NCBI RefSeq assembly: GCF_003073375.1
Contig: NZ_CP029002.1
Span: 3,024,001-3,088,000 of the forward strand
DNA from: Lysinibacillus sp. 2017
GTDB lineage: Bacteria > Bacillota > Bacilli > Bacillales_A > Planococcaceae
DNA: 64,000 bases
Direction of reading: 5' to 3'
In this document: positions 1-64,000 of the stretch, piece after piece
Position numbering within the stretch: position 1 is the stretch's first letter
Layout of the letters: each line of letters starts with the position of its first letter
The notes under the pieces: generated by a model
What the model was told of the DNA's origin: nothing
What the model saw: only the letters and a program-made list of their open reading frames with translations
The model's database searches: none
Translations under genes and position numbers: made by a program

Positions 1-121
1 AATATTTCTCTTTATCTCTCACAAAAACACTTTGAATCCGAAACGCCTTCAACTGCTTTTGGTTAATTTCATCTAATAAAAATCGGGAAATTGCTCCTGC
101 GCCGATTAGTCCTATGTTCAT
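1..121 (-). CDS. Rossmann-fold dehydrogenase, N-terminus only (aspartate-dehydrogenase-like)
   Basis: Only the first 40 codons are in the window; the gene runs off the left edge. The protein begins MNIGLIGAGAISRFLLDEIN, a GxGAI dinucleotide-binding loop right at the N-terminus as in NadX-type L-aspartate dehydrogenases. The ATG is preceded by a strong GGGAGG ribosome site 8 bases upstream. The family call rests on the N-terminal loop alone, so another small Rossmann dehydrogenase is possible. Confidence 0.55.
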   Translation of the reverse strand, partial: MNIGLIGAGAISRFLLDEINQKQLKAFRIQSVFVRDKEKY

Positions 122-155
122 GCGGATTCCTCCCTTTTCATAGCTGCCGAAATAT

Positions 156-180
156 CCTGCACCGGGTGCACACACAATTC
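156..180 (+). repeat. dispersed palindromic repeat, copy 1 (CACCGGGTGCAC type)
   Basis: The stretch centred on CACCGGGTGCACACACAATT recurs at 7918-7942 almost unchanged and in weaker form at 4957-4976 and 9392-9413. The core GCACCGGGTGC is nearly self-complementary. All four copies lie between genes in the left flank. Function is unknown; a REP-like element is an inference. Confidence 0.5.
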
Positions 181-288
181 ACTACGATTTATAAAAATCC
201 ATCATTATCCCTCAGTAAATCACCAAACAATTTCAATCACTTCACAATCGCATATACAATTTCACGAGGATATATTTCAGGCTCTAAT

Positions 289-1515
289 TTATATAGGCAG
301 GATTCCCTCTAAACAAGCATCTGTTACTTTATAGGACTTTGGATTTTTCCCTACTAGTTCAATATAATGAAGGGCCTCTAATTCTACGAATACTTTTTCT
401 AACTTGTATCTCGATAATTGTGAAAGTCCTGCTAGCTCCTGTAGTTTCAGTTGAATATCTTCACTCACAAACACATTAATAGTAATTAAAATATATAATA
501 CATTTTTAGCTTCTTTTGTAATCGTATCTAACTCTTTTAAATAGCGCTCGATTTTATCAAGCTTCATAAAGTTGATTTCTAGGTCCTCAATAATTCCCTT
601 TTGCCCATCGGAAAGCAACTTTAACATATCGATTAAATAAAATGTTACTTCTCCCTTATTCGTGGGGAAAGGGATTTCCTCTAATGCTTTATAGTACACA
701 CTTTTATTTTTATTTACTGCATACGAGAACGTAATAGCCGAATATTTTTCTAAATATCTAGCTAAATAACTCCCAACAACTAGTCGCCCTGTCCGTCCGT
801 TACCATCATAAAATGGATGAATATATTCATAAAAATAATGTGCCACCATATATTTATAAAGTTCAGGTTGATCTTCAGACTTTAAGTAATTGATAAGGCT
901 GTTAAGGTGTAATGAAATATTGTCCTCACCACTCACACCGATGTGCGTAGTAGAATTGCCGTCATTGATTTCAACGTATTCTTTTCTGAACAGCACTCCG
1001 TCTGGTTTATCAGTACTCGAGATTTCTTCAGATACAAGCTCATCATAGAGCGTTCTAATATCTTCAAGCTTTTCAAAAGGCTTTATATTTTCTATATGCA
1101 AATATGTTTTCATTAAGCCAGTAAACTTTTTGTTTTTTGGCTCTGATTTTTCAAGCTCCTGTAATGCCTCACTCAACTCTCGCTTTGTACTTTTAATGCC
1201 TTCAATTTCATTCGTACTCTGCGCTTCATTAATAATCAGTTTATTAAAATACGGACGCACGACAAATTTTGGTAGTAGATTCACTAACGATGTAATCTTC
1301 GAGCTATTGATTAGTACCTCATTGTTTAACTTCATGAGACTCGGTACATTCACATAAAATAGTTCAAACTCATCCTTCGTCAACTGCCCTTTTCTAAAAC
1401 CTTTAATTGTCAGATTCGTTTTATAAGCGCCATAATCATTCAATCTTTTCTCATACTCTTCATTGCACTCAGCTGAGCTTAACTTATAAAAAAGCTTAGA
1501 AAGTTTTTCGTACAT
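289..1515 (-). CDS. Fic-domain protein (probable AMPylator, class II)
   Basis: Fic enzymes transfer AMP or related groups from nucleotides to target-protein hydroxyls. The catalytic motif HPFYDGNGRTGR is intact at residues 233-244, with the catalytic His and the phosphate-binding GNGR loop. An inhibitory helix motif of the (S/T)xxxE(G/N) type is visible in the N-terminal part (T101 to E105-G106), which marks a class II enzyme whose inhibitory Glu is on the same chain. The last roughly 80 residues look like a winged-helix domain, common in Fic proteins of this 400-residue size. It stands alone with no obvious antitoxin partner. The target is not predictable from sequence. Confidence 0.88.
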   Translation of the reverse strand: MYEKLSKLFYKLSSAECNEEYEKRLNDYGAYKTNLTIKGFRKGQLTKDEFELFYVNVPSLMKLNNEVLINSSKITSLVNLLPKFVVRPYFNKLIINEAQSTNEIEGIKSTKRELSEALQELEKSEPKNKKFTGLMKTYLHIENIKPFEKLEDIRTLYDELVSEEISSTDKPDGVLFRKEYVEINDGNSTTHIGVSGEDNISLHLNSLINYLKSEDQPELYKYMVAHYFYEYIHPFYDGNGRTGRLVVGSYLARYLEKYSAITFSYAVNKNKSVYYKALEEIPFPTNKGEVTFYLIDMLKLLSDGQKGIIEDLEINFMKLDKIERYLKELDTITKEAKNVLYILITINVFVSEDIQLKLQELAGLSQLSRYKLEKVFVELEALHYIELVGKNPKSYKVTDACLEGILPI

Positions 1516-1878
1516 GCATTCACAACCATTCTATTTTTAAAAAATCACACTTTTTTAAAAGTATAATTATAATATATCCGTTTTACAATGAGATTATGCT
1601 TTATTTTTGAAATTTAATAAATTGAACCCCCAAAAACATTAATCGTAATTAAATAAAACACAAAAGCCTCGGGGACCTTTGCGTTTCATTTCAACAACAT
1701 TATTCTTCTCCAAACAACTGCAATTGTTCCATTTGTATTTGATCATTTGACCCTTCGTCGTGATCTTGGAAGAGGGCAAGATGTGGCAAATGAAATGAGA
1801 CAGCTAAGTGTGGGATTAAGAAAACCCCTACCAATCAAAGTTTCACTTTATTAGGCGCTTTGCTCGCCCATCTACTTA
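1516..1878. other. intergenic stretch with a possible gene fossil
   Basis: No complete gene is seen. On the plus strand 1666-1854 stays open for 62 codons and reads like protein (for example RRDLGRGQDVANEMRQLSVG) but has no start codon or ribosome site. It may be the tail of a decayed gene. The rest is AT-rich and unremarkable. Confidence 0.25.
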
Positions 1879-4107
1879 TTAATAGTTGTCAATCTGATAT
1901 TCATTCATTTTATGGGCTAAACGAATTGTCACTTGTGCTAATTGTGCATACGTTACTTCACTTTTTGGCTTCAGCTGATTATTTTCTGCTTCCAGTAATC
2001 CCATTGCATAAGCAAGTGCAACATAGCCACGTAGTTCCTTATCTACTTGTGCAGCATCACTGTAATTTAACTCATATATTTCACTAAGTTTTGCTGCTTT
2101 ACTTAGCTTCAGCGTACCCGTTACCCATTTTGCTAGTTCCTGTTTTGAAAGGGTTGCAGTCGCATTAAACGTTCCATTAGACGTATCAAGCATACCCATT
2201 TTTAATCCACGGTTTACAAATTGATATATAGCATGATCTGGCGCAATATCCGTAAACGATTGATTTGTCGTTTCATATTCATTTAATCTAGAATTATAAT
2301 ACATATATGTTACAGAATTCAGTAAAACTTTTAGCGCTGTCTCTTTTGTAACGGCCGCATCGGGATTGAATTTTTCATCTGCCTCTAAAATACCTGCATG
2401 AATTAAATAATTTAATTCCTCCGCAGCTGTTGGATGCTCGATTGTCGGTTTATCTGAGCTCGCCATACCATAAGCATCTAACCATTCCCCTGTTTTGGCA
2501 TCAATGACAGCAGACGAGCCCTCTTTGAATACAGGTTGATAAGCTAAGCTATAATGTTTCTCATTCTCCACTTTTGAATGGTTTACATATTGTAACTTCA
2601 CCTTTAACTGGCTTCCCAACAACTTAGTTGCTTCTTGTTGCGTCAAAATATCTGTTGCTGCTGGCCACTCGATATTATCATACGCGTTCACATGCAAACT
2701 TGTTAAATCCCCTGTTTTGGCATCGACACTTACTGAGATTTGGTCTCCTACTACCGTTAAACCATTTACAATACGTGGGAACATAAAGTTATAACTGTCA
2801 TTATATTTTTCGTACGAGCCTTCATTTACTGGTAATGCATACTGATGCGCATAAGAAGGGAGCCATTCTTTCACATGTGCAACCGCCTTTTCTAATGCCT
2901 GTTGACGTGTTAACTCTGCTTTTGTATTACTGTCAACCTCTTCTACTTCGAGGTTATTTTTAATATTACTATAATTAATAATTTCCCCTGTTGCTTTATC
3001 AATCACTAATACTGTACCTGTTCCACCATTTCTGTACTGATACATATATTGAATATTGTATACGGCCTTACCCGTTTCCGTTGTTGTTTCTTCGACAGAC
3101 TCAATCGTTAATTTGACACCCTTTAGATCTGTTGCAAGTAACTTCTGCGCCAACGCTTGTACCTGCTCTGATGTTAAATTCGGCTGTTTTGGTGCTAATG
3201 GCTTCGTCACAATTGGTGTAATCGTTTGATTTGGTACCGTTGAAGACAGCCCCTCCGTTGTTAGCCAGTCCCCCGTTAGAGCATGTACACCTGATGTAAC
3301 CTCGCTATTCGGTTGGTAAACAAGCTTTACTGTGTTTTTCCCTGTTTTATAATCCGTTTCAACCCTGTATGACAATTGCGCTTTTAATGCATCTTGTAAA
3401 CGGTTGGCAATGACGGATTCACTTTGTACCTTGGACGGGTCATCATACGTAAAATTATCTTTTCCACTTTGTGTTTTATAATAAGATGCTACTGTGCCAT
3501 CCCCTAATACACTTATATTAATAGATTGATCCGAAATCGATACACCCGACTTTTTCTTCATATACGTAAATGAGTATTGAATCGGTTGCGTTAAAATAGA
3601 AGATGAATAATAATTGATTTCATTTGGTACAAGCTCATATTCTTCAGCCTTGTCGAATTTCCCCATAAACTTGTCCGCCACTTTTTGCGCTTCGCCTTTT
3701 GAATATTTTGCTGGGAACAATACATCTTTTGAAGTTATTGGTTGATAATGAAATTGTTCTAACTCTAACGTTTCCCCAACGAATATAAAGCTTCCATATA
3801 CATATTGATTATCAATGTTCTTTGAAAAATTGAGTTCATAACGTTCCGAAGTATCTTTAGGATGTGAGTAGCCTGTCCCCATACGAAAATCTTTTTCGGT
3901 TACATTTGGAAACTCACTTGGAAATAGCGCTCGAAAACGCTTCATTAAATCAGCTTTTGTTACCGTTGTATTCGTTTGTGCGACTTGAATTGGCAATGTC
4001 TCCATACGCTCATTTCCAAACGTTGAAGCGCTTGCCATTGGTGCTAATAATCCAACAGATAGTGCTGTTGCAGATAACAATACACTTGCCTTTTTAAAAG
4101 TTACCAT
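1879..4107 (-). CDS. exported YcdB/YcdC-type surface protein with SLH domains
   Basis: The protein (742 aa) starts with a classic signal peptide (KK, hydrophobic stretch, cleavage near ASAS, about residues 1-28). The central region, about residues 45-540, holds repeated modules with the VDAKTGDLTSL and VIDKATGEIINY patterns typical of YcdB/YcdC and PepSY-like repeats. The C-terminal 200 residues contain S-layer-homology modules (NYLIHAGILEAD..., FTDIAPDHAIYQFVNRG..., YVALAYAMGLLEAENN...). The likely role is a cell-surface protein held on secondary cell-wall polymer by the SLH domains. The start has a GGGGG-type ribosome site. The YcdB/YcdC repeats have no agreed enzymatic function. Confidence 0.8.
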   Translation of the reverse strand: MVTFKKASVLLSATALSVGLLAPMASASTFGNERMETLPIQVAQTNTTVTKADLMKRFRALFPSEFPNVTEKDFRMGTGYSHPKDTSERYELNFSKNIDNQYVYGSFIFVGETLELEQFHYQPITSKDVLFPAKYSKGEAQKVADKFMGKFDKAEEYELVPNEINYYSSSILTQPIQYSFTYMKKKSGVSISDQSINISVLGDGTVASYYKTQSGKDNFTYDDPSKVQSESVIANRLQDALKAQLSYRVETDYKTGKNTVKLVYQPNSEVTSGVHALTGDWLTTEGLSSTVPNQTITPIVTKPLAPKQPNLTSEQVQALAQKLLATDLKGVKLTIESVEETTTETGKAVYNIQYMYQYRNGGTGTVLVIDKATGEIINYSNIKNNLEVEEVDSNTKAELTRQQALEKAVAHVKEWLPSYAHQYALPVNEGSYEKYNDSYNFMFPRIVNGLTVVGDQISVSVDAKTGDLTSLHVNAYDNIEWPAATDILTQQEATKLLGSQLKVKLQYVNHSKVENEKHYSLAYQPVFKEGSSAVIDAKTGEWLDAYGMASSDKPTIEHPTAAEELNYLIHAGILEADEKFNPDAAVTKETALKVLLNSVTYMYYNSRLNEYETTNQSFTDIAPDHAIYQFVNRGLKMGMLDTSNGTFNATATLSKQELAKWVTGTLKLSKAAKLSEIYELNYSDAAQVDKELRGYVALAYAMGLLEAENNQLKPKSEVTYAQLAQVTIRLAHKMNEYQIDNY

Positions 4108-4322
4108 TCTTCATCCCCCTACCACTTTTTCGTAAAACAATTGTTTACACTTTCATTATACGTAATTTGGAAATAAAAGGTTTCGTATTTACAATAATTA
4201 TCCATATCACGAGAAAGCTCATGCAAATGGTTAAGTATATGCATCTAGGTTAATGAAGTATGCTTTCCACCCATTTTAATCTTCAAGTAGTGGGTGCGAT
4301 TGGTTCATTGCTTGGCTGTATT

Positions 4323-4349
4323 TGTGTAAGTGCCTGGTATCTATAAAAA
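4323..4349 (+). repeat. dispersed repeat, GTGTAAGTGCCTGG type, copy 1
   Basis: TGTGTAAGTGCCTGG followed by YAYCTATAAAAA occurs here and again at 7980-8006, differing at three positions. GTGCCTGGCAC in the second copy is a near palindrome. It is an intergenic repeat of unknown function; here it abuts a terminator. Confidence 0.45.
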
Positions 4350-4384
4350 AATGGACATCACTTTTAAAGAGTGATGTCCATTTT
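4347..4384 (-). terminator. rho-independent terminator after the 4391-4792 gene
   Basis: A hairpin with perfect arms ATGGACATCACT / AGTGATGTCCAT and A/T runs on both sides lies just beyond the stop codon of the minus-strand gene. It could work in both directions. Confidence 0.85.
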
Positions 4385-4390
4385 CTTATT

Positions 4391-4792
4391 TTAATTTAAT
4401 TGAAGCTCCTCTACACGTGCTGCTTCAATTCGTTTTCCAATGATGCCATACACAATCGTCATCAACACTACACTTGCCACCATCACTGAAATACTTGGCA
4501 CAATAAATGCTTTACTCATCGAGAAAATCACTTCTGTACGGAACCAACTTTGGAATGGTACCCCCACACCTAAAAGCGCAGCGAAGAATCCTACTTTTAC
4601 AACAATAGATTTCCCTTTCATTTTACCAATCATCGCGTTAATAAATAAACGTAATAACGCTAATCCTGCGCCAACGAAAAAGAATGTCACTAAATAACTT
4701 TTCACCGACTCATCTAAAATAAATGCTTTCCCTACTAACCCAACAATTATTACACTGGCAACTGCCATTAACATTTTTGATAATTTACTCAT
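4391..4792 (-). CDS. small integral membrane protein, family not recognised
   Basis: About 133 residues with four hydrophobic segments and short basic loops (KMKGK, GKRIEAARVEEL). The start MSKLSKML at 4792 is chosen because a GGAGGAAG ribosome site lies 8 bases before it; a TTG six codons upstream would overlap that site. Two inverted repeats upstream (4814-4828 and 4880-4894) suggest control by a dimeric repressor. I do not recognise a named family. Confidence 0.65.
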   Translation of the reverse strand: MSKLSKMLMAVASVIIVGLVGKAFILDESVKSYLVTFFFVGAGLALLRLFINAMIGKMKGKSIVVKVGFFAALLGVGVPFQSWFRTEVIFSMSKAFIVPSISVMVASVVLMTIVYGIIGKRIEAARVEELQLN

Positions 4793-4813
4793 TGTTTGCT
4801 TCCTCCTCAAAAT

Positions 4814-4828
4814 TGAACACGTTGTTCA
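4814..4828. promoter_or_regulatory. inverted repeat, candidate operator 1
   Basis: TGAACA-CGT-TGTTCA, two perfect 6-bp arms, 22 bp upstream of the start at 4792. It resembles TetR-family half-site symmetry. No cognate regulator is seen next to it. Confidence 0.45.
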
Positions 4829-4879
4829 TTGCATGTTTCTACTTTAAAACAAATAAGTGGATGTAGCAATGCACAAAAT

Positions 4880-4894
4880 TCAACACAGTGTTGA
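4880..4894. promoter_or_regulatory. inverted repeat, candidate operator 2
   Basis: TCAACAC-A-GTGTTGA, perfect 7-bp arms around one base, 66 bp from the first inverted repeat, in the leader of the small membrane-protein gene. The shared AACA/TGTT half-site core suggests the same protein binds both. Confidence 0.5.
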
Positions 4895-5067
4895 TTTTTT
4901 AATGTTATTGTAATTTTAAGTATGTATTTTGCTTCTGAATTTCCTGCACTTTTCTGTACCGAGTGCACACAGTTTCAATAAATTAGAAAATCTATACCTT
5001 ATCCAACATAAAATGCCTCTAAATAAGCATTTACATCATCACGCTAGATTATTATTTTCAAAAACTA

Positions 5068-5097
5068 TTGAAAGAAAATTCGATAAACTGTTATAAT
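5068..5097 (+). promoter_or_regulatory. sigma-A promoter for the DUF3870 gene
   Basis: TTGAAA (5068-5073), an 18-base spacer and a perfect TATAAT (5092-5097), 85 bases upstream of the start at 5182. Confidence 0.6.
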
Positions 5098-5181
5098 CAA
5101 TTAAAGTACTTTTATATAAATATAGTTTGGGTCACCTATCGCTATATTTGCCTATAAAACTTTTAAGGGGTATGCAATAAC

Positions 5182-5508
5182 ATGTTCCATGATCAAATCA
5201 TTTATATTATAGGAGATGCGCAAGTTTCTCAAAATAATCCTATTTCAAAACAATATAATCAGTTCTTTTTAGGAATCGCAATTGATCGTTCGAATGGTAT
5301 CATTGTTGAAGTCGATTGTTCCGCTACAGTTCAATTAACAGTAAAATTCATCGCTTCAATAATGGTGAATCGTTCTATTCACGATGACCAAATCATCGAA
5401 CATCTCCAAAATCGTTATCATGGATCTTCACAGAAGGCTCTCATTGTTGCGTTTAAAGATGTTCAACGAAAATATAATCAAATCACTGCTTTACCTACTA
5501 TGTCATAG
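5182..5508 (+). CDS. DUF3870 domain protein
   Basis: A 108-residue protein of the DUF3870 type: an IYIIGDAQVSQNNPISKQY opening, then FFLGIAIDRSNGIIVEVDCSAT and a C-terminal helical part ending in KALIVAFKDVQRKYNQI. The conserved short motifs (GDA, DR..G.I...DCS) cover almost the whole chain and its length fits the family. No biochemical role is established. It has its own promoter and a terminator, and precedes the DUF819/epimerase pair, with which it may share a physiological theme. Confidence 0.8.
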   Translation: MFHDQIIYIIGDAQVSQNNPISKQYNQFFLGIAIDRSNGIIVEVDCSATVQLTVKFIASIMVNRSIHDDQIIEHLQNRYHGSSQKALIVAFKDVQRKYNQITALPTMS

Positions 5509-5512
5509 GTAA

Positions 5513-5548
5513 AATCCAGTTTACTTTAAAAGTAAACTGGATTTTTTT
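5513..5548 (+). terminator. terminator after the DUF3870 gene
   Basis: Hairpin with arms ATCCAGTTTACTTT / AAGTAAACTGGAT, followed by seven T. It separates the DUF3870 gene from the DUF819 gene. Confidence 0.9.
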
Positions 5549-5606
5549 ATTTGCTTCAAAGCATGGTAATTACCCCTAAATCATGATTTGAAAGGAGTTA
5601 GATGTA

Positions 5607-6767
5607 ATGATTCAAGATGGCTTTATGTATATTAGTGTTTTAGTTGCACTAGCAGCAGTAATGGTATTTGTAGAAAAGAAATTCGGAAAAACAAAGTTTA
5701 TGAAATTTATTCCTGGTATTGTCCTAATTTATATAGGCGCCGCTTTAATGCAAACATTTGGTTTATTCGAATCAAATGAATCAACCGAAGCAGCTTATAG
5801 CAATGTAAGATGGGCACTCCTACCTGCTCTACTATTTTTAATGTTGTTAAAATGCGATATTCGGGTTGTCGCAAAGCTCGGTCCCAAAATTTTAGGCTCA
5901 TTTACAGTTGCTGTCATTAGTATTAGTGCTGGTTTTGTTCTTGTATATGCATTATTGAAGTCATTTTATGTAGAGGATACATGGAAGGCATTCGGTGCTC
6001 TAGCAGGAAGCTGGACAGGTGGATCGGCTAATATGGTTGCGTTACAAAGTATTTTAGACGTTCCCGAAACTATTTTTGGCTATATTCTTATGATGGATAC
6101 TATTAACTACGCTGTTTGGGTTATGTTCATGTTCTGGTTAGTACCATTCGCAGACCGCTTTAATAAATGGACAAAAGCAGATACTAGCTATATGAATTCA
6201 ATCGATATTAATACAGATAACATTACAGACGAACAAGGCGCAAAATTCGAACATATTTTATATTTACTCGGAATCGGTTTGTTAGTGTCGTCTTTATCTA
6301 GCTTTATCGGCGGTCAACTACCAGTAATCGGCGATATCATTAACGGAACAACGTGGACAATTATGATTGCTTCCGTTTTAGGCTTAATTTTGGCTTTAAC
6401 ACCACTATCACGAATTCCTGGTACATTCGATGTTTCGAATGTCATGCTCTATATCATTATAGCTTTAATTGCTTCTCACTCTGATTTTTCAAATATTGCA
6501 CAAGCGCCAATCTACATTATATCTGGTTTCTTAATTATGGGCATTCACTTAGTAATCATGCTTGCATTAGCAAAGCTTTTCAAATTAGATTTATTTACGC
6601 TAGGTATTGCCAGCTTAGCAAACATCGGCGGTATGGCTTCAGCTCCTATGCTAGCAGCTGCCTACAATAAAGCATTAATTCCAGTCGGCGTTATTATGGC
6701 CTTAATGGGGTCATTCCTCGGCACTTATTTCGGTATGGCTATCGCCAAAATTTTGTCGCTATTCTAA
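5607..6767 (+). CDS. DUF819-family membrane protein
   Basis: A polytopic membrane protein of 386 residues with about ten to twelve hydrophobic segments. The conserved stretch GSWTGGSANMVALQSILDVP (about 131-150) and the late ANIGGMASAPMLAAAYN motif match the DUF819 (YjcL-like) family, whose duplicated GG-containing re-entrant segments suggest a transporter. The ribosome site GAAAGGAG precedes the ATG. It is followed after 15 bases by the dipeptide epimerase gene, so an amino-acid or dipeptide uptake or export role is a reasonable inference but unproven. Confidence 0.85.
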   Translation: MIQDGFMYISVLVALAAVMVFVEKKFGKTKFMKFIPGIVLIYIGAALMQTFGLFESNESTEAAYSNVRWALLPALLFLMLLKCDIRVVAKLGPKILGSFTVAVISISAGFVLVYALLKSFYVEDTWKAFGALAGSWTGGSANMVALQSILDVPETIFGYILMMDTINYAVWVMFMFWLVPFADRFNKWTKADTSYMNSIDINTDNITDEQGAKFEHILYLLGIGLLVSSLSSFIGGQLPVIGDIINGTTWTIMIASVLGLILALTPLSRIPGTFDVSNVMLYIIIALIASHSDFSNIAQAPIYIISGFLIMGIHLVIMLALAKLFKLDLFTLGIASLANIGGMASAPMLAAAYNKALIPVGVIMALMGSFLGTYFGMAIAKILSLF

Positions 6768-6782
6768 AGGAGATGTAAAACT

Positions 6783-7814
6783 ATGATAATCGAAGACTTA
6801 CAAATAGCAACGGAAATTATTCCTTTAAAAACACCTTTTAAAACGGCGCTTCGTACAGTTAATGAAATTGAAAACATCGTCGTAAAAGTTATATTAACTG
6901 ACGGTATAGTGGGGATCGGTGCAGCTGCTCCAACCTACGTCATTACAGGTGATAGTCGAGAAAGTATTGAAGCCGCTTTACTTGGCCCAATACGTCAAAA
7001 TTTGATTGGCAAAAACATTCTACAATTCAATGAAGTGCTACAAATTGTACAACAATGCTGTGTAAATAATACAAGTGCTAAAGCTGCTGCAGATATTGCC
7101 TTGCATAATGCATACTGTAATGTATTAGGAATATCTGTTTCAAACTATTTAGGTGGCACTAAACAACTAAAAACTTGTATGACGATCGGCGTAGACACAA
7201 TCGAAAAAATGCAGCAAGATGCAAAGACAGCCGTCACTCAAGGCTATACAATTCTAAAAGTTAAGGTTGGCGATAACCCAGCATTAGATATTGAACGCAT
7301 CGATGCTATTTTAGCTGCCATTCCAGCGCATATTGTCTTACGTCTAGATGCAAACCAAGGCTGGACACCAAAGGAAGCAATTAGCATTATTCAACAATTC
7401 GAGCAAAAACAATACCCTATTGAATTTATAGAACAGCCTGTAAAAGCAGCGGATTGGGAAGGTTTAAAATATGTACGGAATCATGTAATAACCCCTATTA
7501 TGGCAGATGAAAGTATGTTTTCTGTCCAAGATGCAATTAAGTTGATTGAGGGGAACTATATTGATTTAGTCAATATTAAACTGATGAAATGTGGCGGAAT
7601 TGCTGAAGCAATGAAAATCGCAAGCCTTGCTGAGGCAAAAGGTATTCGCTGCATGATCGGCAGCATGATGGAGTCTTCAATTTCTGTCGCAGCCGCTGCC
7701 CAAGTCGCAGCAGCACACCCAAATATTCATTACTTCGATTTAGATGCACCATTATGGCTCTCTACCGAACCAACACATTTAAAATATGTTGGCCAGTTAG
7801 TTGAAATTTGTTAA
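6783..7814 (+). CDS. L-Ala-D/L-Glu-type dipeptide epimerase (enolase superfamily)
   Basis: This 343-residue enolase-superfamily protein has the muconate-lactonising/dipeptide-epimerase layout: N-terminal capping domain, then a barrel with the KxK base (K159, K161), metal ligands D189 (LDANQ), E217 (IEQP) and D242 (ADES), and the opposing base K266 (NIKLMKCGG). These are the residues used to racemise an amino-acid alpha carbon in a dipeptide. YkfB/YcjG-type enzymes act on murein-derived L-Ala-Glu. It forms an operon with the DUF819 membrane protein (15-base gap, AAAGGAG site). The exact dipeptide substrate cannot be told from sequence. Confidence 0.85.
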   Translation: MIIEDLQIATEIIPLKTPFKTALRTVNEIENIVVKVILTDGIVGIGAAAPTYVITGDSRESIEAALLGPIRQNLIGKNILQFNEVLQIVQQCCVNNTSAKAAADIALHNAYCNVLGISVSNYLGGTKQLKTCMTIGVDTIEKMQQDAKTAVTQGYTILKVKVGDNPALDIERIDAILAAIPAHIVLRLDANQGWTPKEAISIIQQFEQKQYPIEFIEQPVKAADWEGLKYVRNHVITPIMADESMFSVQDAIKLIEGNYIDLVNIKLMKCGGIAEAMKIASLAEAKGIRCMIGSMMESSISVAAAAQVAAAHPNIHYFDLDAPLWLSTEPTHLKYVGQLVEIC

Positions 7815-7843
7815 CAAGATAAATTTCCGAATAGCTCATAAAT

Positions 7844-7895
7844 GTACCCTATAGGATGGACACTTTGAAAAAAGTCCTTCTTATAGGGTACTTTT
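7844..7895 (+). terminator. terminator of the DUF819-epimerase operon
   Basis: A long hairpin: outer arms GTACCCTATA / TATAGGGTAC, inner GGAC / GTCC, followed by TTTTG. Confidence 0.85.
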
Positions 7896-7917
7896 GTTTA
7901 TAATGAGAAAAGAACTT

Positions 7918-7942
7918 CCTCCACCGGGTGCACAAACAATTC
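7918..7942 (+). repeat. dispersed palindromic repeat, copy 3 (CACCGGGTGCAC type)
   Basis: CCACCGGGTGCACAAACAAT matches the copy at 156-180 with three differences over 25 bases. It lies just after the epimerase terminator and 38 bases before the second GTGTAAGTGCCTGG repeat (7980-8006). Confidence 0.5.
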
Positions 7943-8118
7943 GTTTTCGTTTTAATTTTCTTCGTAAAAAAACTTCAAATGTGTAAGTGCCTGGCACCTA
8001 TAAAAAGGAATACCAAATCTTCTTCATTCAAACCATATTTCTTGTAACCCGCGCTTCTACTACACGTCCGTCTTAAATTTTGATATCCTAAATAAAACAA
8101 ACCTGTGGAGGACCTATT

Positions 8119-9276
8119 ATGGCCGGAAAACAAATAAACCCGAAACTTATTCAAGCTTTAACGAACAAAACAAGTAATGACATTCCCACATCACCAACCT
8201 TCAAGCATTTAGGAGGAACCTATGTCAAATCCATTGTTGATCAAATCAAAAAAATCGGTACGCCTTATGAAAAAAATGAAATGATGATGACCTGCAAACA
8301 CTGTGGTCAATCTGGAAAATACAATATAGGCATTTTGGCAATCGACATTTCTGACAAGGGGCAAAACAATTCACAGCAATTGACTGGCTATTTCCGTTGC
8401 AAACATTGTAATACGGGAGGACAATGGGAAGATTCATCAGAGCTTTATTTTTTAGGCATCAGTGCTTTATTGGCACCTGACGAGGATTTGCCTGTACATT
8501 TTGGGGAAATACAACTTTTTGATGGCACTTCACCAAAATATGCGACAGATGGAGAGGAGCATCTACTACGATTAATTTCAACTTCTCCTAAAAGTGGCTT
8601 CTTATGGAATAAGCTTGGTAATCTTTATTTGACAGGCTCCAGACCAGAGCTTGCGATGGCTGCCTTTGAAAAATCAATTGAATTAGATCCAAACCAAATT
8701 GAATCACATCTTTCAATCGCAAATCTCCTCATGTCGATTAGAGATTATCAGCAAGCAATTCACCACCTACATCATATGATGATTGCGGCACACACTTATA
8801 CATGTGTAGAGGCAACTTATTTAAGAGAATTATTATCACATGGCATATGTACAAGCTTTATCGCTGCAACCGAATCAAAAAATAAATATCCAGCCCTGCC
8901 AACACAGCAACAGCTAATTGCTGCTGGCAGTACGATTGATTTAGAATCAGAAGGGCTCCCTGCATGGCTGGAATTATCATCAGAAGACATAACTTCGTTT
9001 TACTCATTAGCTGAACTATTTATGGGTGAGCGCGCATTAGAATTAAAAGAAACTATACAAGAGAAAAAGCCACAACAAAAGAGTACGAAAAGTCAGCAGG
9101 TACAGGCCTTTATTGATGCACAACAAAGCTTATTCACTAAAGCCGATATTCAAAATGCCTGCCCTAACGTAAGTGCAGCAACAATTACTCGCGTTGTAAA
9201 CGAACTACGAAAAAATGATGTTATTGAAATGGTTGGACATGGTCGTAACACACAGTGGCGTAAGAGGGTTGAATAA
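8119..9276 (+). CDS. zinc-ribbon / TPR / winged-helix protein of unknown role
   Basis: The 385-residue protein has two CxxC pairs near residues 59-62 (CKHC) and 94-97 (CKHC), forming a probable zinc ribbon. A TPR-like helical repeat follows (SGFLWNKLGNLYLTGSRPELAMAAFEKSIELDPNQIESHLSIANL, about 155-200). The C-terminal 70 residues look like a winged helix-turn-helix (FTKADIQNACPNVSAATITRVVNELRKNDVIEMVG). Its ribosome site is a clean GGAGG. The architecture suggests a DNA-binding or regulatory adaptor, but I do not recognise a named family. It is the last chromosomal gene before the island. Confidence 0.7.
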   Translation: MAGKQINPKLIQALTNKTSNDIPTSPTFKHLGGTYVKSIVDQIKKIGTPYEKNEMMMTCKHCGQSGKYNIGILAIDISDKGQNNSQQLTGYFRCKHCNTGGQWEDSSELYFLGISALLAPDEDLPVHFGEIQLFDGTSPKYATDGEEHLLRLISTSPKSGFLWNKLGNLYLTGSRPELAMAAFEKSIELDPNQIESHLSIANLLMSIRDYQQAIHHLHHMMIAAHTYTCVEATYLRELLSHGICTSFIAATESKNKYPALPTQQQLIAAGSTIDLESEGLPAWLELSSEDITSFYSLAELFMGERALELKETIQEKKPQQKSTKSQQVQAFIDAQQSLFTKADIQNACPNVSAATITRVVNELRKNDVIEMVGHGRNTQWRKRVE

Positions 9277-10030
9277 AGGAAATAAACACCAGACAAAATT
9301 TCACACGAGGACTATTCTCAAATTCAAAATTTAATGGTTGATTTATAGGAGGAGGCACTTGTCGATAAATGAACAAAAGCCGCCGAATAATGCACCAGGT
9401 GTAAACACTATTCCGACAATTAACTGCAATTCTTAGGAATTCCTTTTTTATCTACAATATTTATTACCCTTCAGATTAAAAATGCTCTAGTTTTTACATT
9501 TTTTCGCAAAATCAAAAGGTTTCGGGTGTTTTTTTTGAATATGTATGGAGACGGCGGGGATTTGAACACATCACTTATAAACCTAGTTGTATCAACGTTT
9601 CCAGACACTTATAATTTTTATTGACCAGATTATGACCTGACGTGTCAACACCGTATTATAAATCACCATACAGGGAAACTAGCTTCTTTTTATTGTCTGG
9701 TAAAAATGTTCAAAGATTTATGGTCTAAAACTTAAAGACTATCCGAATGCCATAATCTTTTTATAATTCAACTTTTCCAAATCAACAAAATTATTAATCA
9801 TCCTGAACCAGTTTAATTATGCATTAATAAAACTTCAGTTCATGTCTTTCATTCGAAAACAGTTTTTTAAACAGCACCATGCACAATTTTAACTCTGATC
9901 TAAAAAACACCTATCAAATCAAAATTTCTAGGTAATCGAATTTTGTGAGTACCAGGCAATTGTTACTAAAGAGGTGACGTCATAAATAGAATTCACTTTT
10001 TCATAAAAATTAAACTCTTCTTAAAAATAT
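9277..10030. other. island left-boundary spacer
   Basis: No full gene is seen. It holds a 25-codon open frame at 9359-9436 with an AGGAGGAGG site and TTG start, probably a truncated gene head that reads into a copy of the dispersed repeat (9392-9413). The attL-like ssrA fragment lies at 9545-9567. The remainder is AT-rich. Confidence 0.4.
9545..9567. mobile_element. attL-like remnant of the ssrA 3' end
   Basis: ATGGAGACGGCGGG at 9545-9558 is identical to the first 14 bases at the ssrA 3' end (43123-43136). The match continues with one inserted G and substitutions through ATTTGAAC. No RNA gene is attached, so this is best read as the displaced end of ssrA left when an island integrated there. 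Confidence 0.75.
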
Positions 10031-12553
10031 TTAATCTTTAATGAATAAGTTCTGCTCATTAAATTCTTCCATACCTTCAGACTTAAGTTGCTCAATTTCT
10101 TTTTTATAATTTAATCTCTCAACTAAACTTAGATTAAGATCCTCTGATTTAGATACAAGAATAATAAACTTTAGGTAATTGGCATAAAGTGAATTAGAGG
10201 ATAATTTCTCATAAAATATCTCTGCTTCTTCCCAACCTGCAATATTTAATTTAACTAGACACATCAATTCATTATAAAAATCTCGTTTTTCATGCGATTT
10301 AAATAAACTTTTAAATTCCAAGAGGGTGCTGTTTGCTTCTTCATACTGCTCTAATTGCGTTAAAATAAATGCCTTATTTAAAAATGTTTCAGGAAGCGGT
10401 GGCTGTCTTTTACAAGCCAAATTTGCATATTTAATTGCTTGAGTATAATTAAGTTGTTTGGAAAGTAAAGAAGCTTTTCTATGATATACATTTTCTATTG
10501 TATCTACAATCTCTAGTTTATTTATATATTCTTGAGCTTTATCAAATTCTAATTTTTCAATAGCAATTTTAGCTGCTAAGTCTAATATAAAACCATTTGG
10601 CATTTTATCTTTTTCTATAGCTTTTTCAATATACATAGACGCATTTTCATAATCATCAAGTCTGTAGTAACATTCTGCTATTTCTCTATATACAGCTATA
10701 GTATGATAACCTCTAGCTAAAGCTAAATTATAATTTTTCAACGCATCATTGTACCTCCTTCTTTTCAAATCTCGAAAAGCTCTTAAAGGATAATATTCCG
10801 GATGCTTACGATTGCTTAGTTCTGCTAATATTAAATCAGAATTTTCATTTTCACGTACCAATGATTTAAACAACAGTATTCTAGCACTATCTAATTCGTT
10901 ATTTAAAGCCAAAGCTTTTCTACATAAATTTATTACAGTATTCCATTCCCTATTGATGTATGCACTTGAGGCTGCCTTCATTATTGTAGATGGAAATAAT
11001 ACATCTGTGAATTCAGCTAACTCCTTATTATTCCCAGATCTTAATAAACAAAAAATTAAAGTATCCAATATATCATTAGTAGGGATTTTTTCTTCATCCC
11101 AATAAATATCTTTTAATTTTGTAGCAATATCTTCAAACTCCTTTTTACTTAATGCTCCCCAATTTCTTCTAACTGCTTCTCTAAGAGGGGTAGCTAAGGT
11201 ATAAGTATTATTTTGTAGATCTACAGTAAGCACACTTTCGTCAATTAAATCTTGGAATTCTCTTTTAATACTTTCATTACTATCTAAACAAATATTCATT
11301 ATATCCACATATTTTAATGGTGGTAAAGCTTCACAGACTCTCAAAAGCTTAATTTTAATTTGATTATTGCTAACAACTTTATTTAAGTATTCTTTAAACT
11401 TTTTTGCTTTAAATTCACTTAACATAGTTTTATCAGCTAATGCTACATCTAGCCCATATGTATTTATACTATTTCGAGCGAACTGAGCTGCTGGCGGATA
11501 TCCATCTAAATATTGGGTGAATTCTACTATGTCTTGGTTATCATATCGGATCTCCAAATTATTTAAATATGTACTTAATAAACCATTCATAGCGGAATCG
11601 TTTAATTTTGTTAAATAAGTAACAAAAAATAATTTATCATTATCAGAAAATTCATCAATATAATATGGATTTCTAGTTTGAATAATCGTTAAATATAAAT
11701 TTGACGTTTCATTTATTTTTTTCATTAGTTTTAAATATTCTTCTTTATATCTCCCGCTACTATCCATAAGCCCACCGTTATCGATTAAACATGGCGAAAT
11801 TCTATTTTCAGAATAAACTTTTAACAAATTTACGATTTCATTAACTCGTTCATCCAAAGAAATTTGTCTAAAAGCATCTATGTGATTCTTATAATCTGCT
11901 TTTGAAGTAAATCCATTTACCTCATCCATAACATTTAAATATAAATTCACTAACTCATCTGCAGGTTCAATATTAAAACCTCTTCCTAATTTTAAATTAT
12001 AAATATTATGCATAATATCTTTAGCAAATGTTCTTCTACCAATACCATTTAATCCGTAAAAGACTAATACTTGATGTTTTATTTTAGATTTAAACAAATG
12101 ATCAGTGAATTTTTCTTTTTCTATTCCTCTCCCTATATAAACATCGGAATATTTAGGGTTAATCTCCAACAACTTTTCCTCAATAATATCTGCGACCAAA
12201 TTATGTTTTGAAATTCTTTTAACTAAGCTTTTCTGACACCACTTAGGCAATTGACTATGACTTATATCATCACCTATTAAAAAAACTAGACCTTTTTTTA
12301 ATTTTTCCTCTATTAACAACATCTCAGCATTATCAATTTCATATTTTACCCAGTTTGCTTTTAAAGACTCCTTACTCGCAAATAAAACAAATAAGTCCGA
12401 TTCTTTTAAGTATTTCATTATAGAATCTCTAAAATCTTCCCCTTCAGGAAATATATATTTATCAAATACAACTCTTTCTCGACCTAATTTTCCAGCGACT
12501 TTTTCAACAAATTCTTTATCTGAATTTGTATGCGATAAGAATGCTTTAAAAAT
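10031..12553 (-). CDS. TIR-domain / NTPase / TPR protein, probable antiphage sensor, ATT start
   Basis: Read from ATT at 12553 the protein is 840 aa. Residues 1-140 form a TIR domain: IFKAFLSHTNSDKEFVEK, then FPEGEDFRDSIMKYLKESD, and SKESLKANWVKYE with a candidate catalytic Glu near residue 72. An NTPase loop GLNGIGRRT at about 167-175 has Arg where Lys is usual. The C-terminal half is TPR-like (NYNLALARGYHTIAVYREIAECYY). The first ATG in frame (12418) would remove the first TIR strand and helix. ATT sits 8 bases after a perfect AAGGAGG, so either ATT is the start or the start codon has been lost. TIR-STAND-TPR proteins are known antiphage NADase sensors; that role here is inference. Confidence 0.75.
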   Translation of the reverse strand: MFKAFLSHTNSDKEFVEKVAGKLGRERVVFDKYIFPEGEDFRDSIMKYLKESDLFVLFASKESLKANWVKYEIDNAEMLLIEEKLKKGLVFLIGDDISHSQLPKWCQKSLVKRISKHNLVADIIEEKLLEINPKYSDVYIGRGIEKEKFTDHLFKSKIKHQVLVFYGLNGIGRRTFAKDIMHNIYNLKLGRGFNIEPADELVNLYLNVMDEVNGFTSKADYKNHIDAFRQISLDERVNEIVNLLKVYSENRISPCLIDNGGLMDSSGRYKEEYLKLMKKINETSNLYLTIIQTRNPYYIDEFSDNDKLFFVTYLTKLNDSAMNGLLSTYLNNLEIRYDNQDIVEFTQYLDGYPPAAQFARNSINTYGLDVALADKTMLSEFKAKKFKEYLNKVVSNNQIKIKLLRVCEALPPLKYVDIMNICLDSNESIKREFQDLIDESVLTVDLQNNTYTLATPLREAVRRNWGALSKKEFEDIATKLKDIYWDEEKIPTNDILDTLIFCLLRSGNNKELAEFTDVLFPSTIMKAASSAYINREWNTVINLCRKALALNNELDSARILLFKSLVRENENSDLILAELSNRKHPEYYPLRAFRDLKRRRYNDALKNYNLALARGYHTIAVYREIAECYYRLDDYENASMYIEKAIEKDKMPNGFILDLAAKIAIEKLEFDKAQEYINKLEIVDTIENVYHRKASLLSKQLNYTQAIKYANLACKRQPPLPETFLNKAFILTQLEQYEEANSTLLEFKSLFKSHEKRDFYNELMCLVKLNIAGWEEAEIFYEKLSSNSLYANYLKFIILVSKSEDLNLSLVERLNYKKEIEQLKSEGMEEFNEQNLFIKD

Positions 12554-12703
12554 AAAAAACTCCTCCTTAATAAATCGTATAATAGTACAATTGTAATTTA
12601 TTTCCTCAAAAAATCAAATCCCTATATTACTTCTGAAGCATTTCACTTGATAAACCGCACTCAATCTGTTGAATATTTCAAAAGACCACGCTAATAGCAA
12701 ACC

Positions 12704-12745
12704 AAAAATCCCATCGCTTAGTACATACTAGGCGATGGGATTTTT
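12704..12745. terminator. bidirectional terminator between the Rep-like and TIR genes
   Basis: AAAAATCCCATCGC / GCGATGGGATTTTT perfect hairpin with A and T runs. It ends minus-strand transcription from the Rep-like gene before the TIR gene. Confidence 0.9.
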
Positions 12746-12772
12746 GCGTTTTACTGTGGAAATTCTACCTAT

Positions 12773-13696
12773 TCATAAAACCGCTTGCTTTACCAGACTT
12801 TCTAAATAATCCAACTTGTACTTAGGTGGGATTGTGATCGGATTTATTCCATGCTCATTAAACAACTTCAAATACTTTCTATATGTTCTAGCTGAATATT
12901 TTTCAGCTACTGTGTCTAAGCTTCCTTTAGAAACACATTTCACAAATTCTTTCATTTTCATTTTTTCTCTAGTTGATAAATCCAGCGTAGCAATCATTAC
13001 TTCCAACTTTGGATAAGAATAGAAATCACCAGTAGGGCAAATGTTCAACATGTAGCTGTTCATATATTCAGCATACTTCTCTTTCTTGAAATAATCCTTT
13101 AAAGACCTTGGCTCACCTTTTTTATACTTTTTATACTTCAGATGATTTCTTTCAACGCACACTTCAAATCTCATCACCCCTCTTTCCCACATTTCGACAG
13201 ATTCATTTTTGTCTCTACGTTCTTGTTCCTTATCATAGAAGATAATGTGAAGACTTTTACATTGATGATATTGTGACGTCAAATAAATCCTTTTTTTCAA
13301 GTGACCCTTTTTCTTTTTTAACTTCCTGAATAATTCTAAGTAAATTCTCCTAATGTTTTCATTTGAAACCTCAATATCAAATCGATAATCAATCCTACTA
13401 AGATTATGCTGATCGAATAGTTGCTTATCACCGTAAACGATACTCAATGCTCCTTTAATATAACGTTCAACTTGCTCATAATCATTCTCTTCCACATTAC
13501 CTCTGTTCAAAATCAGAGGAATATCTATTACCAACTTGCAAAATGCAATTGGCTTATTCGAAAATTCTACGATACTAATACCTTTAATCATATACCTGTG
13601 TAAAATTTGGTTTATTGGTTCCTTGCCATAATGATTTTCTCTAAATCGTAAATGTTCATTATCTAGTTTTATTGATAACTCAGCTGTATGAATCAT
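12773..13696 (-). CDS. putative replication-initiation protein (phage/plasmid Rep-like)
   Basis: A 307-residue basic protein. Two stretches recall gene II/X-type and rolling-circle Rep proteins: LSRIDYRFDIEVSNENIRR (about 110-128) and KSLHIIFYDKEQERRDKNE (about 155-173), followed by MRFEVCVERNHLK. The Lys-rich middle (LKKKKGHLKKR) suggests nucleic-acid binding. I cannot point to an unambiguous catalytic Tyr motif, so the call is tentative. It lies between the TIR gene and the DUF262 gene on the same strand, set off by terminators on both sides, and may be a relic of a replicative stage of the island. Confidence 0.4.
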   Translation of the reverse strand: MIHTAELSIKLDNEHLRFRENHYGKEPINQILHRYMIKGISIVEFSNKPIAFCKLVIDIPLILNRGNVEENDYEQVERYIKGALSIVYGDKQLFDQHNLSRIDYRFDIEVSNENIRRIYLELFRKLKKKKGHLKKRIYLTSQYHQCKSLHIIFYDKEQERRDKNESVEMWERGVMRFEVCVERNHLKYKKYKKGEPRSLKDYFKKEKYAEYMNSYMLNICPTGDFYSYPKLEVMIATLDLSTREKMKMKEFVKCVSKGSLDTVAEKYSARTYRKYLKLFNEHGINPITIPPKYKLDYLESLVKQAVL

Positions 13697-14220
13697 ATTT
13701 ATTTATCCTCCTTTAAAGAAACTGATTTTCTATTTATCATAGGTATATCAACAGATTCCCGTTTTCCTGGTACTAAATCCTCCGCTTATTTATTTCTTTT
13801 AGCTGCTTATATTTCAAGCAACTTTTCATTCTACAAATTTCCGAGAGAAACTATTCCAAAAAGTCATGTTTTACACCTAAATTTATTTTTAATGTTATTT
13901 AGCTAACATTTTAAGAGAGGGAAAACGGAGTGATTGAAGAAAATTATAGATTAGTGGAAGCAAGGCAATTTTATTTCCTGAAAAAATGAGCAATAAAAAA
14001 ATCCTACACCATGTACGATGTAGGATAGGAATCTAATATAGTTTATGAATAGAATTTTCTGACCGCTAATCTCGTTGGAAATCTTATACGTTAGATAAAT
14101 TGAATATACGTCATCAGTAATGATATTTAATATGCCAACATAACTCTAGAAAAAGGGCACACCATATATCAAAACATGATTTTTAACCAATATTCTAATT
14201 TACAAAATTAGTCCGCAGCA
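13697..14220. other. intergenic spacer with the downstream terminator of the BREX-side transcription unit
   Basis: Apart from the hairpin at 13994-14027 I see no gene. A 19-codon frame at 13931-13990 with GTG start is too short to support. Confidence 0.4.
13994..14027 (-). terminator. terminator after the DUF262 gene
   Basis: Arms ATCCTACA / TGTAGGAT, with seven T on the minus strand. It lies 195 bases beyond the stop of the DUF262 gene. Confidence 0.7.
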
Positions 14221-15990
14221 CTAAATTAAACCTTTTCTTTTCAACTCTTCAATTAACTTTAATTCTTCAGCCGTTGGAACTGGAGGGGTTTCTTCCTGAG
14301 CAGGTGTACTAGATTGATTTAATCCCCAATCATTTAGTATGATTAATAGCTCATCAGAAATCCTAATGTCCCTCTCTCGAATTTCATTTAAACCCCAATC
14401 ATTATGCTTTTTAGAAAGATTAAGTAACAGCTGGACTTTTGATTTTTCATAGCTTTGTTGCTTCTTTTTAAAATATCCATTTCCAGCAATAATATTTAGT
14501 TTTTTCTCAAATGGAATTTTATTTCCAATATGTTCTACTAATTCTTGTACTTCGCTATCTGAGTTACTTGGAAAATAATTTGTTTGCCATTTTTGAGGCA
14601 AGATATGCTCTATTTCCCATCTTTCAGGAAGTAGATCCTTCTGATTTTGATAAGCAAGAATCTTCAATATCATACGAACAGTATTACGGTGAGCAAGCTT
14701 AATCTTCTCTTTTAATTCCTGTTCATTTACTTTTGAAAAATCAAATATAGGATTTGAAGATTTAATAATTTCAGAGTTTAAATTTAAAATTCCTCTCTTT
14801 ACAGCATTAATAGTTGGAGTAACTATATACCTCCCCGCCAAAACTGCAAGTAATTTTTTAAGAAACTTCAAAAATTGTACTTCGAACTCTTCCGTTTCAT
14901 GATATTTAAGATAATATATAACGACTGGGTACTTCCAAAATTCATTTGGATAGGAAGTTAAAATATCCAGTACTTGTTTAATTTCAATATTTTTTGACCA
15001 GTCTTCATCTTCAATTTCTACACGATTATTGACTACAATCCATAAGTTAAGCACCGTAGTCAGGTTTTTCATCACGTCGCTCTTATATAACTGCTCAAAA
15101 TTATTTCTTGAATAGTATTTCCTTATTCCTGGTGTTGTTGTATTTCTATCGTTTTCTAATGCTCTCAAATAGAACATATAATAATAAAACAGCTTTTGAA
15201 TGCTTTCATTTGCATTTGTAGCTTCATCATCAAGTTTTTTCCATTGTTCAATAAAATCTGCTTTCCCATCAGTATCCAAGTGATTGTATATCTTTGCTTT
15301 AAAAATATCTGCATCAGATAAAGCTAATCCTCTATCGTTCAGAGTTGAGAAAATGGTTAACGCTGTATCCTGTGAATCTGCCGTAATTGGTAATAAAATT
15401 GCCTTGTTCAAAACATTACGGATGAACCAGAAAAACAACTCTGGCTCATTAGTAGCATATTTCTCTATTAGCTCTGTAAATAATTTGTAGTTTAACGAAT
15501 AGTTATCTCTTGCACCGTCTTCAATAGTGCCACTGATAAGAATTTTGGCGAAGGTTTCATTTCCTTCATCTCTCATTACCCTGGATTCAATAAGCGTTTT
15601 TTCGAAATCAACCTCAGCAGTTAATTCATCCTGTTCCCATAATGCAGATTCAATTTGCCCCTTGAAATTTTTAACTTCTTTTGTTTCTGTCATTGAATTT
15701 AGTTTAGAATATAGTGCACGAAGTAATATAAACAAAGAAGTGATTCGCTGTTGACCATCTATAATTTCTTGTTCGTTACTTTCATTTTCGAAAGAAACAA
15801 TTGTTCCAAGAAAATAAGTACTCTCATTATTATTTTCTGTATACTCTACTAAGTCCTCAAAGAGTGTTTGAATTTGTTCATCTGACCAGGCATATGGACG
15901 TTGATATTCGGGGATAATGAACTTATTAACTTTGCCTGTTTCTAATAATTGTTTAACACTTTGTTTGTTCACTTCTATTGTCGTTGCCAA
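14221..15990 (-). CDS. DUF262 / HNH (GmrSD-like) type IV restriction or defence protein
   Basis: N-terminal DUF262 (ParB/Srx-like) motifs are intact: IIPEYQRPYAW (about residues 26-35) and IIDGQQRITSLF (about 76-87). The C-terminal DUF1524 part carries an HNH-type EHILPQKW at about 461-468. This is the layout of GmrSD-type enzymes that attack modified phage DNA; a related GmrSD enzyme, BrxU, accompanies some BREX loci. I choose a TTG start at 15990, giving MATTIEVNKQSVKQLLETGK and an AGGGG site 9 bases upstream, because the longer GTG start overlaps that site. It follows brxL after about 120 bases on the same strand, so it is likely BREX-associated. Confidence 0.85.
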   Translation of the reverse strand: MATTIEVNKQSVKQLLETGKVNKFIIPEYQRPYAWSDEQIQTLFEDLVEYTENNNESTYFLGTIVSFENESNEQEIIDGQQRITSLFILLRALYSKLNSMTETKEVKNFKGQIESALWEQDELTAEVDFEKTLIESRVMRDEGNETFAKILISGTIEDGARDNYSLNYKLFTELIEKYATNEPELFFWFIRNVLNKAILLPITADSQDTALTIFSTLNDRGLALSDADIFKAKIYNHLDTDGKADFIEQWKKLDDEATNANESIQKLFYYYMFYLRALENDRNTTTPGIRKYYSRNNFEQLYKSDVMKNLTTVLNLWIVVNNRVEIEDEDWSKNIEIKQVLDILTSYPNEFWKYPVVIYYLKYHETEEFEVQFLKFLKKLLAVLAGRYIVTPTINAVKRGILNLNSEIIKSSNPIFDFSKVNEQELKEKIKLAHRNTVRMILKILAYQNQKDLLPERWEIEHILPQKWQTNYFPSNSDSEVQELVEHIGNKIPFEKKLNIIAGNGYFKKKQQSYEKSKVQLLLNLSKKHNDWGLNEIRERDIRISDELLIILNDWGLNQSSTPAQEETPPVPTAEELKLIEELKRKGLI

Positions 15991-16113
15991 TACCCATTCC
16001 CCTCTCTGTTTCACCACAATAAGACTAAATAAAAATTTATGGAATTCTCTACTACTTACACATAAAAATCACAAAATAAAAATCACAAAATATAAACCAA
16101 TACTTAAAACTAA

Positions 16114-18165
16114 TCAACTGACCCCTAATGCCTTATAAACCGCATCTATCGGATCTAAATAGAAAATCGGTTGAACTTTTACAATTAAATCTGCTGGTAC
16201 TGTAAAGAAATCACCTGCTGCTGGTGCTGGTAGCAGAATTTTCTTTGCACCTGCATCAACACAAACCTGAAGGATATTAGCTAATTCTTCTACTTTAGAA
16301 ATTGTTCCACCTACTGTCATATTTCCAACAATCACAAGACCGTCCTGCACAGGTTTATCTAAAGCTCCTGAACAAAGACCAATTAATTCTGCAATTGCAA
16401 CCTGAGCAGTTAATCCGATGCCCTGTAAGTCTGTAAGATGCATTAAATAATCCTTCGTCTTGGTACTAATCGAACTGCTGACACTCTTACTATTTGCAGT
16501 AAAATAACGGAATGCTGTATCCAGGCTTTCTTTTACTTCTCTATTAGAGCCTATACCAGCTTTATCAAACTTCCCTGTGCCACTGACAATTTGGTTTTCT
16601 AATTTATAGACACCTATCATGCCTGTTACTGCCTGACCTACAACATAGACGTGTCCAGGTCTTAACATACCTTCTGGAATAAGCTTTCCTCCACCTTGCT
16701 CAGGAACAGCAACATGCTCTTCTTGCATCGTTTCTTTATCCAAATAAGAAAACATCACATCATAGAATTCCATGCCGCCAATTTTCTTCAGCTGTTCTTT
16801 TACTCTGCGGCGTCCTTCTAAAGCATATTTCAGTACTTCTTCAATATCCTCACGTGTATATTCACCTTGTGGATATAGTAGCTTCACTAATCCAGATACG
16901 GTTTTACGTACGGCAATCGTATCACGCTGATTTAAGTTATTACCTAATTTAAAATAACGGTCAATTGAATCCGCAAAGGAACGCTTTCGCATTTCACGGA
17001 AAAATTCAGCAACATAATCTACGATAAAACCATAACGATCCGTAAAGAATTCTGGACGCATTTTAGGAATTTCCCAGCCTGGCATATAATAGTGCATTCG
17101 GTCGAAGAAAGCCGTGTCGTTCGCCATTTCAGGAGGGAATGGGGCAAATAAATGAGATGTTTTCAAAAGAACATCTACACTTTGATTTATATTGCCGACA
17201 AACACCATCGATGCGGATGCATTTTTTTCTTCTTTACCACGTGCAAATGATCCAGATGCCATATAGTCTTTCATTATTTGAATACCATCTTTATCTTTAA
17301 AGCGGATGCCAGCTACTTCATCAAATGCGACACAATCCCACATACCGACCAAGCCTACTTTGCGTGTAGACATATTATAAAAAAGGTTGGCAACCGTTGA
17401 CTGACCGCCAGATACTAATATAGAGTTCGGTGAAATTTCTTTATATACATGAGATTTACCTGTACCACGTGGTCCTAATTCACACATATTATAGTTATTT
17501 TCCACTAAAGGTACTAAGCGTAATAATAAATGCCATTTTACACGGTCTTCAAGCTGCGTTGGCTCCATACCTGTTGAACGAATTAACACATCTATCCATT
17601 CATCCTTTGTAAACTGCTTACGTCCTTCAAACACTTCTGTAATATCCATATTCGGCATTTGAATTGGCTTTAAATTACTTACGCTGAACGGATTTGTGTT
17701 ACGTACTTCCTCATCAAAGAAGTAATCGATTTTCACCATACACCAAATACCGCCTACTAGCAGCTTATCAAACTCTTTCACGTAGCTTGGTGGAACTGGG
17801 ACACCTTTTAGTCCTAAATTTGAAAACTCTGCTTCATACGTATCAATCTTAGGATTTAAAGCAACCGTTACCTTATCAATAATGGAATATTGACCAAGCT
17901 CTCGAATTCTTGATTTAATCTTCTCCGCTTCATCTGGTCGTACAAAATTTTCAGTCAAGATTTTCTTCACTCGATCAACACCCTCACGAATGCTTTCCTC
18001 ATCATCTGTAGCTGCATACATGCCTAATAGGTACTCCAATACATAAACAGGTACGTTTGCCCCTTCTTTAATAAGCTTTGTTAAATCTTTACGCACGACT
18101 CGCCCAGCAAAATGTTCATTTAATTTTTTATCTAAATTTAGTGTCGAAACCTCGTCCATGTTCAC
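16114..18165 (-). CDS. brxL: BREX protein BrxL (AAA+ / Lon-like)
   Basis: BrxL is the terminal gene of type 1 BREX; family members form DNA-binding AAA+ rings and are needed for phage exclusion in many systems. Walker A GPRGTGKS is at 231-238 and Walker B-like CVAFDE near 278-283. The C-terminal 120 residues align with the Lon proteolytic fold (TVGGTISKVEELANILQVC, GAKKILLPAPAAGDF). Where Lon has its catalytic PSAG, this sequence reads LTAQ, and the usual dyad Lys is not evident, so peptidase activity looks doubtful. Length (683 aa) is normal. It starts 9 bases after the pglZ stop, so the two are co-transcribed. Confidence 0.95.
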   Translation of the reverse strand: MNMDEVSTLNLDKKLNEHFAGRVVRKDLTKLIKEGANVPVYVLEYLLGMYAATDDEESIREGVDRVKKILTENFVRPDEAEKIKSRIRELGQYSIIDKVTVALNPKIDTYEAEFSNLGLKGVPVPPSYVKEFDKLLVGGIWCMVKIDYFFDEEVRNTNPFSVSNLKPIQMPNMDITEVFEGRKQFTKDEWIDVLIRSTGMEPTQLEDRVKWHLLLRLVPLVENNYNMCELGPRGTGKSHVYKEISPNSILVSGGQSTVANLFYNMSTRKVGLVGMWDCVAFDEVAGIRFKDKDGIQIMKDYMASGSFARGKEEKNASASMVFVGNINQSVDVLLKTSHLFAPFPPEMANDTAFFDRMHYYMPGWEIPKMRPEFFTDRYGFIVDYVAEFFREMRKRSFADSIDRYFKLGNNLNQRDTIAVRKTVSGLVKLLYPQGEYTREDIEEVLKYALEGRRRVKEQLKKIGGMEFYDVMFSYLDKETMQEEHVAVPEQGGGKLIPEGMLRPGHVYVVGQAVTGMIGVYKLENQIVSGTGKFDKAGIGSNREVKESLDTAFRYFTANSKSVSSSISTKTKDYLMHLTDLQGIGLTAQVAIAELIGLCSGALDKPVQDGLVIVGNMTVGGTISKVEELANILQVCVDAGAKKILLPAPAAGDFFTVPADLIVKVQPIFYLDPIDAVYKALGVS

Positions 18166-18174
18166 ACCTCTTTA

Positions 18175-20733
18175 CTAAAAGTCAAAATCACTTACAATGC
18201 CTAAGTTAATTGAAAACGGTATTTTCTCGATTACGACACCCGTTTCTACATCTTTTATATTCAAATAATAGGTTTTAGCACGGTCATACGTAATGCTTTT
18301 TAATGCAAATTGCAATTTAAATGTACGTTCTTCAGGCTTATCAGATGTACGATCCCCGATTAATGTTTCTTCATTGGATAATACGTTTCCTTCATCATCC
18401 GTCATATAAATTAAAACAGTGCGAGGAATCAGTTTGTCTTCTACTTTTTCAGTTTGGAAAAACTCTAAGTTAAAGATACTGTTTGTAATTTTACGTGTCG
18501 TATTCGTTAACTTAATATCCACTTTTTGAATCACTTGTACACCTTTTTGACCAGCACGTTTATTTTTAAATGTTAGTAAGGGAACAACCACTTCCTGTAA
18601 GCTCGCTCCACCATGTACAAAATTCACCCCTGCACCTTGCAAGCGATTACGAATCGTTCCATTTGGTAAATAAACGGTTAATGCTTCTTCATTTTGAACA
18701 ATAGCAGATAAATCCACTGCAATTTGTCCATCTAATTCACGCTGCTCTTTCGACAAAATGTGACGGCGTTTTACTTCGATTACATCCATCTTTTCCTTCG
18801 CCAATTTATCACTTTCAGGTAGTTCTTCACGTTGATACAAGAAACCATGATCCGCTGTAATATAAACATTTGAACCACTTAAATCATCACGTATAACCTT
18901 TATTAAGGCAGATAATTGATTTAACGCTTTTTCAACTGCATTAAACGTATAAATTTCCGTTGAGGCTTTGTCACCCATTGCATCAATTGTGTCATGGTAG
19001 AAGTAAATGAGCTTCTTCCCTTTAAAGGCTTCTCTACGTCCTGCCTTATTCATATCTAACACATCTTGAAAATGCACTGCAATACTATCTTCTACATACG
19101 ATTCAAGTATTCTTTTACGATTTTCTAAACCAGATGAGTCCTTACCATCAATCGTCACACGACCAGCAGCATCAAAATCAAGCTTATTGTGCGGAAGCAA
19201 TGCAGCCATACCTAATTTTGTTACAGAAGGTACTACAGAGAGTAGTGTACTTACATCGCAATCACCTATTGTTTCTGCATTCAGTCTTTCTGCTAATTCT
19301 ACGCCGACTTCATAACGCATCGCATCTGAAATAATAACAAACACTCGCTCGCCTTTACGGATATGCGGAGCAATAATTGACGAATAAAAGCTTTGTTGAC
19401 TTCTCACGCCTGGCAATGACCAATCCTCTGTCATCTCAGCTTTCACAGCCTGTGACCAATTCGTACTTAGCTCTGCCACAAACCAATTCGTATAAAGATT
19501 TTCTACTAGTGATTTCAATTTTTTGAGCAATTCATTATTACTGTCCTCATCAAATGCAACATAAAATTTACGGTAATACATATCCATAACGTAATACTCT
19601 TTTACATACGCCTCATGTATCGCAATTGGTTCACCCTGCATAAGCCCCTGCTTATGCTCCTTGTAAAACTCATGCATTTTTACGGTATAATACAATGCCT
19701 CATAAACAAATGTGAATTGCTCATAATAATGCTTCGCTCTACGCAGCTTAATTAGCTTTGTATAATTTTCAAAGTCCTCTAAATTCTCTAACAAGCTATT
19801 CGCAATTTTAATAATGATTGCCTTATCAAAATAGGGGAAAATATCTGCTTGCTTGAATTCTTCAACAGGAATCGATTGAATGATACTTGCTAATTTCACT
19901 TCTTGCTCAATTCCAGCTGCGTACTCATCAAATACAGCGTAATCCGTTTTATGGTGTCGCCAATGGTCGATGAATACTAATGAATTCGTACGATTACGAA
20001 CCGCTATAAAATCCTTTAATCCACCTAAATATTCCTCTTTCATTGCATGACTAAGAGCCGTAACCGTCAAATGAATAAATAATGTTTTCAAGGTCTTTAC
20101 TTCACGCTCATAGCCATAAAGCTCCTCTACATGTTTCCAAAAAGCTGCTAAATCAAAGAATTTCTCCATCTGTGCGATGTATTTATTTCCAGTATTTTCT
20201 AGCGTATCCATTAACACCGTTTTTAAGACCGATTCAAAGTCTGGTGTTTTAATACCACAAAGAACGCTCATAATCGCAAGCTCAATCGATTCTTCTGTAT
20301 AGTTCGCCAAACCAAAAGCCTGAAACTTCTTGAAGCGGTCTTTATTGTTGAAGAACTTTTCATATTTCTTAATAATCATTCGCAACGATGGGTCAATATA
20401 TAAGTCACTAATAATTAATGAAATACGATCCGCAAAAAACGTTTTCGAATAAAGCACAATATCGTACAACCAATTTTCTTCCGAATTCAATTCCAAATTC
20501 GTATAAATCAAATAATGCGATTGCGTGTCCTTTTCCTCTAATAAATGCTTCAAATAAAATTGATTGTTATTCGTTAATTTCTGTATGTGTACACCATCTA
20601 TTGTCATTTGATCAATTTCATCAATAAATTCTTGATCCTTATCTACCCAGAATATAATTTTACGCTGCTCGCCACTTTTCAACGGCTCACTAAATGCATC
20701 CTGTAATGCAGATTCTATTTGTTCAATATTCAA
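18175..20733 (-). CDS. pglZ: BREX alkaline-phosphatase-superfamily protein PglZ
   Basis: PglZ is a core BREX component with an alkaline-phosphatase-like fold. Metal-site motifs are visible: ISDAMRYE near residues 471-478, FYHDTIDAMGD near 581-591 and ITADHGFLY near 628-636 (numbered from the GTG three codons upstream). A beta-rich C-terminal domain follows. I prefer the TTG start at 20733 (MNIEQIESALQDAF), 7 bases after GAGG; the GTG at 20742 is part of that ribosome site. A terminator lies upstream (20770-20798) with a TATAAT immediately after it, so pglZ-brxL may be transcribed separately from brxA-pglX. Confidence 0.95.
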   Translation of the reverse strand: MNIEQIESALQDAFSEPLKSGEQRKIIFWVDKDQEFIDEIDQMTIDGVHIQKLTNNNQFYLKHLLEEKDTQSHYLIYTNLELNSEENWLYDIVLYSKTFFADRISLIISDLYIDPSLRMIIKKYEKFFNNKDRFKKFQAFGLANYTEESIELAIMSVLCGIKTPDFESVLKTVLMDTLENTGNKYIAQMEKFFDLAAFWKHVEELYGYEREVKTLKTLFIHLTVTALSHAMKEEYLGGLKDFIAVRNRTNSLVFIDHWRHHKTDYAVFDEYAAGIEQEVKLASIIQSIPVEEFKQADIFPYFDKAIIIKIANSLLENLEDFENYTKLIKLRRAKHYYEQFTFVYEALYYTVKMHEFYKEHKQGLMQGEPIAIHEAYVKEYYVMDMYYRKFYVAFDEDSNNELLKKLKSLVENLYTNWFVAELSTNWSQAVKAEMTEDWSLPGVRSQQSFYSSIIAPHIRKGERVFVIISDAMRYEVGVELAERLNAETIGDCDVSTLLSVVPSVTKLGMAALLPHNKLDFDAAGRVTIDGKDSSGLENRKRILESYVEDSIAVHFQDVLDMNKAGRREAFKGKKLIYFYHDTIDAMGDKASTEIYTFNAVEKALNQLSALIKVIRDDLSGSNVYITADHGFLYQREELPESDKLAKEKMDVIEVKRRHILSKEQRELDGQIAVDLSAIVQNEEALTVYLPNGTIRNRLQGAGVNFVHGGASLQEVVVPLLTFKNKRAGQKGVQVIQKVDIKLTNTTRKITNSIFNLEFFQTEKVEDKLIPRTVLIYMTDDEGNVLSNEETLIGDRTSDKPEERTFKLQFALKSITYDRAKTYYLNIKDVETGVVIEKIPFSINLGIVSDFDF

Positions 20734-20769
20734 ATGAATCACCTCATCTTATATTATAGCCGAAAACTC

Positions 20770-20798
20770 AAAAAAGCCTCTTCTAATTTTAGAGGCTT
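20770..20798 (-). terminator. terminator between the Abi gene and pglZ
   Basis: AAGCCTCT / AGAGGCTT hairpin followed by TTTTTT on the minus strand, inside the BREX gene series. A TATAAT occurs just downstream on the same strand, before pglZ. Confidence 0.8.
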
Positions 20799-20829
20799 GT
20801 AAGGAATCAAGTATATAGAATATGTTTTT

Positions 20830-21666
20830 TTAAAACGGAAGCTCCATGTCCAAATTATCTAGTTGAAAAATTTCATTCGATTTTTCATGCTGAATTTTCA
20901 ACTCAATTTTATCTAAAAATGTGAGTACATTTGCCATCGCTCTAACGACAAAATCCGCTTCTATATCATTTAATATTGGATTATCATGTGCATAGCTTTT
21001 CTCATTTCTAATTTCGTTATAACTATCAAATAGTGCAATATTACTTTGAATTGCAATTAACGCAAATTTAGACGAAATTATGCCACTATTTTCATATTGC
21101 TTTTTTAATTTCCCTGCTAATCCATGCAGTGCGATCTTCTTTCCATTCGGACCCTCAGTAGCAATACCATATTTTGCACATAAATCTCTCAAATATTTTA
21201 CTGCAAACGTATGTAAGCGGTCTAAAACTAATGCAGGTTTATTTTTAGATAAAGAGCCTTGAATATCGTCTAATAAAGTTTTTAATGTATCCTCTAATCT
21301 TAAAGGAAGATTTATTGTGGCTGTATTTCCTTGAAGCCGTTTAATTACACCATTCAATTCTTGAATCAGAGATTGTTCTTTGTCCATAGGTTCAACCTCT
21401 TTAGCTATATGTTGATCAATATAATAATCTAACAAGTCTTCCATTAGTTTACCAACAATACTGTCTTGTTCATTTTGCCAGATTTGCCTCAACTTATTTG
21501 CTTTTGAACAATATTCTGTATAACCTGGACCTCCGTAAATATCTATATTTATAGCCTCCATAACAAAACGAGCAAATGAATTATTACTAAAATCCAGAAC
21601 ATAACCACTACCCATGCCTAATAAATCTTCAAATAATCTTATTTCCCTTAAAGTTAAATTTGCCAT
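20830..21666 (-). CDS. abortive-infection C-terminal domain (HEPN-like) protein
   Basis: The C-terminal half matches the Abi_C type of domain: LHTFAVKYLRDLCAKYG, GLAGKLKKQYENSG, and RNEKSYAHDNP at about 220-229. The R220...H227 pair fits the Rx4-6H motif of HEPN ribonucleases. The N-terminal 130 residues are helical with no family I recognise. Its place between pglX and pglZ, with a good GAGGG site and a terminator after it, marks it as an accessory defence module. Likely role: RNA cleavage leading to growth arrest on infection, possibly a back-up when BREX is blocked (inference). Confidence 0.8.
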   Translation of the reverse strand: MANLTLREIRLFEDLLGMGSGYVLDFSNNSFARFVMEAINIDIYGGPGYTEYCSKANKLRQIWQNEQDSIVGKLMEDLLDYYIDQHIAKEVEPMDKEQSLIQELNGVIKRLQGNTATINLPLRLEDTLKTLLDDIQGSLSKNKPALVLDRLHTFAVKYLRDLCAKYGIATEGPNGKKIALHGLAGKLKKQYENSGIISSKFALIAIQSNIALFDSYNEIRNEKSYAHDNPILNDIEADFVVRAMANVLTFLDKIELKIQHEKSNEIFQLDNLDMELPF

Positions 21667-21792
21667 ACTTCACCCTCATTTTTTGGAATATAAGAGAAGG
21701 ATATACCAATACAGTATACCCTTCTGTTTACGTTTAGTTTAACCGATTGATTCTACATATCTGTATGATGCAATAACGCGTCACTAATTGTT

Positions 21793-22617
21793 TTAATGTA
21801 ATTTTCGTGGCACTAACTTAAAATCCTCCGAATTTTCTTCAAATAGCATCTGATATACATTACAACCAAGAGATTTCCCTATTTTTAACAAACTTTCATA
21901 TTGCAAAGGTTCTGTTTTATGTCCAATAAATATACTTTCAACTTCTAATCCTATTTCTTCTAAGGAAATCAATTGACCGTTATTTGAATTATAACTAAGA
22001 TAAACTAATCTATATTCATTTTCATATTCCCAAAGTGAATGTTTACAACAAAGAGACAAATTGTATAGGGTTGAATATTTAAGCATCTTTTCTTCATCTT
22101 TATTATGAAACGCTGAAAGCAAATTAATTGCTACAGATGCAATCCCCACTCGTTTAGGTTCATAAAATACGGGCGTTATAAGCTCTGGCTTTGTCACTCT
22201 ATAACTTACGCAGTATCCCTTGTGATTATTAGCATAATGTGCCCACATAGGCATGTTATTCTCTGTTTCTCCAGAAAAACAAGTAGTTAGTGAGAACTTT
22301 TTAATGCCTTCTAAAAAGTCATCCAACATTTCCACTGGCCAATCATGTTTTTCAATTTTCTCCTTATCTAAATACAACATTTTATATTCAAATGGATCAT
22401 TCAACATATCATATTTCGATACCCAAATTTGCCCTTCCAACAAAGAATTGATTCTCTTCAAATTTTCTTCTTCATATTTATTTCTATACTCATCAAATAA
22501 AGGAAAATATTTGTATAATCTATTAGGAATAGCTGCATTTTTTAATTCATTCGCCGCATCGAATTTATCCTCGTAAATTAACTGCATAAATTTATTTTTA
22601 TCAAACGAGTTCCTCAA
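21793..22617 (-). CDS. DUF2971 protein
   Basis: The 274-residue protein has the DUF2971 hallmarks: PNRLYKYFPLFDEYRNKYEEE, then IWVSKYDMLNDPFE, LTTCFSGETENNMPMWAHYA and a late CCKHSLWEYENEYRLV. The domain is frequent near defence and stress genes but its biochemistry is not established. It starts with TTG after an AAAGGTG site, 21 bases beyond the pglX stop, so it is co-transcribed with pglX. The Abi gene follows after about 125 bases. Confidence 0.8.
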   Translation of the reverse strand: MRNSFDKNKFMQLIYEDKFDAANELKNAAIPNRLYKYFPLFDEYRNKYEEENLKRINSLLEGQIWVSKYDMLNDPFEYKMLYLDKEKIEKHDWPVEMLDDFLEGIKKFSLTTCFSGETENNMPMWAHYANNHKGYCVSYRVTKPELITPVFYEPKRVGIASVAINLLSAFHNKDEEKMLKYSTLYNLSLCCKHSLWEYENEYRLVYLSYNSNNGQLISLEEIGLEVESIFIGHKTEPLQYESLLKIGKSLGCNVYQMLFEENSEDFKLVPRKLH

Positions 22618-22638
22618 AATATCACACCTTTTTCAACA

Positions 22639-25600
22639 CTATTTAATAGGAGCTACTAACCCTTTAAACAGCTCATAATTATGCTTCACACCTTCATCTA
22701 AATCAATCTCAATTTGCTGATCTGCCATATGATGCAATAACTCATCATATTTTTTCAATTCATCAATTTTCTTTTCTAGCGATTTTAATTCTTTCTTTGC
22801 AGCTGCAATTTCTTTAACAGTTGAATCACCATTAATGATATTCAATAAATCCGTTCTCTCTGCATCCATTCGATTTTGTACCTCATGTACATAGTCGGTA
22901 CGGATACGAGATAAGGTTGTTTTATCATAGCGATGCATGTAAATTAAACAGTTAAACGCTTTTTCTTTGCCTGATGTGAAGAGCCAATAGATAGGGCGTT
23001 TTTTGTAAGTTTGGATATGGTCTTTGTAGAAATCATTTAAGAAATAACGACGAATCGTTTCTTGTGCCGTTTCATTTTTCTTTCGTCCAAGAGCATCCGC
23101 TACAAAGTTAAGGTTTTCTTCAATTATCTCTATATTATATACAACCCGAATAAAATCAATAAACTTTGACACAATATCATCTTTAAAATGAGCTCCCGAT
23201 AAGACTGGAATAATATTATCTTCATCCACCATATCCGCTTTATATCGAGTCACATCAAAATTCCCACCAGCATAAATCAACCCTTCTTCTTTAAGCGAAT
23301 AACGCCCTAAAAAACAACCAACTGCGTAAGAAATAAAGCTTTTAATATCCTTTTCTAAATTGGCTTTGCTAATTGTTACATCTCTTTCTGCCACATTTGG
23401 TGAAAGTTCATCCTGTAGCTCATAAAGTTCAATAAGTAATTTATTCAACAATTCTTCATTTTCTTTTAATTGATGAAATCTATTTTCACAGTCATTTTCC
23501 CACTTTTCATATGCTAATTGTATCGATTCACTATTCAATAAAGAATGCTTTTTAAAATCCCATGAATTTTCAAAAGCATCCCAATCTTTTTTGGAGATTC
23601 TTAAATTTTCAGTAACAATTTTCTTTATTATTTCTTTATTATATCGGTCAATTTCAATTAACGGTATTCTCTCTATGTCCCCTGCAGTATAATTTAAAGT
23701 AGGACTCAATTGATTTAAAAAGGGAAAAACTAATTTAGAATTTAATATTGCAAGAAGAATTTCTATATCCATTTCTTTGTAAAAAAGTGACATACTAGCT
23801 GTATTATTAATATATCCATAATCTGAATACCTACAAGAAAAATCACCTGATGTAACACTACTCCAACTAATAGAAGGTTTAAAATAAAGCATGGGAGACC
23901 TATGACCTTTAGCATTTTCTATCTCTTCATAACTACTCTTATCCATTGCTACTATCTCAGTATCATTTCCGTACCATTTTCTGTATCCCCCCCCTTTTTT
24001 CGTAGGGAACCATTTTTTCTTACTTTCAAATGCTGATTCTAATGATTTTAAATTAAATCCAATAGAATTTACACTAGTCTCATACCAAAAACGAATAAAT
24101 TTATTATTATCTCCCGTAAACATACCTTTTTTCACATATGAAACTTTTCCGATATTACTGTTATCCGCAAAAATATCAAAAATATTGTTTGTAAACCAAT
24201 ATGCTATCGGACTACCTATAATTTTACCGAAGCTCTTCGGGTTAGGATAGCTTCGGTTTGCTAAATTAAAAAACTCCGTTTCCTTTTGATAACGTTTGCT
24301 ATAGCAGTAGTCTACTAATCTAACGGCTATCATTTTGTTTCTAGGAGCCGATTTTTTATTAATCCATGAAACAATGGGATTATGTCCTACTTTCCCATCA
24401 AACAACTCTGTACCAAAATCAACAAGAGAAGTAAATGCAACATTTTTTAATAGTTCAGATCTAAATTTTTCAAAGCTTTTCAAGAACATCCAAGAAGTTG
24501 TAGTAATAAAAGATATATAACCATCTGTTTGTAAATAGCTTTTAAGTGATTTCTCAAACATAACGATAGATAAATCAGACTTAGTTTCTGGATAATACTC
24601 TTTCACATAATTATCCAATAAAGGACTCATTCTTGAACTACCTAAATAAGGTGGATTCGTGATAACTATTTCGTATTTTTGTGACATAATTTTTGCTTGC
24701 TTAATTAACTTTGGTAACAAAACTTGCATGTCACTAATTTTTTGATAATTAAAGATATCATAATTATCACTAGTCCCTAATTGTGTTATAAATGTTGCTA
24801 GTTCATCATAATTATCATATTCAAGGTTCAAAATAGAACCATATTCTTTAGCATTTTCAAATACCTTTACTAGATAATTAACTTTATCTAACTGTTTTTC
24901 ATCTATAATTCGTGAAAAATCTTCGTTTACCAGCACATTACTATCAACAATTGTACATAAATTTAACTCTATATTTTCTCTAAAAATGCGTCTATTATAT
25001 TTTCTAGCTTTCATCATAACTGCAAAGCAAGCTATTTGATAAGCTCTATCATCTATTTCTAGTCCAAATAGATTATTTTTCAAAATTAAACTTGCTGCTT
25101 CTCTTGGAACGTACCCTTTTGATTCATATATTTTCATTAAAACATCGAACGCATATACAAGAATATGGCCACTTCCCATACAAGGATCTATAACTTTTAT
25201 ATGTTCGAGATTTATAGAGGCACTAGCTAAATCTCCAACTAAATCGAAATTTGATTCTGTTTCATGTTGCTGAAGATAATATTGAAATCCTTCTTGCAAT
25301 ATAGGGTCTGGGTTTTTCTCTAACCAATACCTTCCTAAAGAATTTTCTACCATATATTTAACTGCCCATTCTGGAGTAAATAGTTGCGTTGCAGCAGGTA
25401 ATAACTCTTTCGGTACTCGCTTTTTTGACATTTCACCATCATATACAATTTCATTTAATTCGGTATTGTAAAATTGATACAACCAACCAACTATTTCAAC
25501 CTTTGTCCAATCTTCTTCTGGAATAGCACATACATCTGTCATTTTTCGTACAAATGTATCTGTTCCTAGAAGACCTTCAGGAAATAATACTTCCGTATAC

Positions 25601-26115
25601 CCTTCAATCGTCTCAAACATAAACGGCATATAGCGATTCAGATCATTGCAATGTATTTTGATTAGATATTTGAAAAGCTCATCCATTTCGTTTTCAATTT
25701 TCAAGTTATACACAAGCTCTTTATCAATCGGTAAATCCAAATTCAATGCTTCTTTAAACATATCTGGCTCTGTACTATCTGGATTCACTGAAGAAAGTAC
25801 ACGTACCTTTGTTGGTAAGTAATCATTCACTTCCATATAACGCAGTGCGATGAAGCGGTTAAACCATGTATAAGCAGCCTCTTCCATGACGCGGTCATAG
25901 CCAATTTCGTTAATACGTGCAATTAATTTATTACGTTGTTTACGTTCAACATCTAAAAGCTGTTTGCTATCAATATAGATGGCATCCGAGCTTTCTAATG
26001 ATGCTTGTTGAATCGCATCAGGCGTAATTCCTAGCTTTCGTGCTTGTAGCTGAATTTTTTCAAGTAGTTCGAGGCGTGCTTCTGTTGCAAAGCTCTTTAA
26101 AGCCGATTTATTCAT
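22639..26115 (-). CDS. pglX: BREX adenine-specific DNA methyltransferase PglX
   Basis: PglX marks host DNA by N6-adenine methylation of a non-palindromic site, which protects it from BREX. SAM-binding motif I DPCMGSGHILVYAFDVL is at 310-326 and the catalytic NPPY at 487-490. A large C-terminal target-recognition region (about 600-900) and a coiled-coil tail (VKEIAAAKKELKSLEKKIDELKK) follow. The length of 1158 aa is normal for type 1 PglX and no break is seen, although phase-variable copies are known elsewhere. It lies 13 bases after brxC. Confidence 0.95.
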   Translation of the reverse strand: MNKSALKSFATEARLELLEKIQLQARKLGITPDAIQQASLESSDAIYIDSKQLLDVERKQRNKLIARINEIGYDRVMEEAAYTWFNRFIALRYMEVNDYLPTKVRVLSSVNPDSTEPDMFKEALNLDLPIDKELVYNLKIENEMDELFKYLIKIHCNDLNRYMPFMFETIEGYTEVLFPEGLLGTDTFVRKMTDVCAIPEEDWTKVEIVGWLYQFYNTELNEIVYDGEMSKKRVPKELLPAATQLFTPEWAVKYMVENSLGRYWLEKNPDPILQEGFQYYLQQHETESNFDLVGDLASASINLEHIKVIDPCMGSGHILVYAFDVLMKIYESKGYVPREAASLILKNNLFGLEIDDRAYQIACFAVMMKARKYNRRIFRENIELNLCTIVDSNVLVNEDFSRIIDEKQLDKVNYLVKVFENAKEYGSILNLEYDNYDELATFITQLGTSDNYDIFNYQKISDMQVLLPKLIKQAKIMSQKYEIVITNPPYLGSSRMSPLLDNYVKEYYPETKSDLSIVMFEKSLKSYLQTDGYISFITTTSWMFLKSFEKFRSELLKNVAFTSLVDFGTELFDGKVGHNPIVSWINKKSAPRNKMIAVRLVDYCYSKRYQKETEFFNLANRSYPNPKSFGKIIGSPIAYWFTNNIFDIFADNSNIGKVSYVKKGMFTGDNNKFIRFWYETSVNSIGFNLKSLESAFESKKKWFPTKKGGGYRKWYGNDTEIVAMDKSSYEEIENAKGHRSPMLYFKPSISWSSVTSGDFSCRYSDYGYINNTASMSLFYKEMDIEILLAILNSKLVFPFLNQLSPTLNYTAGDIERIPLIEIDRYNKEIIKKIVTENLRISKKDWDAFENSWDFKKHSLLNSESIQLAYEKWENDCENRFHQLKENEELLNKLLIELYELQDELSPNVAERDVTISKANLEKDIKSFISYAVGCFLGRYSLKEEGLIYAGGNFDVTRYKADMVDEDNIIPVLSGAHFKDDIVSKFIDFIRVVYNIEIIEENLNFVADALGRKKNETAQETIRRYFLNDFYKDHIQTYKKRPIYWLFTSGKEKAFNCLIYMHRYDKTTLSRIRTDYVHEVQNRMDAERTDLLNIINGDSTVKEIAAAKKELKSLEKKIDELKKYDELLHHMADQQIEIDLDEGVKHNYELFKGLVAPIK

Positions 26116-26128
26116 TGCTCAACATCCT

Positions 26129-29100
26129 TTACTCAATAAACTCAATTTGTTTATTTGATTTGATAATTTGCTTTAATTTTGCAGAAAGCGTTGAAATATA
26201 TTGATCCACATCCTGTTCCGTCGCAAGTGTTTTCATTGGAACTAATTTCGTCACTTTTACAGATTCTTTTTGAACAACTGGTTCTTCTACTGGTGGGACA
26301 TTTGATTCTCCACCGATTATAGGCTGCTGCTCTGCTTTACGCTTTGCTTCCTGTGCTATATCTTGATTGATGATGCGGCTCATTCTGTCCTTCAAGCTAG
26401 CACTTTGAGAAATCGTTGCATCCACCTTATAAATGTCTGCAAATGCTGCAATATCAGCTAATAGCTTAATAAAATAAGCTTCAACCTTTTGCTTTGTTTC
26501 AGTAGATACGCCATATTGTCGGGATAATAGTGATACCTCATCGTAATCTAGTTGCACTTTTTCTTTTGCAAAGGCGATTTTTTCTGCTAATACTTTATTA
26601 AATATGATATTTAGAGCATTTGTTAGCTCTGGAATTTCTTTAATTTTCGTATATGGAATCGGATCATTCAATATCACCTGTAGCTGCTGCATTGGCTGCT
26701 CAATTTCTTCACCAAATAGGTACGATTTATTTTCCTCGTATTTTTTAAATGCCGCTAAGCCTTTTTCAAATAATTCTTTTTGATTCGTTTCAAAGAAGCT
26801 CTTTACATAAGCAATGTCCTCTTCCCAATCTAACAAGTTATCCTCTAGCTCTTTTAGCTTTTCAAAGAAGGAAACGCTATCTAATTTGGCATCAAACTGC
26901 TGGAAATACTCTAGCCCTTTATTTAATAGGCTCATCCCTGGATATTTACGTCCTTCATAACGAGCCTTGTAGCCTTTAATTTCACTGATTTGCGTATCTA
27001 TTAAGCCCTGAATGTCTTTTAGTAAGCCATCCTCATCATCTGCTAAGTTCGTTGTATTAAACACGTCCTTACAAATACTTTTAGCAGTTCGAATTAATGC
27101 TTCATCTACTTTAGTACGTTTGACAACAATCGCTTTTTCTGACTCTGACGACTTGACTAAAGCTGTTATGATTTTATTTGTATCTTTTGCTGGCTCAATA
27201 TATTCAGAATTGTAGCGAATACGGATGCGTTGCTCTATTAGCAACTCAGCAATAAGTGCAGCGATATCTAACAGCTTCCATCCATACGTTTTACCTTGAT
27301 AACGTTCATATATTTTCTTTACTGTAATCTGTTTTTTAAGCTGCTCTTGCAAATCAACAAATTCAAATACTTCACGCTTTGCTTCTTGATTAGGCTTTGC
27401 CACAACGGAATCATCCAAAGACAATTGACCGTTATCCGTATTTAACAAAGCAACTAAATCTTTTTCGCTATCTAAATGCTCTTGAATATAGCCTAATTTA
27501 ATAAAGACGTTATCTACTAGTACTTTAAATGCAGCATTGATTTTTTCTTTTACAGAAGAGCCTTTAATTTCTACCTTTTCTCCGTAAATGTAGAACTCTG
27601 CATCCTTAATTGCCTCTGTTAGTAAATCTCTTACTCGGCGTTTACGGTCCTTTACTTCGACCTGCTTATTATTTAAAATGTTTTGAATGTTTTCTGGTTG
27701 CTGTAACGGATTTTTCTTTTTACGATAGTCCTCAATTTTTAAGGCTTCTTCCATTTCTTCTACATAAGAATCATTTGCACCTAACTTAATAAGCATTTCT
27801 CCACTGCCAGATGTAAGCAGCATTAGCTCCTGCTGTGATTTTTGATAATCATCCGATAATGGAGAAATAATTTGCACGCCAATTATCGCCGTTTGGTTGC
27901 CATAATTTTTTTCATCCATCTTTTGATTGAATGAGAAGGAATAGTGTTTCGAATAATTGAAACGTTTTTCATCATAAAGGTCGAGGAATATCGTATTTGC
28001 TAACTCACGTTTTAATACATCCTCATCGATAGTCACTTGCTTAATTTCACGGTTAATATCTTGCTCATCATCTGTTAAGAACACATAGTAGTCACCGTTT
28101 TTCTGAATTAATGTTTCGGTAATCAGTTTACGAAGTGATGATTTAATTTTTTCTTTTAACTTTAACTTGTCTTCGTCGATGTTTGTTACCATCAATGTTG
28201 CGATATTATCAATCGTAGCTGGCAGCTCTTTCACGTACTTAATCATGAATAGGACTTTTAATAAATCGATATTAAATTCATCATCTTTTAACGCTGGATT
28301 TTCTTTTGACCCTTCGATTACACGTGAAATCGCTGGGTTTAAAAATTCTTTAATCGTGTCATAAAATGCATAAAACGGAATTAAAGTACCTTCTTCTGCT
28401 TCTTTGTAATAAAGTGCAGCTTCCTTAAAGGCGGATAGCATTGAACGTTCACCTTCAGATAAATGCTTACCTGATGAGCCATGCTTACGTACTTGCTCGA
28501 ATACGTTTTGAAGTAGTTTAAATTGATACGGAATAAATGGATACACTTCCGCATATTCTTGTTCGTTATCATAGCCTCTTAAATCAGCTGTGCTTTCACG
28601 GAAGCTAATTAGATTTTTTAATATTGCACTTTTCTCTGGATAAATGGCCTTTAATTTATCTGTTACATGCGGAAACTTCTCTAAAATACGTTTTTTAATT
28701 ACTTCATCGACTGAAATCGAAGATAAGGACAAACGAGTATCAAAACGTCCTTGAATACGTGAGAAGTCATCACCTTTTACTTTAATGATCGAATCAATGC
28801 TTTCCTGAGAAGTAACCATAACCCATACTTTTCCTTCAGCATAGGTACCTAAATCTTCTGTTAGCGTTTGCAAATTAAGCATTAAATTACGGTTGTCGCC
28901 AATATATTGACCAATTTCATCTACTAAAAATACTAAATGGAAATTTGGACCCTTTGAATCTATATATTCCTTCACATCCTTAGCAAATGTTTGAATATCC
29001 ATTTTAAAATCATCTACTTTTTCTTCAATCCATTTGCGTGCAGACGCTTCTGAAAGGTTAATCACTTTTCCTAAAGCTTCAATAACAAAGTCTTGATCAA

Positions 29101-29704
29101 AATAGAACGTGCTGCGGCGTTCTTCCCAGCTTTCGCCTACAAGCAATTGGAACTCCTGCTTGAATGCTTCAAATTGTCCTTGTCTATCAAGATATTTCTC
29201 CATTTCAGCAACACCTGGAATATCTCCGTAATAACCACGATGCTCATAAAACACTTTCATAAACACACGTAAAATCGCATCTTCTTTTGATTTGTTATCT
29301 AAAGAACTTTTTGAATCAATATTGAATAAAACAACTTCTGTTTCAATATCTGCTGCTTTTTTCATGTTGGCATACACAAGAGGATCTTTAATCTTTTCTG
29401 CAAATAAATTTACAGGGTATTCATTTTCTACCATACGATTTTCTAATAGATACGCTAAAATCTTTAAGAAATGTGATTTACCTGAACCAAAGAACCCACT
29501 AATCCAAACACCCATCTTATCTGTTTCCCCAACAATTCCTCGTTGGTAGTTATCATAAAACTTCGAAAAATGCTTATGTAATTCTTGTGTCACTACATAC
29601 TCATCTAACTCGTTAAAAATATCCTTATCATTCGTTTGTGCTACTTTAATAACACCACGGATATCACGCTCAATACTCTTTAAAAACATGTCCTTTAAAA
29701 TCAT
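26129..29704 (-). CDS. brxC: BREX ATPase BrxC (PglY-like)
   Basis: The largest core BREX protein, 1191 aa. Walker A GFFGSGKS is at residues 70-77 near the N-terminus, and a Walker B-like LVFLVDEIGQYIG lies near 256-268. Long helical segments and a C-terminal stretch of QEAKRKAEQQ type follow. BrxC is an AAA+-type ATPase required for both methylation and exclusion in characterised systems. It stands between brxB and pglX in canonical order with short gaps (18 and 13 bases). Confidence 0.95.
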   Translation of the reverse strand: MILKDMFLKSIERDIRGVIKVAQTNDKDIFNELDEYVVTQELHKHFSKFYDNYQRGIVGETDKMGVWISGFFGSGKSHFLKILAYLLENRMVENEYPVNLFAEKIKDPLVYANMKKAADIETEVVLFNIDSKSSLDNKSKEDAILRVFMKVFYEHRGYYGDIPGVAEMEKYLDRQGQFEAFKQEFQLLVGESWEERRSTFYFDQDFVIEALGKVINLSEASARKWIEEKVDDFKMDIQTFAKDVKEYIDSKGPNFHLVFLVDEIGQYIGDNRNLMLNLQTLTEDLGTYAEGKVWVMVTSQESIDSIIKVKGDDFSRIQGRFDTRLSLSSISVDEVIKKRILEKFPHVTDKLKAIYPEKSAILKNLISFRESTADLRGYDNEQEYAEVYPFIPYQFKLLQNVFEQVRKHGSSGKHLSEGERSMLSAFKEAALYYKEAEEGTLIPFYAFYDTIKEFLNPAISRVIEGSKENPALKDDEFNIDLLKVLFMIKYVKELPATIDNIATLMVTNIDEDKLKLKEKIKSSLRKLITETLIQKNGDYYVFLTDDEQDINREIKQVTIDEDVLKRELANTIFLDLYDEKRFNYSKHYSFSFNQKMDEKNYGNQTAIIGVQIISPLSDDYQKSQQELMLLTSGSGEMLIKLGANDSYVEEMEEALKIEDYRKKKNPLQQPENIQNILNNKQVEVKDRKRRVRDLLTEAIKDAEFYIYGEKVEIKGSSVKEKINAAFKVLVDNVFIKLGYIQEHLDSEKDLVALLNTDNGQLSLDDSVVAKPNQEAKREVFEFVDLQEQLKKQITVKKIYERYQGKTYGWKLLDIAALIAELLIEQRIRIRYNSEYIEPAKDTNKIITALVKSSESEKAIVVKRTKVDEALIRTAKSICKDVFNTTNLADDEDGLLKDIQGLIDTQISEIKGYKARYEGRKYPGMSLLNKGLEYFQQFDAKLDSVSFFEKLKELEDNLLDWEEDIAYVKSFFETNQKELFEKGLAAFKKYEENKSYLFGEEIEQPMQQLQVILNDPIPYTKIKEIPELTNALNIIFNKVLAEKIAFAKEKVQLDYDEVSLLSRQYGVSTETKQKVEAYFIKLLADIAAFADIYKVDATISQSASLKDRMSRIINQDIAQEAKRKAEQQPIIGGESNVPPVEEPVVQKESVKVTKLVPMKTLATEQDVDQYISTLSAKLKQIIKSNKQIEFIE

Positions 29705-29722
29705 CTATATAGCCTCCCTGTG

Positions 29723-30289
29723 CTAATCAATTAATCGAAATGCTCGGTAATAGTTGTCATCTTTAAATTTGCTAAATAGCTGTAAGGATTGCCCATCATA
29801 TTGACCTGGGAAAAACATAACAACTGGTGTTTTATCTAAAATTTCTTGTAGGTTGTTCAAAATGTTATGAGAACGAACGAACGGATACACCTTCCCTACA
29901 CCTGTAAGGAAAATCACATTATGTTCGTCTAATTTTTCTTTGATCTTATTTAGGAAGATTTCAGGCTTCGCAAAGGTCGTCATTGCTTTAAACAGCATTT
30001 CCTTGCCTTGCTTTTCTTCCATTTGAAAAATACGTTTATCTATCTTTTTATCTTTTGCTATTTCAAGAAGTGTTTTATATAAATCGACCTCTAAAATTTG
30101 GCGTGTTGAGCCATCATAGTCGAACTCTTTTTTGATGTGCTGTATATAATCTCTCATTTCAAGCTCATAAACAGGTTCGTAATCAAATACATAGAAGCTA
30201 ATTTCGTTGCCTAGACCTCTACCTTCAATAAACTTGTCTTCCTTTAGCTTTGGAATAATTTTGTCCAGTCGCTCATTAAAATTAACCAT
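29723..30289 (-). CDS. brxB: BREX protein BrxB (DUF1788)
   Basis: DUF1788 protein of about 188 residues from MVNFNERLDKIIPKLKEDKF. Typical segments are GLGNEISFYVFDYEP, FLTGVGKVYPFVRSHNILNNLQ and VVMFFPGQYDGQSLQLFSKF near the C-terminus. The start at 30289 is chosen because an AGGGGG site lies 6 bases before it. It overlaps the brxA stop by 8 bases (CATGGTTAA), which points to translational coupling. BrxB is an essential BREX component without a known enzymatic activity. Confidence 0.95.
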   Translation of the reverse strand: MVNFNERLDKIIPKLKEDKFIEGRGLGNEISFYVFDYEPVYELEMRDYIQHIKKEFDYDGSTRQILEVDLYKTLLEIAKDKKIDKRIFQMEEKQGKEMLFKAMTTFAKPEIFLNKIKEKLDEHNVIFLTGVGKVYPFVRSHNILNNLQEILDKTPVVMFFPGQYDGQSLQLFSKFKDDNYYRAFRLID

Positions 30290-30896
30290 GATAGCCCCCT
30301 GCTTCTCCCATTGCTTGTACATACTTAGCATCACCAAGATGATTCAGATGAATTTTTATACGCTCATCGATATACAAACGGTTTAACTCATTGGATTTTA
30401 AATCTTTTAGTAGACCTGCATTTAACAAGATTTTTTTGAACACCTGTTTAAGTTTCGCTACTGTTGTACCCGACCAACCAGCCATAAATTCACTTTGCTC
30501 CATCTTTGCCGCAAAAAATACATTCACATCGACCTTATCAAGGAAATAATCATTGTTGTTTAACTTTTCAGCTACGACTTCCTGCATGAATTCATAAAAA
30601 AGACGATCAAATTTCATGATGGCATAAAGGTTGATCACTTTCCCCACCTCATACGGTTCATCAATCAATAATTGCAGTAGTAATTCGTCTAGTAAGTCCA
30701 CTCGCTTTAAAATATACGGCATTGCTCTTTTAACACTTGATAGCTTTTCATATTGAAAAATGTTTTCCTCTAAAACTTTATATCCAATTTCTTTATCCGA
30801 ATAACCTTGTTGCTTTAATATTGCTACTTGCTTCACCTCGTAAAGCATAAATCCAGCACCTGTTAAGACAGAAGAATATTCTATATCCATTGTCAT
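30282..30896 (-). CDS. brxA: BREX protein BrxA (DUF1819)
   Basis: DUF1819 family, 204 aa, with the usual opening YSSVLTGAGFMLYEVKQVA and the later segment GWSGTTVAKLKQVFKKILLNAGLL typical of this small helical DNA-binding protein. It is the first canonical BREX gene here. The ATG follows a GTGAGGA site. An ATG two codons later (MDIEYSS) is an alternative start. Confidence 0.93.
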   Translation of the reverse strand: MTMDIEYSSVLTGAGFMLYEVKQVAILKQQGYSDKEIGYKVLEENIFQYEKLSSVKRAMPYILKRVDLLDELLLQLLIDEPYEVGKVINLYAIMKFDRLFYEFMQEVVAEKLNNNDYFLDKVDVNVFFAAKMEQSEFMAGWSGTTVAKLKQVFKKILLNAGLLKDLKSNELNRLYIDERIKIHLNHLGDAKYVQAMGEAGGYHG

Positions 30897-30924
30897 TCAT
30901 TCCTCACTCTCTTACAAGACTATT

Positions 30925-31164
30925 TCACTTATCAATTTCCACAATTTTCTTAATTAATGAAAGTCTTCTTTTTCCACATTGCTGCTGAACAATTTTTGTA
31001 AAAACCCCATCCTTCATTAGCTTGTCAGAGTTATTTAAATACATACTATGTACATCTGAAATAAGTTCTTCTTCAGTTACCGCCTCTTGCCAATAAGCAT
31101 CTACTAATTCATTTATAGCCTTTGCTAAATCACGTTGTGTACGATAAAAACGTTTTACAACCAA
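30925..31164 (-). CDS. small TIGR04540-like protein at the head of the BREX operon
   Basis: About 79 residues with RFYRTQRDLAKAINELVDAYW, EEELISDVHSMYLNN and VQQQCGKRRLSLIKKIVE, which I recognise as the TIGR04540 pattern of small Firmicute proteins that often precede BREX genes. TTG at 31164 is preferred because GAGGTG lies 6-7 bases before it; GTG three codons upstream overlaps the site. It precedes brxA by 28 bases and faces the same way, so it is probably the first gene of the operon. A regulatory role is possible but unproven. Confidence 0.65.
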   Translation of the reverse strand: MVVKRFYRTQRDLAKAINELVDAYWQEAVTEEELISDVHSMYLNNSDKLMKDGVFTKIVQQQCGKRRLSLIKKIVEIDK

Positions 31165-31640
31165 CTGAAACACCTCAATTACATTATTAGTACAATATCT
31201 ATATCTTATTCTTACTTTATTCTCATTAAAGGGTTACTTCAAGTACAAAACGAAAATATATTACCATAAGTTTAGAACATCTCAATTATTATGTTCATTA
31301 CATGCATTGAATCAGCAAGCTATGAAATTACAAAACATTAACTTCTACAAAATACAAGCAAGTGTATGGTTTAATTATTTTTGCAGATCCACCAACTTAA
31401 CTCCACTAAAATTGGCAAGCAATCATTGCTACTTTTCTGTTTTAACTTCAGGCATGGCAGCAAGTTCAGTAATTCAATATTTCCCTACGTGTAAGCGATT
31501 GGTTAGGGGGATATTGCCGAAGTAATTATGCCCTTCAACCCTTGGTAATAAAGAATTTCTGATAAAAAAGTTTAAAATTTTTTTCAAATTTTTTTCGGGA
31601 TTTTTTTATCTTTTTTTTCGAATTTTAGGCTCTAATTAGG
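31165..31640. other. BREX upstream region
   Basis: No gene is supported on either strand. It should hold the BREX operon promoter, reading left. A TTGAAG with a weak TAAAGT-like -10 on the minus strand around 31210-31240 is the best candidate, but I do not regard it as secure. Confidence 0.35.
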
Positions 31641-31645
31641 CTGAA

Positions 31646-32372
31646 ATCTTTGGAAGAATCAAATAATAGTTTTTTTAGTCGAACCCTTCCATCGATATTA
31701 CACCCATTTTTAATGGAATAATTATTCGATAGTTTTTCTAGTCAATTCCTTCCAACAATAATTCATCTATTTTTATAAATGTAGGTTGAATATTCAAGAA
31801 ACCTCTATGGTTCTTTGATATAAGTTGTATAAATGTTATATAACTTATATTGTTTTTGGCATAAGTTATATAAGTGTTATATAACTTTTTTGCCTTATTT
31901 TGCTCTGTATGAGCTTTTTTATTGGAAGAATCTAATTGTAGTTTTTTCGGTCATTCTCTTCCTATTGAATTTTCTTCAGACTTATATAACAGTTGTATAT
32001 AAGTTATATAAGTGTTGTATAAATGTTATATAACTTTTGCCTTTTTCATTGGAAGAATCCAATTATAGTTTTTTCAATCATTCTCATCCTTTTAAATTCC
32101 CTTAAACTTATATAACAGTTATTTATAAGTTATATAAGTGTTGTATAAATGTTATATAACTTTTGCCTTTTTCATTGGAAGAATCTAATTGTAGTTTTTC
32201 CGGTCATTTTCTTCCTCTTAATTTCCCTTTAAACTTATATAACAGTTGTATATAAGTTATATAAATGTTGTATAACTTATGTCCTTTCCCATATAAATGT
32301 GGCATTAATATCCGAGAAACACCCTATGTTTTTTCGATATAAGCTGTATAAATGTTATACAACTATTTGGCA
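31646..32372 (+). repeat. tandem repeat family A, about 127-bp units
   Basis: Three near-identical units begin TTGGAAGAATC at 31922, 32049 and 32175 (periods 127 and 126), with a more diverged half unit from 31650. Each has a potential GGAAGAAT / ATTCTCTTCC hairpin and a cluster of TTATATAAC / GTTATATAA iteron-like words ending in palindromic AAGTTATATAA...TTATATAACTT. A related sequence (AAGAAACCTCTATGGTTC against GAGAAACACCCTATGTTTT) brackets the array at 31796 and 32311. Candidate origin or operator array. Confidence 0.85.
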
Positions 32373-32380
32373 GCATAAAA

Positions 32381-33440
32381 TCAAAACACTGTTAGTTAAA
32401 ATGAAAAAGGCATTTACATCTCAAATGTAGCTGCTGACCTAAATACTCTTATAGCCCCCTTTCTGATTGGGATTGTGTCTAAAGTGTGTCCAAAATGTGA
32501 CAACTCTGTACAACAAATTCCTATATGTGTGCACGCACTTGTTTTCCTCTTCGAACTAGAGGCAGGTTTTGGTTTACATACGTCCGTGCGTAAACCTACC
32601 TGTTATCGCATTACTACAAGCGAGCTTTACGGATTACTCTCGCTCCGAGCACACTTATGCCATTTCATTTACTAACACGCATCATGGAATATCAAAACAC
32701 TTTTAATTAAAAAGAAAAGGCATTTAAACCTCAAATGTAGCTGCTGATCTGAATACTCTTATAGCCCCTATTTGTTTAATATTATGGGCTTATAATTTAA
32801 TTGGCTCTATGTATCGGCTAGTACTTTATAATTGTGTCCAGAATGTGACAACTCTGTACAACAAATTCCTATATGTGTGTATACACTCGTTTTCTCTTCG
32901 AACTAGGGGCAGGTATCACTGTACATACGTCCGTGCGTAAACCTACCTGTTATCGTACTACTACAAGCGTGCTTTAAGGATTACTCTCGCTCCGAGCACG
33001 CTTATGCCATTTCGTTTAATGGCACGTATCATGGAAAACCCAAACACTATCAATTAAAAAGAAAAAGGCATTTAAATCTCAAATGTATCTGCTGATTTGA
33101 ATTCTTTTATATTCCCTGTTTGTTTGAATTTATTGGCTTAGAATTTAATTGGCTTTACGGCAAGAATGCCTCAACTGCGTCTAATAATGTGACAACTGTC
33201 TACAACAAATCCCTATATATGTGCACGTACTCGCTTCCTCCTTCGAACTAGAAGCAGGTATTGGCTTACATTCGTGCGTAAGTAAACCTGCTTGTTGTCG
33301 AATCACTACAAGCGATCTTTACAGATTACATTCGCTCCAAGCCCGCTAATACCATTTCGTTTATTAGCACGTATCACGGTATAAAAAACACTGTTAATTA
33401 AAAGAAATTGGTATTTAGACCTCAATAGATGCAAGTCTTT
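32381..33440 (+). repeat. tandem repeat family B, three 311-348-bp units plus a partial
   Basis: Units start at the AAAACACT...AATTAAAA box at 32381, 32692 and 33040, and a partial fourth at about 33383. Each holds AGGCATTTA, CTCAAATGTAGCTGCTGA, CTCTTATAGCCCC, AATGTGACAACTCTGTACAA and a set of hairpins. The best stem in unit 1 pairs CAGGT...GGTTTAC with GTAAACC...ACCTG. In unit 2 GCGTGC pairs with GCACGC and GCCATT with AATGGC. No protein frame is shared between units. This looks like a structured RNA or a replication/transfer site rather than coding DNA. Confidence 0.85.
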
Positions 33441-33612
33441 CCCTAAGATTTAAGAATTACTTTCATCACTTCAAATCATTTAGAGTCGATTTTCTTATAC
33501 TTAATATGATATTTTGTGTCGGTTCCACCCTTAAATACAAAATGAACATCTCCCTGCAATCCTTCTCCTCAAATCTAAAAATAGAATGCTGATGAATAGC
33601 TGTTTCTATGTA

Positions 33613-34060
33613 TCCGACACTTTTTTATGAATATTCATTTCTGCAAATTTGTAGCATGGGGTATTAATACTTCAGCTAGCTTCACATCTCATAACCATTA
33701 ATTCGATGTGTCCAACACTTTTTTGAGAATATTCATTTCTGCAAGTGTATAGCTTAGAGTATTAATACTTCAGCTGGCTTCACATCTTATAACCGACAAT
33801 CAGATGTGTTCGACACTTTTTTATGAATATTCGTTTCTGCAAATTTGTAGCATGGGGTATTAACACTTCAGCTAGCTTCACATCTCATAACCATTAATTT
33901 GATGTATCCGACACCTTTTTATGAATATTCATTTCTGCAAATTTGTAGCATGGGGTATTAATACTTCAGCTAGCTTCACATCTCATAACCATTAATTCGA
34001 TGTGTCCGACACTTTTTTATGAATATTCATTTCTGCAAGTGTATAGCATGGGGTATCAAT
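33613..34060 (+). repeat. tandem repeat family C, 98-bp period, 4.5 copies
   Basis: TCCGACAC-type words start at 33613, 33711, 33809, 33907 and 34005, an exact 98-bp period. Units contain the 12-bp palindrome ATGAATATTCAT (with single changes in units 2 and 3), the conserved GCATGGGGTATTAATACTTC, and an inverted repeat CACATC / GATGTG. The last unit stops 50 bases before the ATG of the excisionase-like gene, so the array is also that gene's upstream region. Confidence 0.9.
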
Positions 34061-34109
34061 TCTTTATTGACTTAATAACAATTACTAACTATTACGGAGG
34101 AACAAACAA

Positions 34110-34496
34110 ATGGAACTAACTATTGAAAAATCAATCGAAGAAAAAATTGAAAGCTTAATTACACAAAACTTTGAAAAAATCCTTGAAAAAAACATTGAAT
34201 CAATCCTTGATACAAAGCTTGATTCTTACCTTGGAAAAAAGCTTGGATTTTCTCCTGATAAAAACCTTGAAAAAATCTTTGAGAAAAAACTTGGTGAAAC
34301 AATTGGACAGCCTAATGAGCATGCAGCTAAAGAATGGCTGAACGTTCAGGAAACTTGCGATTATATCGGAATTTCCTATAAAAGTTTACAAAAGCTTATT
34401 GATCAAGGACTTAAAGGTAATTCAATTGGTCGCAGCAAGCGATTCTCCAAAACGGAAATCACTCACTTTTTAAAAAATGTACAGCATAAAAAATAA
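34110..34496 (+). CDS. excisionase-like HTH protein with coiled-coil N-terminus
   Basis: 128 residues. Residues 1-70 are heptad-like and repetitive (KSIEEKIESLI, NFEKILEKNIESILDTKL, NLEKIFEKKL), a likely coiled coil for oligomerisation. Residues 76-125 form a MerR/excisionase-type winged helix: WLNVQETCDYIGISYKSLQKLIDQGLKGNSIGRSKRFSKTEI. A GGAGG site precedes the ATG. It is directly upstream of the integrase gene (27-base gap), the usual xis-int arrangement, and directly downstream of the 98-bp repeats, which may be its binding array (inference). Confidence 0.75.
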   Translation: MELTIEKSIEEKIESLITQNFEKILEKNIESILDTKLDSYLGKKLGFSPDKNLEKIFEKKLGETIGQPNEHAAKEWLNVQETCDYIGISYKSLQKLIDQGLKGNSIGRSKRFSKTEITHFLKNVQHKK

Positions 34497-34523
34497 TGGA
34501 TAACACAAAAGGAGATCATTCTA

Positions 34524-35693
34524 ATGACAACAATGGACAAAGCAGTTAAAGAATATATGAAAAGAGGCGTTCCTCATTATATGGTGAAAATGTATGGGGG
34601 TATCGATCCTTATACGAAAAAGCAAATCGACATTACAAAGCGTGGTTTTAAAACAAAAACTGAAGCAAAAGCTTTTTATGCTCAAAAACAAGCGGAAATG
34701 CTACAACGAAATGATACTGATAATCCAAACCTAACATTTGAGCAATTCTATCATTCTTACTATGAAGAATACCTTCAAAATTGTTCCCTCGAAAAAAGTA
34801 CTTTAGGGAAAATTAAAGGGATTTTCAAAAACCACATCCTACCTTTTTACGGAGATTTAAAGCTTAAAAATATTTCTTACCAAGATACTTTGCGGTCTTT
34901 TGAAGTATGGAAAGAAAAATTACAAAAACCGTCAAAGGTAGCAATCGAACTAAATAAATGCTTAGAACAAGCTAAATATAACGATTACATTCCGAAAAAT
35001 CCCCTTAAACTTGATGGTTTACGATCATGGGAAAAAAAAGAAGAAAGAAAGAGAGACAATGCACAAGGTGATAAATTGTTCTATACATCAGATGAAATAG
35101 ATTTATTTATTCAAAAGCTAAAAACAACAGATGATATTTCAAAAATTGCAAGTTTCCTCTTGCTTGTAAATTTAGGCTTACGCAAAGGAGAGCTTCTTGC
35201 ACTGCAATGGCAAGATATTGATTTTCAAAATAAAAAAATCCATATTCATCAAGCCATTGGTACAGATGAATTTAATAAGCCTTATATTAAAGCTACGAAG
35301 AACTTTTTAGAAAGAACACTTGATATTGATGAGGAAACTTTCCAAGCACTATTAAAATGGCAGGAGCTCCAAGCAGAGCAATTAAAGTGGCAAAGTCTTG
35401 AGCATCAAGGCGATAAGCAGTTTATCTTCCCAAACAATAAAAATACTTTTTATAATAACACCAAGTTAAATACCTGGTTAAAAAAGTTCCAAACTCAACA
35501 CGGACTAAAGCTTGTTTCAGTTCATGGATTACGTCACAGTTGTGCTACTCGCATCTATTATCAAACGAAAGATATAAAGTTCATTCAACATTTCTTAGGT
35601 CACACAGACATGACAACAACGGTAGATACGTATATTCATTGCATTCCCGAAATAGGCAGTATATTAGTAAAGTCATTTAATCGAGCTGCATAA
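34524..35693 (+). CDS. tyrosine recombinase (integrase) 1
   Basis: A 389-residue phage-type integrase. An AP2-like N-terminal arm-binding part (YTKKQIDITKRGFKTKTEA) and SAM-like core-binding domain lead to a catalytic domain with the set R220 (LRKGELLAL), H334xxR337 (HGLRHS), H360 (GH) and Y370 (DTY). All catalytic residues are intact. AAAGGAG precedes the ATG and a terminator follows. The 3' end and terminator are duplicated at 40.19-40.41 kb. Its attachment site is not known. Confidence 0.93.
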   Translation: MTTMDKAVKEYMKRGVPHYMVKMYGGIDPYTKKQIDITKRGFKTKTEAKAFYAQKQAEMLQRNDTDNPNLTFEQFYHSYYEEYLQNCSLEKSTLGKIKGIFKNHILPFYGDLKLKNISYQDTLRSFEVWKEKLQKPSKVAIELNKCLEQAKYNDYIPKNPLKLDGLRSWEKKEERKRDNAQGDKLFYTSDEIDLFIQKLKTTDDISKIASFLLLVNLGLRKGELLALQWQDIDFQNKKIHIHQAIGTDEFNKPYIKATKNFLERTLDIDEETFQALLKWQELQAEQLKWQSLEHQGDKQFIFPNNKNTFYNNTKLNTWLKKFQTQHGLKLVSVHGLRHSCATRIYYQTKDIKFIQHFLGHTDMTTTVDTYIHCIPEIGSILVKSFNRAA

Positions 35694-35718
35694 ATGAAAG
35701 TTAATTGAATCTCAATTC

Positions 35719-35756
35719 GTGCCAAAGTACATTCGTATTTTGGCACTTTTTCTTTC
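35719..35756 (+). terminator. terminator after integrase 1
   Basis: GTGCCAAA / TTTGGCAC hairpin followed by TTTTTCTTTCT. A diverged copy, with the same flanks, lies at 40376-40412 after the integrase fragment. Confidence 0.85.
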
Positions 35757-35830
35757 TCTATCTTTAAACAGATTTTCACAATAAGTAAAGAAATACTTAA
35801 AACTAATCCCTTTTTTTATACATTAATTAT

Positions 35831-35880
35831 AAAAAAGCTTGGCAGAAACCTTATTAGATAAGGCTTTACCAGGCTTTTTA
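35831..35880. terminator. bidirectional terminator beyond the serine recombinase gene
   Basis: Two nested stems: outer AAAAAGC.TGG / CCA.GCTTTTT and inner CCTTAT / ATAAGG, with A and T runs at both ends. Confidence 0.7.
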
Positions 35881-35983
35881 GATTGTTATTAATTATCTTC
35901 ACTCACTTATTACTGGTGGTTTAGAAGTGATGTCATGCAGTACGTTCTCAAATCATTAATACAAGTTCCCTCCTAATTTACCT

Positions 35984-36562
35984 TTAAATATTTTTAATAA
36001 TTTTATAAACTGTTGCCCTTCCAATCCCATACTCTTTTGCAATATCTGTAGCACTTTCTCCTGCTTCAAACAAAGCTCGTACATGCTTCTTTACTTTATC
36101 ATCAATTGCTGGTCTGCCTCCAATACGCCCACGTTTTCTAGCACTTTCTAATCCAGCTTTTGTCCTTTGCTGAATAATGTCCCTTTCAAATTCAGCAAAT
36201 ACAGCTAACATACCAAACATTGCTTTACCTGTTGGAGTAGTTGTATCAAATGCATCATTAATTGAAACAAACTCTACGCCCTTCTCATTTAATTCACCTG
36301 TTAATGTAAATAACTCTTTCGTACTTCTAGCTAAACGGTCTAATTTATACACAACAAACAAATCTCCATTAGTTGCGGCTTTCATCGCATGTTCAAGTTC
36401 TTGTCTTTCTACTTTACGACTAGAAATCTTTTCTACATACATGATTAGTTCTAATCCATTTTCTTTAGCATACTTTTCAATCGCTTGCTCCTGCATATCT
36501 AAATTTTGATCTTCCGTACTAACACGACAATATCCTATTACTCGTCCTATTTTCGACACCAC
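35984..36562 (-). CDS. serine recombinase (resolvase/invertase family)
   Basis: A complete small serine recombinase of 192 aa. The catalytic Ser is S15 in GYCRVSTEDQN. The catalytic domain continues with VVYKLDRLARSTKEL, DTTTPTGKAMFGMLAVFAEFERDIIQQRTKAGLESARKRG, and the C-terminal HTH ends in ATDIAKEYGIGRATVYKII, as in Hin/Tn3-type resolvases. Start is a GTG; an adjacent GTG is equally possible. Imperfect repeats upstream (36590-36710) may be its recombination site. No transposase is seen beside it. Confidence 0.92.
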   Translation of the reverse strand: MVSKIGRVIGYCRVSTEDQNLDMQEQAIEKYAKENGLELIMYVEKISSRKVERQELEHAMKAATNGDLFVVYKLDRLARSTKELFTLTGELNEKGVEFVSINDAFDTTTPTGKAMFGMLAVFAEFERDIIQQRTKAGLESARKRGRIGGRPAIDDKVKKHVRALFEAGESATDIAKEYGIGRATVYKIIKNI

Positions 36563-36574
36563 TTTCTACAAACT

Positions 36575-36715
36575 TATACGTTTTATATACATCTAATAAT
36601 AGACGAGTTTATAGACAAATACAATAAAAAAATGAAGCCTAAACGTTAATTCAAGCTCCGTCTTCAAATCGTCTACTAAACGATGGTTTTATAGATGATT
36701 TTACAGTCTATTTTT
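36575..36715. promoter_or_regulatory. possible res-like site upstream of the serine recombinase
   Basis: Imperfect repeated words TAGACGAGTTTATAGACAA and CGTCTACTAAACGATGG...TTTTATAGATGA, partly inverted, lie in the promoter region of the recombinase gene, where resolvases often bind. The resemblance is loose. Confidence 0.3.
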
Positions 36716-36851
36716 TCCAACATGTTCGAAACTTATTTTTCGCATTTATTTTGTTGGAAATATTCTTAGAAGATAATAACAAATAGGGATAAAATATATA
36801 TTTAACAACTCTTATAGCCCTATTCAGCTACAAAACATCCGCTATTTCAAC

Positions 36852-37985
36852 CTAATTATTTATTAATGGTAGGTACTTTTTTATTAAAATTAAAAGTTCG
36901 GTATCCGAGTAAGATTTTATATTTAACTGCATCCGATTATTAATTAATGTAATTAATTGTTGGATAGCAGGTATTAGAAATTTAAAGCTATCCCTATGTT
37001 TTCCACAAATAATTAGTTCTTGATTTTCGTGATATTGTAATTCAGGTAATCCTTTTTCGCGTATTCTTATAAATAATGACATGCCTATAGTTTTATGGTG
37101 TTTATTTAACAAGTCATTTTTAGTTTGGTCTCTTTCTACTTGTTCTCTTTTTTTGTGATAATTACCATCAAATTCAATGCCTATAAGTAAGGACCTTTCT
37201 AATAAATCTATTTCTATACGACGTCCACTTTTCCACTTTATATCAAGATATTTCTTAGCAAAATCACCAATAATTTCATTTAATATTAATCTTAATAATT
37301 TTTCACTTTTTGAAGAATTATGAGAAGAATTATGGATTGGACATCCTTGGTTATGTGCAGTTCTGTGTCGTACTTCTTTTAAATAATAATCCACACAACG
37401 GCTGCACCAAAACGGATATTTTGTTGTAGAGCCAGGTAATATCAATGCAGGATTGAACATAGGATGTAACTCTTTAGCGTAAACTGGATACTTAATTTTG
37501 AGATTGTTTTCTAATGTTGCTTGTTTACCGTTACACTGTGGGCACGCAATACGACCATACGTAAAATCAGCACACCTTTGTTTTTGTTCTTCGTATATTC
37601 CCCAATGATGTTCCTCACATTTTACATAAATGTACTCATTAGAAGTTGCAGCTTTAGTAGAAGGGATGTAACCCATTGCACTATTTCTTTCCTTGTGCCA
37701 ATATTTATCGATATGTTCAGGGTTAGCTTTTGTTTGAACACTTACTTCTATATTTGTACCTTTGCAAAATTGACAGACAACCCCACCCCTTACTATAGTT
37801 TGATAAACTTTCTCTGGTGATTTTACTGTAAATAGACAATTAGGATTATTGAAATCACATGTCCAGAATGCATTGTATTTATCCTTTACTGTAACAGTAT
37901 TAAAACTTCTCCCAGCAACTTTTTTGTTTTTTTCAGCCGCCCATAATGATAACATTTTCCCTTTTGTTCCTAAATCATTACTCAA
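36852..37985 (-). CDS. zinc-finger protein with Vsr-like nuclease fold
   Basis: 377 residues. The N-terminal 220 residues carry repeated treble-clef/zinc-ribbon modules with spaced Cys pairs (CQFCKG, ACPQCNG, WCSRC, and CDFNNPNC at the start). The C-terminal part looks like a Vsr/PD-(D/E)XK endonuclease: KSEKLLRLILNEII, then IDIKWKSGRRIEIDLL-like strands (DIKWKSGRRIEIDLLE), IGIEFDGNYHKKREQVERDQTKNDLL. The D...ExDG..H pattern is compatible with a catalytic centre. It is an island gene next to a recombinase; DNA cleavage in defence or mobility is inferred. Confidence 0.65.
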   Translation of the reverse strand: MSNDLGTKGKMLSLWAAEKNKKVAGRSFNTVTVKDKYNAFWTCDFNNPNCLFTVKSPEKVYQTIVRGGVVCQFCKGTNIEVSVQTKANPEHIDKYWHKERNSAMGYIPSTKAATSNEYIYVKCEEHHWGIYEEQKQRCADFTYGRIACPQCNGKQATLENNLKIKYPVYAKELHPMFNPALILPGSTTKYPFWCSRCVDYYLKEVRHRTAHNQGCPIHNSSHNSSKSEKLLRLILNEIIGDFAKKYLDIKWKSGRRIEIDLLERSLLIGIEFDGNYHKKREQVERDQTKNDLLNKHHKTIGMSLFIRIREKGLPELQYHENQELIICGKHRDSFKFLIPAIQQLITLINNRMQLNIKSYSDTELLILIKKYLPLINN

Positions 37986-38379
37986 TTTTAACCACTCCTT
38001 ATTTTTCTATAAGGGCATTATGTTAAAGAAATTTAAATTTTATACAAAAAGTTTTATTATGCTCATTTTTTTATAAAAAAATACATTTTCAGTCAATTAT
38101 TTTTTACACTTTTTTTAATTAACTATGTTAATTGAATTTCGTACTTGAAATTTGGGCCATATCACAACCGAAATACTAGACCATTCTTGTAGATAAGATT
38201 ATCGAGACAGCAAGTTTATTGGTAGGCTTTATACAGATCCTTTGCGGGCATAATTCACGTTTAAAAGGCATAGTAAAATGTTACTTAACATACATTTTAC
38301 TGGGGATAAATCACACTTACTTGAGAACATCAAAATTAATAATTCAATTCAAATCGTATAGAGAAAATCGAAAATCATG
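37986..38379. other. AT-rich spacer
   Basis: No gene is supported. The right end holds the extended -10 promoter (38378-38386) listed with the antisense RNA candidate. Confidence 0.4.
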
Positions 38380-38538
38380 CTATAATTTGGTGTGAATTGA
38401 TAATAAATTAGACTGTTTAGTGGTGGTACACCAAGCAATCTTAGCAATAAGCAGAATCGATTCAAAGGCGATTAGCGAGTAAAAAGTAAAAAATAAACCA
38501 CTACTCAGCTTTGCGGGCGAGGGCGGTTTATTTTTTTT
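38378..38538 (+). ncRNA. candidate antisense RNA (type I antitoxin-like)
   Basis: An extended -10 TGCTATAAT at 38378-38386 on the plus strand would start a transcript near 38393. It would run antisense to the small membrane-protein gene and end at the hairpin AATAAACC / GGTTTATT (38492-38532) followed by eight T. The predicted RNA is about 145 nt. There is no good -35, and expression is inference. Confidence 0.35.
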
Positions 38539-38637
38539 AGTAAAAGCAAATAACATTGCAATTACAGTTACGATAAGAATTGAAAAACATATAGCTATCA
38601 TCATTGCTTCGCCCTTACCAACAGCTATACACCTCAC
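38380..38637 (-). CDS. small two-helix membrane protein, possible type I toxin
   Basis: 85 residues at most, with a hydrophobic helix GEAMMIAICFSILIVTVIAM followed by KKNK, recalling the holin-like toxin peptides of Firmicutes, and then a second hydrophobic stretch. Start is uncertain: GTG at 38637 or ATG at 38604. A hairpin with T-runs on both strands (38492-38538) lies inside the frame, so minus-strand transcription might stop in mid-gene and the real peptide may be shorter. An antisense promoter on the other strand supports a toxin-antitoxin reading. Moderately supported as a gene, weakly as a toxin. Confidence 0.4.
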   Translation of the reverse strand: MRCIAVGKGEAMMIAICFSILIVTVIAMLFAFTKKNKPPSPAKLSSGLFFTFYSLIAFESILLIAKIAWCTTTKQSNLLSIHTKL

Positions 38638-38804
38638 GATTCTACAATACTAATGTCCTAACGAGTAATACACATGTAAAATGAAGGGGGAAAGTATTTA
38701 ATCATAAAAAAAGCTTACCGACCTTATATGATCAATAAGCATGAGATGAATTCAGATGGATATGTTTGTTTATAAAGTAAATTCTCGATTTAACCGAGAG
38801 CCAT

Positions 38805-39086
38805 TTAGTCAACGACCTCAAATTGCATCGTTTCAAAATTTAGCTCCATTGGAATGTAATGCGATACGATAATCATTAATGGAAATGCCAGCGTCACCGT
38901 ATAAGCATATACGTGCATGAATTGTAGCGGATCAACCTGTGCATATATTACCATCACCCAATGAGCAAGCACATACGGAACATAGAAAACGATAAAAAAG
39001 TAGGCTAGGCATCTGGCGGTTTGTTGCATACTCGAATAAAAGTCTGATGCAATATATAATAACATGTCACTTGTTTCTTCTTTCAT
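38805..39086 (-). CDS. small membrane protein, unknown
   Basis: 93 residues with two long hydrophobic segments (CLAYFFIVFYVPYVLAHWVMVIYA and a second after YAYTVTLAF) and an acidic C-terminal tail (MELNFETMQFEVVD). An AGAGG site lies 6 bases before the ATG. I recognise no family. Confidence 0.55.
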   Translation of the reverse strand: MKEETSDMLLYIASDFYSSMQQTARCLAYFFIVFYVPYVLAHWVMVIYAQVDPLQFMHVYAYTVTLAFPLMIIVSHYIPMELNFETMQFEVVD

Positions 39087-39275
39087 AATATAATCCTCTT
39101 CATAATATCTAATATTTCCTCTATAATATTATAAAATGATGTACTGCGACATTCTCTAATACACCATAAGACAAGTTTTTAATTGTTTAGAAAGTAACTT
39201 TATACTATTGCTTAAACAGCAGCATACACCTCTACTATTTACTCATGAAGTAAATCCACCCTACCCATTTTGAGC

Positions 39276-39302
39276 AAAAAAAGAGATGCAAAATATGCAT
39301 CT
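39276..39302 (-). terminator. terminator of the 39301-39642 gene
   Basis: AGATGCA / TGCATCT stem with a T7 run on the minus strand, overlapping the stop codon. Confidence 0.7.
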
Positions 39303-39642
39303 ACTCTATTTTTCGCCAATCAATAATCTCAATCATTGCATTTGAAAGCTGATTGTACAAGATTAACCAATTTCCAACGATATTTAGTTGAATCAATATT
39401 TCACCGTTAATATTTTCTCGAAATACAAGAACAATCATAGAGAGTACTTTATTTTCGTAACAATCTAATACGCCAGCTTTCACCATGTAATCATTAAAGT
39501 GGCATTCTACATATTGTTTTTCATCTAGCTGAGCGTCTAGTAGCGTTCGTATCGTCTGAGCAACATGCTTGTACAGGTTATGTGTATTGAATTCGTCTTG
39601 TAATGCTACTGCTAAATCGTGCTTAATTTGCTGTGCTTGCAA
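39301..39642 (-). CDS. hypothetical protein
   Basis: About 113 residues beginning LQAQQIKHDLAVALQDEF. TTG at 39642 is chosen because AAAGGAG lies 8 bases before it; an ATG six codons upstream sits inside that site. The sequence is alternating helix and strand (VECHFNDYMVKAGVLDCYENKVLSMIVLVF...) with no membrane segment and no family I know. Confidence 0.55.
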   Translation of the reverse strand: MQAQQIKHDLAVALQDEFNTHNLYKHVAQTIRTLLDAQLDEKQYVECHFNDYMVKAGVLDCYENKVLSMIVLVFRENINGEILIQLNIVGNWLILYNQLSNAMIEIIDWRKIE

Positions 39643-39816
39643 AAGAATCGCTCCTTTCATAGTGTGTATTATTCCACACGCTTTGAATTGCGATATTCAA
39701 TCGGTAGGTAAATAAACTAGATAGTCGAATATTTTAAACATCCTCTATAGGACAAACAGGAAAAGCGGTTTTTTAATCTCTTTTATTTTACCTAATTTCG
39801 AAGCTTACTAATTTAG

Positions 39817-39939
39817 CTATTTTCGTTCAAGCAGAGCAATTGCCTTATCAATTTTCTTAATCGTTTTGTCAAATCCATGATTAGTTACTTTGGTGTGAGG
39901 CTGTGTAGATTTTCTTTTTGTTGTACGTTTTAAGCCCAC
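39817..39939 (-). CDS. small basic protein, 40 aa
   Basis: GTG at 39939 is preceded by GGAGGGG with a 6-base spacer. The product starts MGLKRTTKRKSTQPHTKVTN and ends in an amphipathic helix (DKTIKKIDKAIALLERK). The strong ribosome site and clean stop favour a real gene. Function unknown; possibly nucleic-acid binding given its charge. Confidence 0.5.
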   Translation of the reverse strand: MGLKRTTKRKSTQPHTKVTNHGFDKTIKKIDKAIALLERK

Positions 39940-40167
39940 GTTTGCCCCTCCTGTATAGCTTTTCATTAAAATTCTTCTTTAAGACAAGTTTGGATTAATT
40001 TTAACATATTTAGATTACTATTAAGTTGCATAATCAATTCATTTTAATATTAAATAACGTTGCTTAAATAAGACATAGAGAACTTTTGATTCAGCAGCTA
40101 AGATCTTCACTAAGTCTTAGCCGCTTTTTATTTAATTTGATTACCAAACTATTGTTAGGGGACTTTT

Positions 40168-40329
40168 ATGAAAATGTGGAGTAAATATTTTACTTGTGCT
40201 ACTCGCATGTATTACCAAACAAAAGATATTAAATTTATCCAACACTTCTTAGGTCACACAGATATAACAACAACGATAGATACGTATAGTTATTGCATCC
40301 CTGAATTAGGCAATATATTAGTAAAGTGA
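40168..40329 (+). pseudogene. integrase fragment (C-terminal 45 codons of an integrase-1-like gene)
   Basis: From TGTGCTACTCGCATG onward the sequence encodes CATRMYYQTKDIKFIQHFLG and continues through a GH and a DTY box to a TGA, closely matching residues 340-383 of the integrase at 34524-35693. The catalytic Arg pair and upstream domains are missing. The homology continues past the stop into the same terminator hairpin. It marks a second, decayed copy of the same integrase module. Confidence 0.88.
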
Positions 40330-40375
40330 TTTAATCAAACTGTATAAATGATCGTTAACTAAATCTCAATTCATG

Positions 40376-40412
40376 CCAAAGTACATTTGATTGTATTTTG
40401 GCACTTGTTCTT
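40376..40412 (+). repeat. second copy of the integrase-1 terminator region
   Basis: GCCAAAGTACATT...TTTTGGCAC, homologous to 35720-35746, in the same position relative to the integrase end. Confidence 0.75.
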
Positions 40413-40575
40413 TCTGGGATAGTGTCAGAAAAACGTGTATTTAGAACGTTAAGATTATGCGTTGTTTTATGCAACAACCTGAGCGACGTAGCATACCCCA
40501 AAACACCCTCAAACTGTTGCTGGAACTGAGTTTGTAGAAACGTGCATAAAATCACGTATAAACAATGTTCCATAG

Positions 40576-40618
40576 AAAAATCCGTAAACGTTGATGTAAC
40601 AGCGTTTACGGATTTTTC
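40576..40618. terminator. terminator
   Basis: AAAAATCCGTAAACG / CGTTTACGGATTTTT perfect hairpin with A and T runs, beyond the 40685-40882 gene. Confidence 0.85.
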
Positions 40619-40625
40619 TTATGCC

Positions 40626-40650
40626 CCCAAACTTTGATTTGGGAACGTTT
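40626..40650 (+). repeat. TTTGGGAACGTT hairpin repeat, copy 1 of 3
   Basis: CCCAAA-c-tttga-TTTGGGAACGTTT. Related hairpins are at 41001-41030 and 41531-41560, all in gaps around the 40685-40882 and 41043-41462 genes. The third has a perfect GTTCCCAAA / TTTGGGAAC stem. Confidence 0.55.
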
Positions 40651-40684
40651 ATTAAGTTCCTATTGTATATTATATAAACCCTTT

Positions 40685-40882
40685 TTAATTAGTGGACTTC
40701 ATCATTCGTCCACTAATAAGTATAACAATTAAGCCAATGATGATTGGTAGAAAAGCAATTTCGGTACTTGAATTTGTAACCTTAAAAATCAGAATATCTA
40801 TATTGGCAATAAAGCCAATCAGATAGAGTACCGCCATTGTTGCAAACCCTAACACTACAGAAATCCAAACAGTTTTATTCAT
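40685..40882 (-). CDS. small two-helix membrane protein
   Basis: 65 residues, MNKTVWISVVLGFATMAVLY then an acidic linker and a second helix AFLPIIIGLIVILISGRMM. AGGGGTG precedes the ATG. Family unknown; it may be a small accessory protein of the island. Confidence 0.6.
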   Translation of the reverse strand: MNKTVWISVVLGFATMAVLYLIGFIANIDILIFKVTNSSTEIAFLPIIIGLIVILISGRMMKSTN

Positions 40883-41042
40883 AATTTCACCCCTAATTTA
40901 ATCTTTCTTCTTTACTCTATACGAAATATTACAATGATAGTTTCAAAATTATGGTATTAAATAAAATACCCACCTATCCAACTGAATAGAGGGCATTGGT
41001 TCCCTAAGTGTCATTTGGGAACGTTTTTTGTATAGAGATAAA

Positions 41043-41462
41043 TTATTTATGCAGCATACGTGAATTTGATATATTTTGTTTGTCCAATAAAATGGTTTGT
41101 ATTAAATCATTTATCGTACCTACAACAACTTTTACTTGTGGTAAATGATAAAAGGTACTTGTTGTATCAAAGTTATTTACTGCTTCATCCGAAGAATAAA
41201 GGTAAATGGGTTTTCCTTGTCCTAGAGCAATACCAAACTCAATATGACTTCCTTTACCTGCTGGTAATAAAACAATCATAAAATCAGCTTCCATCACTGC
41301 ATCTTTTTCAAGGTTCCCTAATTTAGACAATTGCTCAAATGATGATGCTCGCTCATTCTTTGTCCAATCATATGTATGAATAAAGCCTTTACTTTTTAGT
41401 TCCTCTGAAACCTTTCTTACCGCTTGTTTATTACTAAAAGATGACGCAATATAAAATTTCAT
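41043..41462 (-). CDS. nucleoside 2-deoxyribosyltransferase-like protein
   Basis: 139 residues with the family's pattern: MKFYIASSFSNKQAVRKVSEEL at the N-terminus, VMEADFMIVLLPAGKGSHIEFGIALGQGKPIYLYS in the middle. The ADFMIVLLPAGKGSHIEFGIA segment carries the conserved Asp and the catalytic-type Glu (HIEFG). Relatives hydrolyse or transfer N-glycosidic bonds of deoxynucleosides, and distant ones act in nucleotide-based defence. The substrate here is unknown. Confidence 0.75.
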   Translation of the reverse strand: MKFYIASSFSNKQAVRKVSEELKSKGFIHTYDWTKNERASSFEQLSKLGNLEKDAVMEADFMIVLLPAGKGSHIEFGIALGQGKPIYLYSSDEAVNNFDTTSTFYHLPQVKVVVGTINDLIQTILLDKQNISNSRMLHK

Positions 41463-41851
41463 TTCGTTTAGTACTCCTTTTAATTAACTTTTATAGTGAA
41501 AATTTTATCATATTGCATTCCTTACTATATGTTCCCAAAGCGTTGTTTGGGAACATTCTTGAAATACTTATTGCACGAAAGCATAAATTTTACACGCACC
41601 TTTAACATTATGTCTCATTATAAATCCTTAAATTCCACAAATTATAATTATTAAATTCGACAATTATAACAATAAACCTCTTGTTCGAGTTTAAATGCTT
41701 TTTTATTTATTACCATTTCTGAAATTCTAAATGAAAACTGAGGACACTCATTAATTGGTAGAACATCTTTTATCAGCTATACTAACAATACAGTTAACAT
41801 TAAAATTAACTGTATCCCTAGTTTCCCTGTATGGTTCTAGGAGGCATTTTA
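41463..41851. other. regulatory spacer before integrase 2
   Basis: Holds the third GGGAAC hairpin (41531-41560) and the inverted repeat at 41788-41815. No gene is seen. Confidence 0.4.
41788..41815. promoter_or_regulatory. inverted repeat before integrase 2
   Basis: ATACAGTTAA / TTAACTGTAT, perfect 10-bp arms with an 8-base loop, 36 bases upstream of the integrase start. No T-run follows, so a repressor or recombination-protein site is more likely than a terminator. Confidence 0.6.
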
Positions 41852-42988
41852 ATGAAAGACCCTATTAAATCATATACAAAAAAAGATGGCAAGACCTACT
41901 ACATGTTTAAGCTTTATTTAGGAATAGATAATCAAACAGGCAAACAAATTCATGTTACTAGACGCGGTTTTCTAACAAAAAAAGAGGCTAGTCTCACTTT
42001 AGCTCAATTAAGAGTCGAAGTTAGTAAAGGGGAATATAAGAAGCCTATAACTGAAACATACGAGGATCTATATAATGTCTGGATTCAACACTACGAAAGA
42101 ACGGTCGAAGAAAGCACCTTTGTCAAAACAATAGGAATTTTCAAGAATCACATTCTACCTGCATTAGGTCATTACCGCATTGAGAAATTAAGTGTAGCAA
42201 TCTGCCAAGGCTTTGTTGATGACTGTTCCTTGAAACTAAAAAGATTTCGAATGGTTAAAACTTACGCTTCTAAAGTAATTGATTTCGCTATTAAGCGTGA
42301 GTACATCAGTTCTAATCCATTCAAGCTAGTGGATCTTCCAAAAATCAAAACCTCTGCTGTATTAGATACCGAGATCAACTATTATTCAAAAGAGCAGCTA
42401 ATTGAATTTCTTCAATGCTTAAAGCAATATGGTAACGCTCAAATAACCGCATTTTACTACCTGCTTGCTTTTTCAGGTATCCGTAAAGGGGAGGCTCTTG
42501 CATTAACCTGGGCAGATATAAATTTCGATACAAAGGAACTGCTCATTACAAAAGCTCTTTCAAGAGGTAAAAATAACAAGCTTTATATTAAATCAACGAA
42601 AACCAATACGATACGCCAGCTTTTAATCGATGATGAAACGTGCAGCATCTTATCTGAATGGAAAAAGATTCAGCAAGTTAAATTTCCAAATGCGAATGAC
42701 CAAAGTCAATTAATGTTTACAAACGAACAAAATGACTTATTGCAACAAACAATTCCTAGAAAGTGGCTCATGAAAATCATCGACAATTACAGCTTGCCTT
42801 ATACACATGTCCATTCATTTCGTCATGTCCATTGCTCTTTACTTTTCGAAGCGGGTGCAAGTGTCAAAGAAGTACAAGAACGATTAGGTCACACAGATGT
42901 GCAAACAACGCTCAACATATATACGCACCTATCAAAGCGTGCAAAAAACGACACAATTAATAAGTTTGTGACGTACTTAAACTCATAA
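41852..42988 (+). CDS. tyrosine recombinase (integrase) 2, the likely ssrA integrase
   Basis: 378 residues from MKDPIKSYTKKDGKTYYMFK. Start is the ATG at 41852, 7 bases after AGGAGG; a longer frame from 41831 would include the site. Catalytic residues (numbered from this start): R211 (IRKGEALAL), H321xxR324 (HSFRH), H347 (GH) and Y357 (NIYTHLSK), all present. It is related to but clearly distinct from integrase 1. Its gene ends 135 bases from the ssrA 3' end, the standard position for the recombinase that placed the island there. Confidence 0.93.
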   Translation: MKDPIKSYTKKDGKTYYMFKLYLGIDNQTGKQIHVTRRGFLTKKEASLTLAQLRVEVSKGEYKKPITETYEDLYNVWIQHYERTVEESTFVKTIGIFKNHILPALGHYRIEKLSVAICQGFVDDCSLKLKRFRMVKTYASKVIDFAIKREYISSNPFKLVDLPKIKTSAVLDTEINYYSKEQLIEFLQCLKQYGNAQITAFYYLLAFSGIRKGEALALTWADINFDTKELLITKALSRGKNNKLYIKSTKTNTIRQLLIDDETCSILSEWKKIQQVKFPNANDQSQLMFTNEQNDLLQQTIPRKWLMKIIDNYSLPYTHVHSFRHVHCSLLFEAGASVKEVQERLGHTDVQTTLNIYTHLSKRAKNDTINKFVTYLNS

Positions 42989-43063
42989 ATTTGACCCAAA
43001 AGTAGCCAGATTTTTAGCCAGTTTTCGATAAAAAGCCCAGAAAACTCAGTACAATAAAAATAG

Positions 43064-43092
43064 AAAAAACCCTTGATATACAAGGGTTTTGA
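43064..43092. terminator. terminator between integrase 2 and ssrA
   Basis: AAAACCCTTG / CAAGGGTTTT hairpin, able to end both the integrase transcript and the convergent ssrA transcript. Confidence 0.85.
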
Positions 43093-43122
43093 CCACTCTA
43101 GACAACTCTAGAAAATATAAAA

Positions 43123-43146
43123 ATGGAGACGGCGGGATTCGAACCC
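43123..43146. mobile_element. attR: ssrA 3' end
   Basis: ATGGAGACGGCGGGATTCGA begins here. The first 14 bases match the attL-like site at 9545. ssrA stays intact because the integrated end restores its T-arm and acceptor stem. Confidence 0.75.
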
Positions 43147-43477
43147 GCGTCCAGAAGCTCCAATACGCCGGCTTCTACGCGTGTAGTCTACCTATTTGCA
43201 ATTCGCGTAACATTATGCCGGTAAACAGGCGTCTTGTACGCTAACTTGGAAATCTCTTGTCGGTGACTCAAGTGGCACCACCGACCGTATCCCACTTAAG
43301 TTAGGCCCTGCGATTATCCACATGGGCGATGGATAGACAGAGCGCTTACGAGCTTACGCTGCGAAAGCTAAGTTTTGTTGTTTGCCAGTTATTATATAAC
43401 TTCCGTTGATGACGAAGACGAGACCTCCGACGCGCGACCAGAGCTTGAACCACCCCTGTCGAATCCGTAACGTCCCC
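43124..43477 (-). ncRNA. ssrA: transfer-messenger RNA (tmRNA)
   Basis: Rescues stalled ribosomes with SmpB. The 5' end GGGGACGTTACGGATTCGAC and the 3' end GGTTCGAATCCCGCCGTCTCCA form the tRNA-like domain. The reading frame gives tag GKQQNLAFAA then TAA, followed by pseudoknot sequences. The length is about 354 nt. CCA beyond the discriminator base is not encoded. smpB lies 750 bases upstream on the same strand, with one AraC-type gene between. Confidence 0.97.
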
Positions 43478-43570
43478 GAGTAGAATACCCGAGAAAAGTT
43501 TCGGTTGAGCAAAACAAGTTGCTCATAAACGTATACCGTATGAGTAGGTATACACTGGCTAGTAAATTAA

Positions 43571-43599
43571 ATTATATGCCAAAAACGGTTGTTTCGCAA
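43571..43599 (-). promoter_or_regulatory. ssrA promoter
   Basis: On the minus strand TTGCGA (43594-43599), a 17-base spacer and TATAAT (43571-43576), about 95 bases before the mature 5' end, leaving a leader that contains a GAGCAA / TTGCTC hairpin. Confidence 0.7.
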
Positions 43600-43645
43600 G
43601 TAAATAAGCTCAATTCAATATCTGCGAACGATTTCAACTCCACAA

Positions 43646-44011
43646 TTACCCATTATCAGTAGGTGAAACGTGCACCTTAAACATTTGATTGCGGTAGCCA
43701 CTTGGGGTTACACCCATTAATCGTTTAAATAGCTGTGTAAATTCAAAATAGCCATTGATCCCAACAGCTTTTGCCACTTCTTTTAAATCTAAAGTTGTTG
43801 TTTCTAATAGTTTTTCCGCTTCACTCATACGAGCCCTGTTCATATAGTTTTTTAACGACATACCTATTTGCTCTTTAAAAACACCTTTATAATTAGGGTA
43901 GTCTTCCGAAAAAACGCTGTCTACCTCAAGTAAGCATTTCTCACGATTTAAATTTTTTTTAATAATAAACATGACTTTATTCGCTAATTCGGCATTGTGT
44001 AATTCTCCCAT
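43646..44011 (-). CDS. AraC-family HTH protein (DNA-binding domain only)
   Basis: 121 residues consisting almost only of the two-HTH AraC domain: MSLKNYMNRARMSEAEKLLE, LDLKEVAKAVGINGYFEFTQLFKRLMGVTPSGYRNQ. The second motif is the AraC signature (FxxxFKRxxGxTPxxYR). There is no ligand-binding domain, so it could act constitutively or be controlled by its own level. AGGGG lies about 9 bases upstream. Targets unknown. Confidence 0.85.
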   Translation of the reverse strand: MGELHNAELANKVMFIIKKNLNREKCLLEVDSVFSEDYPNYKGVFKEQIGMSLKNYMNRARMSEAEKLLETTTLDLKEVAKAVGINGYFEFTQLFKRLMGVTPSGYRNQMFKVHVSPTDNG

Positions 44012-44181
44012 TTATCGCAATCCCCTTCCACGCATTCCATTGTACCTCAATAAAACAGAAAATTCATTCATAAAACACGATTTTCTATCAAAAACACCCA
44101 TTACTTATCAAAATAGCAAAAGCGCTTAAGCACCTTTTATTTCAAAAGTAATCCAGTACGAGGAATTTATAATTTCTCAAC

Positions 44182-44212
44182 AAAAAAACGAGCGCAAATT
44201 TATTGCACTCGT
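44182..44212 (-). terminator. smpB terminator
   Basis: ACGAG.GCAA / TTGC.CTCGT hairpin followed by T7 on the minus strand. Confidence 0.75.
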
Positions 44213-44226
44213 AGTCAACTATTAGA

Positions 44227-44691
44227 TTATTGCTGGCGATCTTTGAAAGCACGTTCCATATCACGTTTCGCTTCTTTTTTCTTCAAATCATTACGTTTAT
44301 CGTAATCTTTTTTACCTTTTGCTAAGCCGATTAATAGCTTTGCGTAACCGTCTTTAATATAAATTTTTAACGGCACAATCGTATAGCCATCACGCTTAAC
44401 CGCGCCAATCAGTTCGCTAATTTGCTTTTTATGTAGCAACAGTTTTCGCTCACGTAGTGGATCGTGATTGAAACGGTTCCCTTGGTCAAACGGTGAAATA
44501 TGCATATTGCGAATCCATGCTTCTCCATCGCGAATACTTACATACGATTCCTTCAATTGCACGTGGGCATCTCGAACAGATTTAATTTCTGTACCTGTTA
44601 GCACCATTCCCGCTTCAATTGTTTCCTCAATGAAGTAATCGTGGTTTGCTTTTTTATTTTGAGCTAATACTTTCCCTGTACCTTTTGCCAT
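44227..44691 (-). CDS. smpB: tmRNA-binding protein SmpB
   Basis: 154 residues from [20 protein letters not shown]. SmpB binds the tRNA-like part of tmRNA and brings it to stalled ribosomes. Family motifs are complete: [32 protein letters not shown], then LLHKKQI and [26 protein letters not shown] with the basic C-terminal tail. The ATG at 44691 has GAGGTG 6-7 bases before it; an earlier ATG in frame has no site. Confidence 0.97.
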
Positions 44692-44713
44692 CGTCAACAC
44701 CTCTATTTGCAAG

Positions 44714-44826
44714 GAAGCTGTAGGTAGAAAAACACATTTCACGCGTAGTGCGTGAAATGATATCTTTTCTTATGTGGATTTCCTTGAAGCTTTTTGTAAT
44801 CGATCCACCAAAAACCCTACAGCTTC
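44714..44826. other. 113-nt folded spacer between rnr and smpB
   Basis: GAAGCTGTAGG at 44714-44724 pairs perfectly with CCTACAGCTTC at 44816-44826. Inside is a second perfect hairpin, ATTTCACGC / GCGTGAAAT (about 44737-44760). It begins just after the rnr stop and ends just before the smpB leader. It could be a processing site or attenuator. Confidence 0.6.
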
Positions 44827-44832
44827 ACATAG

Positions 44833-47250
44833 TTATTTCTTCTTTTTATTCTTTTTCTTTTTGCCTTTTGCGATGCTCTCGTAAAACTTAGGCTTGTCGC
44901 CTGCTTTACCATCTTTACGGCGGCCACGTGGGTCACGGTCATTTGAGTCGCTACGTTTTTTCTCTTTAGCTGGGCGTTCTTTACTGCCGCCACGAGGTTT
45001 ACGACGATCACTATCACGTTTTTCACCAGTGCGCTCTTTTTTGCTACCTTCTTTACGTCCTGCATAGATGACTTTTGATGTTTGTCTACGTGATGGGCGC
45101 CCATTGCTAACCATATCAACAAATTCAAAATCTACAGAAGATTCTTCGATGACTACATTGGCCACTCGAATTTTCACTTCATCTCCGATACGGAATTGAC
45201 GACCCGTACGTTCCCCAATCATCATCATATGACGGTCTTCAAAGCGGTAATAGTCATCCGTCATATTCGAAATATGAATTAGACCCTCTACCGTATTTTC
45301 AAGCTCCACGAAAATACCGAAGTTCGTAATCGATGAAATAATCCCAACAAACTCTTCACCAATTTTATCGGACATGTATTGCGCTTTTTTCAGTGCATCC
45401 GTATCACGTTCTGCTTCAACCGAGCGACGTTCACGAGTTGATGTATGTTCTGCAATTTCATCCATCACTTGACCCCACTGAGAAACAGTTTCCTTCGACG
45501 TATCTCCATTAATTAAGTACGTACGAATTAAACGGTGTACGATTAAATCTGGGTAACGACGAATTGGTGACGTGAAATGCGTATAAAACTCTGTCGATAA
45601 ACCAAAGTGTCCTAAAGATTCCGCATAATATTTCGCTTGCTGCATAGAACGTAGTAACATCGTTGAAATAACTGGCTCTTCTGGTAAGCCTTCAATCGAT
45701 TTAATAATTTCCTGTAATGCTTTTGGATGTACCGAGCTTCCTGAACCTTTAATAACAATTCCGAAATTCGTTACAAACTCGAAGAAACGTTGTAATTTCT
45801 CTGGTTTTGGATCTTCGTGAATACGGTAAATGAACGGTACTTGCATTCGGTGGAAATGCTCAGCTATTGTTTCGTTCGCCGCTAGCATGAATTCTTCGAT
45901 GATACGCTCAGCTACAGTACGTTCGCGTAATACGATATCAGTTGGCCAGCCTTCTTCATTGACTAACACTTTTGATTCTTTAAAATCAAAATCAATGGCC
46001 CCGCGTCCCATACGTTTGCTGCGTAAGATTTGCGCTAAATCCTTCATATCATGGAACATCGGCACTAACTTTTCATAGCGCTCCATTAACTCTGGATTTT
46101 CATCTTCATGCTCTAAAATTTTATAAACATCCGTATACGTCATTCGTTCTGTCGTTTTGATAACACTTTGGAAAATCTCATGCTTCACAACTTGTCCTGC
46201 ACCATCAAGAGTCATTTCACATGATAATGTTAAACGGTCTACTTGTGGATTTAATGAGCAAATCCCGTTAGACAGGCGATGTGGAATCATCGGAATAACG
46301 CGGTCTGTTAAATACACAGAAGTCGCACGCTCATAAGCTTCTGTATCGATAACAGAACCTTGTGTTACGTAATAACTTACGTCTGCAATGTGTACACCTA
46401 ATTTATATGTTCCGTCTGCATTTTTTACAACAGTAACGGCATCATCTAAATCTTTTGCATCTGCACCATCAATTGTGACGATGACTTCATCGCGTAAATC
46501 ACGACGTCCGACTAAATCCTTTTCAAAAATTTCATCTGGAACATCCGTAGCAGCTTGCACCACTTCTTCTGGGAATTCAGGTGGAATATCGTATTTATAA
46601 AGGATTGATAAAATGTCCACACCTGGATCGTTTTTATGTCCTAAAATTTTAGTAACTATCCCTGATGCCGATTTTGTTTCATCTGGCCAGTGCGTTACTT
46701 CTACGACTACTTTATGACCATCCACAGCACCAAGAGAATCATCTTTTGCGATAAAGATATCTAAATTCAGTTTTTTATCATCTGTTACCACAAAACCAAA
46801 GCCTTTATTTGCTTGGTATGTGCCGACAAATGTCGTTTTGCTACGTTCAACAATTTTAGTGATCGTACCTTCACGACGGTCACCTGATGATTCTTTTAAA
46901 ATGCGTACTAATACGGTATCGCCGTTTAGCGCACCATTAATCTCATACGGTGGAATAAATACATCATCCATCCCTTGTTCTTCTGGCGCAACGAAACCAA
47001 AACCTTTTGCGTTACCGATAAAACGACCGCGTAGTAAGTTCATGCGCTCTGGTAAACCGTAACGATTTGAACGTGAACGTACGATTAACCCTAGTGCTTC
47101 CATTTTAACAAGCGTTTTTACAAGCTCACGGAAATCATCCGCTTCCTCTAATTTAAACGCTTCTTCAACTTCAGATACGGTCATCGGTTTATAATCATCA
47201 TCCTTCATAAATTCCAGGATGCGTTGTTGTAAATCATTTTGTTGAGTCAT
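44833..47250 (-). CDS. rnr: ribonuclease R
   Basis: 3'-5' exoribonuclease of the RNB family, 805 aa, acting in RNA turnover and tmRNA-linked quality control. Order: N-terminal winged helix, cold-shock domains ([17 protein letters not shown] and [12 protein letters not shown]), RNB catalytic centre with metal-binding Asp cluster [11 protein letters not shown] at 262-272, S1 domain near 640-720 ([25 protein letters not shown]), and a long Lys/Arg-rich tail ending KKKKNKKKK. The gene is followed by smpB, its usual partner. Confidence 0.97.
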
Positions 47251-47290
47251 TTATTTACCTCCTTTGAACAGAAAAATTTATATTCTTTCA

Positions 47291-48037
47291 TTAGATTAAC
47301 CAATCTAATGTATTTAAAAACGTATGAACTTCTTCATGAAGCTGATCTCTTTCTTTATCGAGTGTAATGACGTGTCCAGACGCTTCATACCAACTAAGTG
47401 TTTTATCGAGTGATTCGACGCTTTCATAAATAATAGTGGCTGAATCTGGGTTGATCACTTTATCGTTACGCGATTGTATAATTAAAATCGGCGCGTAAAG
47501 TAAGTCGATCATCTGTCTTACCTCGTGAATAAGTTGCTGCAACTGTGGCAGTGATGCCATTCCTTGCGCTTTAATCGCTTCAATCTCTAATTCAATTTCC
47601 TGTTCACTTTTACCTTCTTGTTTTTTGTATTGTTTTGCATAGTCAATGACGCCTTCGAACATAATATCTGTCGTACGCATCGTCATTGGTGAACACATTG
47701 TGACGACACCTTTAACAGGTTGATTGAGCGCTAATTTCAATGAAAAAACGCCGCCTAATGAAAGACCGGCAACCGCGATTTCTTCATAGCCTGCTTCTTT
47801 CAATGTATTATACCCATTTATAACGTCTTGCCACCAATCTTCGGGATTCGTGTCAATTAATTGTTCTGGTGATACACCATGTCCTTTATAATGTGGGGCT
47901 AATGATGTGTAGCCATGCTTTTCTAGAAACCTGCCTAGCATACGAACATCTGCTGAGCTCCCTGTAAAACCATGTAATAATAAGACCGCTCTTGGTCCTG
48001 CCTCAAAGAAAAACGGTGAAGACAATGCCTTTTTCAT
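47291..48037 (-). CDS. carboxylesterase (Est30/YvaK-like alpha/beta hydrolase)
   Basis: 248 residues from [26 protein letters not shown]. Alpha/beta-hydrolase parts: oxyanion HGFTGSS, nucleophile GLSLGG, Asp in [13 protein letters not shown], and His in [12 protein letters not shown]. This matches small monoacylglycerol-type esterases encoded beside secG and rnr in bacilli. The start at 48037 has GGAG 8 bases upstream; the longer frame adds a hydrophobic stretch without a ribosome site. Confidence 0.92.
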
Positions 48038-48141
48038 CGTAATTACTCCAATCAATATGAAAAATACGATTCGAACACACCACCGAATCGCTAAAACTTT
48101 CAATTTCTTCTATTATACTGTCTTTTTGCCTTTACTAAAAG

Positions 48142-48178
48142 AAAAAGCCTAACCTGGCAAAAATGCTCGGTTAGGCGT
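48142..48178 (-). terminator. secG terminator
   Basis: GCCTAACC / GGTTAGGC hairpin with a T5 run on the minus strand. Confidence 0.85.
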
Positions 48179-48192
48179 TTGAGTTCATTCGA

Positions 48193-48420
48193 TTAGAATT
48201 TAGTAATAGCTAATGCTAAAACGAAGAATGCAACAGAAAGTACAATCGTTGTGCGGTGTAATACTAGATCCATCCCGCGAGCTTTCTGTTTACCGAATAG
48301 TTGCTCAGCTCCACCAGAGATGGCACCTGATAAACCAGCACTTTTACCTGATTGTAATAATACAACAGCGATTAAGGCTAAAGCTACGATTAAAAGTAAA
48401 ACTGTAAATAACGTATGCAT
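48193..48420 (-). CDS. secG: preprotein translocase subunit SecG
   Basis: 75 residues from [20 protein letters not shown]. Two transmembrane helices flank [25 protein letters not shown], the family's conserved loop. It assists SecYE in protein export. The ATG at 48420 is 8 bases after GGAGG; the GTG three codons before overlaps the site. The rnr/smpB/esterase neighbourhood is conserved. Confidence 0.96.
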
Positions 48421-48561
48421 TTGCTCCACCTCCTAGACTTGGACGTCACAATACCTACTAGTATAACAAAGCCTGAGAAATCTGACAATGTTTCTTGGCA
48501 AAGTGCATCCATTTTTTGTGAATCTAGTATTTGTTAAGAGTGTTTTTCTTGATAAAGAGGC

Positions 48562-48746
48562 TTTGAAAGTGTACTTGGTTTGGCGGGTTGGGCGCCCAGA
48601 GTCGCAAAGATATGTTGCACATATCTGTACGACTCTTCTTTGCGCCTTGGTAGTGACCCGCCAATCGCAGCATAGTCCAATAAATGTCTTTTAAAAAAGT
48701 GAGGCGCTGTTGCAAGCAAAGGCGCCTTTCGTCTAATAAAGCGAAT
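48562..48746 (+). repeat. structured interspersed repeat D, copy 1
   Basis: Two hairpin blocks. The first is bounded by TTGGCGGG / CCCGCCAA with inner AGTCGCAAAGATATG...ATATCTGTACGACT around a GTTGCAC loop. The second is AGGCGC / GGCGCCT separated by TGTTGCAAGCAAA. Copy 2 at 48810-48990 is nearly identical. No protein frame is conserved. Confidence 0.85.
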
Positions 48747-48809
48747 CTATTATATTTGATGGAGCAAAGGGATTATAATAGCTAGTCATCTTCTAATAAA
48801 AAAGGTCAT

Positions 48810-48990
48810 GAAAGTGTATCAGGTTTTGGCGGGCTGGGCGCCCAGAGTCGCAAAGATATGTTGCACATATCTGTACGACTCTTCTTTGCGCCTTGGTAGT
48901 GACCGCCAATCATAGCATAGTCCATTAAAGGTCTTTTAAAAAAGTGAGGCGCTGTTGCAAGCAAAGGCGCCTTTCGTGTAATAAAGCGAT
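48810..48990 (+). repeat. structured interspersed repeat D, copy 2
   Basis: Direct repeat of 48562-48746, with the same two hairpin blocks and flanks (GAAAGTGTAYYWGGTTT at the left end). Differences are scattered single bases. Confidence 0.85.
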
Positions 48991-49084
48991 TCCATTAGAT
49001 TTGGTGGAAAAAGAGATTATCACGGTTTTGCTTTTATATAAATAGATGATTAAATCCATATAAAAACGATTCTCCATATAAAAA

Positions 49085-49240
49085 GACAGGCGCCTTGCGT
49101 TAGCATAGCGCCTTACCTTATTTTAAAAAAGTTTGAAAAGATACACTTTATATGGGCGGGCCTTACACAAAGCACGAAGAAAAGTCGCATAGATACGTGC
49201 AACGGATCTAGGTGACTTTGTGCTTAGCCCGCCCAAACGA
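49085..49240 (-). repeat. structured interspersed repeat D, copy 3, inverted
   Basis: Reversed and diverged: the AGGCGC / GCGCCT block comes first, then GGCGGGC...GCCCGCC. On the minus strand the core reads AGATCCGTTGCACGTATCT against AGATATGTTGCACATATCT in copy 1. Stem positions change in pairs, suggesting the fold is conserved. Confidence 0.7.
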
Positions 49241-49374
49241 TACACCCAAATCTTATCTTTATTAAACAATCACTCAAACGTATTAAATCGACATTCACTG
49301 ACATCACGCTTGGCAGCTAATGCAAGTGGTACCATCGTTTCAAACATGCACGCCTTTGGTGAAATTTAATTTAT

Positions 49375-49428
49375 AAACAAAAACAAGCATGGCTACTCAA
49401 TTATAGAGTGCCATGCTTGTTTTTGTTT
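49375..49428. terminator. terminator after the 49456-49887 gene
   Basis: AAACAAAAACAAGCATGGC / GCCATGCTTGTTTTTGTTT, a perfect 19-bp stem. Confidence 0.9.
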
Positions 49429-49455
49429 AAATTATCGTTGTGTTTAATTGGCTTT

Positions 49456-49887
49456 CTAGTGAACTAACGCTTCTGTTACTTTCATTTCTTTTTTTACATA
49501 ACGACAAGTGAAAGTTTCTGAAGCTTGTCCTTGGTCATTAAATAATTGAATGGAAATTTCATCTTCATCCAATAGTGCAGCCTGTGCAATTTCAAATTGG
49601 AATTGTGCCGATGATTGTACAGGGATTTTTGCCTGATAGCCAAACGTCGGAAAATCTTGCTGGCCACTGAGCTTGAAACGAAGATACATTTTGTTGTCTG
49701 CTGAGTGACTGTTTAGCTTTGTGAATTCTCCTTTAATAAGGACACTTTCCATTTCATCATTCACGATATACTCTAGTTTTTGTGGTATCGGTAGTAACTT
49801 TTTCTTTTTGCTAATATTTTCTCGCTTCTTCATTTTACGAATTGCCTTTTTGGTTTTCTTCACTAGTTGCTGTGATTTTTCCTCCAT
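49456..49887 (-). CDS. hypothetical protein with basic N-terminus
   Basis: About 143 residues. The first 35 are highly basic (KKTKKAIRKMKKRENISKKKK); the rest is beta-rich (VLIKGEFTKLNS, KMYLRFKLSGQQ, FQFEIAQAALLDEDEISIQLF). The start at 49887 follows AGGGTGG by 8 bases. No family recognised. Confidence 0.6.
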   Translation of the reverse strand: MEEKSQQLVKKTKKAIRKMKKRENISKKKKLLPIPQKLEYIVNDEMESVLIKGEFTKLNSHSADNKMYLRFKLSGQQDFPTFGYQAKIPVQSSAQFQFEIAQAALLDEDEISIQLFNDQGQASETFTCRYVKKEMKVTEALVH

Positions 49888-49899
49888 CTTATGCACCAC

Positions 49900-50457
49900 C
49901 CTATTTTTTCCTTTTCATTAACTATATAAGATTATCGTGAAACTTGGAAATGATTTTTCAAAACAAATTCCAAGGAATAACGACATTTCCGAGAGATTTT
50001 CGATTGAATTTACCTTTTAATCACTTTAATTGAATGAAGAATAGTCTATTATTTACTTTATTTTGTCTAAAATATGAGTCGTAAGTTCCATTATATCCCT
50101 CTATTTCTTCAAACCACCATTCACCTAAAATAAACTCAATCTGCCTTAAAACTACAATTTCCAATTAATTTCCACAAACCTATTGACCTTTATTGTTTTC
50201 CATTTTATAGTTATTGTTAGAATATTAAAAATACAGACAGATTAAACTTTCCTTTCTCATTAAACATCTTATCTACATTTTTCACACACCAGTTTCCTAA
50301 CCTCACAGCAGCATTCAAACATTCTCTTTTGCCCTTTTACTTACTCACGACTTCCCTAGAACTACAACTTTCTATCTTCTCACCACTCACATAACTAACA
50401 TACCTTCCAGTATTTTAACTTCCACACAGGATACACCCTCTCCTCAAAAGAATGTCA
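49900..50457. other. G-poor intergenic spacer
   Basis: No gene is supported in this 560-base stretch. The plus strand between about 50220 and 50450 is nearly free of G (about 13 in 240) while rich in C, T and A. Confidence 0.5.
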
Positions 50458-50500
50458 CAAAAAAGCACTCAATTGGGAATTGTTATCCTAATTGAGTGCT
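50458..50500 (-). terminator. terminator of the glycolytic cluster (after eno)
   Basis: GCACTCAATT / AATTGAGTGC hairpin followed by TTTTTT on the minus strand. Confidence 0.9.
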
Positions 50501-50518
50501 CCACTAAAAATGTTGCAA

Positions 50519-51892
<1,374 letters not shown>

Positions 51893-53434
51893 TTAGTTTT
51901 CGTTCGGGATAATTAACGATTTCCCTGTCATTTCAACAGGTTGTTCAATTGTTAATAGATCTAACATCGTTGGCGCTAAATCGGCTAAAATACCATCTTC
52001 ATAAAGCGTAACACCGGACTTTGTTACAATGACTGGTACTGGGTTCGTTGTGTGTGCCGTCATCGGCTGATCGTCTAATGTGACAACTTCATCTGAGTTC
52101 CCGTGGTCTGCCGTAATAATCGCATGACCACCTTTTGCTAAAATCGTATCCACTACACGACCTAAACACACATCTACTGCTTCAATCGCTTTAATCGTAG
52201 GTAAAAGCATACCAGAGTGACCAACCATATCAGGATTTGCAAAATTTAAAATGATGGCATCATATTTATCTGCTTCAATTCCTTTTACTAGGGCATCTGT
52301 CACTTCATAAGCACTCATCTCAGGTTTTAGATCATAGGTTGCAACTTTTGGTGAAGCGATTAAAATTCGTTCTTCCCCAGCAAATTTTTCCTCACGACCA
52401 CCGCTCATAAAGAAGGTTACATGTGGATACTTTTCAGTTTCTGCGATACGTAATTGCGTTTTTCCTGCTTTCGAAACAACTTCACCAATCGTATTCACTA
52501 AGTTATCGGATTGAAACGCCACTTGCGCATTTACATCATCACTGTAATGTGTGAATGATACAAATTTCAAATTCGTTGGGTGCTTTTCAGATAATTGTAG
52601 TCCTTCACAATGATCATTTGTTAACACCGTCGAAAGCTGAATCGCTCGGTCTGGACGGAAGTTGAAGAAGATAACAGCATCATTCGTGTCTATCGTCGCA
52701 ACTGGAGCACCTTGTTCAGTAAGTACAAACGGAATGACGAATTCATCCGCTACATCGCGGTCATATGAAGCTTGGATACCAGCTGTAGCTGTCGCTGCTG
52801 TTTGGCCAATACCATTTACTAATGCGTTATACGTTAATTGTACGCGTTCCCAGCGACGATCACGGTCCATTGCATAATAGCGACCATGAATGGATGCAAA
52901 TTTACCAATACCTATTTCTTGCATTTGTTTTTCTGTTTCTAAAATGTAACCAAGTGCTGTTGTTGGACCAACATCACGACCATCTAAAAAACCATGTACA
53001 TAAACTTGCTCTAAACCATTTGCTTTCGCTAGTTTTAATAGCGCAAATAGGTGTTCATAATGACTGTGTACACCGCCATCTGAAAGTAAGCCCATTAAAT
53101 GAAGCTTGGAACCATGCGCTTTTGCATGCTCAATTGCCGCTAAAAATTGTTCGTTACGGAAGAAGTCCCCTTCACGTATTGATTTATGAATGCGTGTTAA
53201 GCTTTGATACACAACACGACCTGCACCAATATTTAAGTGTCCCACTTCAGAGTTCCCCATTTGACCTTCTGGTAGACCTACCGCTTCACCACTCGCCACT
53301 AATGTTGCATGCGGATATGCATTGTAATAACGATCAAAATTTGGTTTATAGCTTTGCGCTACGGCATTACCTTTTACTTCATCGCGGAAGGCAAAACCGT
53401 CTAAAATAATTAATGCAACTGGTTGTTTAGGCAT
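51893..53434 (-). CDS. gpmI: 2,3-bisphosphoglycerate-independent phosphoglycerate mutase
   Basis: Mn-dependent interconversion of 3- and 2-phosphoglycerate. 513 residues of the alkaline-phosphatase superfamily: [11 protein letters not shown] metal site, phosphoserine S62 in [35 protein letters not shown] and [10 protein letters not shown]. All active-site parts are intact. The start overlaps the tpiA stop by 8 bases, so the two are translationally coupled. Confidence 0.98.
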
Positions 53435-54188
53435 TTGCTGCCGCCTCCAATAATTTCATGAATGATGCTACTTGTAAGCTTGCTCCTCCAACTAATGCGC
53501 CATCAATATGTTCTTTAGTAAGTAATTCTTCGATATTTTCTGGTTTCACGCTGCCGCCGTATTGAATACGTACTTTATCAGCTGTTTCTTTCCCATATAA
53601 CTTCTCAACTACTGCACGAATTGCACCACAAACTGCATTGGCATCATCAGCCGTTGCTGTTTTACCTGTGCCAATTGCCCAAATCGGTTCATAAGCAATG
53701 ACCATATGTTCCACTTCAGCAGCTGCAAAGCCTTCTAAAGCTTTTGTAATTTGTCCTGCTACTTTGCGTTCTGTAGAACCTGCTTCACGCTCTTCTAATG
53801 TTTCGCCGCAGCAAATGATTGGCACGATGCCATGTGTTAATGCCGCGCGTACTTTTTTATTTACTGCTTCGTCTGTTTCGTTGAAGAGTTCACGACGCTC
53901 AGAGTGACCTAAAATCACGTAATCTACCTGAATATTTGAAAGCATGGCTGGGCTAATTTCGCCTGTAAATGCGCCTTCATCTTCAAAGTGCATGTTTTGT
54001 GCGCCGATTGCCAAAGACGAGTCTTCTGCCGCAACGACTAATGTTGGTAAGTAAAGTGCTGGTGAACAAACAACAGCATCTACTTTGTCTGAAGATGGAA
54101 TCGCTTGTTGAATTTCTTCAACAAAATCAACCGCCTCATCAAATGTTTTATACATTTTCCAGTTTCCTGCTACGATTGGTTTACGCAT
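53427..54188 (-). CDS. tpiA: triosephosphate isomerase
   Basis: Interconverts dihydroxyacetone phosphate and glyceraldehyde 3-phosphate. 253 residues; catalytic Lys in AGNWKMYKT, His in [10 protein letters not shown] and Glu in [13 protein letters not shown], and the phosphate loop GALVGGASL. It lies 17 bases after pgk. Confidence 0.98.
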
Positions 54189-54205
54189 TCAAAATACCTC
54201 CGATT

Positions 54206-55390
54206 TTATTTATCATTTAACGCTACGATACCTGGTAATTCTTTGCCTTCCATTAATTCTAATGAAGCACCGCCACCTGTTGAAATGTGGTTCATTTGTG
54301 ATGCAACTTCGAATTTTTCAACTGCTGCAGCTGAATCCCCACCACCGATAATTGTGTAACCTGCTGTTGTTGCCATGGCATCTGCTACCGTTTTTGTACC
54401 GTTTGCGAATTTTTCCATTTCGAATACACCCATTGGTCCATTCCAAATGATTAATTTTGACGCTTTGATCACTTCTGCATAGTTGGCTGCTGTTTTTGGT
54501 CCGATATCAAGTCCCATCCAGTCTGAAGGGATTGCATCGATTGCCACTACTTTTGTTTCAGCATCTTTTGAAAACTCGCTCGCTACAACTGCATCAACTG
54601 GCATATGTAACTGAACGCCCTTTGTTTTTGCTTGCTCGATGAAGCTTTTTGCTAATTCGATTTTATCTTCTTCTAATAGCGACTTACCGATATCGTGACC
54701 CATTGCTTTTACGAATGTGAATACTAAGCCACCACCGATAATTAGGTGATCGACTTTATCAAGTAAGTTTTCGATAACACCGATTTTATCTTTTACTTTT
54801 GCACCACCGATAATGGCAGTGAATGGACGTTCTGGGTTTGATAATGCTTTCCCTAATACATCTAATTCTTTTTCCATAAGTAAGCCGGATACAGCTGGTA
54901 CGAATTTCGTGATACCTTCTGTTGTAGCATGTGCACGGTGAGCTGCGCCGAATGCATCATTTACGTAAAGATCCGCTAGTTTGGCAAATTCTTTAGCTAA
55001 TGCTTCGTCGTTTTTCTCTTCACCTTTATGGAAGCGAACATTTTCAAGTAGTACGATGTCGCCTTCTTGCATGTTGTTGACTACCGTTTCAACGGCTTCA
55101 CCGATTGATTCATCTAATTTTGTTACAGGTTTGTTTAGTAATTGTGCTAGGCGAGTACCTACTGCTGTTAAGCGCATGTCTTCGTTTACTTCGCCTTTTG
55201 GACGTCCAAGGTGAGAAGCTAAGATAACCTTTGCACCCGCGTTCACTAATTGTTCGATTGTAGGAATTGCGGCACGAATACGTGTTTCGTCAGTAATACG
55301 GCCTTCCTCCATTGGAACATTAAAATCAACACGTACAAATACGCGTTTACCTTGCACTTCTACATCGTTCATTGACTTCTTTAAAAACAT
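54206..55390 (-). CDS. pgk: phosphoglycerate kinase
   Basis: Makes ATP from 1,3-bisphosphoglycerate. 394 residues; substrate-binding [15 protein letters not shown] and [10 protein letters not shown], hinge and nucleotide site [10 protein letters not shown], and the C-terminal [12 protein letters not shown] and [14 protein letters not shown] terminator between gapA and pgk lies upstream, so the downstream genes may be expressed at a lower level or have their own promoter. Confidence 0.98.
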
Positions 55391-55510
55391 AAAGAAAATC
55401 CCCCTTATTATTAGACCAATTAATTATTATGTGGATAGTATCGTTGCTAGTTCAAATAGTATCAAAATTCGCTTGAGCTGTCTTGTGTTGCCCTTAAATT
55501 ATTATATTGT

Positions 55511-55550
55511 AAAAAAAGAGCGGATGGGTAATTCCCTTCCGCTCTTTTAC
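55511..55550 (-). terminator. terminator between gapA and pgk
   Basis: AAAGAGCGGAA-type hairpin (GAGCGGA / TCCGCTC) followed by TTTTTTT on the minus strand. It would trim most cggR-gapA transcripts before pgk. Confidence 0.8.
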
Positions 55551-55659
55551 CCTAATATATTATAAGGTTTACTGTAATTAAAGGCTATACTTTTTATGAC
55601 GAACAGCCATCAATATGTCACACTTTTTCTATTATTCGAAAAAAGTATGTCACAATTAA

Positions 55660-56673
55660 TTATTTTACTTTAATACCTTGTGCTGCGATATATAATGCTA
55701 AGTCCATTAAACGAGTTGAGTAGCCGATTTCATTGTCATACCAAGAAACTACTTTCGCCATACGACCTTCCATAACCATTGTTGATAAGCCATCAATTGT
55801 TGAAGAAGATGGATTACCATTATAATCGATTGATACTAATGGTAATTCGTTATATGCTAGAATACCTTTTAATTCGCCTTCAGACGCTTCTTTAAATGCT
55901 GCGTTGATCGAATCAACTGTTACATCAGTGTTTAGTTCTACAACTAAGTCTACACATGATACGTTCGGTGTTGGAACGCGCATTGAGAAACCATCTAATT
56001 TGCCTTTTAATTGTGGTAATACTTTTGATACAGCAACCGCTGCACCTGTAGTTGTTGGAATCATTGATACCGCGCCAGCACGTGCACGACGTGGGTCAGA
56101 GTGCGGGAAATCAAGGATACGTTGATCATTTGTGTATGAGTGAATTGTTGTCATCATACCACGTTTAATGCCGAATTTTTCGTCTAATACTTTTGCAAAC
56201 GGCGCTAAACAGTTTGTCGTACATGATGCATTTGAAATAACTGATTCAGATGGATCATACTCTGTATGGTTAACACCCATTACGTAAGTTGGCATATCGC
56301 CTTTTGCTGGAGCTGAAAGGATCGCTTTTTTCGCGCCGGCTTCAATATGTTTTGAAACTTCTTCCATTGAACGCCATTTGCCAGTACATTCAAGTACTAC
56401 ATCTACGCCAAGTTCACCCCATGGTAATTTCGCTGGATCTTTTTCTGAATACACTTGAATTCGTTTTCCATTTACGATAAATGCATCATCTTCTGCTTTT
56501 ACATCTGCATCGTACACACCATGAACTGAATCATATTTCAATAAATGTGCTAGCTGACCAGCGTCTGTTAAGTCATTTACTGCAACTACTTCAAATTCCT
56601 CGTGCTTCATTGCCTCACGGAACACTAAACGTCCGATACGACCAAATCCGTTAATTGCTAATTTTAATGCCAT
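55660..56673 (-). CDS. gapA: glyceraldehyde-3-phosphate dehydrogenase, glycolytic type
   Basis: NAD-dependent oxidation and phosphorylation of glyceraldehyde 3-phosphate. 337 residues; Rossmann loop NGFGRIGR, Asp in AVNDLTD that favours NAD, and catalytic C151 in SNASCTTNCLAP. The YDNEIGYSTR motif is at the C-terminus. It is the second gene of the cggR-gapA pair, as in bacilli. Confidence 0.98.
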   Translation of the reverse strand: MALKLAINGFGRIGRLVFREAMKHEEFEVVAVNDLTDAGQLAHLLKYDSVHGVYDADVKAEDDAFIVNGKRIQVYSEKDPAKLPWGELGVDVVLECTGKWRSMEEVSKHIEAGAKKAILSAPAKGDMPTYVMGVNHTEYDPSESVISNASCTTNCLAPFAKVLDEKFGIKRGMMTTIHSYTNDQRILDFPHSDPRRARAGAVSMIPTTTGAAVAVSKVLPQLKGKLDGFSMRVPTPNVSCVDLVVELNTDVTVDSINAAFKEASEGELKGILAYNELPLVSIDYNGNPSSSTIDGLSTMVMEGRMAKVVSWYDNEIGYSTRLMDLALYIAAQGIKVK

Positions 56674-56735
56674 GTTAATTCCTCCAATAAATTATTTATT
56701 TAAACAGTATGCATATTTTATGATACTTTTAAAAA

Positions 56736-57770
56736 CTAAGTTAAATTTGAAATAATTTCATTTGCCGTTTGCTCATCAGTAATTAAAGTAGTTTGCTTCG
56801 CGGCATTTTTAAAATACGCTTGAATCGCATTTGCTTTATTGGCACCTGCTGCGATAGCAAGTATCGTTTGTGCTTTTTTTACCTGTTCGAGCTGAATACC
56901 AATCGTCCGAATATGATGAACGATGTCACCCGCTTCGTTAAAATAATAGCCAAACGCTTCCCCAACTGCACCTTTTTCTTCAAGTGAATGTTGTTCTTGC
57001 TCAGTACTATTACGACGTACTGCCATTTCCTGTGCTGCGCCTATCCCATGAATGACGATATTGACTTGTTCGTAAAGTGCCATCATTTCTTCAATCATCG
57101 GCTCTTGCTTCATCGCTTTATAGGCTTGCTCGCTTAAATGCTCTGGTAAAAATAACGTTCGATACGTTGCTTCACATTTTTGAGCAAATTTTGCGACTAA
57201 CGTGTTTGCTTGGAACGTCATTTCATCGCCCATACCTCCACGCGCTGCTATAAAGTTCGCACGATTTAATGGTGGAATCGCCGATAAAAATTCACCGATT
57301 GCTGCAACGGTACTACCACCAGTCACCGCAATTTTATCTTTCCCTTGTGCGCTTTCGATTAAAATACTAGCCGCTTCTTTGCCGAGCTGATGTCTCACTG
57401 TCAAATCCATTTCTACATTTCCTGGAACGATAATAACGCGTTCAATATTAAAGTGTTGCGTAAGTTGTTGCTCTTTTGCCGCTAAGCCTGATAATTCTCG
57501 GAACAATGAATACAGTTGTTCTAATACTTCATACCCTTGTTCAGTACAAAACATGCCTTTTTGCTGCACAATAATCAGTTGTTGTTCGCTTAAAACGGTC
57601 GTTTCATTGCGAATGTCTCGCTCTGTCACGTGTAATTGTTCTGCTAAAGCTCTCCTACCAATTGGGCCAAATGTCGCTAACGCTTGTAACACACGAAATC
57701 GCTTTTTAAAAAAAGTATCGATTTCAGGCACTAGTTTGCGTTCTGCTTCAAAAAACGAAACGTTGTCCAA
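56736..57770 (-). CDS. cggR: central glycolytic gene regulator CggR (SorC family)
   Basis: Repressor released by fructose-1,6-bisphosphate in B. subtilis. 344 residues with an N-terminal winged helix (ALAEQLHVTERDIRNETTVL, about 39-58) and a SorC-type sugar-phosphate-binding domain (IAVTGGSTVAAIGEFL, AARGGMGDEM). It precedes gapA by 62 bases on the same strand and has a CggR-type operator upstream, so autoregulation is likely. Confidence 0.95.
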   Translation of the reverse strand: MDNVSFFEAERKLVPEIDTFFKKRFRVLQALATFGPIGRRALAEQLHVTERDIRNETTVLSEQQLIIVQQKGMFCTEQGYEVLEQLYSLFRELSGLAAKEQQLTQHFNIERVIIVPGNVEMDLTVRHQLGKEAASILIESAQGKDKIAVTGGSTVAAIGEFLSAIPPLNRANFIAARGGMGDEMTFQANTLVAKFAQKCEATYRTLFLPEHLSEQAYKAMKQEPMIEEMMALYEQVNIVIHGIGAAQEMAVRRNSTEQEQHSLEEKGAVGEAFGYYFNEAGDIVHHIRTIGIQLEQVKKAQTILAIAAGANKANAIQAYFKNAAKQTTLITDEQTANEIISNLT

Positions 57771-57793
57771 AATACCACCTACTCATTATTGTT

Positions 57794-57830
57794 GGACATA
57801 TTTTGTCCCAATAAATTATTTTTAGTCCCA
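57794..57830 (-). promoter_or_regulatory. CggR-type operator
   Basis: On the minus strand TGGGAC-AAAATA-TGTCC (57794-57810) preceded by a second GTGGGACT (57823-57830). The GGGAC-N6-TGTC pattern with a doubled left half matches the known CggR operator layout. It is 24-60 bases before the cggR start. Confidence 0.65.
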
Positions 57831-57935
57831 CTCGGAATAAAAAAATAATTTGTAGCTTCATTATAAAATGAATAGTATTTATTTGCAACAAATTTCTGGA
57901 TTAATGTTCCATATCTTTTGCTAAGGCGCTCGTAA

Positions 57936-58169
57936 TTACTTACTCAGCGCCTCAAACAATGTTGGATAATCCAGGCGTCCGTATTGAATGACTTCATCCT
58001 TAAACTCCACAACTGGAATCATGAGCATATACTTTTCATGCAGTACATCATTGTCTTCAATATTATATTGATCGATTTCAAATGGAAGATCTTCTTGAAC
58101 GATTTTTAAAATTTGTAAGCCTTCCATACATAGCTCGCAGTTTGGGCGAGAATAAAATTTGATGTTCAT
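57936..58169 (-). CDS. glutaredoxin-like thioredoxin-fold protein
   Basis: 77 residues beginning MNIKFYSRPNCELCMEGLQIL: a CxxC redox motif at positions 11-14, and the cis-Pro stretch MLMIPVVEFKDEVIQYGRLD. This is the small YruB/glutaredoxin-like family. It is close to cggR but on its own transcript. Confidence 0.85.
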   Translation of the reverse strand: MNIKFYSRPNCELCMEGLQILKIVQEDLPFEIDQYNIEDNDVLHEKYMLMIPVVEFKDEVIQYGRLDYPTLFEALSK

Positions 58170-58234
58170 TTAGTTCTTCCCTTCTATTATTTGCGTAATT
58201 CCATTATAGAAATTCACTCAAATATTTACCATCA

Positions 58235-58274
58235 AAAAAACATCCCATAAGCATCTAAACTTATAGGATGTTTT
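58235..58274 (-). terminator. terminator of the lemA-TPM operon
   Basis: ACATCC.CATAAG / CTTAT.AGGATGT hairpin with T7 on the minus strand, after the TPM gene. Confidence 0.8.
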
Positions 58275-58285
58275 CGATTTCTAAA

Positions 58286-59077
58286 TTAAAAATTCCTACC
58301 TGCTCCGCCACCTGATGATCCGCCGCCGCCGAAGCCTCCAAATCCACCTGATGATCCGCCACCACCACCGAAACCGCCTCCAAATCCGCCACCGAAACCT
58401 CCTGGGAAGCCACCGTTTCGATACACACGGCGTGCAGTGCGTCGACGATTACCTGGACCGCCGCCACCAAATTTCGTGACGATAATATAAATGATAACAA
58501 CGAGAATAATAATACCTATTGGAAGCCCTTCCTCATCATCCGTTGAAACGGGTTTCACTAAATCAGCACCACCTGCCTGACCTCCCATTTCTTCATAGAA
58601 CTGCGAAAAAATATTAGCAAAGGCATTTGTATAATCACCGTTCACTAAATACGGCATCATATACGTATCGATCATACTACCTAGCAAACCATCCGGATAA
58701 TCGCCTTCAAGACCATCACCAACTGTTACCCAAATGTCATTTTTTCCTGGGCCTTGATCCGTTGTGGCAAAAATAAGCATGCCGTTATCGCGTTGTTCGT
58801 CCCCAATTCCCCAAGCTCGCATCGTTTCTGTCCCAAATTCATACGGATCTAATCCTCCGATTGTATCAATCGTCATCATCACAATCACATTTCCAGTTGA
58901 ACCCTCTAATGCTTTTGCTGATTGAATAAGTTGTTGTTCGACATCGTCTGAAATGACATTTTCGAAATCATAAACATACGAATTATACGCTGGTTTTTCT
59001 GGAATGGCCGCTGCAATGGTTTGAAGTGGTAAAGCTAGTAACGAAAACATTACAAGCAGCAACAGCTTGATGCGCAT
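58286..59077 (-). CDS. TPM-domain (YgcG-like) membrane-anchored protein
   Basis: 263 residues: signal peptide (1-23, cleavage near AAAIP), TPM_phosphatase/YgcG domain (YVYDFENVISDDVEQQLIQS to DGLEGDYPDGLLGSMID), one transmembrane helix (GLPIGIIILVVIIYIIV, about 190-206) and a Gly-rich tail of GGFGGG repeats. TPM proteins act at the membrane, and one relative is a phosphatase. It starts inside the lemA stop codon (TAATG), so it is coupled to lemA, its usual partner. Confidence 0.9.
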   Translation of the reverse strand: MRIKLLLLVMFSLLALPLQTIAAAIPEKPAYNSYVYDFENVISDDVEQQLIQSAKALEGSTGNVIVMMTIDTIGGLDPYEFGTETMRAWGIGDEQRDNGMLIFATTDQGPGKNDIWVTVGDGLEGDYPDGLLGSMIDTYMMPYLVNGDYTNAFANIFSQFYEEMGGQAGGADLVKPVSTDDEEGLPIGIIILVVIIYIIVTKFGGGGPGNRRRTARRVYRNGGFPGGFGGGFGGGFGGGGGSSGGFGGFGGGGSSGGGAGRNF

Positions 59078-59664
59078 TAATCATCACTCCCAAAGTCAAC
59101 TGTTGGCGATTCTTCTACACCGTCTTTAATTTCAAAGTAATCCTTTTTCTCAAAGCCGAACATCCCTGCGATTAAGTTCCCTGGGAAGCGGCGTACATTA
59201 TTATTAAATGTTTGAACGGTGTCATTATAATCTTTGCGCGCTACGGCTAAACGGTTTTCAGTACCTGCTAGTTCATCCATTAAACGCGTGAACTGAACAT
59301 CCGCCTTTAGCTCTGGATAATTTTCAACAATTACTAATAAACGTGATAAGGCAGATGATAAATCATTACTCGCTTCTGCCGTTTCTTCTACAGTATCGGC
59401 CCCACCATATTTTGTTCTTGCTTCTGCAATTTGCGTGAATACTTCTTCCTCATGTTTTGCATATCCTTTTACTGTATTCACTAAGTTTGGAATTAAATCA
59501 AATCGACGTTGCAATTGATTTTCCACTTGCGCCCAAGCAGAATCTACTTTTTCTTCACCTGTTACTAAATTATTGTATTTTGGAATAACAAGCATTGCTG
59601 CGATTCCAATTACTGCGATAATTGCTATCACAATAATTAGTGCACTTCCTTTTTCATTTTTCAT
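59077..59664 (-). CDS. LemA family protein
   Basis: 195 residues with an N-terminal membrane helix (ALIIVIAIIAVIGIAAMLVI) and the LemA core: YNNLVTGEEKVDSAWAQVENQLQRRFDLIPNLVNTVKGYA, EEVFTQIAEARTKY, and NVRRFPGNLIAGMFGF. The family is conserved with TPM proteins; its role is unknown beyond membrane association. Confidence 0.92.
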   Translation of the reverse strand: MKNEKGSALIIVIAIIAVIGIAAMLVIPKYNNLVTGEEKVDSAWAQVENQLQRRFDLIPNLVNTVKGYAKHEEEVFTQIAEARTKYGGADTVEETAEASNDLSSALSRLLVIVENYPELKADVQFTRLMDELAGTENRLAVARKDYNDTVQTFNNNVRRFPGNLIAGMFGFEKKDYFEIKDGVEESPTVDFGSDD

Positions 59665-59764
59665 TCAAAATTCCCCTTTCTTCAATTCCCATAATAATCA
59701 TGCATAAATTAATTTTCATTTGCCACAATAAAGGTGTACGAAATTTTATTATGGAGGTTATATA

Positions 59765-60376
59765 ATGTTTACCCAATCATCCCAATCTCAAGACAATTCG
59801 ATGCCACTTTCGATGAATCACGGTGCACATGAGCTACTTGATGTTCATGAAGTATTAAGCGCAATGATTGCAGGTTTAAATCAATTCGTACTACTTCGTG
59901 ACAAAGTACAAGATCAAGAACTATTATCCATTTTAGACCGTCAATATGCATTCATGCTCGACGAATATAATATAACGATGGAAGTTTATAAAACGGGACA
60001 AGATCCAACACATCCGACACGTTCCTACAAAATGCAAATCGGGAATGATACTAATTACGGTTTAACACCGGGTGAACCTAAAAAACCAATCCAATCAGCC
60101 AATGAGCTGAATGATGCCATCATTTCCGGCTTTATGCTCGGCTGTCACAAAACTGGGGCCACTGGAAAAACAACGGCTGCATTAGAATCCACAAACCCAG
60201 TTGTACGACGCGTCCTTCAAGACTCTGTGCCAAACTGTATCGAAATGGCTTTTGAACTATCCCTGTACCAAAACAAAAAAGGCATTTATCAAGTACCGCA
60301 ATTTGCACAAGCAGATATGAACTTAATGCTTAATATGTATGGACAGGCACAGCAAGCAAAAAACATGCCGAACTAA
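59765..60376 (+). CDS. CotF-like spore coat protein
   Basis: 203 residues with the CotF family pattern: an N-terminal helical MNHGAHELLDVHEVLSAMIAGLNQF, NEL.DAIISGFMLGCHKTGA in the middle, and VLQDSVPNCIEMAFELSLYQNKKGIYQVPQF near the C-terminus. It supports an endospore-forming host. TTATGGAGG precedes the ATG. A sporulation sigma-factor promoter is expected but not clearly seen. Confidence 0.85.
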   Translation: MFTQSSQSQDNSMPLSMNHGAHELLDVHEVLSAMIAGLNQFVLLRDKVQDQELLSILDRQYAFMLDEYNITMEVYKTGQDPTHPTRSYKMQIGNDTNYGLTPGEPKKPIQSANELNDAIISGFMLGCHKTGATGKTTAALESTNPVVRRVLQDSVPNCIEMAFELSLYQNKKGIYQVPQFAQADMNLMLNMYGQAQQAKNMPN

Positions 60377-60507
60377 TTTCAAAAGCGGCTTCATTAGTAT
60401 GTACGTAACAAAAGCAAAAATGTATTCACTATTTTTGAAATATTAAGGAATACATTTAAAGTATGCTGTTGGCAAGATTTTATTATTTGCAAACAGAAAT
60501 AACCAAA

Positions 60508-60550
60508 GCCCCGGAAATATTTACGGTCAGTAAAATTTCCGGGGCCTTTC
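60508..60550. terminator. terminator, convergent
   Basis: GCCCCGGAAA / TTTCCGGGGC hairpin between the CotF-like gene and the 60595-60807 gene; it can serve both strands. Confidence 0.8.
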
Positions 60551-60594
60551 ATTATTGGGGTGGTTTTTATCCCAGCCTCCATCAAATTCTAATA

Positions 60595-60807
60595 CTACTC
60601 ATTTAACTGTTCTTGTAATTTATAAGAAAAGTATTTTCGACTATCTGCCATTTTAATATGCAACAAACGCTCTTCGTTATTTTCTACATTGATGAAAGTA
60701 ACAAAAGCTCCCTCTAAATTTTCATTTATACTTTTAAAAGTATAGTTCTCAGCTAGTAGTTGATCAATTTGCTGAATTTCTTCTTTTACAAACTGATATT
60801 CTGACAT
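60595..60807 (-). CDS. small conserved-looking protein, unknown
   Basis: 70 residues, MSEYQFVKEEIQQIDQLLAE..., mixed helix and strand, no Cys. GAGGTG lies 5 bases before the ATG. It is the last gene of the pyrimidine cluster, 20 bases after the permease stop. No family recognised. Confidence 0.55.
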   Translation of the reverse strand: MSEYQFVKEEIQQIDQLLAENYTFKSINENLEGAFVTFINVENNEERLLHIKMADSRKYFSYKLQEQLNE

Positions 60808-60827
60808 ATGAACACCTCGTTTACATT

Positions 60828-62309
60828 TTAATCTGTAGAAACCGATGTTGGAACACCAATCGGTTCTGCCTCCACTTCAATTTCCCAACTGCGTCCAGCT
60901 GTAATACCTAAATATTCTTCATCACTTGGATTAAGAATTTCTGCTTGTGGATACTTCTTAAACCACCAGAATTTTGCTAACACATAGTAAATTGCTGCCC
61001 CTACAGCGAAGCCGATTAACGATGAATACGCCGGCCAAATGTTAGCGATTAATCCACCAATAATCCAAGCAATAATTCCAGCTAAATTGACACCCTTTAA
61101 ATAACGATACTGTCCATTTACCTCATATAAATCTTTTACATTTACTCGTCTCTTACGAAGTAAATAATAATCAGCAAATAAAATACCTACAATAGAAGAT
61201 AAAATTCCACCAACAATGAGTAACACGCTATTTAAAACATCGAATAAGCTCCACGGTTGAACAGCTGTACCGACAATCCCGGCAAACACTACTCCAACCC
61301 AGAAAGGTATTTTTGGTCCTCCGATATTCGAAAAAATTGTGGCTGCCGGGATTACATTTGCAGAAGTATTAGTGGACCATTGAGCTAATACGATCATCGA
61401 TAATAGCACAACCAGGACAATACCACCTGCAGCTTGTTGAAGTGCGTTTATTGGGTCACCTGAACCAGTTGCCATGTAACATACCGCACCAATAACAATC
61501 ATTAATGTATTAAAAATAGGTTGAACAATAAGTGAACCTAATAACTGTGATTTATTTCGTTTGAACCAGTTACGTTCATGTTTCGGTGCTTTTAAGTGAC
61601 GTGAAAGTGTTGGCATATCCGCAGCTAAAGTAGCCCAGAAGCCCATGATCGCCATTGCAACTATCATAAATGCAGTAAACTGTTCAAAACCAGTTTGCGG
61701 TGCTTCTACCCAAGACCATACCGCTTTCCCCTGTTCTTTTGCTTCAGCAGATAATTGTAAGTACATCCAAATTGAAATAAAAATGATAATTGGTGCAGCA
61801 AAATCTGCGAAACGCTCGATTGATTTAATTCCTAACGATACGTTTAATAGTTGTAACCCCGCAAATACAAGGAAACACACAAACCAATTGTCAAAACCAA
61901 TCATAATGTTTAAAATTCCATTAATTGCTAAAGAGCCGAAATACGTATTAATACCAAACCAACAAGAAGCTGTAAATGCACGTGCAAATGATGGTAAATG
62001 TGTACCAATTGTTCCGAATGGGGCACGCATATATACAGGAAACGATAAGCCGTGTTCTACACCGATATCACCAATAACTACCATGAAGATACCAATTAAA
62101 ATAGACCCTACTAATGTTGCAAGTATTAACATCGGCATACTTAAATTAATAATTCCACCTGCACCTATAGCAAATGCAGCTAATACAATGGCCATTCCTA
62201 CCCAAATTACGCCAAAACCAACCATCCCGATACTACGATTCTCGTATGTGACAGGAAGTAAATCTGGAGATTTCAAATAATTATTACTTGAACTTTTTGA
62301 ATTCGACAT
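60828..62309 (-). CDS. NCS1-family nucleobase:cation symporter
   Basis: 493 residues with about 12 hydrophobic segments and NCS1 motifs: LPVTYENRSIGMVGFGVIWVGMAIVL at the N-terminus, VYMRAPFGTIGTHLPSFARAF, and WSTNTSANVIPAATIFSNIGG. It imports a pyrimidine, hydantoin or allantoin type base. The gene lies 36 bases after preA, so uracil or thymine is the plausible substrate here. Confidence 0.9.
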   Translation of the reverse strand: MSNSKSSSNNYLKSPDLLPVTYENRSIGMVGFGVIWVGMAIVLAAFAIGAGGIINLSMPMLILATLVGSILIGIFMVVIGDIGVEHGLSFPVYMRAPFGTIGTHLPSFARAFTASCWFGINTYFGSLAINGILNIMIGFDNWFVCFLVFAGLQLLNVSLGIKSIERFADFAAPIIIFISIWMYLQLSAEAKEQGKAVWSWVEAPQTGFEQFTAFMIVAMAIMGFWATLAADMPTLSRHLKAPKHERNWFKRNKSQLLGSLIVQPIFNTLMIVIGAVCYMATGSGDPINALQQAAGGIVLVVLLSMIVLAQWSTNTSANVIPAATIFSNIGGPKIPFWVGVVFAGIVGTAVQPWSLFDVLNSVLLIVGGILSSIVGILFADYYLLRKRRVNVKDLYEVNGQYRYLKGVNLAGIIAWIIGGLIANIWPAYSSLIGFAVGAAIYYVLAKFWWFKKYPQAEILNPSDEEYLGITAGRSWEIEVEAEPIGVPTSVSTD

Positions 62310-62345
62310 AGCTACACCTCATCTTATTAGATTTCACAAGACCAA

Positions 62346-63629
62346 TTAACGGACAGTACTTGAACCAGTAGTAGCGAATCCCGTAATTAATGACTGCCTT
62401 TCGTTCCATGTCATTGGTGGTTGCGTATGAGCTAATTCTTTCATCGTAATTGCACCTTCTGCTGGACATACAATCGAACATAAATTACAACCTACACAGT
62501 CCTCTTCACGAACCTTTAGCATTGGACGCCCATTCTCTGAATATAAGTCTATACATTGATGTGCAGTATCTTCGCATGCAATGTGACACTTATTACAGTT
62601 AATACAAATGTCATTATTGATCTCTGCTACAACTTTGTAATTTAAATCTAAATCGCCCCAATCAGAATATTTCGGTACTGTTTTTCCTACTAAATCCATC
62701 ACCGAAGATAAACCTTTTTCATCTAAATAATTGCTTAATCCATCATTCATATCTTCTACAATGCTAAACCCATGATGCATTGCTGCTGTACAAATTTGTA
62801 CGCTTGTAGAACCCATTAATATAAATTCAGCCGCATCTTGCCAGTTTGAAATCCCACCAATTCCTGAAATCGGTACATTTATATACGGATTTCTAGCACA
62901 CTCACCAACCATATTCAGTGCAATCGGTTTAACTGCTGGACCACAATAACCACCATGAGCACCCTTGTTTCCAACATGCGGGATTGTATTCCAAGAATTT
63001 AAATCAACGCCAGCCAAACTATTAATTGTGTTAATCATACTAATTGCGTCAGCACCACCTCGTACGGCAGCTTCAGCTGTCACAGTAATATCAGTAATAT
63101 TAGGAGTTAGTTTTACAATTACAGGTACTTGTGCATACTCTTTCGCCCAATAGGTCTGCTTTTCTACTAGTTCTGGAACTTGACCCGAAGCTGACCCCAT
63201 TCCGCGCTCAGCCATTCCATGGGGACAACCAAAATTCAATTCATATCCATCTATTCCAACATCTTGAAGTTTTTTGACGATTTCATGCCACTTTTCCGCT
63301 TTTGGTTCTACCATTATCGAGGCGATAATCGCATGATTTGGGAATCGTTTCTTCGTTTCATAAATCTCTTTTAAATTTACTTCTAACGGACGATCTGTGA
63401 TTAACTCAATATTGTTAAACCCTGCAACCTTTTGCCCATTAAAACTAACTGCTGCAAAACGGGAAGAAACGTTTAAAATTGGATCCCCTAACGTCTTCCA
63501 AACCGCGCCCCCCCAGCCTGCTTCAAATGCTCTTTGAACTTGATAGCCCGAGTTTGTTGGTGGTGCTGATGCTAACCAAAAAGGATTTGGTGACTTTATA
63601 CCAGCAAAATTTATACTTAAATCTGCCAT
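62346..63629 (-). CDS. preA: NAD-dependent dihydropyrimidine dehydrogenase subunit PreA
   Basis: 427 residues. The FMN-binding dihydroorotate-dehydrogenase-like barrel covers 1-300 (NPFWLASAPPTNSGYQV, GYELNFGCPHGM, VIVKLTPNITD, GISNWQDAAEFILMGSTSVQI). Two 4Fe-4S clusters follow: CINCNKCHIACED and CVGCNLCSIVCP. With PreT it reduces uracil or thymine using NADH (first step of pyrimidine breakdown). It lies 11 bases after preT. Confidence 0.95.
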   Translation of the reverse strand: MADLSINFAGIKSPNPFWLASAPPTNSGYQVQRAFEAGWGGAVWKTLGDPILNVSSRFAAVSFNGQKVAGFNNIELITDRPLEVNLKEIYETKKRFPNHAIIASIMVEPKAEKWHEIVKKLQDVGIDGYELNFGCPHGMAERGMGSASGQVPELVEKQTYWAKEYAQVPVIVKLTPNITDITVTAEAAVRGGADAISMINTINSLAGVDLNSWNTIPHVGNKGAHGGYCGPAVKPIALNMVGECARNPYINVPISGIGGISNWQDAAEFILMGSTSVQICTAAMHHGFSIVEDMNDGLSNYLDEKGLSSVMDLVGKTVPKYSDWGDLDLNYKVVAEINNDICINCNKCHIACEDTAHQCIDLYSENGRPMLKVREEDCVGCNLCSIVCPAEGAITMKELAHTQPPMTWNERQSLITGFATTGSSTVR

Positions 63630-63640
63630 TTGAATACCCC

Positions 63641-64000
63641 CTATGCAATATCTGAAGTTACATTAAGTTCATTATGAATTGCGTACGCTGAATCTTTTCC
63701 TTGTTGCGCCGCAGACACTACCGTTGCTTCTCCGTAGCCATTTCCATAAATAACATCACCACAAGCATAAATCTTCGGATTCGATGTCTTTAAACTGTTC
63801 ATATCTACATCAATTACCCCACGAGTATTTGCTAAGCCTAAGTGTTCAACTAGCTCGGAATGTTTTGATTGACCAATTGCTCGAATGACGGCATCCGTTT
63901 CAATGACAAATTCAGAACCAGGAATTTCAGTCAAAGTACCTTTTCCATTTTCCGTTCCAGTTAACTCCATTTTCATACATTCCATACCAATTACTTTGCC
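63641..64000 (-). CDS. preT: PreT-like FAD/NAD oxidoreductase, C-terminal part
   Basis: Only the C-terminal 120 or so residues are in the window; the gene continues past the right edge. The glutamate-synthase-small-subunit-like end is clear: DAVIRAIGQSKHS, then IYACGDVIYGNGYGEATVVSAAQQGKDSAYAIH. PreT passes electrons from NADH to PreA. Confidence 0.88.
   Translation of the reverse strand, partial: GKVIGMECMKMELTGTENGKGTLTEIPGSEFVIETDAVIRAIGQSKHSELVEHLGLANTRGVIDVDMNSLKTSNPKIYACGDVIYGNGYGEATVVSAAQQGKDSAYAIHNELNVTSDIA

Follow-up and report, generated by a model that had tools for sequence, protein, structure and literature searches.

Here, we show that the 2.4-kb block of repeats lying between a BREX operon and an xis-integrase module in the window (the whole 64-kb stretch of DNA analyzed) is real, conserved and placed like a control or origin region. 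On balance, its three tandem families (A, B and C) probably constitute a cis-acting, non-coding control region of a mobile island that is integrated at ssrA and carries its own Rep-like protein and xis-int genes. Among the roles offered in an initial annotation of this DNA, that of an origin, transfer or control region fits best, given the initiator-like protein of the island and the arrays that related elements carry between rep and xis. The analysis ties a repeat block that had been unexplained to a diverged family of replication initiators, which scans of single proteins miss.

The three tandem families that the initial annotation had described as lying end to end were recovered by Tandem Repeats Finder, with array A at 31914-32275 (period 126, 2.9 copies), array B at 32494-33425 (period 347, 2.7 copies) and array C at 33604-34064 (period 98, 4.7 copies), and the 64-kb window contains no other array with a period of at least 40 bp. 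The families stood as described, but the left edge did not: judged by conservation, the non-coding region starts at 31483 rather than 31646. Its conserved beginning, the A leader (31483..31640), is followed by region A (31641..32376), which is mixed in makeup and combines 127-bp tandem units bearing six 21-bp palindromes with hairpin-like GGAAG...CTTCC units at 31651, 31714, 31923 and 32050 (and, by eye, at about 32176). After refinement, region B (32377..33425) comprises three full units of 311, 347 and 344 bp (32377-32687, 32688-33034 and 33035-33378) and a 41-bp stub (33385-33425); within the units, a block of 40 columns is conserved and the linker is variable. Region C (33604..34097) comprises five 98-bp units conserved in their first half, the fifth of which (34000-34097) lies directly upstream of the xis start and forms the xis leader.

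The region belongs to an island (9545..43136) whose integration target is ssrA, the tmRNA gene (43121..43477, minus strand). The 14-bp direct repeat ATGGAGACGGCGGG occurs at 9545, as a copy of the ssrA end, and at 43123; it is short, and the island ends were matched in three relatives. Besides A-B-C, the island encodes a TIR-NLR-like protein, a rolling-circle initiator-like protein of 307 aa (rep, 12773..13696, minus strand), GmrSD, a BREX operon as cargo between rep and A (16114..30896, minus strand; brxL, pglZ, Abi_C and DUF2971 genes, a methylase gene, brxC, brxB and brxA), an xis-like HTH_17 protein with a repetitive N-terminus (34110..34496, plus strand), an inner tyrosine integrase (34524..35693, plus strand), a resolvase, an HNH-like protein, small ORFs, a deoxyribosyltransferase-like protein and an outer tyrosine integrase that adjoins ssrA (41831..42988, plus strand). 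Both tyrosine-integrase frames are open. The repetitive 5' part of the xis-like gene (34110-34300) is built of 12-bp units, and its length varies between islands.

Integrative and mobilizable elements (IMEs) are defined by direct-repeat bounds, at least one complete integrase, a relaxase or rolling-circle initiator-type relaxase, the lack of VirB4 and pore proteins, and helper-driven transfer (PMC5357655). The island has direct-repeat bounds and a complete integrase, and Pfam matched neither VirB4 nor any other conjugation-pore family in its 21 non-overlapping ORFs of at least 80 aa. Initiator-related relaxases of the MobT/Rep_trans, PHA00330 and Rep_2 classes are known in streptococcal IMEs (PMC5357655, PMC5704250), which resemble the island in their direct-repeat bounds, tyrosine integrase, initiator-like protein and lack of recognized conjugation-pore genes. 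The island differs from them in its ssrA target, its diverged initiator family and its cargo of BREX and other defence genes; the triple-array non-coding region is a further feature of the island, of which the available portions of these accounts make no mention for streptococcal IMEs (PMC5357655, PMC5704250). ICEBs1 of Bacillus subtilis, like the island, is an integrated element with an initiator-like relaxase (nicK), and its hairpin-bearing intergenic region, the single-strand origin sso1 adjoining nicK, serves replication (PMC4595007). Unlike the island, ICEBs1 is self-conjugative, has sso1 beside nicK and, in the available portion of its description, is not said to carry tandem arrays (PMC4595007). 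Mobilizable elements with relaxases of the initiator type are already known, as is the intergenic single-strand origin of ICEBs1; within the portions available of the open-licence papers, we came across no description of this repeat region or of tandem arrays lying between rep and xis.

The Rep protein adopts the Rep_trans fold (the fold of RepD and RepSTK1) and has family-level matches, although the window's Rep itself matches no curated model and shares 12-16% sequence identity with pT181/pC221-type proteins in fold alignments. Y154 and K156 are invariant in a 19-row alignment. The catalytic residues were assigned by eye, and in the same kind of comparison Rep lacks the Arg that Rep_trans proteins have two residues before the catalytic Tyr. 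Judging from its fold, Rep looks like a putative rolling-circle initiator or relaxase of a diverged family. An HUH-type initiator was not listed in the VIA-align fold search, which excludes nothing.

The initial annotation had named a lack of conservation of any unit in other islands as a result that would speak against it, and this is not what was found. B and C each occur in four of 16 genomes of the genus (the same four, counting the window's own), and decayed insertion sequences, the other objection it had named, are rejected because other islands carry the same units in ordered arrays. In a 261-genome family set, B gave six matches (two of these being single matches of 31 and 38 bases), C gave eight (three of 28-38 bases, and one of 79 bases in Lysinibacillus xylanilyticus, G073) and the whole region gave 19, of which 13 were short (26-53 bases); just two or three candidates were scored in most genomes of these searches, so weak relatives may be missed. 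The inner-integrase subfamily (at least 76%) occurs in five of the 261 genomes, a sixth match reaching 35%. No DNA match to 31483-34100 appeared among 50,697 phage and 72,556 plasmid records, and IMG/VR gave no exact match to two patterns and no confirmed relative of the inner integrase.

The order rep, cargo, A, B, C, xis, inner integrase, outer integrase is common to all four Solibacillus islands (the window, G012, G003 and G013), G013 differing in that extra cargo, a copper-amine-oxidase-N protein and a subtilase, separates B from C. Full B units number 3, 4, 3 and 5 in these islands, and full C units 5, 4, 3 and 6, respectively. G003 (Solibacillus faecavium) has a second C-xis-integrase set with two C units upstream of its outer integrase, fuller than the window's remnant at 40194-40415, which is the 3' end of a second inner integrase (about 85% to 35540-35757). 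Lysinibacillus xylanilyticus has a single C unit with xis-int and neither A nor B, and G040, from another genus, has only A, which an insertion sequence interrupts (by eye) and which is flanked on both sides by sequences matching the ssrA flank of G003. A-B-C may thus be two joined modules, since C goes with xis-int alone in G073 and is present as a second copy in G003, and A stands alone in G040. At the far end, the window and G013 have ssrA right next to the outer integrase; the 13-base end repeat is present there as well, and again at the left end. In G003, ssrA lies 6.7 kb beyond the outer integrase; G012 has a 27-base ssrA-end match after it and no tmRNA gene in the stretch, and the ssrA 3' end is represented in G073 by a piece of 98 bases. 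The G003 island (L015, L016 and L020) also has copies of the outer-integrase/ssrA end on both sides, which suggests several ssrA elements in tandem.

The position between BREX and xis-int was given correctly at the outset, though BREX is exchangeable cargo of the island: it lies left of A in the window and G013, and another system takes its place in two of the four islands. In G012 and G003 the genes left of A are a SNF2 helicase, methylase and type III Res-like trio (its domains scanned in G003, the SNF2 gene in part), with a fragment resembling the brxL 3' end at the far edge. On the right side of its inner integrase, G012 has genes for EVE-HNH and a reverse transcriptase (L014:2787-5485), possibly a defence pair, and among the four islands the HNH-like gene at 36852-37985 is found in the window alone. 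Within the window's BREX operon, 20830-22617 holds the Abi_C-domain gene and the DUF2971 (PDC-S31) gene between pglZ and the methylase gene; the BREX of G013 has different genes at that place. A small TIGR04540-family ORF (30925-31173) lies directly upstream of brxA.

The same place was followed into other genera through 19 Rep neighbourhoods, which comprise every genome with a Rep relative apart from G040 and the four islands (18 in all) and, in addition, a second copy in G013. In five of them (L132, L133, L139, L140 and L152) rep is divergent from xis and an outer-type integrase (46-53%) stands behind xis; this arrangement was not seen, at the search cut-off, in the other 14. ssrA adjoins the outer-type integrase in four of these five compact loci, with none in the L152 stretch. 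In two of the first four compact loci the intergenic between xis and rep carries an array (81 bp x 2.2 and 180 bp x 3.9), giving two arrays in 5,109 bp of intergenic vs two in 226,134 bp outside (p = 0.003, computed after the pattern had been noticed in the same loci). L152, fetched later, has an array of 100 bp x 3.2 in its xis-rep intergenic, L139 and L140 have none there, and the seven loci fetched later gave two arrays outside such intergenics (L156 and L157). By eye, a repressor-like gene lies in the xis-rep interval of L139, L140 and L132, and the xis 5' end falls inside an array unit in L133. L132 and L152 share an array core, of which a profile found nothing above shuffles in the window, G012 or G013.

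On the control-region reading, which we favour, the parts would act together as follows. The island would be an integrative-mobilizable-type element loaded with exchangeable defence genes. The region would correspond to the intergenic between divergent rep and xis-int in compact relatives, with BREX lying between rep and the region here. It would act as DNA and not as RNA, with element proteins binding its palindromes and hairpin-forming repeats; Xis and integrase would excise the island, and Rep would copy or mobilize the circle. C would be a multiplied leader/operator of xis, and A an array of dimer-binding palindromes, the 21-bp palindrome looking, from its symmetry, like the site of an element-specific dimer. 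The whole region would contain, or adjoin, the site from which Rep initiates copying of the excised circle or its transfer. Protein binding, the origin function and the assignment of a protein to each array are what we infer; binding of the arrays by the putative Xis, the adjacent HTH protein named at the outset, is possible. The arrays probably grew by tandem duplication at a spot prone to it. BREX-bearing ssrA islands of these bacilli would then be candidates for excising, self-copying or mobilizable elements, which bears on the live question of how defence islands move.

Several observations speak against this control-region reading. Prominent among them is the chance that A-B and C are two modules. 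In the window rep lies 18 kb from A, the compact relatives have the outer and not the inner integrase type behind xis, two of the five compact elements are without arrays, and no sequence is detectably common to the window's arrays and those of other genera. The strict palindrome count is uneven (six copies each for the window and G013, against two for G012, a single one for G003 and zero for G040), the single-strand-origin CS-6 core motif is absent, Rep is without the Arg before the catalytic Tyr, and selection on the arrays is not demonstrated, because B differs by 5-11% between G012 and G003, near the fourfold-site divergence of three of the five genes compared (7-8%; 20% and 54% in the other two).

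The palindromes noticed in the initial annotation exceed chance in 31483-32376, where eight inverted repeats (9-3-9, at most one mismatch) were counted vs 0.39 in shuffles. Six of these are a single 21-bp palindrome, GTTRTATAA-NTG-TTRTAYAAC, one copy having a mismatch, and in the 3.74-Mb host genome it is confined to A (at most two mismatches; eight forward matches and one reverse, with two for a reversed control). As single-stranded DNA, 31800-31919 folds with z = -9.3 and three further stretches of the region with z from -2.7 to -4.0. Local folding above shuffles in parts of the region (24% of 120-nt windows at z < -2 vs 9% in a coding control) is what a multi-copy structured regulatory RNA, the second role proposed in the initial annotation, would draw on. 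That role now appears very improbable: the A hairpins are strong on both strands, as palindromic DNA requires, and the covariance analysis called for at the outset gave little, the consensus fold of 15 B units having a covariation term of only -0.65 kcal/mol and two-sided change in 4 of 34 pairs. Rfam at gathering cut-offs matched tmRNA alone in the window (below cut-off, 31200-34120 gave three matches, all to eukaryotic families, with E up to 10), and terminator-like sites number none in the window's repeat region and one in that of G013. Lacking an Rfam match and showing weak B covariation, the structured RNA was rejected.

Other classes of element were considered and set aside. The A leader, with 0 or 1 mismatch at the five A loci, was rejected as a widespread riboswitch-like element, its pattern matching 28 of 261 genomes (at most three mismatches) vs 14 for a reversed control pattern; of 20 loci fetched, the eight on the forward strand that were inspected comprise two A loci and six unlike A, five of which resemble one and the same gene (by eye). 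Coding repeats were rejected on the B core, where each of the six frames has 20-67 stop codons and no excess of synonymous change (192 columns, 15 aligned B units), in agreement with the initial view that the copies share no protein frame. That view also held the arrays not to be CRISPR-like, and rightly: the units are 98-347 bp long, diverged and without spacers, and a CRISPR array, with short near-identical repeats and unique spacers, is ruled out.

Two further explanations, each of which we regard as unlikely, deserve more weight than the RNA. A-B-C could serve purely transcriptional control, as a long operator/leader of xis-int (C) and of the leftward defence operon (A), with no part in replication or transfer. 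The last C unit is indeed the leader of xis, a leftward ORF starts 266-323 bp from the beginning of A in G040 as well as in the four islands, and the palindrome has the form of a dimeric-regulator site. Sigma-A-like promoter matches, however, are depleted relative to shuffles in the window (4 vs 17.5 +- 3.4) and in the G013 region (6 vs 11.6 +- 3.6) but not in a coding control (11 vs 11.5), and operon-specific regulation would leave B unexplained. The arrays could also be a neutral by-product of a duplication-prone mobile-element intergenic, arising by slippage or rolling-circle template switching without selected function. Copy number does vary (3-5 for B, 1-6 for C), B diverges at nearly the fourfold rate between G012 and G003, array units in G146 contain duplicated xis 5' ends (by eye), and different genera carry unrelated arrays at the same place. 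Against this, the units have conserved cores, two of the four islands retain six palindrome copies, and all four have at least three copies of B. Recurring arrays between rep and xis that are unrelated in sequence offer a direct way to tell selected control sites from a scar left by rolling-circle copying.

A narrower proposal builds on the sequence TACTCTTATAGCC, which occurs in B unit 1 (32444..32456, plus strand) and again in unit 2 (32754-32766) and matches 12 of 13 bases of the pC221 origin sequence TACTCTAATAGCC, within which the pC221 nick presumably falls; it is a lead only. B would be a multi-copy rolling-circle origin whose units carry the Rep nick site (TACTCTTATAGCC and variants), A and C being Rep/Xis-loading arrays, and we hold this to be quite improbable. 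At up to one mismatch the motif has three matches in the window vs 0.25 expected, the likeness having been noticed after the fact; it varies in the other B units, and AACTCTTATAGCC at 36807-36819, at the edge of the window-only gene 36852-37985, is one mismatch from it. Near 12 other Rep loci the mean best mismatch is 2.83, no better than 15 scrambled patterns (2.42-2.83). The pT181/pC221 origin has inverted repeats whose hairpins matter for nicking (RepD/oriD), and the pC221-type nick lies in the loop of ICRII (PMC5775427, PMC4797284). The island shares with these plasmids the Rep fold and the 12 bases in B units 1 and 2; unlike them, it has no conserved stem around the motif in 15 B units (by eye) and no pT181-type layout of a nick sequence in a stem loop followed by a second inverted repeat, and an origin here would be multi-copy. 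If the proposal were true, Rep could start at several places, copying or excising different lengths, and origins in array form would have evolved next to xis time and again across a whole family of ssrA defence elements.

Two smaller sets of repeats lie elsewhere in the island. A 17-bp direct repeat (16099-16115 and 35792-35808), a length reached in 1 of 300 shuffles, would bound a nested 19.7-kb element made up of BREX, A-B-C and xis-int, as an inner-integrase attachment site; at that place no repeat above 12 is present in G012, G003, G013 or G073, and the flanks of four other cargo slots share no 9-mer. The outer integrase is preceded upstream by three scattered inverted repeats with the pattern GTTCCC...GGGAAC (40623-41560), which are perhaps control sites of that integrase.
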